Source: Parafrankia sp. EUN1f
GTDB taxonomy: Bacteria; Actinomycetota; Actinomycetes; Frankiales; Frankiaceae
DNA: 64,000 bases
Direction of reading: 5' to 3'
NCBI RefSeq assembly: GCF_000177675.1
Contig: NZ_ADGX01000004.1
Coordinates: 1-64,000 of the forward strand
Of this stretch, positions 1 through 64,000 are shown piece by piece. Made by a program: the position numbers and the translations under genes. The first letter of the stretch is position 1. The number at the start of each line of letters is the position of its first letter. The notes below the pieces were generated by a model. That model made no database searches, was not told the origin of the DNA, and was given only the letters and a program-made list of their open reading frames with translations.

Positions 1-34
1 ACGCATGAGCGAATCCCTTCTGTAGAATAAGATC

Positions 35-1225
35 ATGTCCCGCTATCGGCTTGTTCCGGCACCCGAACAGGTCGCCGGACTCGAAGAGCACTGCGGGCAT
101 GCACGGTTCGTGTGGAATCTGTGCGTGGAACAGCAGTCATGGTGGACCCGCTACCGGGGTAAGGCGCCATCCCATCTGGAACGGTGCCGGCAATTGACCG
201 ACGCGCGCGCCGCGTTCGACTGGCTCCGCGCCGGATCGCAAACCGTCCAACAGCAGGCCCTGCGGGACTACGATCAAGCTCTGCGGAACTTTTTCGGTGG
301 CTCCCATCAGCGACCGACCTTTCGGAAACGCGGCCAGTCCGAAGGTTTCCAGATCGTGGGGAAGAACGCCCGGGTTGAAAAGCTGAACCGGCGCTGGTCC
401 CGATGCTGGATACCGAAAGTCGGCTGGGTGAAGTTTCGGCTGTCCCGGCCTGTTCCCGACTTCAAGTCGTACCGGATCACCCGTGACCGGGCTGGCCGCT
501 GGCATGTCGCGTTCGCTGTGGTCCCGGAGTCGATCCCGGCGCCGGGCACTGGTGAGGCGGTCGGGGTCGACCGGGGCGTAACGGTGTCCGCGGCGCTCAG
601 TACCGGTGAGCTGCTGTCCTGCCCCGGGCTGCGGCCAGCAGAGGCCGCGCGGCTGGCGCGGCTGCAACGCCGCCTCGCCAACGCGAAACGGGGCTCGAAC
701 CGGCGCGGCCGTCTCAAGGCCAGGATAGCCCGGCTGAAAGCCCGGGAAACCGACCGGCGGAAAAACTGGGCCGAGGAAACCTCCACCGATCTCGCCCGAC
801 GCTTCGACCTGATCCGCGTCGAGGACCTGCAGATCGGGAACATGACCCGGTCGGCCCGGGGCTCGGTCGACCAGCCTGGCCGGAACGTGCGACAGAAAGC
901 CGGGTTGAACCGAGGCATCCTTGCCAACGGCTGGGGCCTGCTCGTGCAGCGTCTGGAACAGAAAGCCCCCGACCGAGTCGAACGCGTTCCGGCCGCTTAT
1001 ACCAGTCAGCGTTGCTCGGCCTGCGGGCATGTGGCGGCGGAATCGCGTGAGAGCCAAGCGCGGTTCCGCTGTGTCGCCTGCGGGCATACGGCGAACGCTG
1101 ACGTGAACGCAGCAGTGAATATCGCCGCGGGACGCGCGGTGGCTGCGCGGGGAGGCACGCCGTTGGGTGTGCCCGTGAACCGCGAACCTCAACAACTCGC
1201 ACCCCCTTCCCTGGTGGGTGTGTAG
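35..1225 (+). CDS. tnpB: TnpB-family RNA-guided endonuclease (IS605 OrfB)
   Basis: The 396-residue protein has the OrfB layout: an N-terminal helix-rich part with FVWN near residue 26, a RuvC-like nuclease and a C-terminal zinc ribbon. Candidate catalytic residues are D179 (GVDRG), E263 (VEDL) and D356 (NADVNAA); the zinc ligands are C327, C330, C346 and C349. All look intact. Family members cut DNA guided by an omegaRNA made from the element's 3' end and are thought to help the transposon persist. The start is ATG at 35. The length matches active TnpB proteins (about 350-450), so it is probably functional rather than a relic. Confidence 0.9.
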   Translation: MSRYRLVPAPEQVAGLEEHCGHARFVWNLCVEQQSWWTRYRGKAPSHLERCRQLTDARAAFDWLRAGSQTVQQQALRDYDQALRNFFGGSHQRPTFRKRGQSEGFQIVGKNARVEKLNRRWSRCWIPKVGWVKFRLSRPVPDFKSYRITRDRAGRWHVAFAVVPESIPAPGTGEAVGVDRGVTVSAALSTGELLSCPGLRPAEAARLARLQRRLANAKRGSNRRGRLKARIARLKARETDRRKNWAEETSTDLARRFDLIRVEDLQIGNMTRSARGSVDQPGRNVRQKAGLNRGILANGWGLLVQRLEQKAPDRVERVPAAYTSQRCSACGHVAAESRESQARFRCVACGHTANADVNAAVNIAAGRAVAARGGTPLGVPVNREPQQLAPPSLVGV

Positions 1226-1230
1226 GAGTT

Positions 1231-1262
1231 GGAATCCCCCGCCTTCAGGCGGGGGAGGACGT
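1231..1262 (+). ncRNA. right-end hairpin, probable 3' part of the TnpB omegaRNA
   Basis: Immediately after the tnpB stop there is a perfect 8-bp stem (CCCCCGCC 1236-1243, loop TTCA, GGCGGGGG 1248-1255) followed by GGAGGACGTCAA. In IS605 systems this position holds the transposon right end and the scaffold of the omegaRNA, whose guide is read from the flanking DNA. Here the guide would be the antisense of the permease 3' end beginning near 1263. The hairpin is seen; the RNA role is inferred from the family. Confidence 0.5.
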
Positions 1263-2125
1263 CAACCCTTGACCGCGCCTTCCATGATTCCGCCGATGAT
1301 CTGGCGGCCGAACAGGGCGAATATGACCAGTACGGGAATCGTGCCGAGTGCGGTGCCGGCCAGTACCAGGGTGTTGTCCCGGTAGTGACCGGACGCCAGC
1401 GTGCTCAGCGCGACCTGAACGGTCGGGTTCTCGGCGTTGAGCACGATCAGCGGCCACATGAAGTCGTTCCACGCCTGCATGAACGTGAGCAGGCCGAGGA
1501 CGGCCATTGCCGGGCGCAGCGCGGGCAGCGCCACATGCCAGTAGAGCCGCAGCGTTCCGCAGCCGTCGATGCGGCCGGCTTCCAGCAGTTCGTCCGGCAC
1601 CGCCTGGATGACGCTCTGCCGCATGAAGACGACCCCGAAAGCGGTCACCGCGGTGGGCAGGACGACGGAGATCAGCCGGTTTCCCCAGCCCAGCTCCTGC
1701 ATCTCGATATAGAGCGAGATGATGCCGAGCTGGACCGGCACCATCATGGTGGAGACCACCACGAGCAGCAGTGCGTTCCGGCCGCGGAAGTTCAGCTTGG
1801 CGAACGCGAAACCCGCCAGCGAACAGAACAGAAGCGTGCTCAGGGTGATGGACCCGGCGACGATGACCGAGTTCATCAGGGCCTTGCCGAAGTTGACCGT
1901 GTCGAAGACCCGGGCGGCGTTGGCGAAGAAGTGCCCACCGGGCAGGAACGGCGGTGGCAGCTGGCCGACCACGTCGTTCGTCCGGGACGGGATCATGAAG
2001 GTCCAGTACACCGGGAACGCCGAGATGATGACGACCGCGAACAGGAGCGGATAGCGCAGCGGGCCGGAGCTCTCGCCGGAGCCGCGGGTGGAACGGCGGG
2101 TGGAGCCGCGGGTGGAGCCGGTCAC
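1262..2125 (-). CDS. carbohydrate ABC transporter permease (MalG/second permease type)
   Basis: An inner-membrane permease of a CUT1-family sugar importer, 287 residues, with about six hydrophobic segments. The EAA loop that docks the ATPase is visible as EAGRIDGCG followed by LPALRP near residue 200. The GTG start at 2125 overlaps the stop of the upstream permease (GTGA), so the pair is translationally coupled. The N-terminus carries a short repeat of STRGSTRRSTRGS. The stop codon is shared with the border of the TnpB element. The gene works with the MalF-type permease, the binding lipoprotein at 3334-4608 and probably the divergent ATPase at 5020. The substrate is not determined by sequence. 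Confidence 0.9.
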   Translation of the reverse strand: MTGSTRGSTRRSTRGSGESSGPLRYPLLFAVVIISAFPVYWTFMIPSRTNDVVGQLPPPFLPGGHFFANAARVFDTVNFGKALMNSVIVAGSITLSTLLFCSLAGFAFAKLNFRGRNALLLVVVSTMMVPVQLGIISLYIEMQELGWGNRLISVVLPTAVTAFGVVFMRQSVIQAVPDELLEAGRIDGCGTLRLYWHVALPALRPAMAVLGLLTFMQAWNDFMWPLIVLNAENPTVQVALSTLASGHYRDNTLVLAGTALGTIPVLVIFALFGRQIIGGIMEGAVKG

Positions 2126-3129
2126 CGGGACCCCCCTGTGAGTCGGGACGTGCCGCGGGTCACGAAGTAGGCGCCCGCGGCCAGTGCCATGGTCACCAGG
2201 AACATCACCCAGGCGATCGCGGAGCCGTAACCGAAGTTGTGCAGCCGGAAGCTCTCCTCGTAGAGCAGCAGCGCCAGGGTCTGGAACTGGTGGCTGTTGC
2301 CGCCGGAGACGCTGCCCGGCGAGTTGTCGAACAACAGCGGTTCGGTGAACAGCTGTATCTGCCCGATCACGGAGATGAGCGCGGTGAAGGCGATGGTCGG
2401 GCGCAGTGCCGGCAGGGTGATGTGCCACAGCTGGCGCCAGGTGCTGGCACCGTCCATGGCGGCGGCCTCGAAATGCTCCTTGGGGATCGCCTGCATCGCG
2501 CCGAGGTAGATCAGCGCGTTGTAGCCGGTCCAACGCCAGATGACCATCGACGCGATGGCTGTCTTGGACGTCCACTCGCCGGCCTGCCAGTTGATCGGGT
2601 CCAGGCCGACCGTGTCCAGCAGCCAGCTGATGAGGCCGAACTGGCGGCCGAAGATCTGGCTGAACACGATGGTCACCGCGACGATCGAAGTGATGTTCGG
2701 CAGCAGGACGCCCATCCGGAACAGCGTGCGTGCCCGCAGCCGGGTGTTCAGGATATGTGCGAGGATCAGCGCGAACGCCAGCTGGGGAACCGATGACATC
2801 GCCATCAGCAGGAAGGTGTTGCCGACCGCGTTCCAGAAGAACTCGTCCGAGAACAGGTCGGTGTAGTTCCCCAGGCCGATGAACTTCGCGGCATCGGGGC
2901 GGAGCATGTCCCGGTCCGTGAGCGAGATCCAGGCGGTGTAGAGCATCGGGAACAGCCCGAAGGCCGTGAAGATGACGAAGAACGGGGCGATGAGCCAGTA
3001 GGGGACCGTCGCGCGCCCGATACGCCGGAACGTGCTGTGCGGCCTCCGTTGCCGGCGGGGCGTCTCCCGCGCGGCCGGCGCGGATTCCGCCGTCGTCTGC
3101 GCCGGGTGCGCGGGGGTCGCGATCGTCAT
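2122..3129 (-). CDS. carbohydrate ABC transporter permease (MalF/first permease type)
   Basis: The 335-residue protein has a cytosolic N-terminus rich in R and P, then about six membrane segments beginning PYWLIAPFFVIF. The EAA motif reads EAAAMDGAS...LPALRP near residue 230. ATG at 3129 is preferred because AAAGGAGG lies nine bases upstream; GTG at 3135 is an in-frame alternative. It belongs to the operon binding protein, MalF-type, MalG-type, all on the minus strand. A repeat-rich gap of about 200 bp separates it from the binding protein gene, so expression of the permeases could be lower than that of the lipoprotein. Confidence 0.9.
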   Translation of the reverse strand: MTIATPAHPAQTTAESAPAARETPRRQRRPHSTFRRIGRATVPYWLIAPFFVIFTAFGLFPMLYTAWISLTDRDMLRPDAAKFIGLGNYTDLFSDEFFWNAVGNTFLLMAMSSVPQLAFALILAHILNTRLRARTLFRMGVLLPNITSIVAVTIVFSQIFGRQFGLISWLLDTVGLDPINWQAGEWTSKTAIASMVIWRWTGYNALIYLGAMQAIPKEHFEAAAMDGASTWRQLWHITLPALRPTIAFTALISVIGQIQLFTEPLLFDNSPGSVSGGNSHQFQTLALLLYEESFRLHNFGYGSAIAWVMFLVTMALAAGAYFVTRGTSRLTGGSR

Positions 3130-3204
3130 GGACACCTACCTCCTTTCCGCTGACAGGGCCCACGGGCTGTGCGCCGTCCCGAACGACACCGACTGGGACG
3201 GTGC

Positions 3205-3315
3205 CGTTCGGAACGGTGCTGTTCGGGTGGTGCCGTGGTGCCGTGGTGCCGTGGTGCTGTTCGTACTGGTGCCGTGGTGCTGTTCGAGGCGGTGCTGTTC
3301 GAGCCGTGCTGTGGT
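3205..3315. repeat. degenerate tandem repeat of GTGCCGTG / GTGCTGTTCG units
   Basis: The gap between the binding protein and the first permease is made of short imperfect repeats of GTGCCGTGG and GTGCTGTTCG. Long reading frames crossing it on the plus strand are by-products of this repetition. It could weaken or tune read-through in the sugar operon, but no terminator hairpin with a U tract is seen. Confidence 0.7.
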
Positions 3316-3333
3316 GACCGGCTTTCTCAGGCC

Positions 3334-4608
3334 TCAGCGGGCGGCGCGTTCCGCCTCGTCGACCGATTCGGAGAAGGCCTTGTCGGCAGCCTGGTTCTCC
3401 TGCTCGATGCGCTGGATTCCGTGTTCCATCGCCTGGCGGATGGCCCCGTGCTTCGAGCCCTGGTACTGCGGCTCCAGGCTGATCGCGGACTCGCCGAAGA
3501 TCTTCCCGGTGGGTGCGTCATCGAAGAACGGGTTGGTGAACGACTGCACCGCCGAGTCCTTGATCGAGGTGACGCTGGACGGGAAGTTGCCCGTCTCCTT
3601 GAAGATCCGGGTCTGCTGCTCCGGCGCGGTCAGGAAGGAGACCAGCTCATAGGCCAGGTCCTTGTGGTCGCTCTGCGCCGGAATCGTCAGCCAGGAGCCG
3701 CCCCAGTTGCCGCTGCCCCCGGGAATCTCGGCGATGTTCCACTTCCCGGCCGTCTCCGGCGCGTTCTCCTTGATGTAGCCCTGCATCCAGGCCGGGCAGG
3801 TGATCGTCGCGAAGGTGCCTTCCTTCATCGCCGTGACCCACTCGTCCTCGAAGGCGACCAGCCCCGCGGACAGACCGTCCGAGATAGCCTTCGCGGTGGT
3901 GTCGAAAGCGGTCTTGACCTTGGGGTTCGACCCGACGATCACATCGGACGTCCCGGTGGCGTAGTAGCTCTCGTCGAGCTGGAAGATCTGCGCGTTGTAG
4001 ATGTTGGTGCCGGCGTCGAAGAACTTCACCCCGGTGTTCTTCGCCGCGAAGTCACGGCCGGTCTTGAAGTAGGCGTCCCAGGTCGGCCAGAGCGCGCTGA
4101 CCGCCGCCGGGTCGCTGGGCAGGCCGGCGGCCTCGAGCAGGTCGGTGCGATAGCACATCGCGAGCCCGCCGACGTCGGTGCCGAGCCCGATCTGGGTCTT
4201 GCCGTCGGCGGACAGCGACGCCGACCACTTGAACGCGGGGTAGTCGGATTCCCGATCACTCGCGCCGAGGTCGTTCAGGTTGACGAACTGCTCCGGCGTC
4301 GCCTTCAGCTGCGCGATGAAACCCTCGTCGACTGCCTCGACGTCGGCGGCGCCGGAGCCGGCCGCCAGGTGGTTCACCAGGTTGTTGTGATGGTCGTTGT
4401 ACTCGCTGACGGTCTCGACGATCTCGACGTCGGGGTGGCTGGCCTCGAACTCCTTGTACAGGTCCGTGTACCCGAAGACACCGAACGTGTTGATGGTGAG
4501 CTTGGTCTTCCCCCCGTCGTCGCCTCCGCAGGCGCTGGTGGTGGATAAGACCATGGCCAGGACGGCCGTCCCGGCCATGGCCATAAGGCGGCCCTGCCGT
4601 GCCCTCAT
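3334..4608 (-). CDS. extracellular sugar-binding lipoprotein of ABC transporter
   Basis: A 424-residue substrate-binding protein (SBP family 1). It begins with a lipoprotein signal peptide: positive residues, a hydrophobic stretch and a lipobox STTSAC with the lipidated Cys near residue 27, then a GGDDGGK linker. The remainder looks like a two-lobed periplasmic-binding fold, with typical stretches such as YNDHHNNLVNHLAAG and CPAWMQGYIKE. ATG at 4608 has GGAGGG upstream. It is first in the minus-strand sugar operon, and a LacI-type palindrome lies 40 bp upstream, consistent with repression in the absence of sugar. The gene order resembles cellobiose/maltose importers of actinomycetes; the actual sugar is unknown. 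Confidence 0.9.
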   Translation of the reverse strand: MRARQGRLMAMAGTAVLAMVLSTTSACGGDDGGKTKLTINTFGVFGYTDLYKEFEASHPDVEIVETVSEYNDHHNNLVNHLAAGSGAADVEAVDEGFIAQLKATPEQFVNLNDLGASDRESDYPAFKWSASLSADGKTQIGLGTDVGGLAMCYRTDLLEAAGLPSDPAAVSALWPTWDAYFKTGRDFAAKNTGVKFFDAGTNIYNAQIFQLDESYYATGTSDVIVGSNPKVKTAFDTTAKAISDGLSAGLVAFEDEWVTAMKEGTFATITCPAWMQGYIKENAPETAGKWNIAEIPGGSGNWGGSWLTIPAQSDHKDLAYELVSFLTAPEQQTRIFKETGNFPSSVTSIKDSAVQSFTNPFFDDAPTGKIFGESAISLEPQYQGSKHGAIRQAMEHGIQRIEQENQAADKAFSESVDEAERAAR

Positions 4609-5019
4609 GAAGCCCTCCCTCTGGCTTCACGCTCACCGCACTGATCGCGTGTGAGCGCTCTCATGGCTTCGAAACTGTGGGCCCCGGTTACGCCACTGTC
4701 AAGTGTTGGTCGCTGGTGGATGTACATAAATCTTTCTGTAGCTGCATGACTACTGAAAGGAATTGACGTCGAGTGCTTCCGAAGCTCTGGACGGACCAGG
4801 CCACTCGTGCGAATCTGGGGCCTCGGTGCGTCGACAAGGGCGTCGGAACCTCCCTCTCCGAACGTCCACACGGCCGGTCGCGCGCCGTGGCCGCGCTGCG
4901 TCCTGCGTCGGCCATGCCCTGCGCGGGCGGTGCTCCGCGTGTGGGCTGGTGTCCTGTGCGGGCTGCGCTCAGCGTCAGCGTCCAGCTCAGCGTCAGTGTC
5001 CAAGGGAAGAGGGAGCCCC
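4609..5019. promoter_or_regulatory. divergent intergenic region with LacI-type operator (4650-4663)
   Basis: This 411-bp region separates the minus-strand sugar operon from the plus-strand ATPase. It contains TGTGAGCGCTCTCA (4650-4663), a palindrome with one mismatched pair that matches the TGGGAGCGCTCCCA type of operator used by CebR and other LacI-family sugar repressors in actinomycetes. No LacI gene is in view. The rest is not recognisably coding; it includes small repeats of CAGCGTCAG just before the ATPase ribosome site (AGAGGGAG at about 5008). Confidence 0.6.
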
Positions 5020-6165
5020 ATGTCCACGATCGAGTTGCGTGACGTCACCCTGACCTACGACGACCGGCCGACCCTGGAGTCACTCAACCTCGTGGTCGAG
5101 GACGGGGAGTTCCTGGTCCTCATCGGTCCGTCCGGCAGCGGGAAGACGACCGCGTTGCGGATCGTCGCCGGCCTGCTCGCGCCGACCGCCGGTCAGGTCC
5201 TCGTCGGCGGCAGGGACGTCACCGACGTCCCGCCGGCGGACCGTGACCTCGCGATGGTCTTCCAGAACTACGCCCTCTACCCGAACATGACCGTGCGGCG
5301 GAACATGGAGTTCGCCCTGCGGCTGGCCAAGGTCGACCGCGCGGAACGCGACCGGCGGGTCACCGCCGCGGCCGAGATCCTCGGGCTCACCGACCTGCTC
5401 GACCGGCGTCCGAAGGCACTGTCCGGCGGGCAGCGCCAGCGCGTCGCGATGGGCCGCGCGATCGTCCGCCAGCCCCGCGCGTTCCTGATGGACGAGCCGC
5501 TGTCGAACCTCGACGCCAAGCTGCGGGTGCGCGTGCGCGGCGAGATCGCCCGCCTGCAGCGCTCGCTGGGAACGACGACGCTCTACGTCACCCACGACCA
5601 GACCGAGGCGATGACGATGGCGGACCGCATCGCGGTGCTGCACGACGGGCGCCTGCAGCAGCTCGGCACACCGGACGAGCTGTTCAGCCACCCGGCGAAC
5701 GTCTTCGTCGCGACGTTCATCGGCAGCCCGCCGACCAACCTCGTCCCGGGGCAGCTGTCGGAGCCGACCGGCACCGGCTCGCTCGCGCTGCGGGTCGGCG
5801 ACCAGACGGTGGAGGTACCCGCGGCCATCCGCGAGACCCTGGCCGCGCCGACGGGTGCCGAGGTGACCATCGGCGTGCGGCCGCACGACGTCCAGACCGA
5901 GCCCCCGGCCGACCCGGCGCTGATCTTCGATGTCGAGGTCGACCTGATCGAACGCCTCGGCACCGAGACCCTCGCCCATGGGGCGGTGCCGTCCGGCCCG
6001 CCGACCAGCCCGGAGACCTGCCGCTTCACCGCCGCGCTGGACCCACGGACGCCCGTCACCAGCGGCGGCAAGCTCAGGCTCTACGCCGCCGTCGACCGGC
6101 TGCACCTGTTCGATGCGGCCACCGGCGAGACCCTCCGGCGGCGGGCGCTGCAGGCGGTCGCCTGA
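5020..6165 (+). CDS. sugar ABC transporter ATP-binding protein (MsmK/UgpC type)
   Basis: A 381-residue ATPase with every ABC motif: Walker A GPSGSGKT near residue 35, Q-loop VFQNYALYP, signature LSGGQRQR, Walker B FLMDEP and the switch histidine in VTHDQTEA. After residue 230 comes a TOBE-type regulatory domain typical of CUT1 ATPases that serve sugar importers. The start at ATG 5020 follows AGAGGGAGCCCC and removes a 71-codon upstream extension that has no family match. Divergent from the binding protein, it is the natural energy source for the permeases at 1262-3129, although such ATPases often serve several importers. Confidence 0.92.
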   Translation: MSTIELRDVTLTYDDRPTLESLNLVVEDGEFLVLIGPSGSGKTTALRIVAGLLAPTAGQVLVGGRDVTDVPPADRDLAMVFQNYALYPNMTVRRNMEFALRLAKVDRAERDRRVTAAAEILGLTDLLDRRPKALSGGQRQRVAMGRAIVRQPRAFLMDEPLSNLDAKLRVRVRGEIARLQRSLGTTTLYVTHDQTEAMTMADRIAVLHDGRLQQLGTPDELFSHPANVFVATFIGSPPTNLVPGQLSEPTGTGSLALRVGDQTVEVPAAIRETLAAPTGAEVTIGVRPHDVQTEPPADPALIFDVEVDLIERLGTETLAHGAVPSGPPTSPETCRFTAALDPRTPVTSGGKLRLYAAVDRLHLFDAATGETLRRRALQAVA

Positions 6166-6571
6166 CATCGCGCGCCAGCGCGTAGCCCGCGCCGCCGCGC
6201 AGCGGGCAACCGCAAGAAGCGAGAATTTCGGTTGTTTCGGAGCATGTAGCACAATCCGGAGAAGCGGCGTATCCGGGGTTGCCGGCATTGGCCTGGCGGC
6301 CCGTTTACACTTCGCCGCAATGGCCCCCCCACAGGGGATTCCGCACCGTCTTCGCGCCGCGCCAGAAATTCGACCCAAGAGAGATAAAAGGGGTGTCACG
6401 GCCATTTGACGATCCGCAAGAATTGGGGATTTTGGTTGTCGGAACGACCAAAATCCTCAACGCTTGCTCGGAAGTGGCGGCGGAAGGGAAAGCCCGAGGC
6501 TCGGGATTCTGCGACGGGCTCTGGAATCTGGAACAACAAGAAATCCTCAGATCGTCGAGCTGCGGAAGACT
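6166..6571. repeat. noncoding gap with palindromic repeat (6427-6456)
   Basis: This 406-bp stretch has no credible gene. It contains an inverted repeat with perfect 10-bp arms (GGATTTTGGT 6427-6436, ACCAAAATCC 6447-6456) around TGTCGGAACG. A second partial copy, AAATCCTCAGATCGTCGAGC, lies at 6541-6560. The same design recurs at 19637-19682 with longer arms, so these are members of one dispersed palindromic family. GC is lower here than in neighbouring genes. Confidence 0.6.
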
Positions 6572-7534
6572 TCAGTGCTCGTGGCGTGTGGTGGCCGCGT
6601 CGGGATGCTCGCGGAGCCAGGCGATGCCCGCCCGGCTCTCGTCGTTGATCGGGGTGTAGACGATGACCCGGGTGCCGGGCTGGTATGACAGCTCGAGGTT
6701 CGTGGAGCGGGTCGCGATGTCGGCGATCCCCGGGTAGCGGAAGATCTTGTTGCATGGCCGCGGCGGGACCACGTCGTGGCTGGCCCACAACCGGGCGAAC
6801 TCGGGGCTCGCCGCGCACAGGCGGTGGACGAACTCCTGCCATTCCGGTTCACCGAGGTGCTGGCTGTAGCGATAGCGGAAGATACCCGCGTGCTCGGCGG
6901 CCAGTTCCTCGCTGTTCACGATGGGGTTGCAGACTGGCGGGGCGGTGAACGTGAACCAGATGGAGTTGCGCTCGCTGACGGGCGCGTTCGCCAGGCAGGG
7001 GACCAGCGCCGCGAAGGTGGCGTTGAAACTGAGCACATCGGACCGTGCGTTCACCAGCGCCGCCGGCAGCGGGTCCAGGCCGTCGAGAATCGTGCGGATG
7101 TCCGCTGGGATGCCGGTGGTCTCCTCGTCCGCCGCGGGATGCGGCTGAGGCGTGTCGGCCAGTCGGTAGAGGTGCTCGCGCTCGGCCGGGCCGAGGCGCA
7201 GGGTGCGGGCGACCGCGTCGAGGACCTGCGGGCTCGCGTTGATGGGCCGCCCCTGCTCCAGCCAGGTGTACCAGGTGACGCCGACCCCCGCGAGCTGCGC
7301 GACCTCCTCGCGACGTAGCCCCGGTGTGCGGCGGCGGGGCCCCGGCGGCATGCCGACGTCGTCGGGGGTGATGCGCTCGCGCCGACTGCGCAGGAAGAGG
7401 GCGAGATCCGAACGCCGCCGCTCGGCCCGCGGCCTGATCGGGAGCACGGGAGCCACCTGCGCCACCTGATCCACCTGCGCCACCTGATCCACCTGAGGCA
7501 CGGAAGCCGGCGTGGGGCTGGGCTGCGTCGTCAC
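6572..7534 (-). CDS. XRE-type regulator with MmyB-like ligand domain
   Basis: A 320-residue transcription factor. The HTH (about residues 50-105) contains TPGLRREEVAQLAGVGVTWYTWLE, the hallmark of the actinobacterial XRE family that carries a C-terminal MmyB/PAS-like pocket; the pocket probably spans residues 130-310. The N-terminus has a short tandem VDQVAQ repeat, mirrored in DNA by CACCTGATCCACCTGCGC units. It is divergent from the MFS exporter at 7637, and such regulators usually control the adjacent transporter or reductase. GTG at 7534 is assumed; a later start after the repeat is possible. Confidence 0.85.
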   Translation of the reverse strand: MTTQPSPTPASVPQVDQVAQVDQVAQVAPVLPIRPRAERRRSDLALFLRSRRERITPDDVGMPPGPRRRTPGLRREEVAQLAGVGVTWYTWLEQGRPINASPQVLDAVARTLRLGPAEREHLYRLADTPQPHPAADEETTGIPADIRTILDGLDPLPAALVNARSDVLSFNATFAALVPCLANAPVSERNSIWFTFTAPPVCNPIVNSEELAAEHAGIFRYRYSQHLGEPEWQEFVHRLCAASPEFARLWASHDVVPPRPCNKIFRYPGIADIATRSTNLELSYQPGTRVIVYTPINDESRAGIAWLREHPDAATTRHEH

Positions 7535-7580
7535 GCTTCCAGCGTGCCGGGCTGCGGCCCGGCGTGCCAGGTGCTGCCAG

Positions 7581-7613
7581 TACCAGTATCACGGGGCTCT
7601 CGTTACCAGTATC
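7581..7613. promoter_or_regulatory. direct repeat TACCAGTATC, candidate operator of divergent promoter
   Basis: Two exact copies of TACCAGTATC occur at 7581-7590 and 7604-7613, 23 bp apart (about two helical turns), in the 102-bp gap between the XRE regulator and the MFS gene. The spacing and position suit a binding site for the regulator. This is an inference from position and repetition only. Confidence 0.4.
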
Positions 7614-7636
7614 GACGCCCTCCCAGGATGTTCCTC

Positions 7637-9094
7637 ATGGTCAATGCACTGCGCAGTCCCGCCACCGAGGAACGGCGGACGCCGCCCGCACCGCAGCGCG
7701 CCGCGGGCGCGCTGCTCGCCGTCCTTCTCCTCGGTCAGTTCATGTCCGTGCTCGACGTGAGCATTGTGAACGTCGCCCTGCCGACGTTGCGGGCGGACCT
7801 GGACGTCTCCGGAGCCGGGCTGCAGCTGGTGGTCGCGGGCTACACCGTGGCCTACTCGGTGCTGCTGATCACGGGTGCCCGGCTCGGCGGAGTGCTCGGC
7901 CATCGCCGGGCCTTCCACCTGGGCCTGATCGGTTTCACCCTGACGTCGTTGGCATGCGGCCTCGCACCGGGCACGACGTCACTGATCGTCTTCCGCTTCC
8001 TGCAGGGCGCCAGCGCGGCCCTGATGACCCCCCAGACCATGAGTCTGATCCAGCGGAACTTCACCGGTGAGGCACGGCTGCGCGCGATGGGCTTCTTCTC
8101 CGCGATGATCGCCGGCGGTGTCGTCGTCGGGCAGGTGGCGGGAGGCCTGCTGGTCAGCCTGGATCTGTTCGGCGCCGGCTGGCGGACGGTCTTCCTGGTG
8201 AACGTGCCCGTCGGCCTGGCGCTGATGGTCGCCGGCCCGCGAGTCATCCCGCCGGATGAGCCGGAGGGCGAGGTCGACCTCGACCTGCTCGGCCTCGTCA
8301 TACTCGGCGCGGCTGTCCTGCTCTTCGTGATGCCGCTGATCCTGGGGCACGAGCTGGGCTGGCCGGCCTGGACCTGGGGCTGCCTGGCCGCGAGCGTCGT
8401 GGTGTTCGCGCTCTTCGTGTGGGTGGAGCGTGGCCTTGCCGCCCGCGGCCGGCGTCCGCTGCTGTCGGTGCGGATGCTGCGCGCTCCCGGGCTTCGCCCC
8501 GCCGCGGCCATGCTGCTGCTGGCGCCCGCGACGTGGGCCGGCTTCCTGTTCACGACCACGCTGCACCTGCAGGGCGACCTCGGGATGAGCGCGTTGAAGT
8601 CCGGCCTGGCGTTCGTCCCGTGCGTCGTGGCGTTCGGGGCCGTCGGGCTCAGCTGGCAGCGGGTCCCGGCGCGGTGGCACGCGAACCTGATACCGGCCGG
8701 GTTCGCCGTCGCCGCCGTGGCCTACCTGTTCGTCGGCCCGCTCGCCGACGGCGGCGTGGGTTACGAGCTGCTGACCGCGCTGATCGGGTTCGGGCTGGGG
8801 GTCATGTCGATCATCATGTCGGTGGCGCTCGAGGGGGTGGCGCTTTCCGACGCGGCCGACGCGAGCGGGCTGCTGCTGACCCTGATGCAGCTCGGGCAGG
8901 TCGTCGGTGTGGCCGGCGTCGGCACGGTGTTCCTCACCGCCGTGGGCGACGATGGCTCGACCCGCCACGCGGAGTACATCACGGGCCGGGTCCTGGCCGC
9001 CGTCGCACTGGTCGCGGTCGTCTCCGCGTTGCTGCTGGTGCGGGACCGCCGCCGCGGCCGGGTGGACCAGGTTCCCGTGGCCGTTCGCCCGTGA
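7637..9094 (+). CDS. DHA2-family MFS drug exporter (EmrB/QacA type)
   Basis: An integral membrane antiporter of about 485 residues with some 14 hydrophobic segments. The first helix includes LDVSIVNVALP, the D1 motif of DHA2 exporters, and the loop motif GGVLGHRR follows after helix 2. Motif C-like glycine-rich stretches (GVVVGQVAGGLLV) are present. ATG at 7637 is chosen because AGGA lies eight bases upstream; ATG 7628 is an alternative. The family extrudes hydrophobic drugs or natural products in exchange for protons. The divergent XRE regulator probably senses the substrate. Confidence 0.9.
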   Translation: MVNALRSPATEERRTPPAPQRAAGALLAVLLLGQFMSVLDVSIVNVALPTLRADLDVSGAGLQLVVAGYTVAYSVLLITGARLGGVLGHRRAFHLGLIGFTLTSLACGLAPGTTSLIVFRFLQGASAALMTPQTMSLIQRNFTGEARLRAMGFFSAMIAGGVVVGQVAGGLLVSLDLFGAGWRTVFLVNVPVGLALMVAGPRVIPPDEPEGEVDLDLLGLVILGAAVLLFVMPLILGHELGWPAWTWGCLAASVVVFALFVWVERGLAARGRRPLLSVRMLRAPGLRPAAAMLLLAPATWAGFLFTTTLHLQGDLGMSALKSGLAFVPCVVAFGAVGLSWQRVPARWHANLIPAGFAVAAVAYLFVGPLADGGVGYELLTALIGFGLGVMSIIMSVALEGVALSDAADASGLLLTLMQLGQVVGVAGVGTVFLTAVGDDGSTRHAEYITGRVLAAVALVAVVSALLLVRDRRRGRVDQVPVAVRP

Positions 9095-9100
9095 AACGCG

Positions 9101-9137
9101 AAGGCGCCCGCCCCCGGTGAGGGGGACGGGCGCTTTC
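9101..9137. terminator. hairpin terminator between MFS and nuclease genes
   Basis: Sequence GCGAAGGCGCCCG is followed by CGGGCGCTTTCGC, giving a stem with a small bulge around a C/G-rich loop. It lies between convergent genes (MFS ending 9094, nuclease ending 9199) and can serve both strands, though it lacks a long T run. Confidence 0.6.
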
Positions 9138-9198
9138 GCACTGTCCTGCCTTTGGCACTGCCCTGCTGCGAGTGGGTGTTACTCGACGTCCATCAGCG

Positions 9199-11655
9199 TT
9201 ACGGGACGTCCACCACGGGGCTGCCGGGGCGGCAGCGGTCGGGAAGCGGCTCGGAGCCACACCCTGTCAGGATCCGGATGATCTGTGGGTCGTGGTCGCT
9301 GGCCTGGTCGGAGAACTCGGCGTTGACGTGCACCACACCGTAGGAGTAGCCCTTGATGGTCGGGCTGATCAGGATGTGGTCCAGCGTCTGCGAGTTGCCG
9401 TCGAACACGTAGCTGTACCGCTCGTTCACGGGCAGGTCGTTGATCAGCGGCTTGAGCAGCGCACCGTTGTCGGTCAGCGTCGCCAGGGTCGGGCTGAACT
9501 GGTAGTCGTTGATGTCACCCAGCACGACCACGCGAGCGGCGTTGCCGCTCTTGGCGGCCAGATCGGCGACGAAGTTGCGGACCTCGGTCGCCTGGCTGGT
9601 CCGCTGGGCCTCGGAGCTGCGGACCGGCGGCTGCACCGCGGCGCTGAGCGGGTAGTCGCCGCCCTTGCTGTTGAAGTGGTTGGCGACGACGAACAGCTGC
9701 TTGTCCCCGTCGTACAGGAACTCGCCGACCAGGGGCTTGCGGCTGGTGCTCCAGGCGGAGCTGGTCGGGTTGATGCGGCCGGGCGAGGCCGACAGGTAGA
9801 CCTGGTTGCTGGTCGGGCGCACCTTGAGCACGCTCACGGCCGTGTTCGCGTCGCCGCCGGGGCGGTCGACGAAGGTCGTGCGGGCCGGGTTGAACAGGAA
9901 CACCTGGCGGATGTTGCCACCGGGGGCGCCGCCGTCCGTGCCGTCGTTCGGGTTGATCGAACGCCAGTCGTAGGTCGGGCCGCCGGCGGCCACGATCGCC
10001 GCGATGAACCTGGCGACGGTCTGGTCGGCGGCGACGACGCCGTCGTCGACCGTGCCGTTGTTGTCCTGGATCTCCTCCAGGGCGAGGATGTCGGGCTTGC
10101 CGAGGTTCACGACGACGGCCTCGGCCAGCCGCGCGAACTTGGCGTCGGAGTCACCGGCGGTGAGGTTCTCGACGTTGTAGGTGGCGATCGACAGGTCGCC
10201 GGTCTTCTTCGGCGGGGTGACCTTCTGCCGCTTGAGGCCGCCGTCGGTGATGGTGCCGAGGGTGGTGGTCTGGATGACGTACCCGCCGAACGACTGGTAG
10301 TCGACGACGCCGACCGAACCGGCCGCGAGGGTGGAGCCGACGTTCGCCGCGGGGGCGCCGTCCAGGGCCTGCAGCATCAGCCGGCCGCTGTTGGGGTCGT
10401 CGTAGGAGACGTACGCCGAACCGCCGCGCGGGGTCTGGTTCTGGGTCGGCTTCAGGGTGACCCACAGCTCGCCGAACTCGGTGTTCACCGGGCTGATGAG
10501 GCGGGTGTCCTGGGCGACGGTGACCCGCATGCCCTCGTGGACCTCCAGCCAGTCGAGCACGTAGGAGCTCGGCTCAAGCGGCTGGGCCTCGAGGGAGCCC
10601 GTCTTGGTGAAGGTGTCGGGGAAGCTGACGGGGGTCGGCGCGGGAAGCGCGTTGCCGCTGCTCAGCTTGCTGGTGGCGATCGGGCCGCCGAGTTCGGTGA
10701 GCGACTGCGCGCCGGCGGCGGGGCGGTACTCGGTGACCCGGCCTGTGGTCAGCACCGAGTCGCCGATGGCGACGGCGGGTGAGGTGCTGCCCGTGAAGAC
10801 GAAGATGCCTTCGCTGGTCAGCGGGTCGGCGTCGGCCGTCGGGTCCTGCAGCCAGTAGCCGCGGGAGCTGCCGGTGGTGCGGACGGCGGTCACGATGCCG
10901 GGCACGTTGGTGACGCTCTGGCCGACGATCGGGGAGATCCGGCCGCTGCCCTGGATGTCGTGGATCCGGGTGCTGCCGGGGGTCGGGCCGGTCGGGCCGC
11001 CGCCCGGGTCGTCGGTGGCGGTCACGGTGGTGCCGGCCGAGTTGGTGGCCTTCGGCACGCCCGAGGTGAAGTCGACCGAGTTGTTGTCGGTGTCGACCAG
11101 GGAGCCACTGCGGGCGCCCGCGGTGGTGTTGGTCAGCCCGGGCGCGGCGAGGGTCTCGACGTTGGCGGTGGCGCCGTAGCCGACGAGGTCCTTGACGTTC
11201 GGCGCGACGGCGCAGGAGATGCCGCAGCCGACCAGCGGGATGGTGTTCGTGACCAGGGCGACGACGCCGGACGTCGCCGACATCGGGACGCTGCCCGTCG
11301 CGTCGGGGGTCGGCAGGCTGAGCGTCCCGGCGGCGCCGGCGGCCTCCTGGACCAGATACCGGCCGCCGGCCGGGATCGAGCCGTGCAGGGCCGTCAGCTG
11401 GAAGACGGCACCCGCCGCCGAGGCGTACTGGACGGACCAGCCCTCGACGCTGATCGGGCTCGCCGTGAGGTTCGCCAGTTCGATGAAGTCGTTCTTGATG
11501 GTCGCGCCCGAGTTGCCGCCCCCGCCGTAGACGGCGGAGATGACGACGTCGGCCGAGAGCGCGGTCGCGGGAGTGGGAAGGGCCGTCAGGGTGGCCGCGA
11601 CCATAGCCGGCAGGCTCGCCGCCGTGATCAGGCGGCGTGCGCTGAGTTTTGCCAC
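9199..11655 (-). CDS. secreted nuclease with lamin-tail domain and endonuclease/exonuclease/phosphatase domain
   Basis: An 818-residue exported protein resembling ExeM/NucH. A Sec signal peptide with AxA-like end (TPATA) covers about residues 1-33. A lamin-tail domain follows (DFIELANLTASPISVEGWS, about 35-170), then an OB-like region around 230-430, then an EEP nuclease domain (about 490-790). EEP motifs seen are SIATYNVENL, LALEEIQDN, VVLGDINDYQ and SDHDPQI, supplying the metal and catalytic Asn, Glu, Asp and His residues. Such enzymes degrade extracellular DNA for phosphate or biofilm turnover. It appears to be transcribed alone. Confidence 0.88.
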   Translation of the reverse strand: MAKLSARRLITAASLPAMVAATLTALPTPATALSADVVISAVYGGGGNSGATIKNDFIELANLTASPISVEGWSVQYASAAGAVFQLTALHGSIPAGGRYLVQEAAGAAGTLSLPTPDATGSVPMSATSGVVALVTNTIPLVGCGISCAVAPNVKDLVGYGATANVETLAAPGLTNTTAGARSGSLVDTDNNSVDFTSGVPKATNSAGTTVTATDDPGGGPTGPTPGSTRIHDIQGSGRISPIVGQSVTNVPGIVTAVRTTGSSRGYWLQDPTADADPLTSEGIFVFTGSTSPAVAIGDSVLTTGRVTEYRPAAGAQSLTELGGPIATSKLSSGNALPAPTPVSFPDTFTKTGSLEAQPLEPSSYVLDWLEVHEGMRVTVAQDTRLISPVNTEFGELWVTLKPTQNQTPRGGSAYVSYDDPNSGRLMLQALDGAPAANVGSTLAAGSVGVVDYQSFGGYVIQTTTLGTITDGGLKRQKVTPPKKTGDLSIATYNVENLTAGDSDAKFARLAEAVVVNLGKPDILALEEIQDNNGTVDDGVVAADQTVARFIAAIVAAGGPTYDWRSINPNDGTDGGAPGGNIRQVFLFNPARTTFVDRPGGDANTAVSVLKVRPTSNQVYLSASPGRINPTSSAWSTSRKPLVGEFLYDGDKQLFVVANHFNSKGGDYPLSAAVQPPVRSSEAQRTSQATEVRNFVADLAAKSGNAARVVVLGDINDYQFSPTLATLTDNGALLKPLINDLPVNERYSYVFDGNSQTLDHILISPTIKGYSYGVVHVNAEFSDQASDHDPQIIRILTGCGSEPLPDRCRPGSPVVDVP

Positions 11656-11877
11656 AGGTGTTCTGCTCCTCAGGGAAGATTCTCCCCAGGAGCATGGTGG
11701 CCTTCGTGATCTGGCGGAAGTGCGGTTTTTGGTGAACTGCCGCGATCGTCCTAGATGTTCCCCTTTTCTTTCCGGAGCGTTTCGCTGCCGGTGTGGAATG
11801 GTGTCGGCCCGGTGGGGATGCCGGCGGTATCCGTGGGGCCCTCGACGGTGGGATTCCGCGTGCTCAGCTCCGGGTGC

Positions 11878-12555
11878 TCAGCCCCGGGTGCTCTGGCTTC
11901 GGGTGCTCTGGCTTCGGGTGCTCTGGCTCCGGGTTATCGAGGCCAGCCAGGCGGAGACGCCCATCGTGTCGAACGTGATCTCGAGGGTGGCCGGTTCCAC
12001 CGCGTCGACCTGCCAGCCGTCGGCGAAGCTGCTCCGGATCTCGTCCTGGCTGATTCGGCGGGGGCCGATGTCACCGGGGACCTGGTCGCTGAAGCACAGC
12101 ATGTAGTAGTGGCCACCAGGGTGGAGGACGGAGTGCAGGGCCCGGACGTAGGCCTCGCGGTCCTCGTCCGTCAGCACGTGGAACAGCCCGCAGTCGAGCA
12201 CCGTGTCGAACCGCTCCGGCAGGTCGGCCAGCCGCAGTGCGTTCTCGACCCGGAACCGGGCGCGCAGGCCCCGCTCGGCGGCCTTGGCCTTGGCCCGCTC
12301 GATCGCGAGCGCGGAGGTGTCGACGCCGACCACGTCGAGCCCGAGGCTGGCGGCGAGCAGGGCGTGCTCACCGGTGCCGCATCCGACGTCGAGGACTCGC
12401 CCGCGCAGCCGGCCGGCGTTCGCGAGCGCCTGGAAGGCGGCCTGGGGGCGGCCGATGTCCCACGGTGGGGTGCCCTGATAGAAGATGTCGAAGTCAGTGG
12501 GATGCCGTGGCCCGAGCGGTGGCAGGGCCCCGTCCGAACCTTCGAGGATGCTCAT
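11878..12555 (-). CDS. class I SAM-dependent methyltransferase
   Basis: A 225-residue protein with a Rossmann methyltransferase core: motif I VLDVGCGTGEHA near residue 54, acidic motif II VVGVDTS and motif post-I LDCGLFHVL. The opening TPPWDIGRPQ is common in thiopurine/small-molecule methyltransferase relatives. The C-terminus ends in a tandem RSQST repeat encoded by three 15-bp DNA repeats (11890-11935), which looks like a recent slippage extension beyond the fold. ATG at 12555 is preceded by GGAGGTCAGTG. The substrate cannot be told. Confidence 0.85.
   Translation of the reverse strand: MSILEGSDGALPPLGPRHPTDFDIFYQGTPPWDIGRPQAAFQALANAGRLRGRVLDVGCGTGEHALLAASLGLDVVGVDTSALAIERAKAKAAERGLRARFRVENALRLADLPERFDTVLDCGLFHVLTDEDREAYVRALHSVLHPGGHYYMLCFSDQVPGDIGPRRISQDEIRSSFADGWQVDAVEPATLEITFDTMGVSAWLASITRSQSTRSQSTRSQSTRG
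11890..11935. repeat. 15-bp tandem repeat CTCTGGCTTCGGGTG x3
   Basis: Three near-identical units of CTCTGGCTTCGGGTG lie at the 3' end of the methyltransferase gene and code for the RSQST tail. Similar shorter TGCTCAGCCCCGGGTGCTC units continue to the left. Copy number is likely to vary between strains. Confidence 0.75.
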
Positions 12556-12680
12556 CCCTCACTGACCTCCTTCGCGCCACCGATCAGCCGTGATCTGATC
12601 GTTACGTTGGGTGCCGGGACTGTCGAGGCTACGCGGGCGGGGGTCGCGCGAGTCGCCGGTTCGCCGTTTCGGGGGATTGT

Positions 12681-12710
12681 GCCTTTTCCATCTCACGTTT
12701 GTCGGGTGCT
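12681..12710. repeat. dispersed ~30-bp repeat, copy 1
   Basis: The stretch reading CCTTTTCCATCTCACG then TTTGTCGGGTGCT matches, on the opposite strand, 63837-63865 (AGTGCCCGACAACC then GTGAGATGGAAAAGG) with only a few differences. Both copies lie in intergenic DNA of the host flanks. Its role is unknown. Confidence 0.6.
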
Positions 12711-12793
12711 TTTACGACAGGCCAGCGCCGACGATCGAAAAGGCTCATTGGTCGGCTGGCGGCGCATCGGACGGCCGGACACCACCAGGCTCG

Positions 12794-12868
12794 GCGGGGT
12801 GCGGCGCGCGACCCCGCGGACAACCTGCTGGAGTTCAGGCACTACCTGGACCCGCGGATGATGTACTG
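12794..12868 (+). pseudogene. possible 3' remnant of a VOC/glyoxalase-type gene
   Basis: A short open stretch ends DPADNLLEFRHYLDPRMMY then TGA at 12866-12868. The pattern DP..NLLEF is typical of the last strand of vicinal-oxygen-chelate proteins. No start or body of the gene is present upstream, where repeats and noncoding DNA lie instead. It overlaps, antisense, the final codons of the large GGDEF gene, which may therefore have gained its tail from the remnant. Short match, so tentative. Confidence 0.35.
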
Positions 12869-15800
12869 ACCGCCGGCAGGCACGGGCGGGCCAGCACCAC
12901 CTCGGCACGGTTGCGTCCGCCTCGCTTCGCGCGGTAGAGCGCCGCGTCGGCACATTCGACGAATCCCGCGAGGTCGTCCCGCGAGGTGGGAACGAGCGCC
13001 GTCGTGCCGATGCTCACTGTCACCACTCGCGTGGCGACCCGCGGGTGCGGCTCGGCGAGCGCCTCGACGGCCGCGCAGATGTGCCGGGCCAGCCGGGCGG
13101 CGCCGGCGGCATCGGTGTCGGGCATGACGACGGCGAACTCCTCGCCGCCGTAGCGCGCGGCGATCAGTGGATCTTGCGCGCTACGGCCGACGCAGCGTGC
13201 GACCAGCCGCAGGCAGTGGTCCCCGGCGCTGTGCCCGAAATGATCATTGTAGAGCTTGAAATGGTCGATGTCGACCATCGCGAGGGCGATGGGGGACCCG
13301 CGCCGCCGGGCCTGGCGCCATTCGTGGTCGAGGATCTCGTCCAGCCGCCGGCGGTTCGCGAGCCCCGTCAACGGGTCGGTCACCGACAGCTGCTTCAGCT
13401 GCCGGTTCGCGGCGGCGAGCTGCCGGGTGCGCTGCTCCACCTTGCGTTCGAGCGACGCGTACATCAGGGCGTTGTCGAGCGAGACCGCCAGCTGGCCGGC
13501 GACGAGCATGATTCCCTCGAGGCGGTCCGCGGAGAAGGCATGACTGATCATGCGGTTCTCCAGCAGCAGCATCGCCCGGAGGCGGCCGCGGGTCGAGATG
13601 GGCACGGCGAGCAGCGAGCAACGGTCCTGCGGGCAGAAGCACGGGTCGCGGCGGAACCGGTCGTCGGTCGCGACGTCGGTGACGACAACCGGCTCACCGG
13701 TCCGTTCCGCGTACCAGACGACGGACGGTGGCAGGAGATGGCGCTGGCCCGCCTCCCGCAGGGAGATCGCCGGACCGGCGTCGGTCGTGACCGTCCAGGC
13801 CTCCCGCTCCTCATCACGCAGCAGCAGGTGGACGTCGGTCGCCCCGGTCATCTCCGACAGGATCCCCACGACCGTGGCCCGCAGGCCCGCCACGCTCGTC
13901 TCCGAGCTGAGCGCCCGGGACGCGGCGACGATGCCCCGCAGGTCGATGGTGCCCGTCGTGACGAGCGAGCGCCCGCCCGCCCGCTTCCGCGGGCCCCCGA
14001 CGAGCAGCTCCTCCGCCGGCGGTCCGGACCGCAGGCCTGGGCTGCCCCAGTCGAGCTGGTTGACCTTCGCGGTGGCGCCCCAGGCCGCGTAGACCCGGCG
14101 GGTCCCGACCAGGAGCAGCCGGCCCGCGACCTCCAGCCCGTGACCCAGGTAGAAACGGGCGGCCTCCTCCAGGATCAGCGCAAGGTGCCATGGCCGAGAC
14201 CGCGAGATGGCCTCCCTGTGCGCCGCGTCGAACATGTAGGAGGCGCGCTGGAAGTCGCCGGTGGCCCAGGCCTGTTCCGCCTGCGCCAGATACAGCACGT
14301 GCAGGAAGTTGAAGGGAGCGTCGGCCACCCGGCCGGACAGCCAGACGATCATCTCGTCCAGCTCCTCGCGCGGATCCCCGGCTGGCGCGTCCCCAGCCGG
14401 CGTGTTCCCAGCCGGCGCGTTCTGGGCCGGCGGATTCCCCACCGGCGGATTCCCCGCCGGTGGGTGGTCGGTGCTCGGCTGCCGGTGCCCCGATCGGATC
14501 CGCTGGGCCAGCATCAGCACCCGCAGCAGACGAGCAGCGACGATCACGTAGCTCGCCGAGAACGGGGCGAGCAGCGGTTCCACGGCGGCGAGGTGCCGGG
14601 CCAGGTCGTCCGGGTGGTCGAAGACGGCGGCGAGGATCGCGTTGGTGATGTGGAAGTGCACGACGGCGACCGAGTTGCCCGCCATCAGGGCGAGCTCGGC
14701 CGTCTCGTCGGTGTGGACGTCCTCGGTCTCGCCGCGCAGCGCGGCGACGAGCTGGCGGAAGACCCGCGCGGACTCCTCGGCCCGCTGGTTGCCGGTCCGT
14801 GTCGCCAGCTCCATCGCCGCTTCGGCCTCGGCCGCGATGAGGTCGAGTGAGGGTGCACAGTCCAGCAGGTTGAACAGCACGCAGTGATGTGCCCAGCAGG
14901 CGCTCTGGAAGTCGCCGCTGTGGACGAGCTCGTCCAGAGCCCGCCGGGTCGCGGAGACGTTGTGCTCGAGGGGTTCGAACCAGTGGCCGCAGGTGATCAG
15001 GTAATGGAACTCCGCCAGCCAGACCTCGGGCTCGTAGCCTCGCGCGTGGCCCACGGCGAGCAGGCGACGCAGGATGCGGTACCCGGTGCGGTAGTCGTCC
15101 CGGCGGGCGATCGTCGCGATCGCGATGTGGCTCGCGGGGCCCAGCAGGGCGCGGTTCGGGCCGTCCTGAGCCCAGGTCGCCAGGGTCCGCACGGTCAGCC
15201 AGGCGAGCACCGTGTGGTCGGTGAAGAACGCCGCCGGCGCGAGGCCGTTGATCACATTGGCGGCGCTGCGCCGCACTTCGTCGACCAGCTCCGCGCGCCG
15301 CAGATCATCGCTGTCGCTCGTGGTGTCGATCCACCGGTAGGCGGCGTCGAGCCCGTTGTCGATCTCCGCGTCCAGCTGCTGGCGGTCCGGGACGGTCATC
15401 CCGAGCCGTCGTAGCTGTTCGATGCCGAGCCCGATCGCCTCGGTCGCACGCGCACGATCGGTGAGGCTGCGGATCTGGACCACGGTCGGGGCCGCGCGCT
15501 GGAGTGGATCGGTGCACAGCCGGTCGATGATCTGGAAGACCTCGTCGGCCTCATCGAGCAGGCCGAGTTCGCGCAGCGCCGCGTGCCGCTCGATGTGCAC
15601 GGCGAGCAGCGCGTCGACCTCGGACGGATCGAGCAGCGTCGCGGCGGCGGCCGTGTAACTCTCCACCTGGGCATGGTTGGACAGCACCTTCGCCTCGCCC
15701 GCGGCCCTTCGCAGCAGCGCCGCCGCTCGCCGCCGCTCCGCCGGGTCGTGGAGGGCGCCGAGGACCGGCAGGTACTGCTCCGCCGCCGCGGAGAGATGTT

Positions 15801-17955
15801 CCCCGTCCCGGCGCTGGGGGTGCGGGTCGTCGGGGTCCTCGCCATGGCCGGCCAGGTTCCGGGCCAGCCGCAGGCGCGTCGCGTCCTGCGACTGCCGGGT
15901 GAGCCCGACCAGCGCCGTCTGGCGGGTCCGGTCGTCCTGGAACCGCACCGAATGGCGGCCGCCGTCCGCGGTCTCGGGTACCAGCACGCCGATCTCGATC
16001 GCCAGGGCGAGCCGTCGTTCAACCTCGTCCACCGGCAGTGCGGTCGCGGCGGCCAGCAGATCCAGATCGACGTGGGCGCCCAGGCAGGCCACCGCCGAGA
16101 GCAGGTCGACGGTGACGCCCGGCAGCGCGGCGACCCGGGCCGTCAGAAGTTCGGCGAAGTCGATCCGATGCAGCCGGTGGCGCAGCGCCTCCGGATCCCA
16201 CCGCCAGCCACCCGGACCGAGGTCCAGGAGCTTCTCGCGGCGCAGGGTGTTGAGGAGATCGAGGGTGTCGCGCGGATTTCCCCGGGCCGCCGGTGCCAGT
16301 ATGCGTGCCAGTTCGGCCGCCGATCCCGTCGCGACGTGCAGGACGTCCTCTATCAGCGCTGCCTGGGCTGTGGGTGCGAGGTTCTCCAGCCGCAGCTGGC
16401 GTGGCCCGTGCGGCTGGCCGAGCCAGTGGCTCAGCGGCCCCGCCAGCGGGGTGGTCGAACCGACCTCGCTGGCCCGGTAGGCGCCGACCAGCAGCAGCCC
16501 GTCCACCTCCGCGCATCCGCCGAAGATCGGTTCGAGGATGCCCAGCGGGGTTCTGCTGACCCACTGCAGATCGTCCACGAAGCAGACCACCGGGCGTTCC
16601 GTCGACGCGACCGCACGCAGGATCTCGACGCCGGTGTGCGCCGCGCGGGCCCGCCTCGTCATCAGGTCACCCGGCGCGGCCTGGACGTCCAGCAGAACCC
16701 CCAGCTCCGGCACCGCGGCGGCGGCCAGGCCCGCGTTGCGGCCCAGACCGCGACGCAGCCGGTCCCGATACTCGGCCAGGCGTTCCTCGGGCTCGGCCAG
16801 CAGCAGCCGACCGAGGGCCCGGATCGCGCGGAGGAAGCCGTTGTGCGCCTGGTCGAGGCGGTGCTGGTCGAACGCCCCGGCCACGAACCAGCCGCCGTGA
16901 CCGGCCGCGATCACCCTCAGCTCGTCGATCAGGGCCGTCTTTCCGACCCCGGCCTCGCCCTCGACGAGGACCGAACGCGGGTGACCGGCCATGACCGCCA
17001 GGAACGCGCCACGCAGCTCGTCGATCTGCTGGGCGCGGCCGACTAGCCTTGAGGACGCCAGCTGACGGTCCCACCGGTCGCGGGCTCCGGGTCGGGCCGG
17101 CGGCGTGCCGCGACGGATCAGGGCGAGATCGTGCGCGAGTCCCTCGGCGCTCTGGTAACGATCATCGGGCTCCTTCTCGAGCAGGTGCGCGATGACCTGC
17201 CCCAGCGCATGGGGCACCGTAGGGTTTCGCTCCGACGCCGGTACCGGCACCCGGGCGAGGTGCTCGTGGATGATGCGCAGCGGGTCGTCCGCCCCGAAGG
17301 GCGGCGCTCCCGTCGCCAGCTCGTACAGGGTCGCGCCGACGGCGTACAGGTCGGCGCGGTGGTCGACGGGACGGCTGGTCCGGCCGGTCTGCTCCGGCGC
17401 CAGGTAGGGGACCGTGCCGATGATCGTGGCGTGGTGGGTGAACTCGCTGCGCATCGACGTGAGCGTGGTGGCGAGCGCGAAGTCGATCAGGCACACGTCC
17501 CCGTCCGGAGTGGCCACGATGTTCGCCGGGCTGATGTCCCGGTGCACGACACCGCGGTGGTGCATGCCCGCGACCGCCCGGGCCAGCGCTTCGGCGACGG
17601 CGAGCAGCAGGTCCGGCGCGAGCGGCGTACGCCAGCCCGAGAGCGCCGTGCCGCTGATGTCCTCCAGCAGGATTGATTCCGGGCTCTCTTCGATGTCCGC
17701 CTCGTGCTCGATGCCCGGCTCGTGCGCGACGTCCGCCTCGTGCTCGACGTCTGGTGCGGCGGCAAGTTGGACCACGCCCTGGACACCGGCCAGGCGCTGG
17801 AGGATCTTCGCTTCACGCCGCAGCCGCCGCCCGGCACCCCGGCCCAGCGCCTCCTTCCGGATCAGCGGACCGGTCGGGCCCGCGATCCTGGTGACCCGGG
17901 TGCGCTCGGTCTCCGCGAGCACCACGGGACGGATCGGTGCAGGCGTCGGCGACAT
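12835..17955 (-). CDS. multidomain Ser/Thr kinase - AAA ATPase - GAF - GGDEF diguanylate cyclase
   Basis: A very large signalling protein (about 1706 residues from ATG 17955; GTG 18030 would add 25). Order: protein kinase domain (about 35-280) with catalytic HRDISPANI and LIDFALA in place of the usual DFG; AAA_16-type ATPase (about 305-650) with Walker A GEAGVGKT and Walker B FVDDLQW; a long helical TPR-like region with an alanine/proline-rich insert of PAGN/PVGN repeats; a GAF domain (about 1335-1490); and a GGDEF domain (about 1520-1690) with YGGEEF, an active-type signature for making c-di-GMP. It would link phosphorylation, nucleotide-driven switching and c-di-GMP output. Acidic HEADVAHEPGIEHEAD repeats sit in the kinase N-lobe. 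Confidence 0.88.
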   Translation of the reverse strand: MSPTPAPIRPVVLAETERTRVTRIAGPTGPLIRKEALGRGAGRRLRREAKILQRLAGVQGVVQLAAAPDVEHEADVAHEPGIEHEADIEESPESILLEDISGTALSGWRTPLAPDLLLAVAEALARAVAGMHHRGVVHRDISPANIVATPDGDVCLIDFALATTLTSMRSEFTHHATIIGTVPYLAPEQTGRTSRPVDHRADLYAVGATLYELATGAPPFGADDPLRIIHEHLARVPVPASERNPTVPHALGQVIAHLLEKEPDDRYQSAEGLAHDLALIRRGTPPARPGARDRWDRQLASSRLVGRAQQIDELRGAFLAVMAGHPRSVLVEGEAGVGKTALIDELRVIAAGHGGWFVAGAFDQHRLDQAHNGFLRAIRALGRLLLAEPEERLAEYRDRLRRGLGRNAGLAAAAVPELGVLLDVQAAPGDLMTRRARAAHTGVEILRAVASTERPVVCFVDDLQWVSRTPLGILEPIFGGCAEVDGLLLVGAYRASEVGSTTPLAGPLSHWLGQPHGPRQLRLENLAPTAQAALIEDVLHVATGSAAELARILAPAARGNPRDTLDLLNTLRREKLLDLGPGGWRWDPEALRHRLHRIDFAELLTARVAALPGVTVDLLSAVACLGAHVDLDLLAAATALPVDEVERRLALAIEIGVLVPETADGGRHSVRFQDDRTRQTALVGLTRQSQDATRLRLARNLAGHGEDPDDPHPQRRDGEHLSAAAEQYLPVLGALHDPAERRRAAALLRRAAGEAKVLSNHAQVESYTAAAATLLDPSEVDALLAVHIERHAALRELGLLDEADEVFQIIDRLCTDPLQRAAPTVVQIRSLTDRARATEAIGLGIEQLRRLGMTVPDRQQLDAEIDNGLDAAYRWIDTTSDSDDLRRAELVDEVRRSAANVINGLAPAAFFTDHTVLAWLTVRTLATWAQDGPNRALLGPASHIAIATIARRDDYRTGYRILRRLLAVGHARGYEPEVWLAEFHYLITCGHWFEPLEHNVSATRRALDELVHSGDFQSACWAHHCVLFNLLDCAPSLDLIAAEAEAAMELATRTGNQRAEESARVFRQLVAALRGETEDVHTDETAELALMAGNSVAVVHFHITNAILAAVFDHPDDLARHLAAVEPLLAPFSASYVIVAARLLRVLMLAQRIRSGHRQPSTDHPPAGNPPVGNPPAQNAPAGNTPAGDAPAGDPREELDEMIVWLSGRVADAPFNFLHVLYLAQAEQAWATGDFQRASYMFDAAHREAISRSRPWHLALILEEAARFYLGHGLEVAGRLLLVGTRRVYAAWGATAKVNQLDWGSPGLRSGPPAEELLVGGPRKRAGGRSLVTTGTIDLRGIVAASRALSSETSVAGLRATVVGILSEMTGATDVHLLLRDEEREAWTVTTDAGPAISLREAGQRHLLPPSVVWYAERTGEPVVVTDVATDDRFRRDPCFCPQDRCSLLAVPISTRGRLRAMLLLENRMISHAFSADRLEGIMLVAGQLAVSLDNALMYASLERKVEQRTRQLAAANRQLKQLSVTDPLTGLANRRRLDEILDHEWRQARRRGSPIALAMVDIDHFKLYNDHFGHSAGDHCLRLVARCVGRSAQDPLIAARYGGEEFAVVMPDTDAAGAARLARHICAAVEALAEPHPRVATRVVTVSIGTTALVPTSRDDLAGFVECADAALYRAKRGGRNRAEVVLARPCLPAVSTSSAGPGSA

Positions 17956-18139
17956 GGGCGGATCCCGGCCCGGCGACCTGCGTCGGGCCGCCTGCTCCAA
18001 CCGTTGGACGTCGCGCCAGACCTGGCCCACTCTGCCAGTCTGCCCCGACCGCGTCGTCGGTATCGAGATGATCAGTGACCGCCCGTCGCGCGGTCGTTCT
18101 GCCCCTCAGCGGCGGGACAAGCTGGTGCCGAGGCCGGCC

Positions 18140-18727
18140 CTATGCGTTCGCGGCGCGTGGTTTCGGGCCCGTGGCCCGCATGTTCACCAGCCTGCCCAGC
18201 AGGTCGAACCAGAAGGGCGCGCCGGCCGTCAGCGCGAAACAGGCGATCGCGATACCGGCGATCTTCAGTAGCCACCCGCCGACCGAGGTCGGTACCTCCC
18301 GCGGGTCGTCGCGCCGGTCGGACGCATCGACCCAACCGACCGGGATGGACAGCCCGGACGCGTCGCGCACCGCCTCGATGCTGCGCTCCGCGGCCTCACC
18401 CACCGTCGCATCACTGTCCGTGGTCGCGTCGGCGCCCGTGGCTGTTCCACTGCTGGTGGCCGCGTCGTCGCCCGCCGTGCCCACCTCGGCAACGGCGGCG
18501 GCCACCGCGGCCTGCCGTACGGTCCCGTCCTGCCACAGTGCCCGGGTGATCGCGATGGCGTCCAGGTTGAACGCGACCGACAGCAGGATCGCGTAACCGA
18601 GCAGGAACGCGGTGATGTGCCGCTTGTACCAGCCTGAGAGGCGGTCCATCGCGTCGTCGTACCAGCGCGCCAGATCGGCGATGACCTTCTCGCGGTCGCC
18701 GCCGGCCTTGACGATCGCGGCGGTCAA
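18140..18727 (-). CDS. membrane protein, C-terminal half of a split gene
   Basis: The 195-residue product contains WYDDAMDRLSGWYKR, a membrane segment, NLDAIAITRALW, a low-complexity A/T-rich linker, SIPVGW and a final GAPFWFDLLGRLVNMR. These are, in order, the conserved blocks of the second half of a widespread hypothetical membrane protein that is normally one chain of 400-500 residues. TTG at 18727 overlaps the stop of the upstream half. Because the frame stays open upstream (ALPARTALTAAI), a frameshift rather than a true start may join the halves. Confidence 0.7.
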   Translation of the reverse strand: MTAAIVKAGGDREKVIADLARWYDDAMDRLSGWYKRHITAFLLGYAILLSVAFNLDAIAITRALWQDGTVRQAAVAAAVAEVGTAGDDAATSSGTATGADATTDSDATVGEAAERSIEAVRDASGLSIPVGWVDASDRRDDPREVPTSVGGWLLKIAGIAIACFALTAGAPFWFDLLGRLVNMRATGPKPRAANA

Positions 18728-19386
18728 CGCCGTCCGGGCGGGGAGGGCGGCAGCGCGGCGAGGCTTTCCTCCAGCGAGGCGACGGCGCCGGTCCGGGTGG
18801 CGGCGACGAGGGCGGCGGCCACCACCCGCCCGGTCGGGTGCTCCGCGGGCATGGCGTGGTGCAGGGCCGCGGCGGTCTGCTCGTCGAGCAGCCGGCGCGC
18901 AGCGTCATACGCGCGCTGGTAGGCCGCCCGGATCTCGGCCGGGATCTCCGCGGGCAGGTTGTCCGGCCGGAGCTGGTGCAGCATGACCCGCGCGGGTGGG
19001 TCCACGCGATCGAGCAGGGCCTGCGCGAACGCGGTCGAGGGCAGGTAGGACGGCAGCCGCAGCCGCCGGGCCCGGAGGATCGACGCCCAGAACCCGCTGA
19101 CCGGGGGATGGTCGGCGACGTTCACCGGCAGCGTGTCCCTGCCGGTGGTCCGCAGGACCCGCAGCGGCCCGTCGAGGAGCTCGGCGGTGACATCGGGTCC
19201 GTCCGCCGGGCCGCCGCCGGCCTGGCGGGTTCCGCCGAGGAGCCGACGGAGCTCGGCTTCGAGCCGCAGCCCCCGGTAGCGGAACAGGGCGAGGACGGTC
19301 TCGTTGATCCGCGAGACCGCCAGGCTGAACGCGGCGAAGATCAGCGCGAGCCCGACCAGCACGTCAAGAGCCGATGAGTCCGGCAT
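18724..19386 (-). CDS. membrane protein, N-terminal half of a split gene
   Basis: A 220-residue product with an N-terminal membrane helix (DVLVGLALIFAAFSLAVSRINE), then LEAELRRLL and a segment LPSYLPSTAFAQALLD, which form the first half of the family completed by the next gene. ATG at 19386 is preferred over the upstream 19428. It ends at TGA 18724-18726, overlapping the TTG of the downstream half. Function of the family is unknown; the two parts probably act as one membrane protein if the frame is bridged. Confidence 0.7.
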   Translation of the reverse strand: MPDSSALDVLVGLALIFAAFSLAVSRINETVLALFRYRGLRLEAELRRLLGGTRQAGGGPADGPDVTAELLDGPLRVLRTTGRDTLPVNVADHPPVSGFWASILRARRLRLPSYLPSTAFAQALLDRVDPPARVMLHQLRPDNLPAEIPAEIRAAYQRAYDAARRLLDEQTAAALHHAMPAEHPTGRVVAAALVAATRTGAVASLEESLAALPPSPPGRR

Positions 19387-19778
19387 GCCCCCGATTCCCG
19401 CTTTCTCGGCGCCCGGTGGGCCGCCCACCAGCTCCGTGGGAGTGCCTGCATCGGACGATCCGGCATGAACGGCGTATTTCTACACCCGAACTGGCGGAAT
19501 TGCGCAAAACGGCACGTCAGAAGGCCAGACAATGACGGCTTCGACGGGTGGTGGCGATGCGGGGGGGGGGGCGATGTTCGTCGTTCCTGAGTGTGGTGGC
19601 AGAGTCCCGGGCTTCGGGCCGCAGCTGCTGCCAAGCAAGATCTGAGGATCCTGGCTGTTGGGACGACCAGGATCCTCAGATCTTCGAGCTTTGGCTACGA
19701 ACTGCCACTGCTGCCGAGCCCCACCCCGCGACGGGAGCGCGGAGCCCGGGGCTCGGGCTCGAAGGGGTGGTTCGAAGA
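19387..19778. repeat. noncoding gap with 17-bp-arm palindrome and G10 run
   Basis: No gene is supported here. A perfect palindrome has arms at 19637-19653 (AGATCTGAGGATCCTGG) and 19666-19682, loop CTGTTGGGACGA. It resembles 6427-6456, including the loop, so both belong to one dispersed repeat family. A run of ten G residues lies at 19561-19570. Flanking text contains small matches to the 6470-6560 region (CCCGAGGCTCGGG-like and CAAGAT/CAAGAA followed by CCTCAGATC). Confidence 0.65.
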
Positions 19779-19925
19779 TCAGAACGCGAGGAACAGGATC
19801 TGCTCCCGGGAGTACTCGTGGCCCGGGTGCTTCTCGGCGAGATGGGCCTGGGTCTTCTCCACGAGGTCGTCGTCGTCCTCACCCTCGATGAATTCGCCAC
19901 ACGGGCAGCTGAGACGTCGTGCCAC
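19779..19925 (-). CDS. DUF1059-like small protein
   Basis: A 48-residue protein beginning VARRLSCPCGEFIEG and ending HLAEKHPGHEYSREQILFLAF. The CxCG pair, the acidic spacer and the HxxxxHP pattern match the DUF1059 family, small proteins of unknown role that may bind metal. The GTG start at 19925 has GGAGG four bases upstream; longer versions add a segment without family features. It is the last host gene before the prophage. Confidence 0.75.
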   Translation of the reverse strand: MARRLSCPCGEFIEGEDDDDLVEKTQAHLAEKHPGHEYSREQILFLAF

Positions 19926-20066
19926 GGTTCCTCCTCCGCTCCGTGGTGGACGTCCTGTGCCGCCCACCGACAGGTTCGAAGCCATCTTTGCCGTCGGAAT
20001 CGTCCCGTGCACCTGTTGGCATGAACGGCCGTACGGCTAGTGGCTGTTGGCTCACAGCGCCGAGGA

Positions 20067-20235
20067 TCACGGCCTGGCGCGTGGCTTGATTCTGGCCTCC
20101 GGCAGCGGCGGGGCGGGCAGCCAGGCGGGGCCGCCGATGTACCCCTCGACCCGGCCGAACCGGTCGGACTGGTTCTGCCAGGCCTCGCGGTAGGCGGCGA
20201 TCTCCTCGTGGCTGCGCCCGATGAAGTTCCACCAG
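20067..20235 (-). pseudogene. displaced host 3' end of the pirin gene
   Basis: Read on the minus strand this encodes WWNFIGRSHEEIAAY and then GGPAWLPAPPLPEARIKPRARP with a stop, the last ~55 residues of a pirin-family protein. It is cut off at the att core (20219-20234). The intact pirin at 62763-63764 ends with a related but different version of the same segment. This copy is therefore the original host 3' end pushed aside by integration. It is more GC-rich than the phage-supplied copy. Confidence 0.85.
20219..20234. other. attL core
   Basis: The 16-bp sequence CGATGAAGTTCCACCA is identical to 62915-62930. Sequence similarity continues to the left as diverged pirin coding DNA (shared with 62763-62914) but ends abruptly to the right, where phage DNA begins. 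Confidence 0.85.
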
Positions 20236-20243
20236 AATGTTAC

Positions 20244-20263
20244 GCTTACAAAGTACCCCTTCG
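20244..20263 (-). promoter_or_regulatory. stoperator-like site g
   Basis: On the minus strand it reads CGAAGGGGTACTTTGTAAGC, 15 of 20 matches to the phage-wide consensus CGAAGGTGTACTTTGGTAGC. It is 50 bp upstream of the integrase start and next to attL. It also contains a 12-bp palindrome CCCTTCGAAGGG (20257-20268). Confidence 0.6.
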
Positions 20264-20312
20264 AAGGGTGCTCGCTGTGTGTGACGGACGTGGGACTTCG
20301 GCAGGGGAGAGC

Positions 20313-21363
20313 GATGCCAAAGGCTACCATCGCAGAGGCGGCAACGATCTATCTAGCCGCACGCGAGATCGATCTAGGACCACGGACGTGGGTCGGCTAC
20401 CGCAGCCACCTGTCGGCCCTCGCCACGCACTTCGGGCCCGACTACGGGATGCACCGTCTGACCACCGACGGAATGATCACCTTCTTTCAGTCGCAGCTCA
20501 GGGGCGACGTGCCGTGGACCCGGAAGCCAGGCCTGTCGACGATCCGCAACCGGTACAGGGTGATCAAGGCGTTCACGGAGTTCGGGTCACGGCCGGGGCG
20601 CGCCTGGTGCAAGCCGGGACTCTTCGAGGGGGTCAGGCTGCCGCGGGCAGAGCCGCCGCAGGACTTCATACAGCTCACAGCGGACGAGCTACTCACCATG
20701 GTCGAAAGCACGGACGTCCCGCGTGACCGGGCGTTCCTCGCCCATCTGATCTGTACCGCCTGCCGCGTGGGTGAGGTGACCTCACTCAAGCTCGGTGATG
20801 TTGACCTAGACAACCTCACGGTCTACACCCGCATCCATAAGTCGAACCGGGCCGATTCCATGCCCATCGTGCAAGACCTCTTCGAGGAAATTACCAGGTG
20901 GCTAGTGGACTACCAGGACCGCGTCGAGGCCCCGCTTAACAACGCCTGGTACCTGTACCCGGCGAAGACGGCCACGTATTACCGCCAGGGCAGGGTGCGG
21001 GCCTACACCATCCGTCCCGACGTCGAGATGCAATACATGTCCGCCAGGCGGATTGTCCGCAACGGCCTCGTGCGCATCGGGTACAACCCCGCAGGGCTCA
21101 CGCAGGAGGCCTGTCACACCATCCGCCGGAGTGTCGCACGGCTGTATTTCGACTCGCGGATGGGCGACGGCTACAGTCACGCCCTGCGAGAGACTCAGGC
21201 CCTGTTGCATCACAAGTCGTCCGCCACGACAGAGATGTATCTACGGCTCGACATCGACCGGGCCAGGCGAGACGATACAATGAAGGGTAAGCCGTTCATC
21301 CTCGGGCGGGCGGCGCAAACGAGGGGAGGCGTGAAGAATGGCGGACTCAGAGTCGCAGGATGA
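20313..21363 (+). CDS. int: tyrosine recombinase, phage integrase
   Basis: A 350-residue integrase. An N-terminal SAM-like DNA-binding domain covers about residues 5-105 and the catalytic domain 115-320. The active-site set is visible: R151 (CRVGE), H268 and R271 (HTIRR), H299/H300 (LLHHKS) and the nucleophile Y309 (TEMYL). ATG at 20313 follows AGGGGAG; an upstream in-frame ATG (20221) would start within the att core and gives a peptide made from pirin DNA. It lies beside attL, as expected for a phage whose att site adjoins int. The target is the pirin 3' end. Expression is probably held down by the repressor site at 20244-20263. Confidence 0.93.
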
Positions 21364-21502
21364 GAAGCCGAAGAGGGTTCGCTCAAGGGTGGCGCCCTGG
21401 GACGGCTATGCGGAGCACATACAGTGGCTAGCCGAGAACAAGCCGGATGAACTGCCACCTATCGAGGCGGACCGACTGAGAGCAGAGCAGGACAAGATAT
21501 AG
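21338..21502 (+). CDS. small protein after integrase (candidate excision factor)
   Basis: The 54-residue ORF MADSESQDEKPKRVRS...LRAEQDKI starts at ATG 21338, overlaps the integrase end by 26 bases and stops at TAG 21500, just before a strong terminator. It is highly charged with a basic N-terminal patch (KPKRVRSR). It resembles no family I know. Cotranscription with int makes a directionality factor possible, but no HTH is evident. Confidence 0.6.
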   Translation: MADSESQDEKPKRVRSRVAPWDGYAEHIQWLAENKPDELPPIEADRLRAEQDKI

Positions 21503-21503
21503 C

Positions 21504-21532
21504 AAAAGGGGCCCCAAAGGGGCCCCTTTTTT
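21504..21532. terminator. bidirectional terminator between int and left early operon
   Basis: Perfect 12-bp stem AAAAGGGGCCCC / GGGGCCCCTTTT with loop AAA, then further T residues. It sits between two convergent units (int from the left, 21541-23996 from the right) and has T or A runs on both sides. Confidence 0.9.
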
Positions 21533-21540
21533 GTCCGCCA

Positions 21541-21954
21541 TCAGCCGAAGAACTCGCCCTTATCGCCATCTCCATACTCGACAATGAAAATCCACTCGAT
21601 AACACGCTTGACCTTGCGGCCGGATGCGTGCTCGGCGTGAGCGCGCATCGTCCCTTCGGGGTAATTCGGCGTAGAGACCCGTGGGTCTCCAGAGCCAATT
21701 GCCAGGGGTGCAGTCTTCGGGCCTTTCTCCTTACCCTTCGGGTTCGACTTGCCGTAGCCGTTCCTCTTCGGCTTAGGGAGCCATGGCGGGTCATCCTGGT
21801 TTGCCCATCCGCCGGTCGCGTTGCATCCAGGAGGGCTAGACCAACGCGAGCCACCACGCCAATACCATTCGCTGCCGTCCGACAGGCGGACCCACGTCCG
21901 CCCCTGGCTCGACACCCAGCTCTCGACGACGTGAGGAACTTTCGAGAGGCTCAT
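21541..21954 (-). CDS. hypothetical phage protein, WRGG-rich
   Basis: A 137-residue protein of unknown role. The N-terminal part (SSQGRTWVRLSDGSEWYWRGGSRW) has the alternating pattern of a small beta-barrel; the middle is lysine-rich and low in complexity (KPKRNGYGKSNPKGKEKGPK). The end (VKRVIEWIFIVEYGDGDKGEFFG) is hydrophobic/acidic. ATG 21954 overlaps the upstream stop. It is the last gene of the leftward operon starting at 23996. Confidence 0.7.
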   Translation of the reverse strand: MSLSKVPHVVESWVSSQGRTWVRLSDGSEWYWRGGSRWSSPPGCNATGGWANQDDPPWLPKPKRNGYGKSNPKGKEKGPKTAPLAIGSGDPRVSTPNYPEGTMRAHAEHASGRKVKRVIEWIFIVEYGDGDKGEFFG

Positions 21955-22769
21955 CAGATCTCACAATTCCGCATCGCGGCCGACAGTGCGCGCATCGACT
22001 CCACAGAGCCTCCCATATCCGGATGCATTTTCCTACTCAGCGTGCGATAGACAATCTTCCGGTCGTCCTCGTGTAGCGAGTCCAGAACGGCGGTCAGAAC
22101 ATGCTCGGCGACATGCTCACGAACTCCGGCGTGCAAATTCGGGTCAACCACCTTGAACACGACCTCGAACATGTCATCAATCCAGGGCAGTACCGCGGCC
22201 GACGTGGAGGGCTGCGCCGTGACCTCGACGGTCGGTGCCGGCTCGACAGGGGAAGCCTCGACGGGCGCCGTAGGCGCGTGCTCCGGTTCAGGTTCGGGTG
22301 CTACCTGCGGCCCTGCTGTCGTCGAGGGCTCCAGATCGGGCGCCTTCGGTTTCGCCCTGGCCCCGTTGTAGATCTTCCCGTCCGTACCGGTGACCGGCGG
22401 AGGGGGGTCGCCAGGTGAGGAATTTTCCTCACCTGAGTGTCGACGGTCGTTGACGATCGTCTTCTGATCGACCCCCAATGCGGCCCCGATCGCCCTGGTC
22501 GACATCCCTGCCGCCCGAAGCTCTGCCACGAACGCAGGCCGGTCAACACGCGGCAGACGGATGATCGCCCCGTCGAACTCCCGGGAACACATCTCGCCCC
22601 ACGACTCGTACCCGAGTCCGACCCACACCTGATTCCGAACACCATCGATAATCAGCGTTCGGGCTTCGTCGAGGGTGACCCTCACTCGGGTGACCCATTC
22701 GCGAGCCTCACCGTATGACCAGGTCGACACGATTTCAGTATCAGACCTGTCTGTGGTTGCAATGGTCAC
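21954..22769 (-). CDS. HTH protein with J-domain-like C-terminus
   Basis: The 271-residue protein has three parts. Residues 1-75 include SYGEAREWVTRVRVTLDEARTLI; residues 80-115 form an HTH (LRAAGMSTRAIGAALGVDQKTIVNDRRH) like those in actinobacterial plasmid and phage ParB-like proteins. A proline/glutamate-rich linker covers 130-195. The last 60 residues contain VYRTLSRKMHPDMGGSVESMRAL, matching the central HPD motif and helix III of DnaJ J-domains. It overlaps the clamp-like gene by ATGA, so a link to replication or chaperone recruitment is plausible. Its DNA target and partner are unknown. Confidence 0.7.
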   Translation of the reverse strand: MTIATTDRSDTEIVSTWSYGEAREWVTRVRVTLDEARTLIIDGVRNQVWVGLGYESWGEMCSREFDGAIIRLPRVDRPAFVAELRAAGMSTRAIGAALGVDQKTIVNDRRHSGEENSSPGDPPPPVTGTDGKIYNGARAKPKAPDLEPSTTAGPQVAPEPEPEHAPTAPVEASPVEPAPTVEVTAQPSTSAAVLPWIDDMFEVVFKVVDPNLHAGVREHVAEHVLTAVLDSLHEDDRKIVYRTLSRKMHPDMGGSVESMRALSAAMRNCEI

Positions 22770-23461
22770 CAGAGCATTTCCTCTCTGAATTCGTCCTCGG
22801 CGCGGTCCGGCTGGACCGGCATGATTGCCCCCCGGAACGAAGGGCCTATTTTGATCAGGATGGGAATTTCCGGCTCGACGATCCGCATGCCCATAACCGG
22901 GCTTGCCCCGGCGGGGCGCACCTTCGCAAACGGGGCCAGCAGCGACGGCTGAAAATAGACGTCGAGTGGCCAGGGGCGAGGCTCTCCCGGCCTTTCCGTC
23001 CGGCGCGCGATCCGGGCAGCGAGTTCGTCTACCAGGTCGAACAGCTCAGCTTCGGTTGTCCCGAACAACGTTGCCGAGTCGCCCCGCCCTTCGAGGGGGC
23101 GCACCCTGGCAGGCGTCCCGATGGACTGCCCGCCAGGGATCACCATCGTCAGCAACCGTCCACCCTGGGGGTCTACCTCTCCCAAGGTCAGATGGACGTC
23201 GGTTTTCCGCTCCGCCCGGATGGCCTTCTCTACGGCCTGTGCGTCGAGGCGCTCCACGGCGCCTGACCACTCCCCGGACGTCTTCGCCTCGACGGTGTCG
23301 ATCCCCACGGTGTAGGTGTCACAGGCGGACACCTCGACGTAGCCGGGGCCGATGTCGAGTCGGACGATGGGGTACGGGCTTCGGGCCGGACAGAAGGCCA
23401 GCACGTTTGCCAGCACGCGGGCCAGGGCGGGCCCGTCAACCTCAGCCCTGACGCTGTCCAC
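22766..23461 (-). CDS. sliding-clamp-like (DnaN-like) protein
   Basis: A 231-residue protein whose C-terminus PILIKIGPSFRGAIMPVQPD parallels the last strands of bacterial beta clamps (KPVLI...YLIMPVR). The N-terminal part (FCPARSPYPIVRLDIGPGYVEVSACDTYTVGID) resembles a clamp repeat reading DNA damage/topology, with D..T in the place where clamps have TDG.R. At about two clamp repeats it is shorter than DnaN (about 370). It could form a ring that tethers the host polymerase, as no phage polymerase is seen. GTG at 23461. The assignment rests on pattern, so is moderate. Confidence 0.55.
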   Translation of the reverse strand: MDSVRAEVDGPALARVLANVLAFCPARSPYPIVRLDIGPGYVEVSACDTYTVGIDTVEAKTSGEWSGAVERLDAQAVEKAIRAERKTDVHLTLGEVDPQGGRLLTMVIPGGQSIGTPARVRPLEGRGDSATLFGTTEAELFDLVDELAARIARRTERPGEPRPWPLDVYFQPSLLAPFAKVRPAGASPVMGMRIVEPEIPILIKIGPSFRGAIMPVQPDRAEDEFREEMLW

Positions 23462-23657
23462 GGCCTGACCGTGGCAGCTTGACGCCGGAGGCCTTTTCCG
23501 CGGCCCTGACTGCGGCCCCTACGGCAGTCCTAGGCTCGCCCCTACGGGGCAGATACTCCGGGGACTGTGTGGAGTACCAGACGACGCCGTTAAGACCGTT
23601 GGAGCCCTTCACAGGCTCGCGGTGCTCGACGGCACGCAGGGTGAATGGCTCAGACAC
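23442..23657 (-). CDS. small hypothetical phage protein
   Basis: The GTG at 23657 overlaps the stop of the previous gene (GTGTCTGA) and the product (71 residues) starts VSEPFTLRAVEHREPVKG and ends RAAEKASGVKLPRSGRGQRQG. The tail is basic. A start further upstream would run over the preceding gene. Function unknown; it sits in the clamp-like operon and overlaps the clamp gene by 20 bases. Confidence 0.6.
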   Translation of the reverse strand: MSEPFTLRAVEHREPVKGSNGLNGVVWYSTQSPEYLPRRGEPRTAVGAAVRAAEKASGVKLPRSGRGQRQG

Positions 23658-23996
23658 GGGTGATCCCATCGAACGCCACGGCGAGACGCTCCAGGAACGG
23701 CATCGCGTGCGAGTCCTCGACGATGCGCTTGGTACCACCTGCCGCCGCAGTGGTCAGGTACATGAGCGCGATACTGTCCGCTTCCGTCGGCTTGATTTTG
23801 ACGTTGGCGATGCCTTCGGCGTTCTTCTGCGCCTTGTAGAGGCGCACAAAGATGGCGTCAGCCGTCTCGGTGAAACCCGCGTTGGCGCCGATACCGTCGA
23901 GCGCGTAGGCCAGACGGATGAGGTTCACCGCGTCGTCACGAGACATCGAAACGACCTTTGGCACCGTGTAGGCGGAGGTTCCCTGAGCTGTCACTG
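23650..23996 (-). CDS. first gene of left early operon, hypothetical
   Basis: A 115-residue alpha-helical protein (VTAQGTSAYTVPKVVSMSRDDAVNLIRLAYALDGIG...). GTG 23996 has GGGAG five bases upstream; it lies about 30 bases downstream of a predicted transcription start in the promoter/operator at 24031-24062. No family recognised. As promoter-proximal gene, it should be the most strongly expressed of the left operon after derepression. Confidence 0.7.
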
Positions 23997-24030
23997 TGGC
24001 TCCCTGTCTGGGGTGGTCTGCCGTACAGGG

Positions 24031-24076
24031 GCTATCAAAGTACACCTTCGAGGTGGCGGCAACGCCGTTTGGCGGG
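24031..24076 (-). promoter_or_regulatory. left early promoter with embedded repressor site a
   Basis: On the minus strand: -35 TTGCCG (24057-24062), 17-bp spacer, -10 TTTGAT (24034-24039). The 20-bp site CGAAGGTGTACTTTGATAGC (24031-24050) covers the -10 and most of the spacer. Inside it, CACCTTCGAGGTG is a perfect palindrome. The whole 43-bp block is about 80% identical to the WhiB-operon promoter at 62087-62130, including CAACG.CGTTTGGCGG upstream of the -35. Confidence 0.75.
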
Positions 24077-24099
24077 TAGACGCACAGTGGCCAGTCGGA

Positions 24100-24349
24100 G
24101 CTAGGAGCGTAGTTGTTGAAGTGTTGTTGTCGCCTTTCGCTCTCGGCGACAACATAATATTAAGTGAGAGAGGGAGTGAGCGAAGCGAGCGACCGAACGG
24201 CCCAACAGCTTCAACCACCCAAAGGCACAAAAGCCAATCGCCCGGCATCCTGACCGGGCGATGATGAAAAGCTTCCCTGAATACAACCACGGAATCAAGT
24301 AACAAACTAAACCACAAAAAGCCGTTACGTTGATTCAGGGATCAGACCA
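24100..24349. other. low-GC structured gap (candidate origin or noncoding RNA)
   Basis: This 250-bp gap is markedly more AT-rich than the phage around it. It contains a 9-bp hairpin GTTGTCGCC/GGCGACAAC (24126-24153) followed by AT-rich ATAATATTAAG; a run of GAGCGA/GAGCGAC repeats (24177-24196); a perfect hairpin ATCGCCCGG/CCGGGCGAT (24237-24262); and a near-perfect 13-bp inverted repeat TCCCTGAATACAAC/GTTGATTCAGGGA (24274-24341). No ORF is convincing. An origin of replication, a cis-acting packaging site, or a structured RNA are all possible. Confidence 0.5.
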
Positions 24350-24676
24350 ATGAAGAAATGCCTAGACTGCGACACCCTAGTGTCGCAAGGATCTAGATGT
24401 AAAGAACATGCACGCGCACGTAAGCGCGCGCAAGAGGCCAGGCGAGCAAGGGCGAGCAACCACGCCCGCGGGTACACCCGCGAGTACAGAGCCAACCGCC
24501 TAACCATCCTGGCCACTGCGCCACAGTGCTCCGTGGCCCTGTGTACCACCACAGCCGACACGGTCGATCACATCGTTCCGCTATCACGAGGCGGAACGAA
24601 CGACCTCGACAACCTCAGACCGATGTGCAGCTTCCACAACACGAGCCGTGGCAACCGCCACGACTGGTCAGCCTAG
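24350..24676 (+). CDS. HNH endonuclease
   Basis: A 108-residue HNH nuclease. Cysteines CLDC (residues 4-7) begin a zinc knuckle, a basic helix (EHARARKRAQEARRARA) follows, and the core reads DHIVPLSRGGTNDLDNLRPMCSFHNTSRGN with the D-H, N and H of the fold. Small HNH proteins encoded next to terminase are required for DNA packaging or cos cleavage in HK97-type phages. Codon use is a little more AT-rich than its neighbours, as is the upstream gap, suggesting they entered together. Confidence 0.88.
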   Translation: MKKCLDCDTLVSQGSRCKEHARARKRAQEARRARASNHARGYTREYRANRLTILATAPQCSVALCTTTADTVDHIVPLSRGGTNDLDNLRPMCSFHNTSRGNRHDWSA

Positions 24677-24859
24677 GCCCGTGCACCTCTTCACCCTGAT
24701 CTGAGTCTGAGCGACCTTCGCCTGGGCTAGCAGGTGCTCCAGTGCCGCCACAGCCTCGTCGACCTGCCCACGGCGCCACGCCAACAGTGCATCACCACAG
24801 TAGTCGCGTACGCACAGAATGCGCGTATCTATGGTCATCGGGGGTGTCTTGTTTGTCAT
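24668..24859 (-). CDS. small hypothetical protein
   Basis: A 63-residue helical ORF starting MTNKTPPMTIDTRILCVRDYCGDALLAWRRGQVDEAVAALEHLL. ATG 24859 has a purine-rich leader. It is convergent with the HNH gene and overlaps its end by nine bases. No family recognised. Confidence 0.55.
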   Translation of the reverse strand: MTNKTPPMTIDTRILCVRDYCGDALLAWRRGQVDEAVAALEHLLAQAKVAQTQIRVKRCTGLG

Positions 24860-25071
24860 GGCATGTTCATACATGAGCACAGCGTGATCGTGCTACACGT
24901 GAGTAGATGACTGGCCTAGCGGAGCGTGCCCGTGTGACCCAACGTGACGCCTGGCAGCGTGGCGCCCCTGTGCCGCCCGGGAGAGTCTGAGCGGCCCCCT
25001 GGCGACTCCGCCGCATTCCGGCTCCGCGTGCGCCTGCGCATGACCCAACCAGTAGCACGGAGTGACGTCAC
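24860..25071. other. noncoding gap upstream of terminase
   Basis: No reading frame here is convincing on either strand. The only pattern is GTGACGTCA/GTGACGTCG, repeated 15 bp apart at 25062-25085, and an inverted AGCAC/GTGCT pair near 24877-24895. A cos site could lie in this HNH-to-terminase interval but cannot be identified from the sequence alone. Confidence 0.4.
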
Positions 25072-25269
25072 TCAGGGTGACGTCGTTTGGCTCGCCTCCG
25101 GGATGCCGAGTGACCAGGTGCCCCGGACGGGGCTGCCCTCGACGGGGCAGCACACGCGGCCCCCGCCTGGCACCAGCATCGGGCCTTCGGTCGTGTCGAT
25201 GGTGATCTCGAAGTCGGCTAGCAGCTCATGGTCGTCTTCTGGCTCGCCGCACAGCGGGCACGTGTCCAC
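25072..25269 (-). CDS. small zinc-ribbon-like protein
   Basis: A 65-residue ORF starting (GTG 25269) MDTCPLCGEPEDDHELLADFEI and containing a second cysteine pair (VCCPVEG). The CPLCG...CC spacing suggests a zinc ribbon. It is divergent from terS by 40 bases. A plus-strand frame across the same bases (25040-25276) is less likely. Function unknown. Confidence 0.5.
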   Translation of the reverse strand: MDTCPLCGEPEDDHELLADFEITIDTTEGPMLVPGGGRVCCPVEGSPVRGTWSLGIPEASQTTSP

Positions 25270-25309
25270 TTACTGATCATATCGACGTGCCCACGGGGGG
25301 TGATGACCG

Positions 25310-25771
25310 ATGCCACAGCCGACGAAGCCAACGGCGCTCAAACTCCTACACGGGGTAGACAAGGTCAACCCGGGGCGGATCAACCGCGGCGAGGCTGCGG
25401 TACCCCTGGCCCCGAACCCTGAGCCTCCGCTTGACCTCGACGCCGTCGCGCGTGACGTCTGGGATCACTACCTGCCGATCCTTCGCACGGCGAGGCTCCT
25501 GACGGAGGCGGATGTACTCGCCTTTGCTGCCCTGTGTCAGTCCTGGTCTTCGTACCGGGCCGCCGTCGAGGCGGTTCGTCGTGAGGGCCCGCTCACCGTG
25601 GGCGGGCGCGGGCAGGTGGTTCGGAACCCTGCGGCCCTGGTAGCGAAGGACTCGCTTGCCGAGTTCATGCGCTTGGCCGTCGAGTTCGGGCTGACGCCGT
25701 CGAGCCGTGCCCGCATCTCCCTGCCGGAGGCGGGTTCCGGTGATGCCCTCGACGATCTTCTCTCTATGTAA
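25310..25771 (+). CDS. terS: terminase small subunit (P27 family)
   Basis: A 153-residue protein with the opening PTKPTALKLLHGVDKVNPGRINRGEAAVPLAP and WDHYLPILRTARLLTEADVLAFAALCQSW of P27-type small terminases. The N-terminal basic region binds the packaging site and the helical part forms the oligomer that recruits the large subunit. ATG 25310 follows GGGGGGTG. Unusually, 1.36 kb containing a leftward HTH pair and tRNA sequences separates it from terL. Confidence 0.9.
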   Translation: MPQPTKPTALKLLHGVDKVNPGRINRGEAAVPLAPNPEPPLDLDAVARDVWDHYLPILRTARLLTEADVLAFAALCQSWSSYRAAVEAVRREGPLTVGGRGQVVRNPAALVAKDSLAEFMRLAVEFGLTPSSRARISLPEAGSGDALDDLLSM

Positions 25772-25810
25772 TTTTCACCGCGTGCAAGATCTGGCCCTCG
25801 AAGGGCTGCC

Positions 25811-25833
25811 GGGCCCGCCACACCAGCGGGCCC
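25811..25833. terminator. hairpin between convergent genes
   Basis: Perfect 8-bp stem GGGCCCGC / GCGGGCCC with a 7-base loop between the terS end and the end of the leftward HTH operon. No T tract follows, so termination efficiency is uncertain. Confidence 0.5.
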
Positions 25834-25849
25834 GCCTCGACGCCTCTGG

Positions 25850-26200
25850 CTAGGTGAACAATTGCGCCTGGCGGCCCTCGAAGCTCCGGATGCTGTCGAG
25901 GCTGACGCCGTGGCCCAACCGGCGTAGCCGTCCCTTGGACGGGGCGCAGTATTGGCGGACCGTCGAGGCGGTCAGTCTGAGTCTGGCCGCTGCAACCTCG
26001 AAGGTGACTTCCTGGTCGACCGGCGCGGGCGCCGGCTCGACGGCCGGCGGCAGCACCGACACGACGATGTCGATCGGCGAAGGCTTCCGCACGGAGAACA
26101 GCTCCGCGGTGACCTGCGCCCTGGTGACCGCCTGGCCTTCGCCGAGTAGCTGCGCCTGGCGGCGCACGACGGCGGCGCGCTGGGTGGGTGTGAGCCTCAT
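25850..26200 (-). CDS. HTH protein (excisionase/MerR-like fold)
   Basis: A 116-residue protein. The C-terminal half (VTFEVAAARLRLTASTVRQYCAPSKGRLRRLGHGVSLDSIRSFEGR) has the layout of a helix-turn-helix_17/excisionase fold: HTH, wing and RLGHGVSL..I. The N-terminus (MRLTPTQRAAVVRRQAQLLGEGQAVTRAQV) is a second helical segment. ATG 26200 overlaps the upstream stop (ATGA). It could be a DNA-binding regulator or the directionality factor for the integrase; the HTH_17 type is common among RDFs. Confidence 0.7.
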   Translation of the reverse strand: MRLTPTQRAAVVRRQAQLLGEGQAVTRAQVTAELFSVRKPSPIDIVVSVLPPAVEPAPAPVDQEVTFEVAAARLRLTASTVRQYCAPSKGRLRRLGHGVSLDSIRSFEGRQAQLFT

Positions 26201-26823
26201 GCCGTCGCCCCGGTGGCTGCCATCTGGCGGGCCAGGGCGGCAACGAGTGACGGGCTTGCGTACGCCTGTCCACCCAGTTCCATGGATGCTGCGGCCAGGG
26301 CCCACGCGGGAGGCGTCGGGAGTGCGGACCGGTCAGGGCGCGGTGCGGGCACCAGGCGGTTGGTCGGTGCGTTCGACGGGGGCAGGACCACCGGTCCCTG
26401 CCTGTTTTTCCTGATCTTCGATGCTGCGTCGCGCGCACGCGCGACAGGGTTTTTCCGGGGAGAGGAACTGCCAGGGAGGGTACCGGTAGCCCGGATGCTG
26501 TCCGATCCATGATCGGCACCAGTCGAGCCGGATTGGTCCCGGTTCGCCGGACGCTCCGCGAACAGAAGCCTGTAGACCGCGTTCCGTCCTCGACGGGCGC
26601 GTTCCGCCAGGGCGACCAGGCCCCGGGCGGCCAGGCGGGCAATGGTGGCGGACAGCTGGGTACGACCTAGCCCCGTTCGGTCCGACAGGATCTTGTGCCC
26701 GGGGGACGCGACGTCACGGCCGGACCGGCAGTCCTCCGCCAGGGCGAGCAGGACAACCCGCTCCTGTGGCGACAGGTCACCGGGCGCGATGTCCCATGCC
26801 GCTAGCTGGTGTCCGAGACTCAC
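26197..26823 (-). CDS. winged-helix replication/regulatory protein
   Basis: A 208-residue protein. Residues 15-100 form a winged helix of the replication-initiator helix_36 type (LSPQERVVLLALAEDC..., SDRTGLGRTQLSATIARLAARGLVALAERARRGRNAVYRL). The remainder is a disordered, basic linker and an alanine-rich helix. GTG 26823 has GGGAG upstream and lies nine bases from repressor site d. The family is often found with phage replication genes. Two repressor-type sites in its leader suggest tight control. Confidence 0.75.
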   Translation of the reverse strand: MSLGHQLAAWDIAPGDLSPQERVVLLALAEDCRSGRDVASPGHKILSDRTGLGRTQLSATIARLAARGLVALAERARRGRNAVYRLLFAERPANRDQSGSTGADHGSDSIRATGTLPGSSSPRKNPVARARDAASKIRKNRQGPVVLPPSNAPTNRLVPAPRPDRSALPTPPAWALAAASMELGGQAYASPSLVAALARQMAATGATA

Positions 26824-26831
26824 GATCACTC

Positions 26832-26883
26832 CCAAGGTGCAGTTTGGTACCGACCGGCCGGACGCTACCAAACTGCACCTTCG
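26832..26883. promoter_or_regulatory. paired inverted stoperator-like sites c and d
   Basis: Site d (plus) CCAAGGTGCAGTTTGGTACC at 26832-26851 and site c (minus) CGAAGGTGCAGTTTGGTAGC at 26864-26883 face each other around GACCGGCCGGAC. They are two of the best matches to the phage-wide consensus and the only pair in inverted arrangement. They lie between the leftward winged-helix gene and the tRNA. Confidence 0.7.
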
Positions 26884-26891
26884 TTCGACAA

Positions 26892-26963
26892 GGGGCCGTA
26901 GCTCAGACGGCAGAGCAACCGGTTGAAGCCCGGTGCGCCGAGGTTCGATCCCTCGCGGTCCCA
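26892..26963 (+). tRNA. tRNA-Phe (GAA)
   Basis: A complete 72-nt cloverleaf: acceptor GGGGCCG pairs with CGGTCCC (one G-T), D stem GCTC/GAGC, anticodon stem ACCGG/CCGGT with loop TTGAAGC (anticodon GAA), T arm CGAGG-TTCGATC-CCTCG, discriminator A. The CCA is partly encoded (CCA at the 3' edge overlaps the acceptor). It lies upstream of terL inside the prophage, so it is a phage-borne tRNA. Confidence 0.9.
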
Positions 26964-26977
26964 CGCTCCGAAGGCCA

Positions 26978-27052
26978 GGGCTAGGACGGGTTCGACCGGG
27001 CCCAAACCGAGAGGTTCCGCCCGGGACCGGGGTTCGATTCCCCGCTAGTCCA
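26978..27052 (+). tRNA. tRNA-like sequence without a normal anticodon arm
   Basis: The 75-nt segment has a good acceptor (GGGCTAG/CTAGTCC, A discriminator) and a perfect T arm (CGGGG-TTCGATT-CCCCG), but the middle does not fold into D and anticodon arms. Instead it forms CGG-GTTCGA-CCG and a long hairpin CGGGC...AACC-GAGA-GGTT...GCCCG. No 5-bp stem around a 7-nt loop can be made. It may be a decayed tRNA or a tRNA mimic. Confidence 0.5.
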
Positions 27053-27063
27053 CACCCACAGAG

Positions 27064-27087
27064 GCCCCCTAGACGGGGCATCTTTTC
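27064..27087 (+). terminator. terminator after tRNA genes
   Basis: Stem GCCCC-CTAGAC-GGGGC (27064-27079) followed by ATCTTTT. It ends the tRNA transcript before terL. Confidence 0.65.
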
Positions 27088-27132
27088 GTTTGGCGTTTAC
27101 GCCTTCGATCGTCCACAGAAAGGCGGGCCCCC

Positions 27133-28773
27133 TTGGATGGCTCGCCTACCTCTGCCGCGCAGCTTTGGCATTTTGACGACGCCAGGGCGGACCGTGCACA
27201 GCGGTTCGTCGAGCGTGGGTTAGTCCACACGAAGGGTCGGCACGCCCGCCGGCCGTTCCTGCTGGAGCCCTGGCAGCGCGACGAAATCATTCGGCCGATG
27301 TTCGGCACGGTCATGTATGACCCTCAGCTCGAACAGTGGGTGAGGCAATACCGCCTGGCGTGGATCGAGCTGGGCCGGAAGAACGGCAAGAGCGAACTTC
27401 TCTCCGCCCTGGCCCTCTACTTCCTGTGTGCCGATGGCGAGGAAAGCGCCGAAGTGTACGGGGCTGCCTGCGACCGTGACCAGGCCGCGTTGGTCTACAA
27501 CGTGGCGAAGCGGATGGTTGAGCTGTCGCCGGTACTGTCCAAGCGCCTCGAAGTGCTCGACTCGAAAAAGCGGATCATCGATCCGAAGACCAACTCTGTC
27601 TACCAGGTGCTTGCCGCTGACGCGGGCGGCAACCTGGGTCAGAACCCGCACGCCATCGTTTTCGACGAGGTACTGACGCAGCCTAACCGGGAACTATGGG
27701 ACGCCCTGCGGACCGGCATGGGTGCCCGGTCACAGCCGATCATGATTGCGGCCACGACCGCGGGCAACACCGGTAATGACTTCTGTCTCGAAGAGCACGA
27801 GTATTCGCTGTCCGTCGCGGAGAGCCCGGATACGGACCCTCACCGCCTGGTGTTCGCGCGGAACTGCCCGACTGATTGGAACTGGGAAGACGAGGGCTCC
27901 CCGGCCGATCCTGAGACGGGCCGGCAGGCAACGGGCTGGTATCTGGCCAACCCTGCACTCGGATCGTTCCTGTCGATTCAGACGCTCCGGGCGGAGGCTG
28001 CGGAGGCGAAGCAGCGGCCTTCGGCGCAGAACGCCTTCCGGCAGTTCCGGCTGAACCAGTGGGTTTCTCAGACAATGCGGTGGCTCGACATGGCCGTGTG
28101 GGATGTGAACGCGGGCAGCGTGCCCGCCTCCGACCTGCCCACGCTTATGGAGAGCATGCCCGCGTATGCAGGGCTGGACCTTGCGTCAGCCGAAGACTTT
28201 GCCGCCTGGTGCTTAGTTTTCCCTGGCGGGGAAGACACGCCAACGGCCGTGATCTGGCGATTCTGGGTGCCGGAAACCGCCGTCGAGCGCCACCGGTCCC
28301 GGGACCGTATCCGTCTGTGGGCGGAGCAGGGTCACGTGACGATCGTCCCCGGGAACACGATCCGTTTCGACGATATCGAGACTGCGATTCACGCGGACAT
28401 GGAACGGTACCGGGTTGAGAAGGTCGGTTACGACCCGTGGCAGAGTCCGCAGATTGTTCAGCGGCTCGAAGACGCGGGCGTTCTGTGCGTGAAAATTCCG
28501 CAGACGCTCATGCGACTGTCCGCGCCAACCAAGGAAATCGAACGTCTGCTCGCCGAGCGGGACCTTGCGCACGGCGGTAACCCGGTTGCCCGGTGGATGG
28601 CTGACAACGTCGAGGCCATCGCCGATGGTGAAGGGCACATCAAGCCGAGCAAGAAAAAGAGCGCTGACAAGATCGACGGCATTTCAGCCCTCGTGAACGC
28701 TCTTTTCGTCGCGCTGCTAGTCCCTGAGCCAGACCTCACCCCCGAAGTTTTCGATCTGGAGGCGTTCCTATGA
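27133..28773 (+). CDS. terL: terminase large subunit
   Basis: A 546-residue HK97-type packaging motor. The ATPase part (about 1-270) has Walker A-like ELGRKNGKSEL and Walker B HAIVFDEV. The nuclease part begins YAGLDLASAEDFAAW and includes VGYDPWQSPQIV and the late acidic D in KSADKIDGISALVNA. TTG at 27133 has AAAGG about nine bases upstream and gives the family-typical N-terminus. It packages phage DNA into proheads with TerS and the HNH protein. Its stop overlaps the next start (ATGA). Confidence 0.95.
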   Translation: MDGSPTSAAQLWHFDDARADRAQRFVERGLVHTKGRHARRPFLLEPWQRDEIIRPMFGTVMYDPQLEQWVRQYRLAWIELGRKNGKSELLSALALYFLCADGEESAEVYGAACDRDQAALVYNVAKRMVELSPVLSKRLEVLDSKKRIIDPKTNSVYQVLAADAGGNLGQNPHAIVFDEVLTQPNRELWDALRTGMGARSQPIMIAATTAGNTGNDFCLEEHEYSLSVAESPDTDPHRLVFARNCPTDWNWEDEGSPADPETGRQATGWYLANPALGSFLSIQTLRAEAAEAKQRPSAQNAFRQFRLNQWVSQTMRWLDMAVWDVNAGSVPASDLPTLMESMPAYAGLDLASAEDFAAWCLVFPGGEDTPTAVIWRFWVPETAVERHRSRDRIRLWAEQGHVTIVPGNTIRFDDIETAIHADMERYRVEKVGYDPWQSPQIVQRLEDAGVLCVKIPQTLMRLSAPTKEIERLLAERDLAHGGNPVARWMADNVEAIADGEGHIKPSKKKSADKIDGISALVNALFVALLVPEPDLTPEVFDLEAFL

Positions 28774-28928
28774 GGCGTTTCGCCGCCCGTTTCTCCGTCT
28801 CCGATGGCGCTCTGGTCGTCGGCTTTGGCCTGGTCGCTTCGGGTGTCGCCCTGGTCTCGCTTCCTGCCGGTCTGATCGTGGCCGGTGTCCTGCTCTGCGT
28901 CCTGAGCGTGGCCCGGGAGGCTGCCTAG
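28770..28928 (+). CDS. small membrane protein between terminase and portal
   Basis: A 52-residue protein MRRFAARFSVSDGALVVGFGL...CVLSVAREAA with a basic N-terminus and two hydrophobic stretches joined by a short turn. ATG 28770 overlaps the terL stop and TAG 28926-28928 overlaps the portal GTG, so the frame is under strict coupling and is surely real. Its role is unknown; small membrane ORFs at this position occur in other actinophages. Confidence 0.8.
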   Translation: MRRFAARFSVSDGALVVGFGLVASGVALVSLPAGLIVAGVLLCVLSVAREAA

Positions 28929-30184
28929 TGTTCAGCCTTTCTCGCGTTGCCCGCCGGTCTCAGGACGTCATCACGGGTAGGGACGTGTGGGGCGACAGCT
29001 TCGGCGCCTCACGGCTCACCGCGTCGGGGGCGAGAGTCACTCAGGACTCGGCGCTCCGGATGATCGCCGTGCATTTCTGTGTGAGCCTGATTGCGGATGT
29101 GATCTCGACTCTGCCGACGGAGGTTTACCGCCTGGTCGCAGGCGGGCAGGTTCAGATCAAGTCGCCTATCTGGCTTGACGAGCCGAACCCTGAAATGACT
29201 GCGGTTGATTTCTGGCATCGGGTGCTGGTCTCGCTTCTGCTCGACGGCAACGCCTTCGTGTTCATCGTCCGCGGGCCGAACGGCCAGCCTGTCTCTCTGA
29301 TTCCCTTGGAACCGTCATCGGTGCAGCCGTACCGGTATAACGGGCAAATCTCCTACGTATTCGCCGGAGGGCTCCCGTTCACCCCTGACGACTTGTTCCC
29401 TGTGGGCTCGCAGATTCTCAGCCGCAATGAGATCTTGCACATCTCCGCATTCACCAGGCCGGGCGACCTTCGGGGGCTTTCGCCTATCGAGGTCGCGCGG
29501 GAGGCGATCGGCCTAGGCCTCACGTTGGAGGACTATGCCGCCCGGTTCTTCGGCCAGGGCGCCACGGTCAGCGGCGTGATTCAGAGCCCGGTGCCGATGA
29601 ACGCCGATCAGGCAAAGGTCATGGCTCGCGCGTTCGCCGATCACCACTCCGGCGGGCGTAAAGCCCACCTGCCAATGATCCTGACGAACGGCTCGACGTG
29701 GCAGCAAATCACGGTGCCGAACGACCAGGCGCAGTTCCTCGACTCTCGGCGGTTCTCGAAAACGGAGATCGGAAATCTGTACCGAATTCCCGGCTACCTC
29801 CTCGATCCGCAGGTTTCCTCTACATGGGGTAGTGGCGTCGAGGAACAGAACCGAATGTTGGTCGACATCACGTTACAGCCGTGGGTTGTTCGCGTCGAGC
29901 GGGCATTCTCCCTTCGCCTTTTCCCGCGCGGTCAGAACATGCGCTTCAACCTCGACGCGCTTCTACGCGGTAGGACCCTCGACAGGTATCAGGCCCATTC
30001 AATCGGCCTGACTAGCCAGTTCCTAACCGTGAATGAGGTTCGGAGCATCGAAGACCTGCCGCCTCTGCCCGGTGGCGATGACGTCGTGAAACCGAAAGAG
30101 CCATCCCTAGTGCTCCGGCCAGGGAAGCCGCCGGCCGACGAAGACGGCCCACCGGCGGACGCCACGACCGAAGAGAGCGAATGA
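28928..30184 (+). CDS. portal protein (HK97 family)
   Basis: A 418-residue portal with typical stretches: AVHFCVSLIADVISTLPTEVYR near the N-terminus, DEPNPEMTAVDFWHRVLVSLLLDGNAFVFIVR, LSPIEVAREAIGLGLTLEDYAARFFGQGATVSGVI and the stem/wing NLYRIPGYLLDP. Twelve copies form the DNA entry vertex. The C-terminal tail is proline/acid-rich. GTG 28928. Confidence 0.95.
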   Translation: MFSLSRVARRSQDVITGRDVWGDSFGASRLTASGARVTQDSALRMIAVHFCVSLIADVISTLPTEVYRLVAGGQVQIKSPIWLDEPNPEMTAVDFWHRVLVSLLLDGNAFVFIVRGPNGQPVSLIPLEPSSVQPYRYNGQISYVFAGGLPFTPDDLFPVGSQILSRNEILHISAFTRPGDLRGLSPIEVAREAIGLGLTLEDYAARFFGQGATVSGVIQSPVPMNADQAKVMARAFADHHSGGRKAHLPMILTNGSTWQQITVPNDQAQFLDSRRFSKTEIGNLYRIPGYLLDPQVSSTWGSGVEEQNRMLVDITLQPWVVRVERAFSLRLFPRGQNMRFNLDALLRGRTLDRYQAHSIGLTSQFLTVNEVRSIEDLPPLPGGDDVVKPKEPSLVLRPGKPPADEDGPPADATTEESE

Positions 30185-30784
30185 ATGGACATTGAGCGGC
30201 GCATCATTGACGCGCACGTCGAGGTGCGGGCCGACCACGCCGGAAACAAGACGATCGAAGGCTACGCCTCCGTTTTCGATTCGCGGTCGCAGAATCTCGG
30301 CGGGTTCGTCGAGCGGGTCAGGCCGGGCGCCTTCGCGCAGAGCCTTGCCGATGGTGACGACGTCCGGGCCCTGATGAACCATGATTCGAATTTCGTGCTC
30401 GGCCGCAGAGCGTCCGGGACGCTGGAACTGGCGGAGGATTCGACCGGGCTGCACTACCGCATCACTCCGTCGAACGCGAGCTACGCAAGAGATCTTGTGA
30501 TCGCGATGGAACGCGGTGACGTGAGTCAGTCGAGCTTCGGATTCATCACGAATCCGGACGGCGACGAATGGGCCTACACGGAAGACCAGTTCCCGCTTCG
30601 GTCGCTGCTCTCCGTCCGCCTGGTCGACGTCTCGCCTGTCACTTTCCCGGCCTACCTCGACACGGAATCGAAGGTGGCCGTTCGCGCGATCGAGCGTGCA
30701 CAGGGAATGGTGGCGCCGGTCGTCGAGCCGGAAGACCCGAACGCGGCACTACGCCGCGCGATGTTCGGCCGCAAGTACCTCTGA
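30185..30784 (+). CDS. prohead protease (HK97 family)
   Basis: A 199-residue maturation protease starting MDIERRIIDAHVEVR. Catalytic-type motifs are GYASVFD, ALMNHDSNFVLGR (His) and GDVSQSSFGF (Ser), then VRLVDVSPVTFPAY. It cleaves the capsid delta domain and itself during head maturation. Start 30185 lies directly after the portal stop. Confidence 0.93.
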   Translation: MDIERRIIDAHVEVRADHAGNKTIEGYASVFDSRSQNLGGFVERVRPGAFAQSLADGDDVRALMNHDSNFVLGRRASGTLELAEDSTGLHYRITPSNASYARDLVIAMERGDVSQSSFGFITNPDGDEWAYTEDQFPLRSLLSVRLVDVSPVTFPAYLDTESKVAVRAIERAQGMVAPVVEPEDPNAALRRAMFGRKYL

Positions 30785-30811
30785 GCTTTCGCTCAAACAC
30801 CAAACAAACCA

Positions 30812-30834
30812 GGCGGACAGCGTCCGCCTTTTTT
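30812..30834 (+). terminator. intrinsic terminator between protease and capsid genes
   Basis: A perfect 7-bp stem GGCGGAC-AGC-GTCCGCC followed by six T residues. It interrupts the structural operon just before the capsid gene. Confidence 0.85.
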
Positions 30835-30863
30835 ATGCCCACGTTTGGGCGAAAGGGAGACGA

Positions 30864-32111
30864 ATGTCTCGCGAACTGATCAACGGCCTGATGACCCGCC
30901 GGGCGCAGGTGTGGGAGAGCGCAAAGGGCATCCTCGACGCCGCAGGCGACAAGGCCCTGAGTGGCGAGCAGCGCCAGGCCTTCGACCGGGCGAACGCGGA
31001 GCTTGACCAGCTCGACGCCGATATTCAGGGCTGGACCGAACGGGAGGCACGTTCCGCCCTGGTCGCCGATGCGGTGGCTGGCCTGGAACGCCAGGGCGTG
31101 ACCGTCGACCGCCCGGCATCCCCGCAGGCCGTCGAGGCGGACACCCTTCGGGCCTTCGGCGCCGGTGAGCGCCGCGCCGCCGAGTTCTCCATGCGGGAGC
31201 ACCGTGCGAACGAACTGTTGGTGGCCACCACCGGATCGAGCACCGGCGGGCAGACCGTCCCGACGTCGTTCGTGTCGAAGCTGATCGAATACATGACCGT
31301 CAACTCGGCTGTGCTCAAGGCCGGTCCGACGATCATCCGGACCGACAGCGGCGAGCCTCTCACCATGCCGCGGGTCTCGGCGGTCACGTCTGCCGCCGGC
31401 ATCATCGCGGAGGCGGGCGCGCTGTCGAACGCGCGACCGGCGTTCGATCAGGTGACCCTGAACAGTTGGAAGTACGGCTTCCTGCGGCAGCTCTCGCCGG
31501 AGCTGGTGACCGATACCGCCATCGACCTGATCGACTTCCTTGCCCGGGACGCGGGCCGCGCGCTGGGCAACGGTCTCGGCGCCCACCTGGTGACCGGGGA
31601 CGGTACCACCCAGCCGGAAGGCGTTCTGACCGCCTCGACCCTCGGCAAGACCGGCCCGACCGGGGCATCCGGTGGCGTTGGCGCGCAGAGCACCGCAGGC
31701 GCCGGATATGACGTCCTGATCGACCTCGAGTTTTCGATCATCGAGGCGTACCGCGCAAACGCGAAGTTCCTGATGCGTGACGCCACCCTCGCCGCCCTGC
31801 GGAAGGTGAAGAACGCTGACGGCGTTTACGCCTGGGCTCCGTCGGTTCAGGTGGGTCAGCCGAGCACGATTCTCGGATACCCCGTGCTGACCGACCCGAA
31901 CATGCCCGCCGTGGGTCTGGGTGCCAAGAGCATTCTCTTCGGTGACTTCTCGACCTTCGCCGTGCGTCTGGTCGGCCCGGTCCGCTATGAGCGGAGCGAC
32001 GATTTCGCATTCGCGAACGACCTGATCACTTACCGCGCCCTTCTGCGCGCGGACTCCGCTCAGCTCGACACCACCGGCGCCATCAAGCACTACATCGGCG
32101 GTGCTAGCTGA
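30864..32111 (+). CDS. major capsid protein (HK97 fold)
   Basis: A 415-residue capsid. Residues 1-100 are the alpha-helical scaffolding (delta) domain (SAKGILDAAGDKALSGEQRQAFDRANAELDQL), removed by the protease; cleavage is likely near residues 95-115. The HK97 core includes VNSAVLKAGPTIIRTDSGEPLTMPR, FLRQLSPELVTDTAIDLIDFLARDAGRALG and LGYPVLTDPNMPA. ATG 30864 follows AAAGGGAG. The upstream terminator suggests an independent promoter or read-through for capsid production. Confidence 0.95.
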   Translation: MSRELINGLMTRRAQVWESAKGILDAAGDKALSGEQRQAFDRANAELDQLDADIQGWTEREARSALVADAVAGLERQGVTVDRPASPQAVEADTLRAFGAGERRAAEFSMREHRANELLVATTGSSTGGQTVPTSFVSKLIEYMTVNSAVLKAGPTIIRTDSGEPLTMPRVSAVTSAAGIIAEAGALSNARPAFDQVTLNSWKYGFLRQLSPELVTDTAIDLIDFLARDAGRALGNGLGAHLVTGDGTTQPEGVLTASTLGKTGPTGASGGVGAQSTAGAGYDVLIDLEFSIIEAYRANAKFLMRDATLAALRKVKNADGVYAWAPSVQVGQPSTILGYPVLTDPNMPAVGLGAKSILFGDFSTFAVRLVGPVRYERSDDFAFANDLITYRALLRADSAQLDTTGAIKHYIGGAS

Positions 32112-32175
32112 CGCAGGCGACGGAGCCCGGGGCCAACCGGCTCCGGGCTTTCTCCTTGTCTGCGAAAGGCATCTG

Positions 32176-32412
32176 ATGATCGTTCGAATGAAGATTGATA
32201 TTTCCGGGCTCCGTGATGGTGAGCCCTGGCCTGGCTACGGCGAAACGCTGGACGTTCCGCAGGACGAGGGCCAGGCCCTGTGTCGGAAGGGTTTTGCGGA
32301 GGCGGTTGGCCTGACGCTCGAAGCCGCCCGTGAGGTTCGCATCGTCGAGCCTGAGCCGGGTGTGATGACCACTCGCCGGGGCCCTGGTCGTCCGCGTAAA
32401 AGCGCTGCCTGA
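32176..32412 (+). CDS. small head protein with basic GRPRK tail
   Basis: A 78-residue ORF (MIVRMKIDISGLRDGEPWPGYGETLDVPQDEGQAL...) ending TTRRGPGRPRKSAA, an AT-hook-like GRP core in a basic tail. Proteins of this size after the capsid gene are common in actinophages. It could bind DNA or the capsid; unproved. Confidence 0.75.
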   Translation: MIVRMKIDISGLRDGEPWPGYGETLDVPQDEGQALCRKGFAEAVGLTLEAAREVRIVEPEPGVMTTRRGPGRPRKSAA

Positions 32413-32428
32413 GTCGAGGGGGTAGACA

Positions 32429-32812
32429 GTGGGTGCTCTTTCTGGCTCCGAAGCGAACAGCGTTCTGAACGCGACCACCACGGTTGCTACCTACACGGCG
32501 CCGGTCGGCCCGTTGAAGGCACGCCTGATGACCGCGAACGGTTCCGCCTCTGCCGCCGGCACTGAGGTAACCGGCGGTTCCTACACGGCGCAGACGATCG
32601 CGTTCGGGGCCGCCTCCGGCGGTGTTGCGTCGAACTCGGTAATAGTCGATTTCGCAAACATGCCGCTATGCACTGTGGTCGGCGTCGAGATCTGGGATTC
32701 GGCGGGCACGCCGCGGCGTCTTTGGTGGGGTGCGCTGAGCGCCTCCAAGTCGGTTGGTTCCGGCGACACATTCCGTTTCCAGGCCGGTTCGGTCAGCGTA
32801 TCTCTGCCGTAG
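32429..32812 (+). CDS. head decoration or minor head protein
   Basis: A 127-residue beta-rich protein (NATTTVATYTAPVGPLKARLMTANGSASAAGTEVTGG...VVGVEIWDSAGTPRRLWWGAL) related in style to small structural proteins annotated in mycobacteriophages and Rhodococcus phages. GTG 32429 has a GGGGG upstream. It sits directly after the small head protein and before the 812-residue virion protein. Confidence 0.65.
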   Translation: MGALSGSEANSVLNATTTVATYTAPVGPLKARLMTANGSASAAGTEVTGGSYTAQTIAFGAASGGVASNSVIVDFANMPLCTVVGVEIWDSAGTPRRLWWGALSASKSVGSGDTFRFQAGSVSVSLP

Positions 32813-32821
32813 GGGGTTTAG

Positions 32822-35260
32822 GTGAATACCCTACAGCGGAAGTCTTTTGCCACCACGACCGCGGCCACTACTTTCACGGTGACGCTTGACCAGCCTTGCG
32901 CGGCCGGCTCGACGCTGGTGATTGCCACCGGCGGCCCTGCTGTGGTGACCGCGCGGGTTGGGTCGGCCGCAGGGCCGACATTCACGAAGCGGACGCAGTC
33001 ACTCAACAACAACGAGATGACCGTGTCCGACTATGCCGGCACAGCCGGAGGCGAGACGGTTGTTCACGTCACCCTGTCAGGCTCCGCCCGAATGTCGGGC
33101 GAGATCTACGAATGCGTTGGGCTGGGCGCCTTCCAGTCGGGAGCCACCTACTTTTCCGCGACGGCAGGCCGGTACCCGGCAACCTCGACGCTCACCCTGG
33201 CAGGGCCCTGTGTCGTCTTCTCAGCGCTGCTGACCACCGACGCCACGGCTAACAGGCCCTGGCGTGGCCTGGAACCCGTCGGGCGCCTATACAACAACGT
33301 CCTGTACAACACCAACCTTGCGGTTGCCTACGGCGTTTCCGACGTGGCGGCAGGCACGTACACGGTTGGCTCGACGAAAATCAACGCGAGTTCGTACACG
33401 CAGATCGTTGCCGTTGCCTACAGCGACACGACGGGCGTCCCGTCGAATACGCCCTACGCGAACGCGACCGTTGCCGAGAATTCGAGGCCTCCCCGCTACT
33501 ACGGGGATTGGATCGGCGCGACCACCCACGCTAATATCGCGGGCTTCGCGACAGCTCAGAGCGTCCTGCCCGGCGGCACGGTCTATTTCAAGGTCGACTC
33601 TGACAACGTCGGGTTCAACGTCGAGGTCAACCGGCTCGGCTACTACGGCAACCCGGTGCCTGGTGTGCCCGATCTCGAAGACCACGGGGCGCACCTTATG
33701 GCGACGGTCGCGGGTACGCCTGCGGTCCAGCCGACACCGAACTTCACCGCCTCGACGTTCACAACGGACTGTTCGAATTGGTCTGTGACCGCGCAGTGGT
33801 CGGTACCGGCGACGGCCAGACCGGGCGTCTACCTGGTGAACTTCCGCCGGACCGACAACTCCGCCTACGTCTCTCAGGGCATGTTTATCGTTCGCTCTCC
33901 GGCCGGTAGCACAAACCGCCTGGCGGTTGTCGTCGATGACAACACATGCCAGGCATACAACAATTTCCAGGACAGGGCGAACCCGACGGCAGGGTATTCC
34001 CTGTACGGCCAGGGCGGCACCTCCGGTCAGCGTGCCTACGCGGTCAGTTTCGAGCGTCCCTACGCGACACAGAACAACCTTGCCCGGACGTGGATTCTTG
34101 ACGACGAATACAGCATTATCAACTTCCTAGAACGCAACGGGGTTGATCTCGCCTACTACTCGTCGGCTGACCTCGATGCAGATCAGAACCTGCTGATCTC
34201 TCACCGTGCGGCGCTGATGCCTGGGCATCAGGAATACGTGTCCCAAGGAATGTGGGATGCGTGGGAGGCGGCGAAGGCCGCAGGTGTTCACATGGTGTGG
34301 CTGAGCGCGAACAGTGCTCTGTGGCATGTGCGTTTCGACGCGACCCGCCGGAAGATGACCTGTTACAAGGATTCGTTCGGGGATGTGTCCGACCCGTCCG
34401 GTTGGACGGGCACATGGCGGGATTCGAGGGCAGGGAACACGGCGACTCGCCGGTCAGAATCCGGGCTGCATGGGCTCTGGTTCAAGGTCAACGGCGTCCG
34501 GTTGGACCAGGTGACGGTGCCGGACACGTTCAAAGCCTCGCCGTTCTGGCGGAGCACCACGGTAGCGTCGCTGGGCTCCGGGGCGTCGAAGACGCTGCCG
34601 GCGAACGGCCTCGGCTACGAATGGGATTTCTACCGGTCGGCCGACCCTGCCGCACCGACGAACAAGGTTTTCCTGTCGTCAACCACCATCGCCGTCACGG
34701 GCATGGTGGCAAATGACGACGGCTGGCTTTACACCCTGTCCGACACGCTGACGCACAATTTCATCCTGTGGCGCGCAGCCTCCGGCGCCCTGGTGTTCAA
34801 CGCGGGCACGAACAGGTTCGGTCACGGGCTCTCGCAGTTCACCGAAGGCAACTACCTGTCGAACAAGCCCCTCGACACGGACGTTCAACAGGCGCTGATC
34901 AACCTCCTGTGCGACATGGGGGTGACGGCGGAAACCCGAATGTCGGTGCTGGTTGATCCTGCGCCTGCACAGGCGGCCACGGCCTACGGGCTGACCGTCT
35001 CGACGGTCACGGGTGACACAGCGATGACCGCGGCCTCGACGGTCACGGCGTCCGGCCGTCAGCTTGCGATCGGTTCGGCGTCGATCGCTCAGGCGTCCGC
35101 CGACGCGGCTACCGGGCTCGTGCTGGCCATAGGCGGGGGCGACCTGTCGCAGGTCGCTGCCCTGATCGCGTCAGGCGAAGTGATCCAGATTGCGCCGGCG
35201 GCATGGCGCTACTTCGAGGGGGCGGCAGGCATCAACAGCTTCGAGGGGGGTGTTTCGTGA
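32822..35260 (+). CDS. large virion-region protein with N,N-dimethylformamidase beta-like domain
   Basis: The 812-residue protein has an N-terminal beta-domain (about 1-210), a central part (about 215-705) and a C-terminal repetitive tail. The central part follows the conserved course of the large-subunit C-terminal domain of N,N-dimethylformamidase: VAENSRP, VEVNRLGYYG, ARPGVYLVNF, TCQAYNNF, RAYAVSFERPY, FLERNGVDLAYYS, MPGHQEYVS and LSANSALWHVR. It lacks a signal peptide and is placed between head and connector genes, so it is probably a virion component, perhaps a head or neck fibre. Whether the metal site is intact cannot be judged here. GTG 32822. Confidence 0.75.
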   Translation: MNTLQRKSFATTTAATTFTVTLDQPCAAGSTLVIATGGPAVVTARVGSAAGPTFTKRTQSLNNNEMTVSDYAGTAGGETVVHVTLSGSARMSGEIYECVGLGAFQSGATYFSATAGRYPATSTLTLAGPCVVFSALLTTDATANRPWRGLEPVGRLYNNVLYNTNLAVAYGVSDVAAGTYTVGSTKINASSYTQIVAVAYSDTTGVPSNTPYANATVAENSRPPRYYGDWIGATTHANIAGFATAQSVLPGGTVYFKVDSDNVGFNVEVNRLGYYGNPVPGVPDLEDHGAHLMATVAGTPAVQPTPNFTASTFTTDCSNWSVTAQWSVPATARPGVYLVNFRRTDNSAYVSQGMFIVRSPAGSTNRLAVVVDDNTCQAYNNFQDRANPTAGYSLYGQGGTSGQRAYAVSFERPYATQNNLARTWILDDEYSIINFLERNGVDLAYYSSADLDADQNLLISHRAALMPGHQEYVSQGMWDAWEAAKAAGVHMVWLSANSALWHVRFDATRRKMTCYKDSFGDVSDPSGWTGTWRDSRAGNTATRRSESGLHGLWFKVNGVRLDQVTVPDTFKASPFWRSTTVASLGSGASKTLPANGLGYEWDFYRSADPAAPTNKVFLSSTTIAVTGMVANDDGWLYTLSDTLTHNFILWRAASGALVFNAGTNRFGHGLSQFTEGNYLSNKPLDTDVQQALINLLCDMGVTAETRMSVLVDPAPAQAATAYGLTVSTVTGDTAMTAASTVTASGRQLAIGSASIAQASADAATGLVLAIGGGDLSQVAALIASGEVIQIAPAAWRYFEGAAGINSFEGGVS

Positions 35261-36099
35261 TCCGCACAGCCGTCGGTGCTGTCACCACGCATCAGGTGAC
35301 CTTCTGGGGCGACGAAGACCCTGTAGACCCTGACGGGAACACGGCCACCCTCACCATCACGGACGTCGACGGGGCCGCCTCGACGTCCACCGGTATAAGA
35401 GCCTCGACGGGCGTCTACACGGCGCTACTGCCCACGTCGGTCGATCCCACGATCTACCGCCTGCGCTGGTCGGGCACGTTCACGGGCATCGAGCAGGTCA
35501 TCACGGATGCCGTCGAGGTGACCGGCGCGCGCCTGTTCACCCTGGCAGACCTCCGGGCGACGGATAGCGCCTTCGGCGACCGGGACCGGTACCCGACGGC
35601 ACTGCTCGAAACGGTGCGCCGGGAGACGGAAGACGAGGCTGAGCGGATCATGTCCCGGTCGTTCATCCCCCGGTACCGGGAGATCGTGACGACCGGTGGG
35701 CAGATTACTCAGCTGCTGTGGTTGGACTGCCTGCCCGTGCAGCGCATCCTGTCGGCAACGGTCGACGGCACCCCCGTGGACGTCCAGACAATTGCGGCTG
35801 ACGCCCTAGGCTATGTGGCCAACTACTCGGGTTGGAGCACGGAGTTTCTCGGCAACACGATCCGGCTCGTCTACGGGGAGACGGACGTCCCGAGTGACGT
35901 CCGCAGAGCTGCACTGATCAGAGCCCGGACCCGTCTCCTCGACTTCAACAGCGGCATCCCCGATCGGGCCACGTCGTTTTCTGCCGTCGAGGGTGGAACC
36001 TACAGCCTGGCCACGCCAGGCCGCGCCGGTTTCGAGACCGGCGTCCCGGAGGTTGACGCCGTCTACAAACGGCACAGCTACACCATCGGGATTTTCTGA
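35257..36099 (+). CDS. head-tail connector (adaptor) with N-terminal beta domain
   Basis: A 280-residue protein. The first ~95 residues form an Ig-like beta domain (VTFWGDEDPVDPDGNTATLTITDVDG...YRLRWSGTF). The rest is the gp6/gp15-type adaptor (FTLADLRATDSAFGDRDRYPTALLETVRRETEDEAERIMSRSF...VRRAALIRARTRLLD). GTG 35257 overlaps the previous stop (GTGA), which removes 18 codons from the longest frame. It docks below the portal. Confidence 0.8.
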   Translation: MIRTAVGAVTTHQVTFWGDEDPVDPDGNTATLTITDVDGAASTSTGIRASTGVYTALLPTSVDPTIYRLRWSGTFTGIEQVITDAVEVTGARLFTLADLRATDSAFGDRDRYPTALLETVRRETEDEAERIMSRSFIPRYREIVTTGGQITQLLWLDCLPVQRILSATVDGTPVDVQTIAADALGYVANYSGWSTEFLGNTIRLVYGETDVPSDVRRAALIRARTRLLDFNSGIPDRATSFSAVEGGTYSLATPGRAGFETGVPEVDAVYKRHSYTIGIF

Positions 36100-36536
36100 T
36101 GACTCTGGCTGTGTATCCGACTAGCGCGCTGCCCGTGAAGACGCATTTCTTCGAGGGCCTGGCGGCCCTGCTCGACGGCAGGTCCGTCACGTGGGGTTTC
36201 CCCGGGCGGACGATCCCACGCGAGTGGGTCATGGTCGGTGAGATCACGTGGAACAGCGCGGATTGGGCGGCCCTGGGCACCAGGGCCCGTGACGAGCGCT
36301 ATCAGATCAGCCTTCTGATCAACTTCAAGATTCCCGGGCAGACCTGTCGAGCCGTCGAGGAATCCGCCTTCGAGGTCTTCACCCAGATCGACGAATGGCT
36401 TCGAGCTAACCCGTTCGTCCTGTACGGCCGATCGGTTACAGCGCAGCTCCAACCGGAACGCGCGGCGTCCTACGCCTACCAGGATGGCGCGGAATGCCAG
36501 ATCGAAGCACAGATTCTAGTTTCCGCCCGCCTTTAA
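36099..36536 (+). CDS. tail terminator / neck protein
   Basis: A 145-residue protein (VKTHFFEGLAALLDGRSVTWGFPGRTIPREWVMVGEITWNSADWA...ECQIEAQILVSARL) with the alpha-beta pattern of tail terminator proteins and the right position, just before the tail tube. ATG overlaps the preceding TGA by one base. Identity is based mainly on synteny. Confidence 0.6.
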   Translation: MTLAVYPTSALPVKTHFFEGLAALLDGRSVTWGFPGRTIPREWVMVGEITWNSADWAALGTRARDERYQISLLINFKIPGQTCRAVEESAFEVFTQIDEWLRANPFVLYGRSVTAQLQPERAASYAYQDGAECQIEAQILVSARL

Positions 36537-36557
36537 CGCCTTGCGAAGGGCATTTGC

Positions 36558-37553
36558 ATGTCGAATCTTTTTGCCCAGCTGGGCGTTAAGAACGAATCCA
36601 CCTATGGCGCCGCGGTTGCAGTTGACCGCTTTTTCGAGTTCGGTTCCGAGAGTGTCATCGGGGACTATCAGCGTATCGAGTCGGAGGCCATCCGGGCCGG
36701 CTCACGGGTGCTGCCTGCCGATCGGTGGGCGGTCAACCCGAAGGGTGCCGCCGGTGACCTGTCGTTAGAGGTGACAGGCCGGGGGTTCGGCTTCTGGCTG
36801 GCTCACATGCTCGGCACCGTCACCACGGAGGCGGACACGCCCGGGGCAGGGAAGAACACCCATACCGGCACCGTCGGCTCCCTCGACGGCCGGTCCTTCA
36901 CCCTCCAGGTCGGGCGCCCGGACGTCGGGAACGTGGTCAGGCCCTACACCTACGCGGGCGGCAAGGTCGCGTCGTTCGAGATCTCCAACTCGGTTGACGG
37001 AATCTTGATGTTGAAGCTGTCCACGGACTTCGCTACCGAGACGATGCCTGTCGCCTCTCCGGCGGGCGTCTACGCCCTACAGACGGTCGCCTATCCGGCC
37101 GCGCCGAACCAGCTTCTGACCTTCGTCGGCGGGACGGTAACCGTCGCGTCCGTCGAGGTCGTGGCGTCGGAGGTCACTTTCTCGGTTGACTCCGGCCTTC
37201 GGCTGGACCGGTACGGCATCCGGTCTGCGGCCGGCAAGAGGGAGCCCCGGGAGAACGCCAGGCGCAGCATCGAGTGGGGGCTGACGGCAGAGTTTGAGGG
37301 GCTGACGCAGGTCTCGCGGGTCGCATCGGCGACCAGGTCCGGGGCCACCGCGTCGATCGTCGCCGTGTGGCAGACCCCGGACGCTGACGCCACGCTCACC
37401 GTGACGATCCCCGCGGCACGGTTCGACTCCCCATCTGCGGCGAACGTCGAGGGCGCCGAGACGTCCGATCTGAGCCTGTCCGGCATTGGCCTCGACAACG
37501 GCACCGACAGTCCCATCTCGATCAAGTATGTCACTGCCGACGCGACGCCCTGA
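36558..37553 (+). CDS. major tail tube protein
   Basis: A 331-residue protein with the TP901-1/MTP-like pattern: NLFAQLGVKNESTYGAAVAVDRFFEF at the start, then GFGFWLAHMLG, SFTLQVGR and YAGGKVASFEISNSVDGILMLKLS. A second beta region (about 180-320) resembles an added Ig-like domain. The gene has the strongest-looking Shine-Dalgarno in the region (GCGAAGGG), as expected of an abundant protein. Confidence 0.85.
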   Translation: MSNLFAQLGVKNESTYGAAVAVDRFFEFGSESVIGDYQRIESEAIRAGSRVLPADRWAVNPKGAAGDLSLEVTGRGFGFWLAHMLGTVTTEADTPGAGKNTHTGTVGSLDGRSFTLQVGRPDVGNVVRPYTYAGGKVASFEISNSVDGILMLKLSTDFATETMPVASPAGVYALQTVAYPAAPNQLLTFVGGTVTVASVEVVASEVTFSVDSGLRLDRYGIRSAAGKREPRENARRSIEWGLTAEFEGLTQVSRVASATRSGATASIVAVWQTPDADATLTVTIPAARFDSPSAANVEGAETSDLSLSGIGLDNGTDSPISIKYVTADATP

Positions 37554-37556
37554 CCG

Positions 37557-38036
37557 ATGGCAGCTCGACGTGTAGACACTCTGGCCGTTCGCGTGCCCGA
37601 TCTGGGCAGCTTCCGCAGGCGGGTACGCCAGGCGGGCGCCGAACTCAAGGGTGAGCTAAAAGCCGCCAATATCGAAGTCTCGGAAATCATCGTCGAGGGG
37701 GCGAAGGCGAAGGCCTCCGGCCAGGGGAAGCAAGCCAACCGGGCAGCCTCGACGCTTAAGGCTGGCAAGTCTGCCAGCGACGCCTACGTGAATTTCGGGA
37801 CGAAGCGCAAGCCATACGCCCTGGGCTCCGAGTTCGGATCGAAGCGTGACCATCCTCGCGAACTCGAATCGGGCAGGACCATGCGCGGCTGGAATCAGTT
37901 CCGGTCCTGGCGAGGCAACAAGGAAGGCGCAGGCTACTTCCTGTGGCCAACGATCCGCCAGGAAAAGACGAAGATCACGGAAACGTACCTGGCGGCCATC
38001 GACCGCATCGTGGGAATCATGGCAAGAGAGGATTAG
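37557..38036 (+). CDS. small tail/neck protein, HK97 gp10-like
   Basis: A 159-residue, basic protein with coiled helix at the start (RRRVRQAGAELKGELKAANIEVSEIIVEGAKAKA) and FGTKRKPYALGSEFGSKRD...RGNKEGAGYFLWPTIRQEK...YLAAIDRIV, the layout of HK97 gp10-type neck proteins. Placement after the tube gene rather than before is a little unusual. Moderately sure. Confidence 0.6.
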   Translation: MAARRVDTLAVRVPDLGSFRRRVRQAGAELKGELKAANIEVSEIIVEGAKAKASGQGKQANRAASTLKAGKSASDAYVNFGTKRKPYALGSEFGSKRDHPRELESGRTMRGWNQFRSWRGNKEGAGYFLWPTIRQEKTKITETYLAAIDRIVGIMARED

Positions 38037-38039
38037 GCG

Positions 38040-38366
38040 TTGGCCGTTCTTGATTTCGATCCGAAGGCAATGACAATCGGCGACCTTGAGGATTTCGAGG
38101 ACATCGTTGGTGAGCCGATGCAAACCGCGCTCAGTCCGAAGCCCGTCCGGGATGCCGCAGGCGACATCGTGAGGGACGCCCGGGGCAGACCGAAGACCGC
38201 GGTTCAGCCCTCGACGAAGGCCATTAAGGCCCTGGTTTACCTTGCTGGTCGTCGGCAGAATCCCGCGTTCTCCCTCGACGACGCACGGCAGATTCGCGTG
38301 GATGAACTGCGTATTCACGCCGAGGAGCCTGCCGACCCAAAAGGCGGCAGCGCCTCCGGAGCCTAG
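38040..38366 (+). CDS. tail assembly chaperone, short form (G)
   Basis: A 108-residue acidic-then-linker protein (LDFDPKAMTIGDLEDFEDIVGEP...) starting at TTG 38040. It binds the tape measure protein during tail assembly. It lies immediately upstream of the tape measure gene and shares its first 100 codons with the frameshifted long form. Confidence 0.85.
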   Translation: MAVLDFDPKAMTIGDLEDFEDIVGEPMQTALSPKPVRDAAGDIVRDARGRPKTAVQPSTKAIKALVYLAGRRQNPAFSLDDARQIRVDELRIHAEEPADPKGGSASGA

Positions 38367-38488
38367 CGGCGTTCTGCCACTTCTACGGGCTGACGCCTGA
38401 CCAGGTGCGGGCTATGAGCCTTGACGACTATGTGGCGTTCGCCGAGTACCGCCGTGAGGTGATCGAGGCAGAGAACAGGAGGCGGTGA
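38040..38488 (+). CDS. tail assembly chaperone, long form (GT) made by -1 frameshift
   Basis: A perfect slippery heptamer C CCA AAA lies at 38336-38342 in the G reading frame. A -1 slip joins frame 0 (…EEPADPK) to RRQRLRSLAAFCHFYGLTPDQV and continues to ...EAENRRR with TGA at 38486-38488. The appended segment is a typical second-half chaperone (FCHFYGLTPDQVRAMSLDDYVAFAEYRR). The long product has 149 residues. G/GT frameshifting at this position is well established in siphoviruses. Confidence 0.88.
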
Positions 38489-38491
38489 CCC

Positions 38492-40627
38492 GTGGGAGAC
38501 CAGACTAGAACCCTACGGGTCACCATTGTTGGCGACGCAAAGAACGTCAAGGAATCCGGGGCGCAGGCAGAAAACGCCCTTTCGGACGTTGGTGACGCCG
38601 CAGACGAGGCTAGCCGGCGAGCAGGTGATGCCTTCTCAGGTATCGGCACCCTGGCAGTTGCAGGCCTGGCCGCAGCTGCCGGGCAGGTGTCCGGGTTGAT
38701 CGCTGACGCGATCGACCAAGAGGGCGTCATTGATCGGATGAACGCTCAGCTTGGGGCAACCGGCGAGTTCGCGCAGAGCATGGGGAGCGCCGCCGGCAAC
38801 CTGTACGCCGACGGGTTCGGGGAGTCGATTCAGGACACCGCGGATGCGGTCAAGGCTGTGTGGCAGAACGGGCTGATTCCGGAGGACGCTGCCGATGCGG
38901 ATATCGAGCGGGTAGCCGGGAAGCTGACGGATTTCGCCTCCGTCTTCGAGCAGGACACGGCCACCGTGTCCGGCGCCGTGTCGACCATGCTTAAGACCGG
39001 TCTCGCGAAGAGCGCGGATGAGGCGTTCGACCTTCTGACCAGGGGCATGCAGCAGGGCGTCAATAAGGCCGATGATCTTATGGATACCTTCACTGAGTAT
39101 CCAACGATCTTCCGAGCTCTGGGCCTTTCCGGGCAGGAAACGATGGGTCTCCTATCTCAGGGCCTTAAGGCTGGTGCCCGCGACTCTGACACGGTCGCGG
39201 ACGCGCTCAAAGAGACCACGCTGATGTTGCAGGGGATGGGGCAGCCGACCGTGGACGCGGTCAAGGCGCTAGGCCTCGACTCGAAGACGGTTCAGGACGC
39301 CATCAACGCGGGCGGGCAGACCGCGCATGACACCCTCGGCGAGCTAATCAAGCGCCTAGGCGACGTGAAGGACCCCACCCAGAAGGCGCAGATCGAGCTA
39401 GGCCTTTTCGGCACGAAGGCGGAAGACCTACAGGGAGCGCTCGACGGGCTCGATCTGTCGACGGCCACCCGCGAACTCGGCGATACCGCAGGCGCCATGG
39501 AACAGGTCAACACCACCCTGAACGACAACGCGGGTGCAAGACTCGAAACCTTTAAGCGTCAGGTCATGTCCACGTTCGTGGATGTCGTCGGAAACAAGAT
39601 CGTACCGGTGATCGAGCGCAGGCTGATTCCCGCACTGACCGGGTTCGCGACCTGGGTTCAGAACAATCAGGGCCCGCTAAAGGTCATCGCCGTGATCCTG
39701 ACCGCGCTGCTGATTCCGGCGCTGATCAGCGCCGGTGTGCAGGCGACGATTTCCGCAGCGAAGCAGGTTGCGGCGTGGGTGTCAGCTCAGGCGTCGGCAA
39801 TCGCCTCCGCAGCCTCCCAAGTCGGAGCCCTGGTCATGATGGGGGCCCGGTGGGTTTGGGCCGGCTTACAGGCTCTGGCCAGCGGCGCGCAGATGGCCGC
39901 AGCCTGGCTAATCGCCATCGGGCCGGTAGCGATCGTCATAGCAGTCATAGCCGGTCTCGTGTTCCTGGTCATCAAATACTGGGATCAAATTTGGGGCGCC
40001 ACGGTCGCCGTGTGGAACTCGGTAACCGGGTTCATCGTCGGCGCGGCTCAGGGCGTGGTCGACTGGGTGCGGGACCATTGGAAGCTGATACTCGGCTTCC
40101 TCACCGGACCAATTGGCGCAGCCGTGATCGCCATCGCCACGCATTGGACCAGCATAAAGAATGGTGGCCTCGCCGTTCTGTCCTGGTTCCAGGGTTTGCC
40201 AGCGTCGCTGACGTCGGCCCTTGCCACCGTCGCGTCAATTTTGCTCGCGCCTTTCAAGGCTGGATTTAACGCCATCGCTAAGGCGTGGAATTCGAGCGTT
40301 GGCGAGATTTCCTTTAAGGCGCCCGGATGGGTTCCCGGAATCGGTGGCAAGGGCTTCTCTGTGCCTCAGATTCCGATGCTCGCCGAAGGCGGGGTTATCC
40401 AGCGGGCCGGTCTCGCGGTCGTGGGTGACGGCGGGGAGCCGGAGATTGTCAGCCTGAGCCGTGGTGCGCAGGTGACCCCCCTTTCGAAGGTGCCCGCCTC
40501 CGGCGGCAGGGCAATCCACGTGTCGATTCAGGCCGGGTCGGTCATCGCCGAAAGGGACCTTACAGACAAGGTCCGGACGGCCGTCCGTGAGGCTCTGCGC
40601 CGCGAAGGCCGTGAACTAACTGTGTGA
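38492..40627 (+). CDS. tape measure protein
   Basis: A 711-residue protein setting tail length. N-terminal coiled coil and TAPE-type region (DVGDAADEASRRAGDAFSGI, GESIQDTADAVKAVWQNGL); hydrophobic segments cover about residues 395-530 (LKVIAVILTALLIPALI, IGPVAIVIAVIAGLVFLVIKYWDQIW). GTG 38492 follows the chaperone. Relative to other siphoviruses this predicts a fairly short tail, on the order of 100 nm at 1.5 A per residue. Confidence 0.93.
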   Translation: MGDQTRTLRVTIVGDAKNVKESGAQAENALSDVGDAADEASRRAGDAFSGIGTLAVAGLAAAAGQVSGLIADAIDQEGVIDRMNAQLGATGEFAQSMGSAAGNLYADGFGESIQDTADAVKAVWQNGLIPEDAADADIERVAGKLTDFASVFEQDTATVSGAVSTMLKTGLAKSADEAFDLLTRGMQQGVNKADDLMDTFTEYPTIFRALGLSGQETMGLLSQGLKAGARDSDTVADALKETTLMLQGMGQPTVDAVKALGLDSKTVQDAINAGGQTAHDTLGELIKRLGDVKDPTQKAQIELGLFGTKAEDLQGALDGLDLSTATRELGDTAGAMEQVNTTLNDNAGARLETFKRQVMSTFVDVVGNKIVPVIERRLIPALTGFATWVQNNQGPLKVIAVILTALLIPALISAGVQATISAAKQVAAWVSAQASAIASAASQVGALVMMGARWVWAGLQALASGAQMAAAWLIAIGPVAIVIAVIAGLVFLVIKYWDQIWGATVAVWNSVTGFIVGAAQGVVDWVRDHWKLILGFLTGPIGAAVIAIATHWTSIKNGGLAVLSWFQGLPASLTSALATVASILLAPFKAGFNAIAKAWNSSVGEISFKAPGWVPGIGGKGFSVPQIPMLAEGGVIQRAGLAVVGDGGEPEIVSLSRGAQVTPLSKVPASGGRAIHVSIQAGSVIAERDLTDKVRTAVREALRREGRELTV

Positions 40628-40636
40628 GGGATTTCC

Positions 40637-41971
40637 TTGGTTGCTATCACTCTCCCCGTGATCGGGGGCTCGTTCAACACGTGGGGCACGGAGAACAACA
40701 CCGCGCTTACCGGCCTGGCGAACGCCGTGACGGCCCTCGAAGACCTGTCCGAAACCCCCGGTAACGTGGTGTCGTTCGGCGCCGTGGGTGATGGGGTGGC
40801 GGACGACACCGCGGCTATTCAGGCTGCGCTCGACGTCACCCGATTACTCTACTTCCCGCCTGGCACCTACAAGATTTCAGCGGCGCTGAACGTCCCCAAC
40901 AACACCAGGATCTACGGCTCCGGGTTCCGAACCACCACTATCCGCCAGGTGACCGCGAACACGCAGTGTTTCATCCTGGCGACCGGTGGGGACGGTTTCC
41001 AGATCACCGATATGGCGCTGACCACGCCTACGTTGCAGCCGAATTCGGCGACGAACAGCAACGCTATCGAGTTCTCCAACTGCTTCATGAGCCTGTTCGC
41101 TCGGCTGCACATCTCGAAGTTCGCGACCGCGATCAACCTTACGACGGGATTCTTTGCGTCGTGCGGGTTTCAGGATATCGAGGTCAACGGCTACAGCCGT
41201 TATGCGTTCGATCTGTCCGCGACGTCGGCCGTGTCCACTGGATCGACGTTCCAGAACATCTACATTCACAACAACGTGTCCGGCTACCTGGTGCGGGATA
41301 CCGCCTATGCGGCTATCTACCTCCAGAACTTTTCGGATGGCCTGCTGGCTCAGGTCAACATCGAGCACGGGAAGTTCTCCGGCTCGGCGCTGATTCTGGC
41401 CGGCTGTGAGAACCCTACGATCGTGGGCTTGCATTTCGAGGGCTGCGAACCAACCGGCGCCTACGAAGGCATGATCACAGTTCTTGACCAGTCAGCCCCG
41501 ATGATTTTCGGGTTGCAGGTACAGAACTGCTTCATCTACTCGACGAACCTTTCAAACGCGCCGTTCGCCTGCGTCAAGATCGAGGACAACTGCCGGCTGA
41601 CCGTGTTCGGATGGGTGGTCCGAAACAATACGGTGACCAACTCGCAGTTCACCAACCTGTACAACCCGGTGAACATCGACAACGCGATGATCTACGTGCA
41701 GGGGTATCGAGCCGGAACGTCGAACGGCATCACCGGCCGGCGGGCCGGTGCGACCTCGAAGCAACCCATTCGATGGTGGGACACCTACGCGGACACGCTT
41801 CGGGTCGGCTCGGCAGCCGATCCGGCTGACGGCCTGGTCGGCATCGCCATTGCCAACGGCACCGCGGCCCCCTCGACGAACCCCGCGAACGGCGGGTTCC
41901 TCTACGTCGAGGCGGGAGCCCTGAAGTGGCGCGGCAGCGCCGGCACCGTGACCACGATCGCTCCGGCCTAG
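40637..41971 (+). CDS. pectate-lyase-fold tail spike / receptor-binding protein
   Basis: A 444-residue protein. Residues 45-90 carry the Pectate_lyase_3 signature (VVSFGAVGDGVADDTAAIQAALD...LYFPPGTYKIS), then parallel beta-helix turns (NNTRIYGSGFRTTTIRQV, FQDIEVNGYSRYAFDLSATSA, CENPTIVGLHFEGC) to about residue 350. The end (DGLVGIAIANGTAAPSTNPANGGFLYVEAGALKWRGSAGTV) is a repeat module also seen in other phage spikes. It probably binds or depolymerises a surface polysaccharide. TTG 40637. Confidence 0.85.
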   Translation: MVAITLPVIGGSFNTWGTENNTALTGLANAVTALEDLSETPGNVVSFGAVGDGVADDTAAIQAALDVTRLLYFPPGTYKISAALNVPNNTRIYGSGFRTTTIRQVTANTQCFILATGGDGFQITDMALTTPTLQPNSATNSNAIEFSNCFMSLFARLHISKFATAINLTTGFFASCGFQDIEVNGYSRYAFDLSATSAVSTGSTFQNIYIHNNVSGYLVRDTAYAAIYLQNFSDGLLAQVNIEHGKFSGSALILAGCENPTIVGLHFEGCEPTGAYEGMITVLDQSAPMIFGLQVQNCFIYSTNLSNAPFACVKIEDNCRLTVFGWVVRNNTVTNSQFTNLYNPVNIDNAMIYVQGYRAGTSNGITGRRAGATSKQPIRWWDTYADTLRVGSAADPADGLVGIAIANGTAAPSTNPANGGFLYVEAGALKWRGSAGTVTTIAPA

Positions 41972-41981
41972 GGGGTAGCTC

Positions 41982-43280
41982 ATGGCCCTAGGTGGCTACG
42001 GCACCGGCTACTACGGCCAGGGGTATTACGGCGTAGACGATGACATCCCGATCGAGCTTGCCGAGACCCGCGGTGCTGTCTGCATTGTCGAGATTCAGGT
42101 TGCCGCAGTCTCGACGGATAGCCCGTACTTCACCCTGGGCTCTGATGCCCTGGGCACGGGCGTCCTGGGCCCGGACGGAGGCGAGTGGCTCGACATCTCA
42201 GAGCACGTCGTCGAGCTGTCCACGGCCGCCGGCCGGTCGTCCGAGCTTGACCCTGTGGACGTCGGAAAGGCGACCTTGGTTCTGGACAACGCGGATGGTC
42301 AGGTTGACCCCCTGTTCTCGCCGCTACAGGCCTACCTGCGTGCAGGCAACCCGATCCGCATCCGCGGTGAGGTCGCAGGGGAAGACTTCCCGATCTGGTT
42401 CGGCACCATCGAAGATGTCGACTTCGAGCTTGGCTACTCGCCCACGGTCACGCTGTCCTGCGTCGACCTCCTTGCCGCCCTGGGCGGCGCCGAACTGGCG
42501 GAGCTGCCGGCGGCGCAGTATGAGAGTGACCTGCCAGGCGCGCGCCTGGCCCGCGTGCTCGACGTCGTCGGGTTCGACCTGTCCCGAGCGGAGCTTGCCG
42601 CAGGCTCCGCTGTCCTGGCCTCCACGGTTTGGGGCGAGGCTGCCCTAGCCACGGCGCAGAAGATCGCGATGACAGAGGATGGGCTTCTGTTCCCGTCCGC
42701 GTACGGCACCCTCGTGTTCTACGGGCGCGACGCGCTGCTGACACGGCCCCGGTCCGTCACGGCACAGGCGTACTTCTCTGACCTGCCAGGCGTTGCGAAA
42801 ATCGAGTATGAGGCGCTCCGGGCCACCTACAGCCTTCGGACGGTGTGGAACGACTGGACGGTGAAAATCCCGTCCGGTGTCGAGGTCAACCAGTACGATC
42901 AGGCGTCGATCGACCGGAACCGGCGCCGGTCACAGTCGAGGGAGACGTATCACCTCGACGACTCAGGGGCCACGGGGCTTGCCGCCCGCCTGGTGCGCTA
43001 TTTCAAAGACCTGACGCTCCGCTTCGAGTCGATCTCTACGAACGTTGCAGGTCAGCCTGATCAGGCGGCCCTGATTCTCGGCCTGACCATGTGGGACATG
43101 GCGCACGTCGCCCGGCACTATGTTGCCGGCACTGTCTCCCAACAGGCAGTGGTTCAGGGTATTAGCCATCGGGTCACGCGCGACTCATGGACGTGTGAAT
43201 TCAATCTGACGACCGTTCCGACGCCTGCGGAGATGTTCCGTTTGGGCTCCGGCCGTCTCGACGTCAACGCACTCGGATAA
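41982..43280 (+). CDS. minor tail / hub protein
   Basis: A 432-residue protein with a glycine/tyrosine-rich start (ALGGYGTGYYGQGYYG), a beta-rich middle (WLDISEHVVELSTAAGRSSELDPVDVGKATLVLDNADG...GNPIRIRG) and a C-terminal domain. The pattern of WLDI..V....GR......V..G.A...LDN..G matches baseplate hub proteins of actinophages (siphovirus Gp37-like). It probably lies at the tail tip with the spike. Confidence 0.75.
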   Translation: MALGGYGTGYYGQGYYGVDDDIPIELAETRGAVCIVEIQVAAVSTDSPYFTLGSDALGTGVLGPDGGEWLDISEHVVELSTAAGRSSELDPVDVGKATLVLDNADGQVDPLFSPLQAYLRAGNPIRIRGEVAGEDFPIWFGTIEDVDFELGYSPTVTLSCVDLLAALGGAELAELPAAQYESDLPGARLARVLDVVGFDLSRAELAAGSAVLASTVWGEAALATAQKIAMTEDGLLFPSAYGTLVFYGRDALLTRPRSVTAQAYFSDLPGVAKIEYEALRATYSLRTVWNDWTVKIPSGVEVNQYDQASIDRNRRRSQSRETYHLDDSGATGLAARLVRYFKDLTLRFESISTNVAGQPDQAALILGLTMWDMAHVARHYVAGTVSQQAVVQGISHRVTRDSWTCEFNLTTVPTPAEMFRLGSGRLDVNALG

Positions 43281-43289
43281 GGGAGGGTC

Positions 43290-43874
43290 ATGCCCCGGAA
43301 GACGTGGGCCAACGGGGATATTCTCTCGGCGGCTGACATGAACACGTACGTGCGTGATCAGACGGTCATCACCTGCACGTCCACGACTCGCCCGACGGGT
43401 ATCCCGACGGGCACTCTGATCTATGAGACGAACACCGGCGCCGTTATGAAGTACAACGGAACGTCCTGGGTGATGTTCAACGCGACGCTTACCAGGTTCA
43501 CCTACGATTTCGCCGCAGATGTTACGAAGGCGTCGGGCACGTCGGGCACCTACCTCGACTCTTCGGCGATCGTGACCACGGGCCCGTCAATTATCGAGGT
43601 GTTTGCTACGTGTTCTGTCCGGGCTGCCACGGCAGGCCAGGCGATTTATGCCTCTCTCGGTTTAGAGGTGCCGTCGGGCACGTCGGTCCGAACGGTGCCT
43701 TCCGAAGGTGGGACGTCGGATGGCAACTCGATTCAAAAGCTGTCCCTGTATTTCAAGTGGTATGCGTCGAGCGCGGGAACGCAGACGTACAAGCTGACAC
43801 AGGGTGTGGGTGGCGCATCCGGCTCGGTGGTTTTCTCCCGGTTCCAGTCTGATGCGTGGGTTACCAGGTCGTGA
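43290..43874 (+). CDS. tail fibre-like minor tail protein
   Basis: A 194-residue protein starting MPRKTWANGDILSAADMNTYVRDQTV, the usual entry motif of actinophage minor tail proteins, with GTLIYETNTGAVMKYNGTSWV next and a beta-sandwich C-terminal part. Its stop overlaps the next GTG. Likely a tail-tip accessory protein. Confidence 0.8.
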   Translation: MPRKTWANGDILSAADMNTYVRDQTVITCTSTTRPTGIPTGTLIYETNTGAVMKYNGTSWVMFNATLTRFTYDFAADVTKASGTSGTYLDSSAIVTTGPSIIEVFATCSVRAATAGQAIYASLGLEVPSGTSVRTVPSEGGTSDGNSIQKLSLYFKWYASSAGTQTYKLTQGVGGASGSVVFSRFQSDAWVTRS

Positions 43875-44131
43875 CGACTCTGGAGATTGTGCTAACGACC
43901 GGGGCGGCGGCAACGGCCGTTGCCGCTATCGCCACCCTGGTCGGGAAGCTGTGGCGTGGCGCTCGACGGTTCTTCGATTTCGTTGACCGTGTCGAGGACA
44001 GAACCCGTCAGCTCGAAAACAACGGTGGCGGTTCTATGAAGGATCGCGTCGAGCGAATGCAGGAAACCCTAGATCAGGTGGTTGAGCGGCTCGACGCCAT
44101 CGAACGGCGTCAGCGCCGGAGGCGGAGGTAA
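43871..44131 (+). CDS. holin-like / tail-adjacent membrane protein with coiled coil
   Basis: An 86-residue protein. One membrane helix (IVLTTGAAATAVAAIATLVGKLW), then a coiled coil (VEDRTRQLENN...MKDRVERMQETLDQVVERLDAIERR) and an arginine-only tail. GTG 43871 overlaps the previous stop. It resembles class III holins or hydrophobic spanin-like partners of the endolysin that follows. Confidence 0.65.
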   Translation: MTTLEIVLTTGAAATAVAAIATLVGKLWRGARRFFDFVDRVEDRTRQLENNGGGSMKDRVERMQETLDQVVERLDAIERRQRRRRR

Positions 44132-44135
44132 CACG

Positions 44136-44927
44136 ATGGCAGATCTTTGGCTTCCTGGTGCTCAGCGTGTCGACCGGTCGTCACAGGGCCTGGCCATGCT
44201 CGGCGGGCCCGCGGTGGCCGTGTGGCACTCCACAGAGACTGATCAAGGTACCGCCGGCGGGGTTGCCCGCGGCGCCAACATGGCGAAGTGGCCCGCTCAC
44301 ATCGTCTGGGATCCGTTCTCTGGCGAGACGTACCAGCTCCTACCCGCGAACGTCGGCGGGCGCGCCCTGGTCTCGGGCAACCGTGAGGGCCGCGTTGTGA
44401 TCCAGATCGAGGCGGTTGGCAGGGCGGAGCGTGCTCCGCTCCGGGACTCGCCGATGGTGGGGATTGACCGGATTCTGTCCTGGCTTGACAGCTGGGGTGT
44501 GCCGCGCGTCTGGCCCGCTGGCAGCCCGAAGGCCTACCCGTCGAGCTACGGCCTGAACAACGGGCAGCGTGGCGCGTGGGGCAGGTCCGGGCACTTCGGG
44601 CACTCGCAGGTGCCCGGGAACGACCACGGCGACCCTGGCCTGATCGACGCCTCGAAGTGGGGCTCTGTCGCCCCCGCCTCGACGGGGGCCACGTACGACG
44701 AACCCCCGATGGCCTACACCCTGTGGGAAGGCGCTAAGGACCCCGTGCAGGGAAAGTATTCGTTCGTGCACTGGGTACAGGCGCGTTTGATCCACCACAC
44801 GTTGCGGATCACTGTGGATGGCGATTTCGGCGCGAAGACCACGGAGGCGGTCAAGACGTTCCAGGTGTCCCGGGGTTTGAAGCCTGACGGCGTTTTCGGG
44901 CCCGTCACACACTCGTACCTGCGGTAA
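44136..44927 (+). CDS. lysA: endolysin: amidase with peptidoglycan-binding domain
   Basis: A 263-residue lysin. N-terminal domain (about 1-185) resembles N-acetylmuramoyl-L-alanine amidase with zinc-binding pattern: WHSTET (His30) and HFGHSQVPGNDHGDPG (His). The C-terminal PG_binding_1 domain (about 190-263) has LRITVDGDFGAKTTEAVKTFQVSRGLKPDGVFGPVTHSYL. ATG 44136 follows GGCGGAGG. No signal peptide, so it depends on the holin. Confidence 0.9.
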   Translation: MADLWLPGAQRVDRSSQGLAMLGGPAVAVWHSTETDQGTAGGVARGANMAKWPAHIVWDPFSGETYQLLPANVGGRALVSGNREGRVVIQIEAVGRAERAPLRDSPMVGIDRILSWLDSWGVPRVWPAGSPKAYPSSYGLNNGQRGAWGRSGHFGHSQVPGNDHGDPGLIDASKWGSVAPASTGATYDEPPMAYTLWEGAKDPVQGKYSFVHWVQARLIHHTLRITVDGDFGAKTTEAVKTFQVSRGLKPDGVFGPVTHSYLR

Positions 44928-44931
44928 CGGC

Positions 44932-44959
44932 AAGGGCGGCCCTCGACGGGGCCGCCCTT
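44932..44959. terminator. bidirectional terminator after endolysin
   Basis: An 11-bp stem AAGGGCGGCCC / GGGCCGCCCTT with loop TCGACG lies between the convergent endolysin and the leftward gene at 44967. Confidence 0.8.
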
Positions 44960-44966
44960 CGGCCGG

Positions 44967-45641
44967 TCACACCGGCTCGACTTCGGCCAGGGCCGCGCGG
45001 CCGGCATCTGTGGCGTGCCACGCCCGGCCATCGAAGGTGACCAGGCGCAGCATGGCCAACCCGAAGAGCGCGCCACGGGTGATGTCGAACATGGCCGGGC
45101 GCACCACGCCGTGCCTGGCGAAGACCGTCAGCGCGTAGGCCTCGTCTTCGGTCAGCGTGACCGCCTCGACGGGTGCAGCCTGCGCCCCGCTACAGGGCAG
45201 GCAGGCGAACACCTGGCCAACCGGTGAGGAGCCGACCGGCCGGGACACGGTCCCGGGGGTCGTGAGATCGGTTCCGCAGTTCACGCAGTCGTACCCGCCC
45301 GCCTGGCGTGCGCTCAGGACCACCACCGTCGGCCGGTCGTCCGCCGGTCGCACCTCGACGCCGTAGGCGCCCGCCAAGGCCTGCCATCCGGCGTCCGTCA
45401 GGGCCAGCGTGGAGACCTCCAACGCGCCAATGGTGCGGACGTCTACCCGCGTCACCAGGCCCCGGGAAATGAGCGCGTTCATGGTCCCGCCACGCAGGCG
45501 GTTGTGTGAGCCGCTGTCCGCGTAGAACTCGGTGCGGGCGTCAGGGTGAATGGTGCCGAACACCTGCTCGCGGGTGTGTGCGTACCCGCGAGCGACCACA
45601 AGCAGCGCCTCGAACATCTTCTCTGTCATCATCGCGGCCAT
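44967..45641 (-). CDS. hypothetical protein with winged-helix repeat and zinc ribbon
   Basis: A 224-residue protein. Two similar winged-helix-like segments (GTMNALISRGLVTRVDVRTIGALEVSTLALTDAGWQAL and FDITRGALFGLAMLRLVTFDGRAWHATDAGRAAL) flank a zinc ribbon with CVNCG and CLPC. ATG 45641 has GGGAGG upstream. The gene is isolated inside the late region and has repressor site e upstream, so it is probably expressed like the early genes. Role unknown, possibly regulatory. Confidence 0.7.
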   Translation of the reverse strand: MAAMMTEKMFEALLVVARGYAHTREQVFGTIHPDARTEFYADSGSHNRLRGGTMNALISRGLVTRVDVRTIGALEVSTLALTDAGWQALAGAYGVEVRPADDRPTVVVLSARQAGGYDCVNCGTDLTTPGTVSRPVGSSPVGQVFACLPCSGAQAAPVEAVTLTEDEAYALTVFARHGVVRPAMFDITRGALFGLAMLRLVTFDGRAWHATDAGRAALAEVEPV

Positions 45642-45672
45642 TTCTGCAACCTCCCTGTTGGCGTTCGCCGAC

Positions 45673-45692
45673 GGTACCAAAGTACACCATCG
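45673..45692 (-). promoter_or_regulatory. stoperator-like site e
   Basis: On the minus strand CGATGGTGTACTTTGGTACC, 18 of 20 matches to the consensus. It lies between the leftward gene at 44967 and the rightward holin gene and could restrict either. Confidence 0.65.
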
Positions 45693-45718
45693 ATCGTCCA
45701 TACCAATTTGGAGATGCC

Positions 45719-45952
45719 ATGCTGCGAAGCCTGTATGACTATGCGCTCGACTACGTCCGGCGTGAGCCGGTCAGGGTGAGCGTCGCCGTGGGCGCCGCGG
45801 TCACATGGGTGTCCGGGTTCCTGATCTCGCACGGCATCGCCGTGTCGGACTCTCTGCTCGCCGCAGTTGGCGGCGTTGTGGTCTTCGTGCTGGGTGAGCT
45901 TGCCAGGACGAAGGTTTCCCCGTTTTCGAAGGACGGTGATAGCGACGGGTAG
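45719..45952 (+). CDS. holin-like protein
   Basis: A 77-residue protein with a membrane segment near residues 18-40 (VSVAVGAAVTWVSGFLI) and another at 46-64 (DSLLAAVGGVVVFVLGEL), then a charged tail (RTKVSPFSKDGDSDG). This matches a class II holin. ATG 45719 has GGAG. It partly overlaps the gene for the NlpC/P60 enzyme. Confidence 0.7.
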   Translation: MLRSLYDYALDYVRREPVRVSVAVGAAVTWVSGFLISHGIAVSDSLLAAVGGVVVFVLGELARTKVSPFSKDGDSDG

Positions 45953-46652
45953 GCACTCGGCACCCCCACGGATCGGACCGTCTCGCACGGCCGCTGTCGG
46001 CATGACCCTTGCCGCCACGGCGGCGGTTCCCGCGTCACCTGCTCAGGCCGCGGTTCCGGCACCGCCGGTCCGCCTGGCCGTCGAGGTCGGCGCCACCACG
46101 GATACGGTCCCGGTGTACGTCGAGCCTCCGACTGTGCCGGTGGTGCGCCCTTCGAAGGCGCCCGTCGTCGAGCCTGAGCCTGAGCCGACGGAAAATCCTG
46201 CCCCCACCCAGCCACCCGCACCCGCCGTCGATGTGGCCCCTGTGACGACCGACAATGCACCGGCACCCACTGTCGAGCCTGAGCCGGTCGTGTCCACGGA
46301 TGACGGCCTGGCGTCGCGGGTTCTGGCCCTGGTTGCCCAGTTCGAGGGCACGCCGTACGTGTACGGCGGGGAGAGCCCCGGGGGGTTCGACTGCTCAGGG
46401 CTCGTTCAGTACGTCTTCGGCCTGGCCGGTGTGACCCTGCCCCGGACGACACAGCAGCAGTACGACGCCAGCACCAAAATCCCCTGGTCGGAGATCAGGC
46501 CTGGTGACCTGGTGTTCTTCGGCTCGACGAACGCCATCTACCACGTCGGCATCTACGCCGGGGATGGGACGATGTGGGCGGCCCCACGGCCGGGGAAGAC
46601 GGTGCAGCTGCAAAAGATCTGGTCGACGAACGTGCACGCTGGACGGTTCTAG
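45936..46652 (+). CDS. secreted NlpC/P60 endopeptidase, second lysin
   Basis: A 238-residue protein. The N-terminus (GTG 45936; ATG 46002 is an alternative) carries a signal peptide ending ASPAQA; a proline/glutamate-rich linker of about 75 residues follows. The C-terminal NlpC/P60 domain has the catalytic Cys in GGFDCSGLVQYVF, His in IYHVGIYAGDG and a later polar residue. NlpC/P60 enzymes cut D-Glu-DAP bonds in peptidoglycan. Export by Sec would allow wall digestion without a holin, an uncommon arrangement in a phage that also has an amidase. Confidence 0.85.
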   Translation: MIATGRHSAPPRIGPSRTAAVGMTLAATAAVPASPAQAAVPAPPVRLAVEVGATTDTVPVYVEPPTVPVVRPSKAPVVEPEPEPTENPAPTQPPAPAVDVAPVTTDNAPAPTVEPEPVVSTDDGLASRVLALVAQFEGTPYVYGGESPGGFDCSGLVQYVFGLAGVTLPRTTQQQYDASTKIPWSEIRPGDLVFFGSTNAIYHVGIYAGDGTMWAAPRPGKTVQLQKIWSTNVHAGRF

Positions 46653-46660
46653 AGACACGA

Positions 46661-46691
46661 ACGGGCACCCCTTCGGGGGTGCCCGTTTTTT
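46661..46691. terminator. strong terminator ending late region
   Basis: Stem ACGGGCACCCC-TTCG-GGGGTGCCCGT followed by TTTTT. It separates the lysis genes from the leftward HTH gene. Confidence 0.9.
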
Positions 46692-46714
46692 GTGCCCAGA
46701 TGTGGGCGACTCCT

Positions 46715-47896
46715 CTACGGGCGTAGCCCCATGTCGGTTGCGAGATCTGCTAGCCCGTTCTCCCTGGCCGTGCGGACCGGTACAACGTCCAGCAGGTCAC
46801 GGACCACTCGGCGACCAAGACGCTGGTGTTTCAGCCACTCGGGTGCGAGTGACCGCGCTGAGCCAAGGGTTGTCATCGCGCCCGTGTAGTCCCTCAAAGC
46901 AACCTGAGACTCTGCCATGGTCAGTAGGTGACGCTTTCCGGGGGTGCCCCGTAGCTGGACCGCACGACCGATGCGGAGCGCCGTTTCGGGGTCGCCCATC
47001 ACGATTGCATTTTCGGATTCGGCGACGGCGATATGCGCCGGACCGAACCGCTTCCGGTAAACCAGGTCGCCACCCAGCCGGTAGGCAACCGCGCGGGCGA
47101 GCGATACCGCCTCCTCGGCCGTGGAAGTGTCGGCATCCCTGCTTGCGGCGGCTGACGCCTGCACGCACAACCGGCCGTAGACGTCGAGCCGGTCCCGGTC
47201 GGTGCTGGATATCGGAGGTTCGATCATCTGGGCAAGATGTAGTGACGACGTTGCCGCATCGGCGAACCGAGCATGAAGGATCATGATCCATGGGGCATGC
47301 TCGCCGCAGCGAGCATAGAGCACCGGATCACTTGCGCGCTCCGCGTGGATTAGGGAGCGCTGGACCGCATCCCGAGCCAGATCGTCATGGCGGATTTGGA
47401 TCAAAACCCCCGAAAGGGTTCGATAGGCGAGAGCCGCTATCCGTGACGCTTCGGACGACGGATTGTCTCGTACGTGACGCTCTACGGCCGGAAGTAGTTC
47501 CGTCAGGTCAGCGAGGGTCACATGGTAGTCGCCGCTGTCGTACCCTGCCCGTACACGGTCAATTCGCACCTGTAGATCTTCTGTCGTTGAAGGGGCTCCG
47601 TCCGGTATTCCGTCCGTCCCGAACGCGGGAAAGAGGATTCGTCGGACGTCGAGCAAGGTAGCCGTGTCGCCATTGTCGAAATGATCGAGTTCCGTATCCT
47701 GACTGAGCAGGTCGGACGTTCTCACGTCCAGCGCGCGAGCAAGCGCGCCGAGCGTGCGCAGCTGAGCGCCGCTCCGCCGGCCCTGCTCAAGCCTGCGGAT
47801 GACATCCGCGCTGACGCCGGACCGCTCCGCTAGCTCTTCCTGGGTCATGTTCCGTCGTCTGCGGACTTGCGCAAGTCGTGTGCCGACGTCATCCAT
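46715..47896 (-). CDS. HTH (XRE) regulator with TPR-like C-terminal domain
   Basis: A 393-residue protein starting MDDVGTRLAQVRRRRNMTQEELAERSGVSADVIRRLEQGRR, an XRE HTH, then about 300 residues of helical TPR-type repeats. ATG 47896 follows GGAGAGGGG. Similar HTH-TPR regulators in streptomycetes and Frankia are activated or inhibited by peptides or small ligands. In the prophage it lies opposite a cluster of small paralogous genes, separated by a 258-bp divergent region. It may be a moron regulator or a second lysogeny switch. Confidence 0.85.
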   Translation of the reverse strand: MDDVGTRLAQVRRRRNMTQEELAERSGVSADVIRRLEQGRRSGAQLRTLGALARALDVRTSDLLSQDTELDHFDNGDTATLLDVRRILFPAFGTDGIPDGAPSTTEDLQVRIDRVRAGYDSGDYHVTLADLTELLPAVERHVRDNPSSEASRIAALAYRTLSGVLIQIRHDDLARDAVQRSLIHAERASDPVLYARCGEHAPWIMILHARFADAATSSLHLAQMIEPPISSTDRDRLDVYGRLCVQASAAASRDADTSTAEEAVSLARAVAYRLGGDLVYRKRFGPAHIAVAESENAIVMGDPETALRIGRAVQLRGTPGKRHLLTMAESQVALRDYTGAMTTLGSARSLAPEWLKHQRLGRRVVRDLLDVVPVRTARENGLADLATDMGLRP

Positions 47897-48154
47897 GGGA
47901 TCCCCTCTCCAATAACAAGGGTACGCACGCCCGCACGAGGTAGGGCGCCATGGCCTAGTTGCGCCAAGTGGTCTCGGCAGCAAGGGGACCGTGTGGCCGT
48001 TCCGTCACGCTTGGTGGCCTGTCAGGGTCTGATCAGGGCGCACCGGAGCTTGGGGAAGCAACGTGCGATCGGTGCGCCCACCTAGACACCCCTGGGCACA
48101 CTGCCGCCGCCGACGCCGGTGTGCCCGGGGGCCCTACAGCGGGGAGGGTGACGG
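47897..48154. promoter_or_regulatory. divergent intergenic region
   Basis: No ORF is convincing here. An inverted repeat GGGCACAC / GTGTGCCC (48094-48101, 48119-48126) lies 28 bp before the first small plus-strand gene and could be an operator of the HTH-TPR regulator. The repressor consensus is not recognisable in this gap. Confidence 0.4.
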
Positions 48155-48415
48155 GTGCCGTACGTGCGCGTGAGCAGGGGGTCGGAGGGTAGACCAGAGA
48201 TCACCTTCCTTGCCTGGCCGCAAGTCATGGCCATGGGCATTGAGAAACTCGTCGCCGAAGCCATATCGGAGCCCGGGGTGCGCTCCGTCGAGCTGACAGA
48301 CGACGCAGGCTCTCGGATCATGACCAGAGAGAAGCCCATCGCCGGAAGCGCGGTACGCCGCGAACGCGCCTTCCTCGGAAGGCACGCCATGCCGGCGGCA
48401 CCGGACCGCCCATGA
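48155..48415 (+). CDS. small paralogous protein, family A member 1
   Basis: An 86-residue protein (VPYVRVSRGSEGRPEITFLAWPQVMAMGIEKLVAEAISEPGVRSVELTDDAGSRIM...). It shares a plan with the next three: beta strand, variable loop, F-x-x-P-or-similar, helix with 'l..l...al..p.v', then a V-x-I/L-x-D-x-x-G strand. GTG 48155 with GGGAGGGTGACGG upstream. Function unknown. Confidence 0.65.
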   Translation: MPYVRVSRGSEGRPEITFLAWPQVMAMGIEKLVAEAISEPGVRSVELTDDAGSRIMTREKPIAGSAVRRERAFLGRHAMPAAPDRP

Positions 48416-48609
48416 TGGTCATCCTGACGTACCTGGACAGTCGAGAGCCGACGTCGACGATGGTCAGCTCTGACGTGCTCCGCCACGCAGACCTGCCGGC
48501 ACTAGCAAGCCGCCTAGTCAGCTCACTACCCCGGGCTGCGCGGGTCCGCATCCTCGACGCCAACGGCGAACCCCTGGCCGACACAGGCGGCGTGCCATGC
48601 CCTACCTGA
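48412..48609 (+). CDS. small paralogous protein, family A member 2
   Basis: A 65-residue protein starting MMVILTYLDSREPTSTMVSSDVLRHADLPALASRLVSSLPRAARVRILDANGEPL. Same layout as member 1, with helix LPALASRLVSSLP and strand VRILDANGE. It overlaps its upstream neighbour by four bases and its downstream neighbour by thirteen. Confidence 0.7.
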   Translation: MMVILTYLDSREPTSTMVSSDVLRHADLPALASRLVSSLPRAARVRILDANGEPLADTGGVPCPT

Positions 48610-48797
48610 ACATCGTGGGCGCCCCCGGCACGGCCGGGGCCATCTTCTACGTCCCCGCCTGGCGGACGACGCGGGATGTCGACCTGCCGGACGTCGTCCG
48701 TCGGGCCCTGGCGGAAGACCCGACCGTGACCCGCGTCGAGATCCTCTCTGACAGCTACGGCCTTACCGAGACGGTCACCCGTGACGGCGAACGGTAG
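48597..48797 (+). CDS. small paralogous protein, family A member 3
   Basis: A 66-residue protein (MPYLNIVGAPGTAGAIFYVPAWRTTRDVDLPDVVRRALAEDPTVTRVEILSDSYGLTETV). It aligns with members 1 and 2 over the whole length. It is the clearest template of the family: DLPDVVRRALAEDPTVTRVEIL. Confidence 0.7.
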   Translation: MPYLNIVGAPGTAGAIFYVPAWRTTRDVDLPDVVRRALAEDPTVTRVEILSDSYGLTETVTRDGER

Positions 48798-48801
48798 TCG
48801 G

Positions 48802-48978
48802 ATGCGCCAGGACAGTCCGACCGGGGCCGAAGGGGTGCCCGTTCCTCGTACGGCCAGCGGCCTACCGGTCCGTGCTCCAACGACGATCCCCCATCCTGAG
48901 ATAGAGGTATTCGATATCGGCAGGGTTGATCTCGTTGCGTTGCAGCGGGTCGCTGACTGTCTCCACGACCTCGACTGA
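48802..48978 (+). CDS. small hypothetical protein in the same cluster
   Basis: A 58-residue ORF (MRQDSPTGAEGVPVPRTASGLPVRAPTTIPHPEIEVFDIGRVDLVALQRVADCLHDLD). GTG 48781 is an alternative start overlapping the preceding gene. The C-terminal segment IEVFDIGRVDLVALQRVADCL looks like a strand plus amphipathic helix. It is not clearly a member of family A. Supported mainly by tight packing. Confidence 0.45.
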   Translation: MRQDSPTGAEGVPVPRTASGLPVRAPTTIPHPEIEVFDIGRVDLVALQRVADCLHDLD

Positions 48979-48988
48979 CGGGCGAGCA

Positions 48989-49222
48989 GTGCTGTACGTC
49001 GTCGTTGAGCGCGACAACGAAAGACCTGTCGAGCATTTCCTACCGCCGAGTTCCGTGGAGGGACTCACCTTAAGGGCGATCGCCGAAGCGACGCTAGAAC
49101 AGCATTCGGCCTGTTGCGTGACAATTCTCAACGAGGGCCGGGACTCCATTTACGAGATTAAACGCCACGCGCCGAAGGCCACGGCGCGCATGAGCGTGTC
49201 AAAATTCAGCTTCACCAAATAG
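48989..49222 (+). CDS. small paralogous protein, family A member 4
   Basis: A 77-residue protein (VLYVVVERDNERPVEHFLPPSSVEGLTLRAIAEATLEQHSACCVTILNEGRDSIYEI...). GTG 48989. It retains the family plan: N-terminal strand, FLPP, helix LRAIAEATLEQHSA, strand VTILNEG. It ends the cluster before two hairpins and a terminator. Confidence 0.6.
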   Translation: MLYVVVERDNERPVEHFLPPSSVEGLTLRAIAEATLEQHSACCVTILNEGRDSIYEIKRHAPKATARMSVSKFSFTK

Positions 49223-49230
49223 GCCGCATA

Positions 49231-49251
49231 CTGCGGCAATGGTTGCCGCAG
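49231..49251. repeat. hairpin CTGCGGCAA-TGG-TTGCCGCAG
   Basis: A perfect 9-bp inverted repeat just upstream of the terminator at 49275-49302; without a T run it may stabilise the transcript end. Confidence 0.6.
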
Positions 49252-49274
49252 GGCGAGCCGTGACCCCAAACGAA

Positions 49275-49302
49275 AAAAGGCGGCCCCGAAGGGCCGCCTT
49301 TT
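49275..49302. terminator. bidirectional terminator
   Basis: Stem AAAAGGCGGCCC-CGAA-GGGCCGCCTTTT between the convergent paralog cluster and the long leftward early operon. A and T runs on both sides suit both directions. Confidence 0.9.
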
Positions 49303-49303
49303 C

Positions 49304-49714
49304 TCATGGGGCGATGATCCGACATCCGGGCCAGACGACCTGCGCCACACCGGCAGCACGGATCAGCTTCTGGCACCAGGCGCACGGCTCGGTGGTGAGG
49401 TACAGCGTCGAGCCTTCCGTGTCCTGCCGACCGTCCGCGTACAACAGCGCGTTCGCCTCCGCATGGGTGGCGATGCAGTCGTCATACGGGCTGCCGGCAG
49501 GCACCTCGACTGTGGTCTTCCGCCCGCGCGGGCAGGCGCCCGCCAGACATCCGGGCCGCCCTGGCGCCGTGCCGTTGTACCCCGTCGAGCGGACGCGGGA
49601 GCCCTTGACCAGCACCGCGCCAACCTGCCGGCGGGTGCAGTCGCCCCGGGCGGCAACCGCCCGTGCGATGTCGAGGAAGTAGGTATCCCAGTCCGGCCGG
49701 TCAGGCGACGGCAA
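49304..49714 (-). CDS. deoxycytidylate (dCMP) deaminase
   Basis: A 136-residue zinc deaminase: HAEANALLYA supplies the zinc His and catalytic Glu, and PCAWCQK the two Cys ligands. An N-terminal WDTYFLDIARAVAARGDCTRRQVGAVLVK and the CLAGACPRG insertion match dCMP deaminases. It makes dUMP for the ThyX upstream in the same operon. It is the last gene of the 13-kb leftward unit. Confidence 0.9.
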   Translation of the reverse strand: MPSPDRPDWDTYFLDIARAVAARGDCTRRQVGAVLVKGSRVRSTGYNGTAPGRPGCLAGACPRGRKTTVEVPAGSPYDDCIATHAEANALLYADGRQDTEGSTLYLTTEPCAWCQKLIRAAGVAQVVWPGCRIIAP

Positions 49715-49928
49715 CGGCCAACCTCGACGGATAGGCGCGCCTGATCTCGCCTGCCTGGTAGGTGGCCCATCCGTCGGTCGGTTCGTCGAGGATCATGATT
49801 TTTGTGGTCTTGGCCCCGACCTCGACGATCGACACCCTGAGCATGTATGCAGCGCTGATGCCGGTCGGCATGGCATAGATGGCTTCGAGCCCTGGTCTCA
49901 GCTCGACGCCGCGGGCGTCACACAGCAT
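49701..49928 (-). CDS. small paralogous protein, family B member 1
   Basis: A 75-residue protein (MLCDARGVELRPGLEAIYAMPTGISAAYMLRVSIVEVGAKTTKIMIL...). ATG 49928 overlaps the stop of the next upstream gene. The opening CDARGVELRPG.. and VVEVG..TT pattern matches members 2 and 3 (DWRGSPIVGGS, DWRGVPIEIGS). The predicted fold is a small beta-barrel. Confidence 0.65.
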   Translation of the reverse strand: MLCDARGVELRPGLEAIYAMPTGISAAYMLRVSIVEVGAKTTKIMILDEPTDGWATYQAGEIRRAYPSRLAVAVA

Positions 49929-50166
49929 CGGCGACCCCAACGACGGTCAGGTTCTCCGTGGCTACCGTGACTTCCTTCGGCTCGACGGTGCGAAGCCGGT
50001 AGAGGTACTGCCGCAGCCTGAGCACGCGGGTTGCCTTCGGCCCGACCTCGACAACCCTTGCCTCCGTGATCCACTGGGCGGAGCCCTGCCGCCCCGGGTA
50101 GATGACCAGGGAGCCCCCGACGATCGGCGAGCCTCTCCAGTCGGTCACCTGGTCGTCCGTGGTCAC
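49918..50166 (-). CDS. small paralogous protein, family B member 2
   Basis: An 82-residue protein (VTTDDQVTDWRGSPIVGGSLVIYPGRQGSAQWITEARVVEVGPKATRVLRLRQY...). GTG 50166 overlaps the preceding stop (GTGTGA). Shares D-W-R-G-x-P-I-x-x-G-S with member 3 and V-E-V-G-x-K with member 1. Function unknown. Confidence 0.7.
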   Translation of the reverse strand: MTTDDQVTDWRGSPIVGGSLVIYPGRQGSAQWITEARVVEVGPKATRVLRLRQYLYRLRTVEPKEVTVATENLTVVGVADAV

Positions 50167-50414
50167 ACGGCCACCGCGGCGCGGGTGGTGTTCCGCCATT
50201 CGACGAGGGCCAGGCGCACGGCGCCCATGAACGTCGTGCCTTCCGGCAGCGCCGCGCGGTAGACCCATCCGCCGTAGCTCTCCGTCGAGCCGGTCATGAC
50301 GATGACGTCCCCATGGCGCGTGAGCAGCGCGCAGAACTTCACACCGTCGGCCAGGCCCTCGACGCCTTCGCTGTGGTCGGGGCCGTCGGGCAGGTTGGTG
50401 TATTCGAGCTTCAT
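50163..50414 (-). CDS. small hypothetical protein
   Basis: An 83-residue protein starting MKLEYTNLPDGPDHSEGVEGLADGVKFCALLTRHGDVIVMTGSTESYGGWVYRAALPEG. ATG 50414 overlaps the start region of the upstream gene (ATGAAGC). It resembles no family I know. In the nucleotide-metabolism part of the operon. Confidence 0.7.
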   Translation of the reverse strand: MKLEYTNLPDGPDHSEGVEGLADGVKFCALLTRHGDVIVMTGSTESYGGWVYRAALPEGTTFMGAVRLALVEWRNTTRAAVAV

Positions 50415-50794
50415 ACAGACTCCCAAGATTCGGTAACGGGGATGCCCGCCGCGCGGGCAAGACGTACACAGTTCGAGGTGCCGCGGTTGCCCGCACCACG
50501 CTTGTAGAAGGCGAGACAGATATCCGCCCCGCTGGCGACCATCCGGGCGTTGCGCTCCGGCCCTGCGGCCCTTCCACGGGTGTCCCAGTCGGCCGTGAAA
50601 ACCTCGACGTGGACCTTCGAGCCGAGACGGGTCACCGCCTCCGCCCAATGCCGAGCGAGGAAATCCGCCCCGGTGGGGCAGTCACCCACGACCAGGGTTA
50701 GGGGTGTTGGTGCGGTCGCATGCTCTTCGAAGAGGGCCCGATAGACGATGCTCCCGGTGACGATGTCGCGGGAGCCGGTTACAAGGACTCTCAA
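50411..50794 (-). CDS. SLOG-family (YspA/DUF2493-like) nucleotide-binding protein
   Basis: A 127-residue Rossmann-like protein: MRVLVTGSRDIVTGSIVYRAL at the start, VVGDCPTGADFLARHWAE in the middle and ERNARMVASGADICLAFYKRGAGNRGTSNCVRLARAAGIPV at the end. The GSRD, GDCPTGAD and G..GT motifs match the YspA/cpYpsA SLOG group, which may bind NAD- or nucleotide-derived ligands. TTG 50794. In phages such proteins are frequent neighbours of ThyX and RNR. Confidence 0.8.
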   Translation of the reverse strand: MRVLVTGSRDIVTGSIVYRALFEEHATAPTPLTLVVGDCPTGADFLARHWAEAVTRLGSKVHVEVFTADWDTRGRAAGPERNARMVASGADICLAFYKRGAGNRGTSNCVRLARAAGIPVTESWESV

Positions 50795-51012
50795 TCCGTC
50801 TCGCCTGGCAGGCGGTCAATGACGGTAACCCGGAACGGGAATAGGCCGTTGGTACGCCCCGGGTTCCGCTCGTCGCCGGCAACGTCCGCCTGTGCGGAAA
50901 TTCGGCCACCCTTAATGCCGATGACCTTGCCGAGTCGGGGCGATGGGTAGTAGCCGCCCGACCAGAGAATCCGGGAACCGATTTCGATCGGCACGCCTCT
51001 CCAGTCAAGCAT
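50791..51012 (-). CDS. small paralogous protein, family B member 3
   Basis: A 73-residue protein (MLDWRGVPIEIGSRILWSGGYYPSPRLGKVIGIKGGRISAQADVAGDERNPGRTNGLFPFRVTVIDRL...). ATG 51012 overlaps the ThyX stop; ATG 51024 is an alternative. It is the clearest link between family B members, sharing DWRG.PI..GS. Confidence 0.7.
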   Translation of the reverse strand: MLDWRGVPIEIGSRILWSGGYYPSPRLGKVIGIKGGRISAQADVAGDERNPGRTNGLFPFRVTVIDRLPGETD

Positions 51013-51712
51013 TTCCGCCCCCATTGTCGTTGTCGGTCATGTCCTGGTAGAGAGCCGGGGCGATGGCGCGGAGTTCACGCAGCAGCATTCCGGCAAGGTC
51101 CCTGATCTCACGGTCGGCCCCGGGCGCGGCGCGCTTTCGGATGACCTCACGCCAGGAACGATGGTTTCCTGTGACAACGATCCTTGTTTCGGTCATGTTC
51201 GGCAGGACAGCCCGCGCGGCTGACCGCGCCTTTTTCCGGGTCCATCCATGCTCGACGGTGAGGCGATCAACGATCGTCTCGTAGGAATCCAGTGCGCCCC
51301 GGGCTGCGTCGTTCAGGATTACAAGAACCTCCCTGTCTTCGATATCCCGAAGATCGGGCGGAACGATCACGAACGCTTCCGACTCGTCTACATATCGCTG
51401 AGACTGGACGGAGAACGACAGATGTCTGTGCCTGGTCAGTTCGGTGAGAAGGGAACGGCTGACCGATGTCAGCCGGAACGTCACTGTCGCGTGCTCGAAG
51501 ACGCTTTCATGGCCCTGGTCGATCAGGTGGCCGATGTACCCATGGTTCGTGCGCCCTGCCGGATTGGTCCAGGACTGGTAACACTCGCGTCCGGCGAACT
51601 CCGTCAGTAGGTGAGCGTCCGGAAGGCTCGCCAGTGTGCGCAGGCCTTCGGCTCGTACCGCCTCGAAGAATCCGGGCGTGACCACGGTGTGAGCGATGAT
51701 CGTAGCTTTCAA
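51005..51712 (-). CDS. thyX: flavin-dependent thymidylate synthase
   Basis: A 235-residue FAD enzyme converting dUMP to dTMP. The ThyX signature RHRHLSFSVQSQRY is complete, and TETRIVVTGNHRSWREVIRKRAAPGADREIR supplies the substrate-binding C-terminal region. TTG 51712 follows AGAGGGACGG; an upstream GTG/ATG start would add 19 residues overlapping the RNR gene. It fits with the RNR and dCMP deaminase in the same operon to supply thymidylate. Confidence 0.93.
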   Translation of the reverse strand: MKATIIAHTVVTPGFFEAVRAEGLRTLASLPDAHLLTEFAGRECYQSWTNPAGRTNHGYIGHLIDQGHESVFEHATVTFRLTSVSRSLLTELTRHRHLSFSVQSQRYVDESEAFVIVPPDLRDIEDREVLVILNDAARGALDSYETIVDRLTVEHGWTRKKARSAARAVLPNMTETRIVVTGNHRSWREVIRKRAAPGADREIRDLAGMLLRELRAIAPALYQDMTDNDNGGGNA

Positions 51713-51722
51713 ACCGTCCCTC

Positions 51723-53828
51723 TCAGATCGGGCAGGCGCCGGAGGCGCAATTCTCATCGAAACCGTCATCCACAGCCTTGAACGTGGCAGCCTCGTACTC
51801 TTCCGCCGTGATCCGTTCGTAGGGCGCCTGCGCCCGCGAACCGTCGAGCATGACCGTTGTGCCCTTCAAACTCCGAAGGGCAGGCGCCATGGTGTCGATG
51901 AATTCGCGGACACGGTCCGGGGCTGGCAGTACGTTGGAATGTCCAAGGGCAAGCGCGATGCCCTGCTCGCGGTCCGGCTCGACGTTAACCGTGAAACTCA
52001 CTGCGTTATCGGCGAAACATTCCTGAACCATGGCCTGCACGGAGAGCATGTCATGCAGGCTGATTTCGTTCGCCGCCTCGACGATGGACGGGTCACCGCC
52101 TGCGGCGATGACTTCGGCGACCAGGGGGTCACGGGTTGGGATGGAAACGACCAGCGTTCGGGGGCTGTAGATGCACGGCTCGACGGTGTGGCCGGCGTCG
52201 TGCAGCGCCTCGACTTCCGCAGCCTCCCGGGGGTCGTCGAGGCCGTAGCGGATGCGCCTGACGAATTCCCGGGCGTAGATGGGATGCCACCCTTCGCTGC
52301 GTCCGGGCAGTTTCGCCACGGTTCCCGTGGGTGCCACGGTGGTGCATTTGACGGGCTCCGGGATTCGCAGGGCGAAGGCGTATTCACGTGCCTCGGCCCG
52401 TACCGTGTCCTGCATTGCCCGAAGGAAGTGCCGTGTCGGGTAGTCCTGCCAGGATTTCGAGTAGCGAATGCCTCGCTTGACCAACCAGCCCTGGGCGCCG
52501 AAGTGCCCGACACCGATTCGCCGGTTACGTGCCACCACTTCGGCCTGCGCCTTCGAGGTGATGTCACCGAACGTCGCCCTGATCAGGAATCGGGTCATGA
52601 GCCGGTGCGCTTCGAGGCACGCCGCGTGGTCGTAGAACCCCTGTTTGTCGACGAACGCGTCAAGGTTGACATGGCCCAAATTGCAGTTTTCCCACGCTTC
52701 GAGCGCGATTTCCCCGCAAGGGTTGGTGGCGATCACTTCGCCTACCTCGCCATGGGCGGACAGGGAGGAATTCCAGAGCCCCGGCTCACCGTTGGTCAGC
52801 ATGCCGGTAACGACCTGTTCCAGGACGGCCATAGCTTCGATCCGTCGAGGGTGGAAGTCGTCATTCACCGCAGCCACAAAATCGTCGTCGATCTCGACGG
52901 ATATATTCGTGGTCCAGTGCGCCCCCGGATCGCTCTTGCAGGCGATGAACTCGCGAATGTGTGGGTCTTGCCAGTGAACGATGGACATGCGCGCGGAGCG
53001 CCGGACGTTGCCGCTCACAACACATTCGGCTATCGCCTGGTCAATCTCCATCGCGTCCAGAGGTTCAATGGCGCCGAAGCCCTCCACGGCGCAGCCCGAC
53101 AAGATTTCGGCCGTGCGTAGAAGCATTCGCGCCAGCGGTGCCGGCCCGGAGGCCGTGCCACCGAACGCCTTAATGGGCGCCCCGCGGAAGCGGATGCGGG
53201 AGACGTCCACGACGATGGGACCGGCCTGGCCCCCGGCAAGGTGGTGGTTTAGCTCAGCTCGGCGGAGGACGAGCGCTAGCGCGTCCGCCCATCCCTCCCG
53301 GGAGTCCTCCACGTCGACATCTGCCACGGCGTCCGCCGTGAAGACCGTAGACAGAAGGCCACCGTCTCGCAGCTCCGCATAGTCAGGATGCGCGTCGTTG
53401 CACACAACGTGAACCTCAACGGGCGACACGATGCTGTATCGGCAGGTAAAGCGGCTGGAGTAGTTTGCCCCTACGCCCCCGCCTTCAGCCAAGCGAAGAT
53501 ACGTAAACACGAAATGCTCGGCGAGATCGCTGACCCATCCGGACACATGGCAGTTGAAAAGATACTGCCGGCCCGGAACCCCGGACATTTTCAGATGCCG
53601 ACCTGCCGGAAGAATCTTGAAGGTGTAGATCAGGCTGTGGATCCTATCCGCCTCTTGCCGGATCTCCCGGGGCCACTTCTCAGGCTCGCCGTAGACGAGC
53701 ATCAGGTTTCCCGTTACGACGCGGGAAACGGTGGCCTCCCAGTCTTCATGTCCGCCGGTCGGCAACGGTCGGCTGTAGGTTCTCCTGTAGACCTCCGGCC
53801 CGGTGGGCCCCCATTTCGGGTCGCTCAA
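51723..53828 (-). CDS. nrdJ: class II (B12-dependent) ribonucleoside-triphosphate reductase
   Basis: A 701-residue monomeric RNR. The catalytic set is visible: FNCHVSG (first active-site Cys), NPCGEIALE (thiyl Cys and Glu) and NLGHVNLDAF. ENCNLGH and the redox tail CASGACPI provide further conserved Cys, the latter probably the shuttle pair. Uses adenosylcobalamin, so it works with or without oxygen. It starts ATG/GTG at 53828 and overlaps the sigma-like gene. Similar reductases are found in cluster A mycobacteriophages. Confidence 0.93.
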   Translation of the reverse strand: MSDPKWGPTGPEVYRRTYSRPLPTGGHEDWEATVSRVVTGNLMLVYGEPEKWPREIRQEADRIHSLIYTFKILPAGRHLKMSGVPGRQYLFNCHVSGWVSDLAEHFVFTYLRLAEGGGVGANYSSRFTCRYSIVSPVEVHVVCNDAHPDYAELRDGGLLSTVFTADAVADVDVEDSREGWADALALVLRRAELNHHLAGGQAGPIVVDVSRIRFRGAPIKAFGGTASGPAPLARMLLRTAEILSGCAVEGFGAIEPLDAMEIDQAIAECVVSGNVRRSARMSIVHWQDPHIREFIACKSDPGAHWTTNISVEIDDDFVAAVNDDFHPRRIEAMAVLEQVVTGMLTNGEPGLWNSSLSAHGEVGEVIATNPCGEIALEAWENCNLGHVNLDAFVDKQGFYDHAACLEAHRLMTRFLIRATFGDITSKAQAEVVARNRRIGVGHFGAQGWLVKRGIRYSKSWQDYPTRHFLRAMQDTVRAEAREYAFALRIPEPVKCTTVAPTGTVAKLPGRSEGWHPIYAREFVRRIRYGLDDPREAAEVEALHDAGHTVEPCIYSPRTLVVSIPTRDPLVAEVIAAGGDPSIVEAANEISLHDMLSVQAMVQECFADNAVSFTVNVEPDREQGIALALGHSNVLPAPDRVREFIDTMAPALRSLKGTTVMLDGSRAQAPYERITAEEYEAATFKAVDDGFDENCASGACPI

Positions 53829-54469
53829 ATCTGGCTCCTGTTCAGCAGTTCGGTGAGCGCGTCAACCGCGCGCTGATGCCTTCGCTGTGCTGCCTTGTCG
53901 CCGAATTCCCCGCCTTCGAGGTGTCGGGCGACCAGGGCCCGACGGTTGGAGTCGGACAGGCGCGGCCAGACACGGGCGATGTCGAGGACACCTGCCAGGG
54001 CTTCGCCCTGCCCGTTGCCGGGGATGACCGACTCGCCCCCTTCGGGGATCGGCGCGTCTGACCACCTGGTGACGTCTTCGAAGAACACCGGCAGCAACGC
54101 CCGGACGTGATCAGGGAGGTACACCCACCGGTCGGTTCTCATGAGACGCTGCCGCCGTTCGCCGGAGCAGTACCGTTCGGCAGCTCGACGCATGATGACG
54201 TTGATCAGGTTGGTGTCGTCCCAATCGATCCGGTCGCGGTGCTCCCACAGGTAGGCCATGACGGTCTGCGCCACGTCGTCCGCGCTGACCACGCCGGGGT
54301 TCGCCCTGGCGAACACGACACCTAGGGCGGCAGCCTTCGGCCCGTAGTAGGCAGTCCATTCGTCCGCCTCGACGGGCGGCGTGTAGTTCAGGCGGCGCAA
54401 CAGGTTCTCTTCCGTGGCCGATGACCAGGTGCGGGCGTCGAGGTACTCCGGCGAGTCGAGGGTGATCAC
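53825..54469 (-). CDS. sigma-factor-like protein
   Basis: A 214-residue protein. Residues 55-105 resemble sigma region 2 (VSADDVAQTVMAYLWEHRDRIDWDDTNLINVIMRRAAERYCSGERRQR); residues 160-210 resemble region 4 (IARVWPRLSDSNRRALVARHLEGGEFGDKAAQRRHQRAVDALTELL). GTG 54469 overlaps the previous stop. Could act as a phage sigma factor for late genes or as a helix-turn-helix regulator. No match is strong enough to name a target promoter. Confidence 0.65.
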   Translation of the reverse strand: MITLDSPEYLDARTWSSATEENLLRRLNYTPPVEADEWTAYYGPKAAALGVVFARANPGVVSADDVAQTVMAYLWEHRDRIDWDDTNLINVIMRRAAERYCSGERRQRLMRTDRWVYLPDHVRALLPVFFEDVTRWSDAPIPEGGESVIPGNGQGEALAGVLDIARVWPRLSDSNRRALVARHLEGGEFGDKAAQRRHQRAVDALTELLNRSQI

Positions 54470-54633
54470 GCGCGCCTTCCTGCTCGACGCGCGGCGCGCT
54501 GCGCCTTCCCCTTCGCCCTGCGTCGGGCGCGTTCCTCCGGGCTGACCGTGCCCGTGTAAACGGGCCTGCCCTGAATCAGACGGAGGAAGAAATAGGCGGA
54601 CCACCGTTTCCGCTCAGCTAGCGTGACCGTCAT
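54466..54633 (-). CDS. very basic small protein
   Basis: A 55-residue ORF (MTVTLAERKRWSAYFFLRLIQGRPVYTGTVSPEERARRRAKGKAQ...) with a C-terminal arginine/lysine/alanine run. ATG 54633; TGA 54466-54468 overlaps the GTG of the sigma-like gene, so the two are coupled. It overlaps the phosphoesterase stop by 20 bases. It may bind nucleic acid. Confidence 0.6.
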   Translation of the reverse strand: MTVTLAERKRWSAYFFLRLIQGRPVYTGTVSPEERARRRAKGKAQRAARRAGRRA

Positions 54634-55432
54634 TTTCAACCCCAATCAGTCGGTCGAACTCGGAAAAGTCAGGCGCCGGATATTCGACGCCCTGAACCAG
54701 GATTGAGCCGTCAGGGTGGATCGGATATACTTCCGGCGCTGACCGGCCGGTGTCGTCGAGGTGCAGCAAGCCGAAGCCGAGTTGCCAGTTGGCGCTACCA
54801 AATCCGACGTAACTGGCCTTACTCAGGTCGGACAGGTGGCCGCATTCCATGCCAGTCAGGGACTGCTGACGGTCCCGGTAGCCCCGGGACTCGGTGACGA
54901 CCGCCAGGCGGTGTGTGTGGCCCTGCACGACCGATGCGCCGAACTGGCGAACCATCTTCAAAGCCGACCCGCCCCCGTAGGCGGCTATCTTGTCGCCGTG
55001 GATCGCCACCCAACCGTCACCGAGCCTGTAGGGCTGATGCCGGTAGGAGATTTCGAGGTCTTCGAAGTTCAGCAGGGCTTCGAGCTGCAAGGAGCGGAGT
55101 TCCCGAAGGGCGGGCGCGTACTGGGCCAGGTAGCGGCGTATCCGCGCTTCGTGGTTGCCCTCGACGAAATCGATCGGCCCACCATAACCCGCGCGGATGT
55201 TTTCGAGGATTTTTACCCCGGTGTCACAGTCTGCCTGTAGGTCTGTCTGGTATTCCTCTGCCAGGCCCCGGCTCCAACGGGCCGGGCCTTTCATGTCGAG
55301 AAAATCGCCGAGAATCAGAAGTCGATCGGGGTTGAACTCTGCCGCGAACGCGGTCAGGTTCTCGACAGCGGCTGTGTGCTGGTCAGGGACGTGTGTGTCA
55401 GGCCAGCACAGGATGGTGCGCCACCTAGGCAA
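54614..55432 (-). CDS. calcineurin-like metallophosphoesterase
   Basis: A 272-residue phosphoesterase. Metal motifs appear in order: PDTHVPD (D-x-H), LILGDFLDM (GD), EGNHEARI (GNHE), HGDKIAAYG and QGHTHRLAV (GHTH). These residues form the two-metal site. TTG 55432 overlaps the RNA ligase stop. The substrate is unknown; pairing with an RNA ligase suggests 2',3'-cyclic phosphate or 3'-phosphate processing. Confidence 0.9.
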   Translation of the reverse strand: MPRWRTILCWPDTHVPDQHTAAVENLTAFAAEFNPDRLLILGDFLDMKGPARWSRGLAEEYQTDLQADCDTGVKILENIRAGYGGPIDFVEGNHEARIRRYLAQYAPALRELRSLQLEALLNFEDLEISYRHQPYRLGDGWVAIHGDKIAAYGGGSALKMVRQFGASVVQGHTHRLAVVTESRGYRDRQQSLTGMECGHLSDLSKASYVGFGSANWQLGFGLLHLDDTGRSAPEVYPIHPDGSILVQGVEYPAPDFSEFDRLIGVENDGHAS

Positions 55433-56066
55433 TCTGGCGAATTACCTTCGGCTGACTGTCGTTCTCGATCAGCACCTTGAAAAGGTGGTGACTCGCAGCG
55501 TGGTAGACGATGATTCCCTCGGGCCGGTTGTATCCGGGGACTGCCCGGCTACCCGTGGATTCCAGGTCCCACAGGGCGTCGTCGATGACGCCGGTGTCGA
55601 AGGTGCCGCCGCTGTCGAGCACGGGCACCAGGCCGACGCAGGCGGGCAGCGTCTCGCCGGACCACCGGCCGACGTTGAACAGGGAGAATCGGCGTTCGTC
55701 GAGGCCGTAGCCTCGCTGGATGCCCTTGCCCCACCATTCGCCGTAGTGGTTGCCCGATCCCAGCTTGGACAGCTCGAAGGCGTTGGCCAGGGCCCACGCG
55801 GCGAACCCGTAGTTGTCGTTCTCCGGAGTGATCCAGCGCTTCCGCGAGCCTGCCCGCACTTCCCAGAGAACCCCGTCACGGGAAGTGAACGCCGAGTTGG
55901 TCACCGTCTCCCAATGCGTGCGTCCCTCGTCTTCGGGCTCGGATGCGCCCATGGCGCAGATACTGACCAGGGCGTTGGTGCCGTCAATCTTCTCCGTGAT
56001 CACCATCTCGCGGAAAAGGCGGGGGGTCTTCGGCCAGGCCGGAAAGGAATCGGGGCCACTGCTCAC
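55425..56066 (-). CDS. RNA ligase (T4 Rnl2-like nucleotidyltransferase)
   Basis: A 213-residue adenylating ligase. Motif I is TEKIDGTNAL (Lys of KxDG), motif III VLWEVRAGSRKRW or GEWWGKGI, motif IV PEGIIVYH, and motif V HHLFKVL with the final Lys. The nucleotidyltransferase domain alone accounts for the length. It joins RNA 5'-phosphate to 3'-OH ends. It precedes the phosphoesterase and a phage tRNA is present elsewhere, so RNA repair against host nucleases is a reasonable role. Confidence 0.88.
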   Translation of the reverse strand: MSSGPDSFPAWPKTPRLFREMVITEKIDGTNALVSICAMGASEPEDEGRTHWETVTNSAFTSRDGVLWEVRAGSRKRWITPENDNYGFAAWALANAFELSKLGSGNHYGEWWGKGIQRGYGLDERRFSLFNVGRWSGETLPACVGLVPVLDSGGTFDTGVIDDALWDLESTGSRAVPGYNRPEGIIVYHAASHHLFKVLIENDSQPKVIRQIA

Positions 56067-56193
56067 GTACTGCTCTCCTTCGCTTTTGGTCTTGCGCGTC
56101 GAGGTAGGTTCCTGCTATCGCGATTCCCCCGAAGAACGCGATCATCACTGCTGAGACGATGAGAAAGGCGGTCACGGCTCGACGCCTGGCCAC
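55984..56193 (-). CDS. small membrane protein
   Basis: A 69-residue protein. Basic start MARRRAV, then TAFLIVSAVMIAFFGGIAIAGTY as a single membrane helix, then a charged tail. GTG 56193 follows GGGGAG. It overlaps the RNA ligase gene by 83 bases in another frame, and the upstream 55-residue gene by 22 bases. Role unknown; superinfection exclusion proteins of phages are often of this kind. Confidence 0.65.
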   Translation of the reverse strand: MARRRAVTAFLIVSAVMIAFFGGIAIAGTYLDAQDQKRRRAVREQWPRFLSGLAEDPPPFPRDGDHGED

Positions 56194-56339
56194 TCCCCGG
56201 ACAAGACCAGGGCGAGGATCGCGCCGTACCCTGCGATGTCCTGCGCCGTGTCGTAAAGGCTCTCGAAGGCAGGCTCACCAGGCCGTGTGATCAGGTTCGC
56301 TGCCCGGTGCAGCTCCGCCGTGGCGGCGTCAGATTCCAA
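56172..56339 (-). CDS. small acidic protein
   Basis: A 55-residue ORF starting at TTG 56339 (MESDAATAELHRAANLITRPGEPAFESLYDTAQDIAGYG...). TTG overlaps the primase stop (ATTGGAATCTGA). It ends GEWPGVEP. The helical plan and position between primase and membrane protein are clear, but no family is recognised. Confidence 0.6.
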   Translation of the reverse strand: MESDAATAELHRAANLITRPGEPAFESLYDTAQDIAGYGAILALVLSGEWPGVEP

Positions 56340-56994
56340 TGCCTAGCCTTTCGCAGAGTGCCTCGCCGCCTTCGCGGAGCACGAACGTTGTCGGATCGTC
56401 CTTCTCTTCCGGGAGGCGGACCACGACCAGGCCGCTGATTGCCTCCGTGAGGGTTTTCACCAGTTTCTCGCCTGGCCGTTCACCGCTTCGCGGGTTGACC
56501 GGGTCGTGGTCGGGAATCAGGTAGACGTCGAGGCCTGCGAAGCATCGGGCCATGTACGCCTTCCAGGTATCGACCCCGGGAATCCCAACGGCTGGGATGC
56601 CGGTTTCCTGCTGTGTAACAATGGCGTCTAGCTCGCCTTCGACGATCGCCACCGTGCCAGCGGCGTAGGCCAGGGTTCCGGCGTTGTAAAGCCGCGGTGC
56701 CGCCCCGGGCAGGCCCCGGTACTTCGGCGTGTCTGTGGCACTCAGGCCAGGCATCGCCCGGAACTTGAAACCAACAACACCGGTTGGTGTCACGTAGGGG
56801 ATTGCCAGGCGGCCCCGGACGTCCTCATGACCCGTCAAGGGCTCGGCGACGAATCCCAGCCTGAAAAATTGTGCGCTGTCCCCGGTGATCCCCCGGAGCG
56901 TCAAGTATTCGTGAACCAGGGGTTCTGCCCGTAGCGCCTCCTGGTAGGTCTGGCACGCCTGCTCCAACGACCTCCTGTATGAAGCGTCTGGCAC
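56329..56994 (-). CDS. primase TOPRIM-containing subunit
   Basis: A 221-residue protein. QFFRLGFVAEPLTG is the primase entry segment; VAIVEGELDAIVTQQ gives the TOPRIM Glu and LIPDHDPVN the DxD-like motif. GTG 56994 would start inside the last third of the preceding zinc-finger gene, 170 bases before its stop. AGGGAGGG lies 13 bases upstream. Together with that gene it makes a DnaG-type primase from two overlapping frames. Confidence 0.85.
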   Translation of the reverse strand: MPDASYRRSLEQACQTYQEALRAEPLVHEYLTLRGITGDSAQFFRLGFVAEPLTGHEDVRGRLAIPYVTPTGVVGFKFRAMPGLSATDTPKYRGLPGAAPRLYNAGTLAYAAGTVAIVEGELDAIVTQQETGIPAVGIPGVDTWKAYMARCFAGLDVYLIPDHDPVNPRSGERPGEKLVKTLTEAISGLVVVRLPEEKDDPTTFVLREGGEALCERLGIGI

Positions 56995-57211
56995 TAGGGA
57001 AATCGAGTCCCTCCCTCCACATCACCAGGTTGTAGGCGTCGCCCTTCACACATCCTGAGTGGCATTTGAATGCGTTCTCGGTGAGGTTGACGGAGGCGGA
57101 GGGTAGACGATCCTCATGGAACGGGCATTTCATTTTCGCCCACCCCCCGCGCTCCGGTACTGTCCCGTCGTAAAATTCGAGGACTGCCCGAATGTCGGGC
57201 TTATCGCTCAC
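56825..57211 (-). CDS. primase zinc-finger (CHC2) subunit
   Basis: A 128-residue protein with the CHC2 zinc finger MKCPFHEDRLPSASVNLTENAFKCHSGC and the following GDAYNLVMWREGLDFPSARRFIQE. After residue ~85 the sequence loses primase character (PGGATGRTPGSRILDAPG), while the +1 frame holds the true continuation (GTG 56994 onward). GTG 57211 overlaps the upstream stop. A +1 frameshift would give a single chain; otherwise the two gene products act together. Confidence 0.85.
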   Translation of the reverse strand: MSDKPDIRAVLEFYDGTVPERGGWAKMKCPFHEDRLPSASVNLTENAFKCHSGCVKGDAYNLVMWREGLDFPSARRFIQEVVGAGVPDLPGGATGRTPGSRILDAPGDHRGQRTIFQAGIRRRALDGS

Positions 57212-57390
57212 CGCTCAATGTGCAGCTCGAAGTCGTGATACTCGCTGGCGGCAGCCTGGCGGAAGCGGAGGACCGCGCCGGGGGGCGCCTCGTCGACAAG
57301 TCGCTTCAGTTCGTCACGAGAGATACTGTCCCCGATGTCGAACAGAATTCCCTCGACGGGCGGAGGCGACTGATAGGAGAGTCGAGCCAT
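57208..57390 (-). CDS. small hypothetical protein
   Basis: A 60-residue ORF (MARLSYQSPPPVEGILFDIGDSISRDELKRLVDEAPPGAVLRFRQAAASEYHDFELHIER). Has an EGILFDIGDSISRDEL stretch and ends DFELHIER. ATG 57390 with AAGGAAA upstream. No known family. Located directly before the primase. Confidence 0.7.
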   Translation of the reverse strand: MARLSYQSPPPVEGILFDIGDSISRDELKRLVDEAPPGAVLRFRQAAASEYHDFELHIER

Positions 57391-57405
57391 GACGGTTTCC
57401 TTCCC

Positions 57406-57777
57406 TTAGCTGACGTGGTAGCCGCGTAGATCTCTCACGATCTCGCGGAATTGGTCGAGTTCCATCACTACATAGGCTTGTTCGACGGTCTTCCGTCGAG
57501 CCTTGACGACGGCAGCGTAATAGCGCGTATTAGCGTTCTCGCGCTCCCTCTTGGCCTCCGCCATATAACCGGCAAGCCTGATCTTCTCTTCGTCTTTGCA
57601 TTCGATGACGAAACCGGTAACGCCGCGAATGTCACCCTGATCGAGGCGCCCATGCACATCCCCGTTGCGTTCGATGTCCTCCGGCCTGGCAGCCCCGAAG
57701 TCCCGGAAGTTCTCTCGCAGGTAGTCCCGGACCGCGGACTCCCATCGGGTGCCGCGAATCTTGCTCGGGTGGCTCAC
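57406..57777 (-). CDS. PD-(D/E)xK nuclease, Holliday-junction-resolvase-like
   Basis: A 123-residue protein: KIRGTRWESAVRDYLRENF, RNGDVHGRLDQGDIRGVTGFVIECKDEEKI and AEAKRERENANTRYYAAVVKARRK. The D.....D.......ECK order is the PD-(D/E)xK motif, and GDIHG/ECK is typical of archaeal-type Hjc and VRR-type resolvases. GTG 57777 overlaps the previous stop. Phage enzymes of this kind resolve recombination intermediates for packaging. Confidence 0.8.
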   Translation of the reverse strand: MSHPSKIRGTRWESAVRDYLRENFRDFGAARPEDIERNGDVHGRLDQGDIRGVTGFVIECKDEEKIRLAGYMAEAKRERENANTRYYAAVVKARRKTVEQAYVVMELDQFREIVRDLRGYHVS

Positions 57778-57959
57778 GTGGCCGGTACCAGCTCAGTCAT
57801 CAGGCGCTGTGACATGGCGACCGCGAATGCCGCCGGCTCCGGGGTTCGCCACGCGCCGTTCTGCGCTGCTGCGGCCAGGGCCTGAGCGATCCACACAGCC
57901 TCATCCTGGGAAAGAACCAGGGTGGTCGTGACTACCCGGTCGACACGGATGTCAGCCAA
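57774..57959 (-). CDS. small hypothetical protein
   Basis: A 61-residue ORF from TTG 57959 (LADIRVDRVVTTTLVLSQDEAVWIAQALAAAAQNGAWRTPEPAAFAVAMSQRLMTELVPAT). The TTLVLSQDEAVWIAQAL pattern of strand and amphipathic helix recalls small phage proteins of unknown function. Overlaps both neighbours. Confidence 0.6.
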   Translation of the reverse strand: MADIRVDRVVTTTLVLSQDEAVWIAQALAAAAQNGAWRTPEPAAFAVAMSQRLMTELVPAT

Positions 57960-58158
57960 GGTCGGCCGCGTGAAGGTCGATGCCGCCTGTGAGCCGTCCG
58001 AGCGGGTCAAGTTCGTCGACGATCCGGATCGCGGTGGCGTCGTCGGCCCTGCTGAGCCAATCCCGACCGTAGGCCTTCGAGGTGAGGCGCAGCAGGAATC
58101 GGAGTTCGTCACGGGTGAACTCGACGGTGATGGTTTCGTTGTCAATGATTCGAGGCAT
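57952..58158 (-). CDS. small hypothetical protein
   Basis: A 68-residue ORF (MPRIIDNETITVEFTRDELRFLLRLTSKAYGRDWLSRADDATAIRIVDELDPLGRLTGGIDLHAADLG). TITVEFTRDELRFLLRL has the same strand-helix plan as the gene that follows, so the two may be paralogs. ATG 58158 with AGGGGAGG upstream. Confidence 0.65.
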   Translation of the reverse strand: MPRIIDNETITVEFTRDELRFLLRLTSKAYGRDWLSRADDATAIRIVDELDPLGRLTGGIDLHAADLG

Positions 58159-58170
58159 GAGCCTCCCCTT

Positions 58171-58488
58171 CTACTCAAATTCGATGTCGGTTCCGCAGTC
58201 CGTACAGACGGTGTCGTCGGCCGGAACGTGCCCGCCTCCCGCCTCACCCTTCGAGACACACCGGGGGCACGGCTTACAGAGAGGCATTCCCATCTGCGCG
58301 AATTCCGGGTCTTCGCAGATGTAACAACCGTCCCGGTGCACTTCCGGTGCGGTGGTGTGGCCGTCTCGCATCATGGCGAGTTCGGCTGCCCTGGCGAGGC
58401 GGACCCCTTCGCGTTCCATGATTCCGCGAAGGTCCCACTCGGCGGGGGCGATCATCTCGACGAAAGAGACCATCTCAGGCGACGTCAT
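58171..58488 (-). CDS. zinc-binding hypothetical protein
   Basis: A 105-residue protein with an N-terminal helix and C-terminal zinc clusters: GCYICED, LCKPCPRCVSKG and TVCTDCGTDIEFE. Five to seven cysteines in CxxC pairs suggest two zinc sites. ATG 58488 overlaps the endonuclease VII stop. Role unknown. Confidence 0.7.
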   Translation of the reverse strand: MTSPEMVSFVEMIAPAEWDLRGIMEREGVRLARAAELAMMRDGHTTAPEVHRDGCYICEDPEFAQMGMPLCKPCPRCVSKGEAGGGHVPADDTVCTDCGTDIEFE

Positions 58489-58970
58489 GCGGCTAGCCTC
58501 TCCGGGGGGTTCTGTTGCTCGATCCAGTCTGTGAGGCGGATTCCCTGCGCGATGCGGTCAGCGTGGGTAGATCTGTAGGCGTCGATCTGTGGGATGGCTA
58601 GTCCAGAATCTGGCCTGTAGTACCCCTCGATCACGTTGCAGTCGCGGCAGAGAATCCCCCGGACGCAGATTCCGCAACCGCTCGCCAGGGGATGGCATGC
58701 GTGGTCGTGATCGACACCGCGCCCCCGCCCGGTAACATCCGACAGGTCTAGTTGGCAGACGGCGCAGCTATACCCTTGCCAGGCTAGAATGGTCTCGAAA
58801 TCGTGATCCGTGAGGCCGTATTTACGCCAGGATGGAATCTTGCGGCGCAGTTCTCGCGCACATTCCTGGCAGTAGGTCTGGAGGCCGTCAGGGTTTCTCG
58901 CGTTTCGATGGAACTCGGCGCCCTTCTTCCGCTTCTTACACCTCGTGCAGGCCTTCTCTCCGGCGCTCAT
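58485..58970 (-). CDS. endonuclease VII (recombination endonuclease)
   Basis: A 161-residue HNH-type junction nuclease. Zinc residues CTRCKKRK and CQECARE are followed by KYGLTDHDFETILAWQGYSCAVCQLDLSD, VDHDHACH and VRGILCRDCNVIEGYY, the signature of T4 gp49-like endonuclease VII. It cuts branched DNA before packaging. ATG 58970. Same neighbours (helicase, primase) as in mycobacteriophages of cluster A. Confidence 0.92.
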   Translation of the reverse strand: MSAGEKACTRCKKRKKGAEFHRNARNPDGLQTYCQECARELRRKIPSWRKYGLTDHDFETILAWQGYSCAVCQLDLSDVTGRGRGVDHDHACHPLASGCGICVRGILCRDCNVIEGYYRPDSGLAIPQIDAYRSTHADRIAQGIRLTDWIEQQNPPERLAA

Positions 58971-59734
58971 GTCAGCCTCCCCGTCCTCAAATCCCAGCTA
59001 AGGAACGCCTGATATCGGCCTGATGGGTCGGCTTTACCTCCCCGGTTCTTCACGATCGCCACGCCCATTTTTGGAAACAGTTCGTCCCCGGCACGCCACA
59101 GGGTCAGCACCTGCTCAGGGACCTTCGAGACCTTCCCTCGAAGGCCGGACAGCGGCACAGGGTCTGTTCCGGTTTCAAACTCGCCGGTCACGTGGTGCAG
59201 GACGATGATCAGCGCGCCGGTTTTCCGGGCCAAGTCGTGCAGGTAGTCGAGACCTTTTTCGAGGGCTGACCATCGTTCCGCCTCGCCGGTGTAGATGTTG
59301 GAAAGGTTGTCGACCACGATGATTTCCGGCCAGGCTCCCCAAATCTGGGCGTAGGCTAGAAGTTCATCGTCGATGTCCTCTGTGCTGGGATTTGCATCGT
59401 AGTGCCATTGGATTGCGTCCGCACCTAGGTATTGGCGGTATCCGTGCGGCTCTCGCGCGATGTCTTCGAGGGCCAGGCCGGAGTGCAGCGCGACCAGGCG
59501 GCAATACTGGGTGTAGGCGTCGGTGTCCGCGCTGAAATACAGGGTGCGCAGCCTCGACGCGAACACCAGGTTGAGCGCGAACGGGCTTTTGCCGACGTTG
59601 GGGGCTGACGCCACCAACACCATCTGGCCTAGCCGCAGGGTGAGCCCAGAGGCTGTGAGGGCCGGGAAAACGGCAGGCACCGGAGTGCCCGCCGTCCCTG
59701 ACGTCCGCAGGCCCCGGAGCGCCGTTACCGGCAC
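58967..59734 (-). CDS. RecA/DnaB-like ATPase, putative replicative helicase
   Basis: A 255-residue AAA_25-type ATPase. Walker A ASAPNVGKSPFAL, Walker B EIIVVDNLSNIY and sensor residues in LHHVTGEFETG. The last strand ISWDLRTGRL is like DnaB/RecA-like phage helicases. It is shorter than DnaB and has no N-terminal primase-binding domain. ATG 59734. Together with the primase it probably unwinds the phage origin. Confidence 0.85.
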   Translation of the reverse strand: MPVTALRGLRTSGTAGTPVPAVFPALTASGLTLRLGQMVLVASAPNVGKSPFALNLVFASRLRTLYFSADTDAYTQYCRLVALHSGLALEDIAREPHGYRQYLGADAIQWHYDANPSTEDIDDELLAYAQIWGAWPEIIVVDNLSNIYTGEAERWSALEKGLDYLHDLARKTGALIIVLHHVTGEFETGTDPVPLSGLRGKVSKVPEQVLTLWRAGDELFPKMGVAIVKNRGGKADPSGRYQAFLSWDLRTGRLT

Positions 59735-59740
59735 GGACGC

Positions 59741-60178
59741 CTACCGTCGAGGCGGGTAGACCGGGGAGCAGCCGGAGCCCTGCGGACAGATGCCCTGCAC
59801 GTACGCCTGGCCGTTCTTCGAGCTGACGCCGGTCGCGATCGACCGGGGCCCGTGCATGTTGCAGTGGAGCGCACCAGCGGGGAAGCGGGCGGCATGCTCG
59901 GCGTAGGCGGGGTTGTCCGGGCGGAAGATCTGCCGGCCCGAAGGCGCCTGCGGCGCCTGCTGCTGGGCCGGGTACGTCTGTGCCTGCGGCTGTGCCTGCG
60001 GGGCGCCCACGGGCGCCTGCGGGTTGATCAGGGGGCCCAACAACAGGGTCGCCTTGTACATCTCGTTTGCGCCTGCCAGGGCGGTTGCAACCTCCGCAGA
60101 GGTGACCGCCTCCGAGAGCGCGCGGAGTTCCTCGGGCGTGTCCGCCCGGATGGTCAGCATGGGTCCGCGGTCGGACAT
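59741..60178 (-). CDS. phage protein with Q/P linker and C-terminal Cys/His cluster
   Basis: A 145-residue protein. The start (MLTIRADTPEELRALSEAVTSAEVATALAGANEMYKATLLLG) is alpha/beta; a long AQPQAQTYPAQQQAPQAPSG linker follows; the end (LHCNMHGPRSIATGVSSKNGQAYVQGICPQGSGCSPVY) holds C, H, C, C as a zinc site. It is adjacent to helicase and Cas4-like nuclease in actinophages, so a role in DNA replication is plausible. Confidence 0.65.
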   Translation of the reverse strand: MSDRGPMLTIRADTPEELRALSEAVTSAEVATALAGANEMYKATLLLGPLINPQAPVGAPQAQPQAQTYPAQQQAPQAPSGRQIFRPDNPAYAEHAARFPAGALHCNMHGPRSIATGVSSKNGQAYVQGICPQGSGCSPVYPPRR

Positions 60179-60204
60179 GCTGAGTTGAACCTTATAGCTG
60201 TCGG

Positions 60205-61032
60205 TCAGGTCGGCCCTTTCATTTGGAAGATCGGACAGTGCATTTTGACGTCACAGGCGCGGCAATGCTCGCCAGGGTTCGCAAGAAAGACACCTTCGGC
60301 GAGTGCGGTTTCGAGCGCCTGAAACTCGGCGTGCATGACCTCCGGCGTGTAGCCGGACAGCGGGATGGGTGGTGTGGCGGCTCCCTTCTTTGCCATGTAG
60401 TAGTCACCTTCGGTCACGACCTCACCGAAGAGGGCTTCGACGGCTAAGCCGTAGATTCCCAGCTGCCGGTTGCCAACTGGTTCTTTGGCCCCGGTCTTGT
60501 GATCGCGGACGCGGACGCTGCCCGCCCGCGTGACGTAGACCAGGTCAACCGCACCGACCAGGCGGACGACGGCGGTTTCCGTCTCCCACAGGGGCAGGAC
60601 GAACGGCACCTCGACGGCCGGTGAGCCGTCCGGGAGTTCGTAGACCTCGACGGGGCTGGTCAGGGTCGCGTCGATGTAGGCCCTGATCATGTCCGGGCCC
60701 TGTGCGCGCCTGCGCTCAATGTCCGCCTCGACGCCACCGCGGCCACCGTAGAGCCAGAGGTGACGCGGGTAGGTGGTGCGCTGTTCGATGGCCAGCAACT
60801 CGCGGTCGAACTCGGCAATGAAGACGTCAACGGCAGCGTCAGGGGGCATGCCGCCGGATGTCTCGTACAGCTCGACGGTGCGGTGAAAGGCTAGGCCGGT
60901 GGCGAGCCACGGCGCCGGTAGGCGCTCGACGCGGTCAATGCGATGTAGCCGGTATTTCAGGCCGCACTGCGCCCACTCACTGAGCTGTGAGTACGACCGC
61001 GTGATGATCGTGCGTTCCTCGGTGACGTGCAC
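60205..61032 (-). CDS. Cas4/RecB-like PD-(D/E)xK exonuclease with iron-sulfur cysteines
   Basis: A 275-residue nuclease. SYSQLSEWAQCGLKYRLHRI carries the first Cys; LVGAVDLVYV and VRDHKTGA are motifs II and III (D ... D-K); Q-x-x-Y (RQLGIYGLA) follows; CRACDVKMHC gives three Cys. Four Cys would bind a 4Fe-4S cluster as in AddB/Cas4. GTG 61032. It may process DNA ends during recombination and packaging. Confidence 0.9.
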   Translation of the reverse strand: MHVTEERTIITRSYSQLSEWAQCGLKYRLHRIDRVERLPAPWLATGLAFHRTVELYETSGGMPPDAAVDVFIAEFDRELLAIEQRTTYPRHLWLYGGRGGVEADIERRRAQGPDMIRAYIDATLTSPVEVYELPDGSPAVEVPFVLPLWETETAVVRLVGAVDLVYVTRAGSVRVRDHKTGAKEPVGNRQLGIYGLAVEALFGEVVTEGDYYMAKKGAATPPIPLSGYTPEVMHAEFQALETALAEGVFLANPGEHCRACDVKMHCPIFQMKGPT

Positions 61033-61397
61033 CCCCTTACCCGGTGGGCGTCAAAGCCGGTGATCCCCTCGAAGGTCTGATGACAGGTGGCACAGTGGCA
61101 TCGGGCTAGCCCGGTCCACCGGGCGTCACATCCGCCGCAGGTGGCGTACTGCCTGGCCTCACTGCCGGGTCGGCACTGGTCGTGCCATCGGCGCCGTACG
61201 GCGCCCTTGCTCGTCTCCAGGTCGTTGCCGCAAACCTCACAGGCTCCTGCCGGGGCGGTCGGTACCGCCTCGACGGATGTGGGTTTCTCTGTGCACTGCG
61301 GATGGGCGGTACGGGGCCGCCCGGGGCGCCCTGTGGGTGCTATCGGCTCATGGCAGATTCGGCAGGGGCGACCGTAGGGGTTGGTGTTTGCGCTGAT
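60957..61397 (-). CDS. zinc-finger protein with a rare start codon
   Basis: An open frame with no ATG, GTG or TTG but with excellent protein character: PCRICHEPIAPTG, ACEVCGNDLETSKGAVRRRWHDQC, CGGCDARWTGLARCHCATCHQTFEGITGFDAHRV. The end is the CHC..CH..F.G...FDAH motif of small actinophage zinc proteins. The best start is ATC 61397, with GGAGG seven bases upstream; ATT 61403 is closer to the site. It overlaps the nuclease by 76 bases and the upstream gene by 58. A -1 frameshift out of the upstream gene is possible but no slippery heptamer is seen. Confidence 0.65.
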   Translation of the reverse strand: MSANTNPYGRPCRICHEPIAPTGRPGRPRTAHPQCTEKPTSVEAVPTAPAGACEVCGNDLETSKGAVRRRWHDQCRPGSEARQYATCGGCDARWTGLARCHCATCHQTFEGITGFDAHRVRGCTSPRNARSSRGRTHSSVSGRSAA

Positions 61398-61609
61398 CGC
61401 AATGCCTCCGGGTCAAGATAGGTCCGGATGACGAACCCGTCGGAAGATTCTTTGAGTACCGCTTCGAGCCCCACCGGCACCATGGTCAGGATTGCCCGAA
61501 CAAAATGCCGTGGTAGGTCGTCGAGATAGCGCAGGACACAGAAGGCCCCGTCTCGGCACAGTTCCCAGATGCCTTCGACGCCGTCGATCAGTTCCGGCAT
61601 GTCGCGCAT
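61340..61609 (-). CDS. small hypothetical protein
   Basis: An 89-residue ORF (MRDMPELIDGVEGIWELCRDGAFCVLRYLDDLPRHFVRAILTMVPVGLEAVLKESSDGFVIRTYLDPEAL...). ATG 61609 lies 110 bases from the WhiB stop. The alpha/beta plan is credible, and it is followed by the zinc-finger gene in an overlapping frame. Unknown function. Confidence 0.65.
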   Translation of the reverse strand: MRDMPELIDGVEGIWELCRDGAFCVLRYLDDLPRHFVRAILTMVPVGLEAVLKESSDGFVIRTYLDPEALRSAQTPTPTVAPAESAMSR

Positions 61610-61731
61610 GGAAAACCCCCGGCGGTCCCTTTGAGTTGGCTGTGTAACGCTAGCCCGGGGCAGGGGTAAGGCATATGGCCTTAGAACAACGGATACACAA
61701 ACACGCTATGCATTAGCGCTCTGCGGCGTAG
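61610..61731. other. short gap with palindrome AAGGCCATATGCCTT
   Basis: A 122-bp gap in the leftward operon. It contains the near-perfect palindrome AAGGCATATGGCCTT (61666-61680) and no terminator. An additional promoter in front of the 61340 gene is possible. Confidence 0.35.
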
Positions 61732-62043
61732 CTAGGCTGCGCTCCGCAGTTCCGCCCGGATGCGCTCGACGGTCCTAGACGACAGGCCGGTTTCGCGGGC
61801 TACATCAACATTCCGCAGGCCGGAGCGCAGAAGGTCCACGGCCCGTGCACGCAGGGGCCGCAGGCGGCTAACGGGCGCGCCTCCGGCAGGCTCTCCGCCC
61901 CATACGCCATATTCCTCGGTGGCTCCGACTCTTCGGCAGGCCTCGAAGGCGAAGCATCCCGAGTTGCACAGGGCGATGGCCTCCGCCTCCCGGGAGGGGT
62001 CAAACATCAAATCCCACTGTCCCGCGCAGGGCGCCTCCGGCAT
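61732..62043 (-). CDS. WhiB-like protein fused to a C-terminal HTH
   Basis: A 103-residue protein beginning MPEAPCAGQWDLMFDPSREAEAIALCNSGCFAFEACRRVG: four Cys in WhiB spacing for a 4Fe-4S cluster, followed by the WhiB motif GVWGG. Unusually, it continues as an LuxR/sigma-4-like HTH (LRNVDVARETGLSSRTVERIRAEL). ATG 62043 has AGGAGAG. It is the first gene of the long leftward operon and is controlled by promoter/site b. WhiB proteins usually bind sigma; the added HTH may let it bind DNA itself. Confidence 0.85.
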   Translation of the reverse strand: MPEAPCAGQWDLMFDPSREAEAIALCNSGCFAFEACRRVGATEEYGVWGGEPAGGAPVSRLRPLRARAVDLLRSGLRNVDVARETGLSSRTVERIRAELRSAA

Positions 62044-62083
62044 TTTCGATCTCTCCTGTCTGTGGGCGTTCCCGCTGACAAGA

Positions 62084-62130
62084 GATATCAAACTACACCT
62101 TCAGGGTGCCCGCAACGACGTTTGGCGGCA
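62084..62130 (-). promoter_or_regulatory. right early promoter with repressor site b
   Basis: On the minus strand: -35 TTGCGG (62110-62115), 17-bp spacer, -10 TTTGAT (62087-62092). The site TGAAGGTGTAGTTTGATATC (62084-62103) covers the -10 and most of the spacer. The element closely resembles the left promoter at 24031-24076. Predicted transcript leader is about 36 nt. Confidence 0.75.
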
Positions 62131-62156
62131 CCCTGCCGGGACCGGAGAAATGATGC

Positions 62157-62615
62157 TTAGGCGACCTGACGTGATGCGCTCCGTGAGCGGAGCTTCTTTG
62201 GAGGCATCCTGACCAAATCCTCACCGGGCCCACGCGAAACGTAGGCGAATCCGCCTCGCTGCGGCGACGCGGGATTCGGCGGGACATCGGGGTGGTAATA
62301 GACCACCAGGTCGCCATCTCGCAAATCTTCTAGCCAGGCGTCGACCGCCTGATTTATCCGCGCATCCAATTTCTGCCCCCGGAGGCGCTTGGAATACTCG
62401 CGGAGCATTGTTGCGGCGTAGACGTGTTGGTGGTCCATCTTCATTCGCCAGGGGAGAACCTGCGCCCGTGGTGCCGTCTCGCCCATGGCTGCAAGGCGTT
62501 TGTTCACCGCACCCCGACTGACGTCGTACTTTTCGGCAATTTCGGCAATCGTCATGCCGGCTCGACGGTGTGCGCGGAGTATCGCGTCCGTGGGCAGCTT
62601 CGGCAAGGCTGGCAT
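62157..62615 (-). CDS. immunity repressor, mycobacteriophage L5 gp71-like
   Basis: A 152-residue HTH protein. Residues 12-45 form an HTH (ILRAHRRAGMTIAEIAEKYDVSRGAVNKRL). The second half, VLPWRMKMDHQHVYAATMLREY then AWLEDLRDGDLVVYYHPDV and GGFAYVSRGPGEDLVRM, follows the L5 repressor pattern (WPW, a helix, then LRDDDLVLEFDP and GGGFRYVPR). L5-type repressors bind asymmetric sites (stoperators) scattered over the genome, blocking initiation and elongation. ATG 62615. It lies beside the right att site, next to the integrase in the circular phage. Confidence 0.8.
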   Translation of the reverse strand: MPALPKLPTDAILRAHRRAGMTIAEIAEKYDVSRGAVNKRLAAMGETAPRAQVLPWRMKMDHQHVYAATMLREYSKRLRGQKLDARINQAVDAWLEDLRDGDLVVYYHPDVPPNPASPQRGGFAYVSRGPGEDLVRMPPKKLRSRSASRQVA

Positions 62616-62642
62616 GTGTCGAGGGTAGCGCGCCGCATGATC

Positions 62643-62662
62643 GGTGCCAAAGTCCCCTTTTG
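62643..62662 (-). promoter_or_regulatory. stoperator-like site f (repressor leader)
   Basis: On the minus strand CAAAAGGGGACTTTGGCACC, 14 of 20 matches to the consensus, 28 bp upstream of the repressor ATG. It could provide autoregulation. Confidence 0.55.
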
Positions 62663-62762
62663 TGTGCGCCACGTCACACGGTCGTGATCTATACGGGGAG
62701 TGACATGGACCGGTCGCGCCCCCTAAGATCACGTCAGCGGAAGCGCTGACCGGCTCGACGGG

Positions 62763-63764
62763 TCAGGGCCTGGTACGAGGCTTGATCCGGGTCTCAGGCA
62801 GGGGTGGCGCAGGCAGCCACGCTGGGCCGCCTACATAGCCCCTGACCTGCCCAAACCGGTCCGATTGGGCCTGCCACTCCGCGTGAAACGCCACGATCTC
62901 GTCATGACTACGAGCGATGAAGTTCCACCACATGACGATGTCCTCGTTGAAGGGTTCCCCACCGATCAGTACGACCCGTGCCGGGTCGCTGCCGGGGTTG
63001 CCCAATGTCAGGCTCGCCGCACCCGCGGCGAGGTACCCCAGCTCGCCAGCCGCGACCCGCTGTCCACCCGCGCCCGTGCCCGCGTCGGCGCCCGCGGTCA
63101 CCTCGACGTCACCGGTGTCCACCAGGACGCCGTGCTCGTAGCCGGGGCTGACGGGCAACGTCAGCCGGGAATGCGGTGGGAGCACGAGCTCGGCGCCGAG
63201 AAGCGGCGAGAACGTGCGTACCGGTGACCGCTCGCCGGCGAGCTCGCCCAGGAAGACCCGTGCCGTCGCGCCGTCGAGGTCCACGACCGGCGGAACGTGG
63301 TGCTGGAAGTCGCGGGGGGCGTCGCGGTGCGCGTCGGGCAGCGCGACCCAGAGCTGCACCCCGTGCAGGATCGTCGTCCCCGGGGCGGTCACCTCGGAAT
63401 GGCAGATGCCGTGCCCGCCCGTCATCAGGTTCACCTCGCCGGGGCGGACGAACGCGTGGGTCCCCAGGCTGTCGCGGTGCTCCAGGGCTCCGGCGAACAG
63501 CCAGCTCACCGTCTGCAGCCCGGTGTGCGGATGCGGCGGCACATCCATGCCGCCGCCCGCCGAGACGTCATGCGGACCGTAGTGGTCGACAAAGCACCAG
63601 GCGCCGATCATCGAGCGGCTGTGGCGGGGCAGGGTGCGCCGCACCGTCATCGCGTCGGCTCCGCCAAGCGGGACGTCGTGCGGGGAGATGATCTCCACGA
63701 CCTGCCCCGAGTGCTCGTCGGCCCGGCACCGGATCTCGGCGGAAACCGTTTCCACATTGCTCAC
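62763..63764 (-). CDS. pirin-family protein with phage-supplied C-terminus
   Basis: A 333-residue bicupin. N-terminal cupin metal ligands are in PPHPHTGLQTV and GHGICHSEV (His, His, His, Glu). Pirins act as quercetinases or redox-sensing regulators. The segment after the att core (WWNFIARSHDEIVAFHAEW... to PETRIKPRTRP) is encoded by phage DNA and replaces the host version found at 20067-20235. The protein remains full length, so insertion does not inactivate it. The C-terminal part differs at about one third of positions. Confidence 0.92.
   Translation of the reverse strand: MSNVETVSAEIRCRADEHSGQVVEIISPHDVPLGGADAMTVRRTLPRHSRSMIGAWCFVDHYGPHDVSAGGGMDVPPHPHTGLQTVSWLFAGALEHRDSLGTHAFVRPGEVNLMTGGHGICHSEVTAPGTTILHGVQLWVALPDAHRDAPRDFQHHVPPVVDLDGATARVFLGELAGERSPVRTFSPLLGAELVLPPHSRLTLPVSPGYEHGVLVDTGDVEVTAGADAGTGAGGQRVAAGELGYLAAGAASLTLGNPGSDPARVVLIGGEPFNEDIVMWWNFIARSHDEIVAFHAEWQAQSDRFGQVRGYVGGPAWLPAPPLPETRIKPRTRP
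62915..62930. other. attR core
   Basis: CGATGAAGTTCCACCA, identical to 20219-20234, lying in codons for W-W-N-F-I of the pirin gene. Host pirin DNA follows on the right. Confidence 0.85.
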
Positions 63765-63836
63765 AGCGCACCGTCACCCTGGTCGGCCAGCATCTGAACC
63801 GAGCCTTTTCCGTCGTCGGTCACGAGCTGTAGCAAC

Positions 63837-63865
63837 AGTGCCCGACAACCGTGAGATGGAAAAGG
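63837..63865. repeat. dispersed ~29-bp repeat, copy 2
   Basis: Inverted relative to 12681-12710; the core is CCCGACAACC followed by GTGAGATGGAAAAGG. Located about 75 bases upstream of the pirin start. Confidence 0.6.
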
Positions 63866-63938
63866 TTCACTGCACAACCTATTGCGACGATGCCCGTGTT
63901 CCACCAGTTCCGGTGCCGGATCCGAGATCGGAAGGATC

Positions 63939-63976
63939 CTGAGCCCTGAGCCCTGAGCCCTGAGCCCTGAGCCCTG
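63939..63976. repeat. CCCTGAG tandem repeat, about five copies
   Basis: The heptamer CCCTGAG (GCCCTGA) is repeated without interruption at the very end of the window, a likely length-variable locus. Confidence 0.85.
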
Positions 63977-64000
63977 CGCGCGGTCGCCGGCGCCTACTCG

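Follow-up and report, generated by a model that had tools for sequence, protein, structure and literature searches.

A dimethylformamidase-superfamily domain encoded among the particle genes of a Parafrankia prophage, a candidate virion-displayed amidohydrolase

INTRODUCTION

In the Paracoccus N,N-dimethylformamidase (DMFase), iron is bound by Y399, Y440, and E521, residues H519, N547, and E657 matter in catalysis, and activity requires the small subunit (PMC7686228). The characterized members of the enzyme family use DMF and N-acetyl-(R)-beta-phenylalanine as substrates (PDB titles). Among phages, carbohydrate-binding modules (CBMs) are carried on the neck passage structure and the major tail protein of the lactococcal 936 phages (PMC6669499), and gp41 of phage Aristophanes is a tailspike polysaccharide deacetylase (PMC8471582). 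No paper linking dimethylformamidase to phages was found in a literature search.

Here, a stretch of 64,000 nucleotides from Parafrankia sp. EUN1f (contig NZ_ADGX01000004.1, positions 1 to 64,000), referred to as the window, was analyzed for a prophage gene of this superfamily. The genome carrying the prophage comprises 9.35 Mb in 396 contigs, and IMG/VR contains identical DNA as a viral contig.

RESULTS

Family, domain layout, and predicted fold

The open reading frame (ORF) at 32822-35260 on the plus strand starts with GTG and encodes 812 amino acids (aa) without interruption. Its product matched PF20254 (DMFA2_C; N,N-dimethylformamidase beta subunit-like, C-terminal) over aa 267-671, covering positions 2-369 of the 374 in the Pfam model, which bears out the dimethylformamidase-family domain proposed in a preliminary description of this DNA. 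Because the match reached 237.4 bits against a curated cut-off of 27 bits (E 4.3e-70), a chance or shadow ORF was ruled out. The layout of the gene is as follows.

32822..35260, plus strand: DMFA2_C protein, 812 aa, without signal peptide (ORF translation, Pfam, hydropathy)
32822..33466, plus strand: N-terminal beta-rich domain, aa 1-215 (sequence comparison and low-confidence model)
33467..34996, plus strand: predicted catalytic core (Ig-like plus alpha/beta/alpha), aa 216-725, counterpart of DMFase domains I and III (predicted structure)
33620..34834, plus strand: PF20254 DMFA2_C match, aa 267-671 (Pfam profile)
34997..35257, plus strand: C-terminal tail, aa 726-812, low-confidence model (predicted structure, relative search)

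The AlphaFold2 model, built from an alignment of 33 sequences, had a confident core at aa 215-725 (mostly pLDDT 80-98) and weak ends. In a Foldseek search, the only PDB matches of the predicted core below 1e-3 were N-acetyl-(R)-beta-phenylalanine acylase, the best one (E 3e-20), and dimethylformamidase. VIA aligned aa 236-724 of the model with these two enzymes at Z 30-31 over 411-430 residues (rmsd 2.8-3.3), and the next-best entry scored Z 14.6. The predicted core is thus folded like domains I and III of DMFase, and the unrelated fold that could have overturned the earlier proposal did not appear. The pentraxin domain II of DMFase (residues 74-337, inserted in domain I) was absent, with about 38 profile positions between the aligned blocks versus about 292 residues in DMFase. 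Since this domain is missing, the protein is, judged by sequence, a member of the PF20254 superfamily and not assigned as a dimethylformamidase. A search of the viral structure library gave no match below 1e-3, which does not amount to proof of absence.

The additions on both sides of the family domain, also described earlier, correspond to aa 1-215, beta-rich in a low-confidence model, and aa 726-812. For the tail no relatives were found, and it is possibly an attachment segment. The N-terminal domain recurred in a second prophage of the same genome and, more distantly, in viral contigs L055 and L056; among 394 genomes searched from the class it was found only in the genome's own two prophages (0 of the 393 others), and it had no match in GenBank phages. 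Its weak all-beta model had no PDB match below 1e-3, and the ORF had no PHROG match of its own. The reported lack of a signal peptide held as well: no hydrophobic signal segment was present, the maximum 15-residue hydropathy being 1.48 at residue 32, compared to 2.72 in secreted host homologues.

Position in the late operon

The late genes run in the order terminase (27133), portal (28928), S78 protease (30185), HK97 capsid (30696), a 103-aa ORF, phrog_240/Gp80 head protein, the 812-aa ORF, phrog_442 head-tail adaptor, and tail tube. The structural-operon setting given in the preliminary description, a DMFA2_C gene between a head protein and a connector gene, was therefore recovered with profile-based names for both neighbors.

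30696..32111, plus strand: HK97-type major capsid protein (Pfam/PHROG profiles)
32429..32812, plus strand: head protein, PF23140 Gp80 / phrog_240 (Pfam/PHROG profiles)
35257..36099, plus strand: head-tail adaptor (phrog_442) with N-terminal extension; GTGA overlap, Shine-Dalgarno (SD)-like GAGGGGGG upstream
36558..37553, plus strand: tail tube protein, PF18906, phrog_290 (Pfam/PHROG profiles)

The adaptor gene most likely starts at GTG 35257, not at ATG 35203 of the mechanical ORF listing, and this GTG and the TGA that ends the DMFA2_C gene overlap as GTGA. Because of the overlap and the GAGGGGGG motif upstream of it, the two genes look translationally coupled. A programmed frameshift from the ORF into the adaptor, whose frames differ by -1, was considered and dropped, as the overlap and the SD-like motif amount to ordinary coupling.

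Two further observations concern the window. Antisense to the capsid gene lies a 483-aa open frame (30639-32090, minus strand), most likely a shadow ORF of high-GC DNA. Several minus-strand genes at 53825-57777 match viral contig L058, itself a carrier of DMFA2_C, and by sequence the window phage and the L058 phage have genes in common outside the particle module.

DMFA2_C in other viral contigs

Profile-guided scans of IMG/VR gave 15 distinct viral contigs with DMFA2_C, both prophages of the genome counted. The second, unrelated prophage, on contig C231, encodes a 768-aa homologue (L014, 10199-12505) with 32% identity to the 812-aa protein over 771 columns, the N-terminal domain included. The capsid of that prophage falls in different PHROGs (267 and 283), and the DMFA2_C gene again lies between head and fibre proteins and a head-tail adaptor.

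Two of the 15 contigs carry adaptor fusions and one a tail tube fusion. In L055 and L056, the DMFA2_C protein goes on with fn3 and then with a domain of the head-tail adaptor (phrog_541, aa 834-950, and phrog_442, aa 816-1000, respectively). The gene order of L056 is that of the window (protease, capsid, small genes, DMFA2_C protein, phrog_22863); its fused adaptor domain and the window adaptor have phrog_442 in common but no direct BLASTP similarity. From these two fusions we infer that in the window the protein, there a separate one, sits beside the adaptor. In L060, a 2277-aa protein (5613-12446) has a tail-tube domain at its start (PF18906 E 5e-17, phrog_290 E 8e-33), followed by BACON, DMFA2_C, and four DUF4082 domains. 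If full-length at every subunit, this protein would decorate the tail.

Most other viral copies are fused to or adjoin fibre-type Ig, PKD, fn3, or collagen domains. The DMFA2_C gene directly follows fn3 or collagen-like fibre genes in L058, L062, and L064, and in L061, L148, L154, L156, and L157 repeat, PKD, fn3, or DUF4082-like parts are attached to the domain. Directly upstream of the DMFA2_C fibre gene in L148 is a 508-aa protein (5683-7209) with an apparent internal signal-like stretch and no PHROG match. The L059 protein (3254-4846) has a Tat-like N-terminus and, on this sequence feature, is perhaps secreted and not virion-borne. The DMFA2_C genes of L015 and L017 were rejected as phage copies, both being bacterial. 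Four different tblastn queries gave no match among 50,697 GenBank phages; a terminase query used as control retrieved 2240 records.

The location of the window gene among particle genes and the covalent links to adaptor (L055, L056) and tail tube (L060) in relatives fit a neck or tail accessory module, and display on the virion is supported because DMFA2_C is repeatedly joined to outward-facing particle parts.

Conservation of the iron site and catalytic residues

The preliminary description left the metal-binding residues to be checked. Profile alignments with the Paracoccus DMFase placed all six site residues on the 812-aa protein: the 2-Tyr-1-Glu iron ligands of the superfamily would be Y379, Y395, and E471, and H469, N497, and E600 are the equivalents of the catalytic His519, Asn547, and Glu657. 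Codon assignments rest on this alignment and PMC7686228.

33956..33958, plus strand: codon Y379, DMFase Fe ligand Y399
34004..34006, plus strand: codon Y395, DMFase Fe ligand Y440
34226..34228, plus strand: codon H469, DMFase H519 (catalysis)
34232..34234, plus strand: codon E471, DMFase Fe ligand E521
34310..34312, plus strand: codon N497, DMFase N547 (oxyanion)
34619..34621, plus strand: codon E600, DMFase E657 (proposed base)

Across 103 aligned matches, the six residues were invariant in 15/15 viral sequences and kept in 86-87 of the 88 bacterial ones, the remainder being gaps only. Among the viral copies, overall identity was 27-42%, and merely 26 of 422 well-filled columns were invariant. 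Because the putative Fe(III) site and His469, Asn497, and Glu600 are retained, hydrolysis of an amide is the most likely activity of the domain.

The invariance of the six residues against this background is the main reason for preferring an enzyme to a scaffold or adhesin. A passive glycan- or surface-binding decoration, in which the fold was kept as an adhesin in the manner of the 936 phage CBMs, is the strongest competitor and deserves perhaps one chance in five: CBMs occupy the equal positions in those phages (PMC6669499), DMFA2_C occurs together with display domains of the Ig, PKD, fn3, and BACON types, and the metal site could have been conserved for binding instead of hydrolysis. Yet with sequences this divergent, some loss of catalytic residues would be expected in an adhesin, and every viral copy has all of them. 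Of the functions offered earlier (fibre scaffold, glycan-binding head fibre, or true amidohydrolase), the last is thus favored; the adaptor fusions in two related phages and the coupling to the adaptor gene point to a neck protein more than to a head fibre.

Bacterial relatives and a possible substrate

The closest chromosomal relatives in Frankiaceae are secreted DMFA2_C + DUF4082 + Big_5 proteins, and their genes neighbor those for glycosyltransferases, DegT aminotransferase, Gfo/Idh oxidoreductase, and epimerase. Of 53 windows of about 13 kb around bacterial DMFA2_C genes, 22 contained a homologue of these polysaccharide and amino-sugar genes (DegT in 15, Gfo/Idh in 12), compared with 0 of 20 controls (Fisher p 3e-4). 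The controls came from few genomes of other Frankiaceae or class-mates, and the test loci span a broader range of taxa. The commonest neighbor families of the bacterial genes were hexapeptide transferases and family-2 glycosyltransferases. Among loci L066-L145 (e.g., L091, L092, L095, and L124), secreted DMFA2_C often lies beside DegT, Gfo/Idh, and hexapeptide transferase genes.

Pathways for N-acylated amino sugars use the combination of aminotransferase, oxidoreductase, and hexapeptide acyltransferase genes. As the neighbor genes fit such pathways, an amidohydrolase acting on N-acyl groups is a natural guess; that polysaccharide N-acyl groups are the substrate is speculative, with the odds against it.

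A virion enzyme with another target, such as peptide-linked or small envelope amides or a self-assembly step, is somewhat less probable than the adhesin. It has in its favor that no characterized member of the family uses a polysaccharide; the polysaccharide and amino-sugar genes adjoining the bacterial homologues and the outward-pointing placement on neck, tail tube, and fibres argue for a surface glycan instead.

Origin of the viral copies

A tree was built from 100 domain sequences, and in it 82 bacterial DUF4082-type rows formed one clade with support 99 that excluded every viral row. The bacterial rows had been picked by similarity, and because of long branches the branching order of the viral rows is uncertain. 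A single origin of the viral copies may still apply. Recent capture from the Frankia host copy is unlikely, because that copy falls within the bacterial clade from which all viral copies are absent.

Host-like genes are often carried by phages, and a host-derived cargo gene (moron), set in the structural operon by chance and not a part of the particle, would agree with the further DMFA2_C genes of the host beyond the window prophage and with the Tat-like signal of L059. Such a gene is improbable here, given the adaptor and tail-tube fusions in relatives, the equal slot in two unrelated prophages, the missing signal sequence of the 812-aa protein, the restriction of its N-terminal domain to these prophages among the 394 genomes searched, and the position of the viral copies outside the 82-row clade. 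A true dimethylformamidase letting the lysogen use DMF would share the superfamily and active-site residues but is very improbable, as the roughly 260-residue pentraxin domain of the large subunit is missing, the gene lies away from metabolic genes, and relatives are fused to adaptors.

DISCUSSION

The reading that we favor, with a probability of about 0.55, is that a temperate tailed phage displays an Fe amidohydrolase on its virions, at the neck. The 812-aa protein would be a particle protein at the head-tail interface that displays its DMFase-superfamily domain on the virion, with the beta domain at its N terminus and the tail at its C terminus anchoring or spacing the enzyme domain beside the adaptor ring. 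A mononuclear Fe(III) site (Tyr379, Tyr395, and Glu471) together with His469, Asn497, and Glu600 would hydrolyse amide bonds, and during adsorption amide-linked acyl groups or related amides of the host surface polysaccharide may be cut, a step modeled on tailspike deacetylases acting on ester-linked groups. We infer incorporation into the virion, the neck position in the window phage, metal content, and activity.

More tentatively, and at somewhat below even odds, DMFase-superfamily Fe(III) amidohydrolases on neck, tail tube, or fibres may form a new class of virion enzymes that remove N-acyl groups from amino-sugar surface polysaccharides, in actinobacterial and other environmental phages. 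If so, they would do for amides what the known tailspike O-deacetylases do for esters. The sequences suggest that a metalloenzyme family known from solvent degradation is carried by virus particles, its active site intact, in several structural settings that are independent of one another. If active, these proteins would bring new chemistry to the virion-borne enzymes for passing bacterial surface glycans, and they point to a testable substrate class for a large uncharacterized family of secreted bacterial proteins.

Comparison with known systems

With the Paracoccus DMFase large subunit (PDB 6lvb; PMC7686228), the phage protein shares the Ig-like domain I and alpha/beta/alpha domain III (Z 30-31) and the conserved Tyr, Tyr, and Glu ligands and catalytic His, Asn, and Glu; it differs in lacking pentraxin domain II, in its N-terminal beta domain and C-terminal tail, and in being encoded in a phage late operon. 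N-acetyl-(R)-beta-phenylalanine acylase (PDB 8huy, 8i59, and 8i5a), an amide hydrolase of equal fold, gave the top Foldseek and VIA matches (Z 31), but it is a metabolic enzyme with about 23% identity in the structural alignment. The secreted actinobacterial DMFA2_C + DUF4082 + Big_5 proteins (host copy G000:C251) have an equal active site and 35-39% identity in the shared region; in contrast to the phage protein, they carry a signal peptide, lie in polysaccharide gene clusters, have no phage domain, and form a separate clade.

The 936 phages follow the equal architectural idea with other domains. In known phage accessory modules, host-interacting domains likewise sit at the neck and tail tube, and these are BppA-like CBMs, beta-helices, or esterase-type CBMs, whereas the window phage has a DMFase-type metalloenzyme domain. 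Although its ester chemistry, tailspike position, and family are different, Aristophanes gp41 may be the closest working analogy, as a virion enzyme that takes acyl groups off host polysaccharide.
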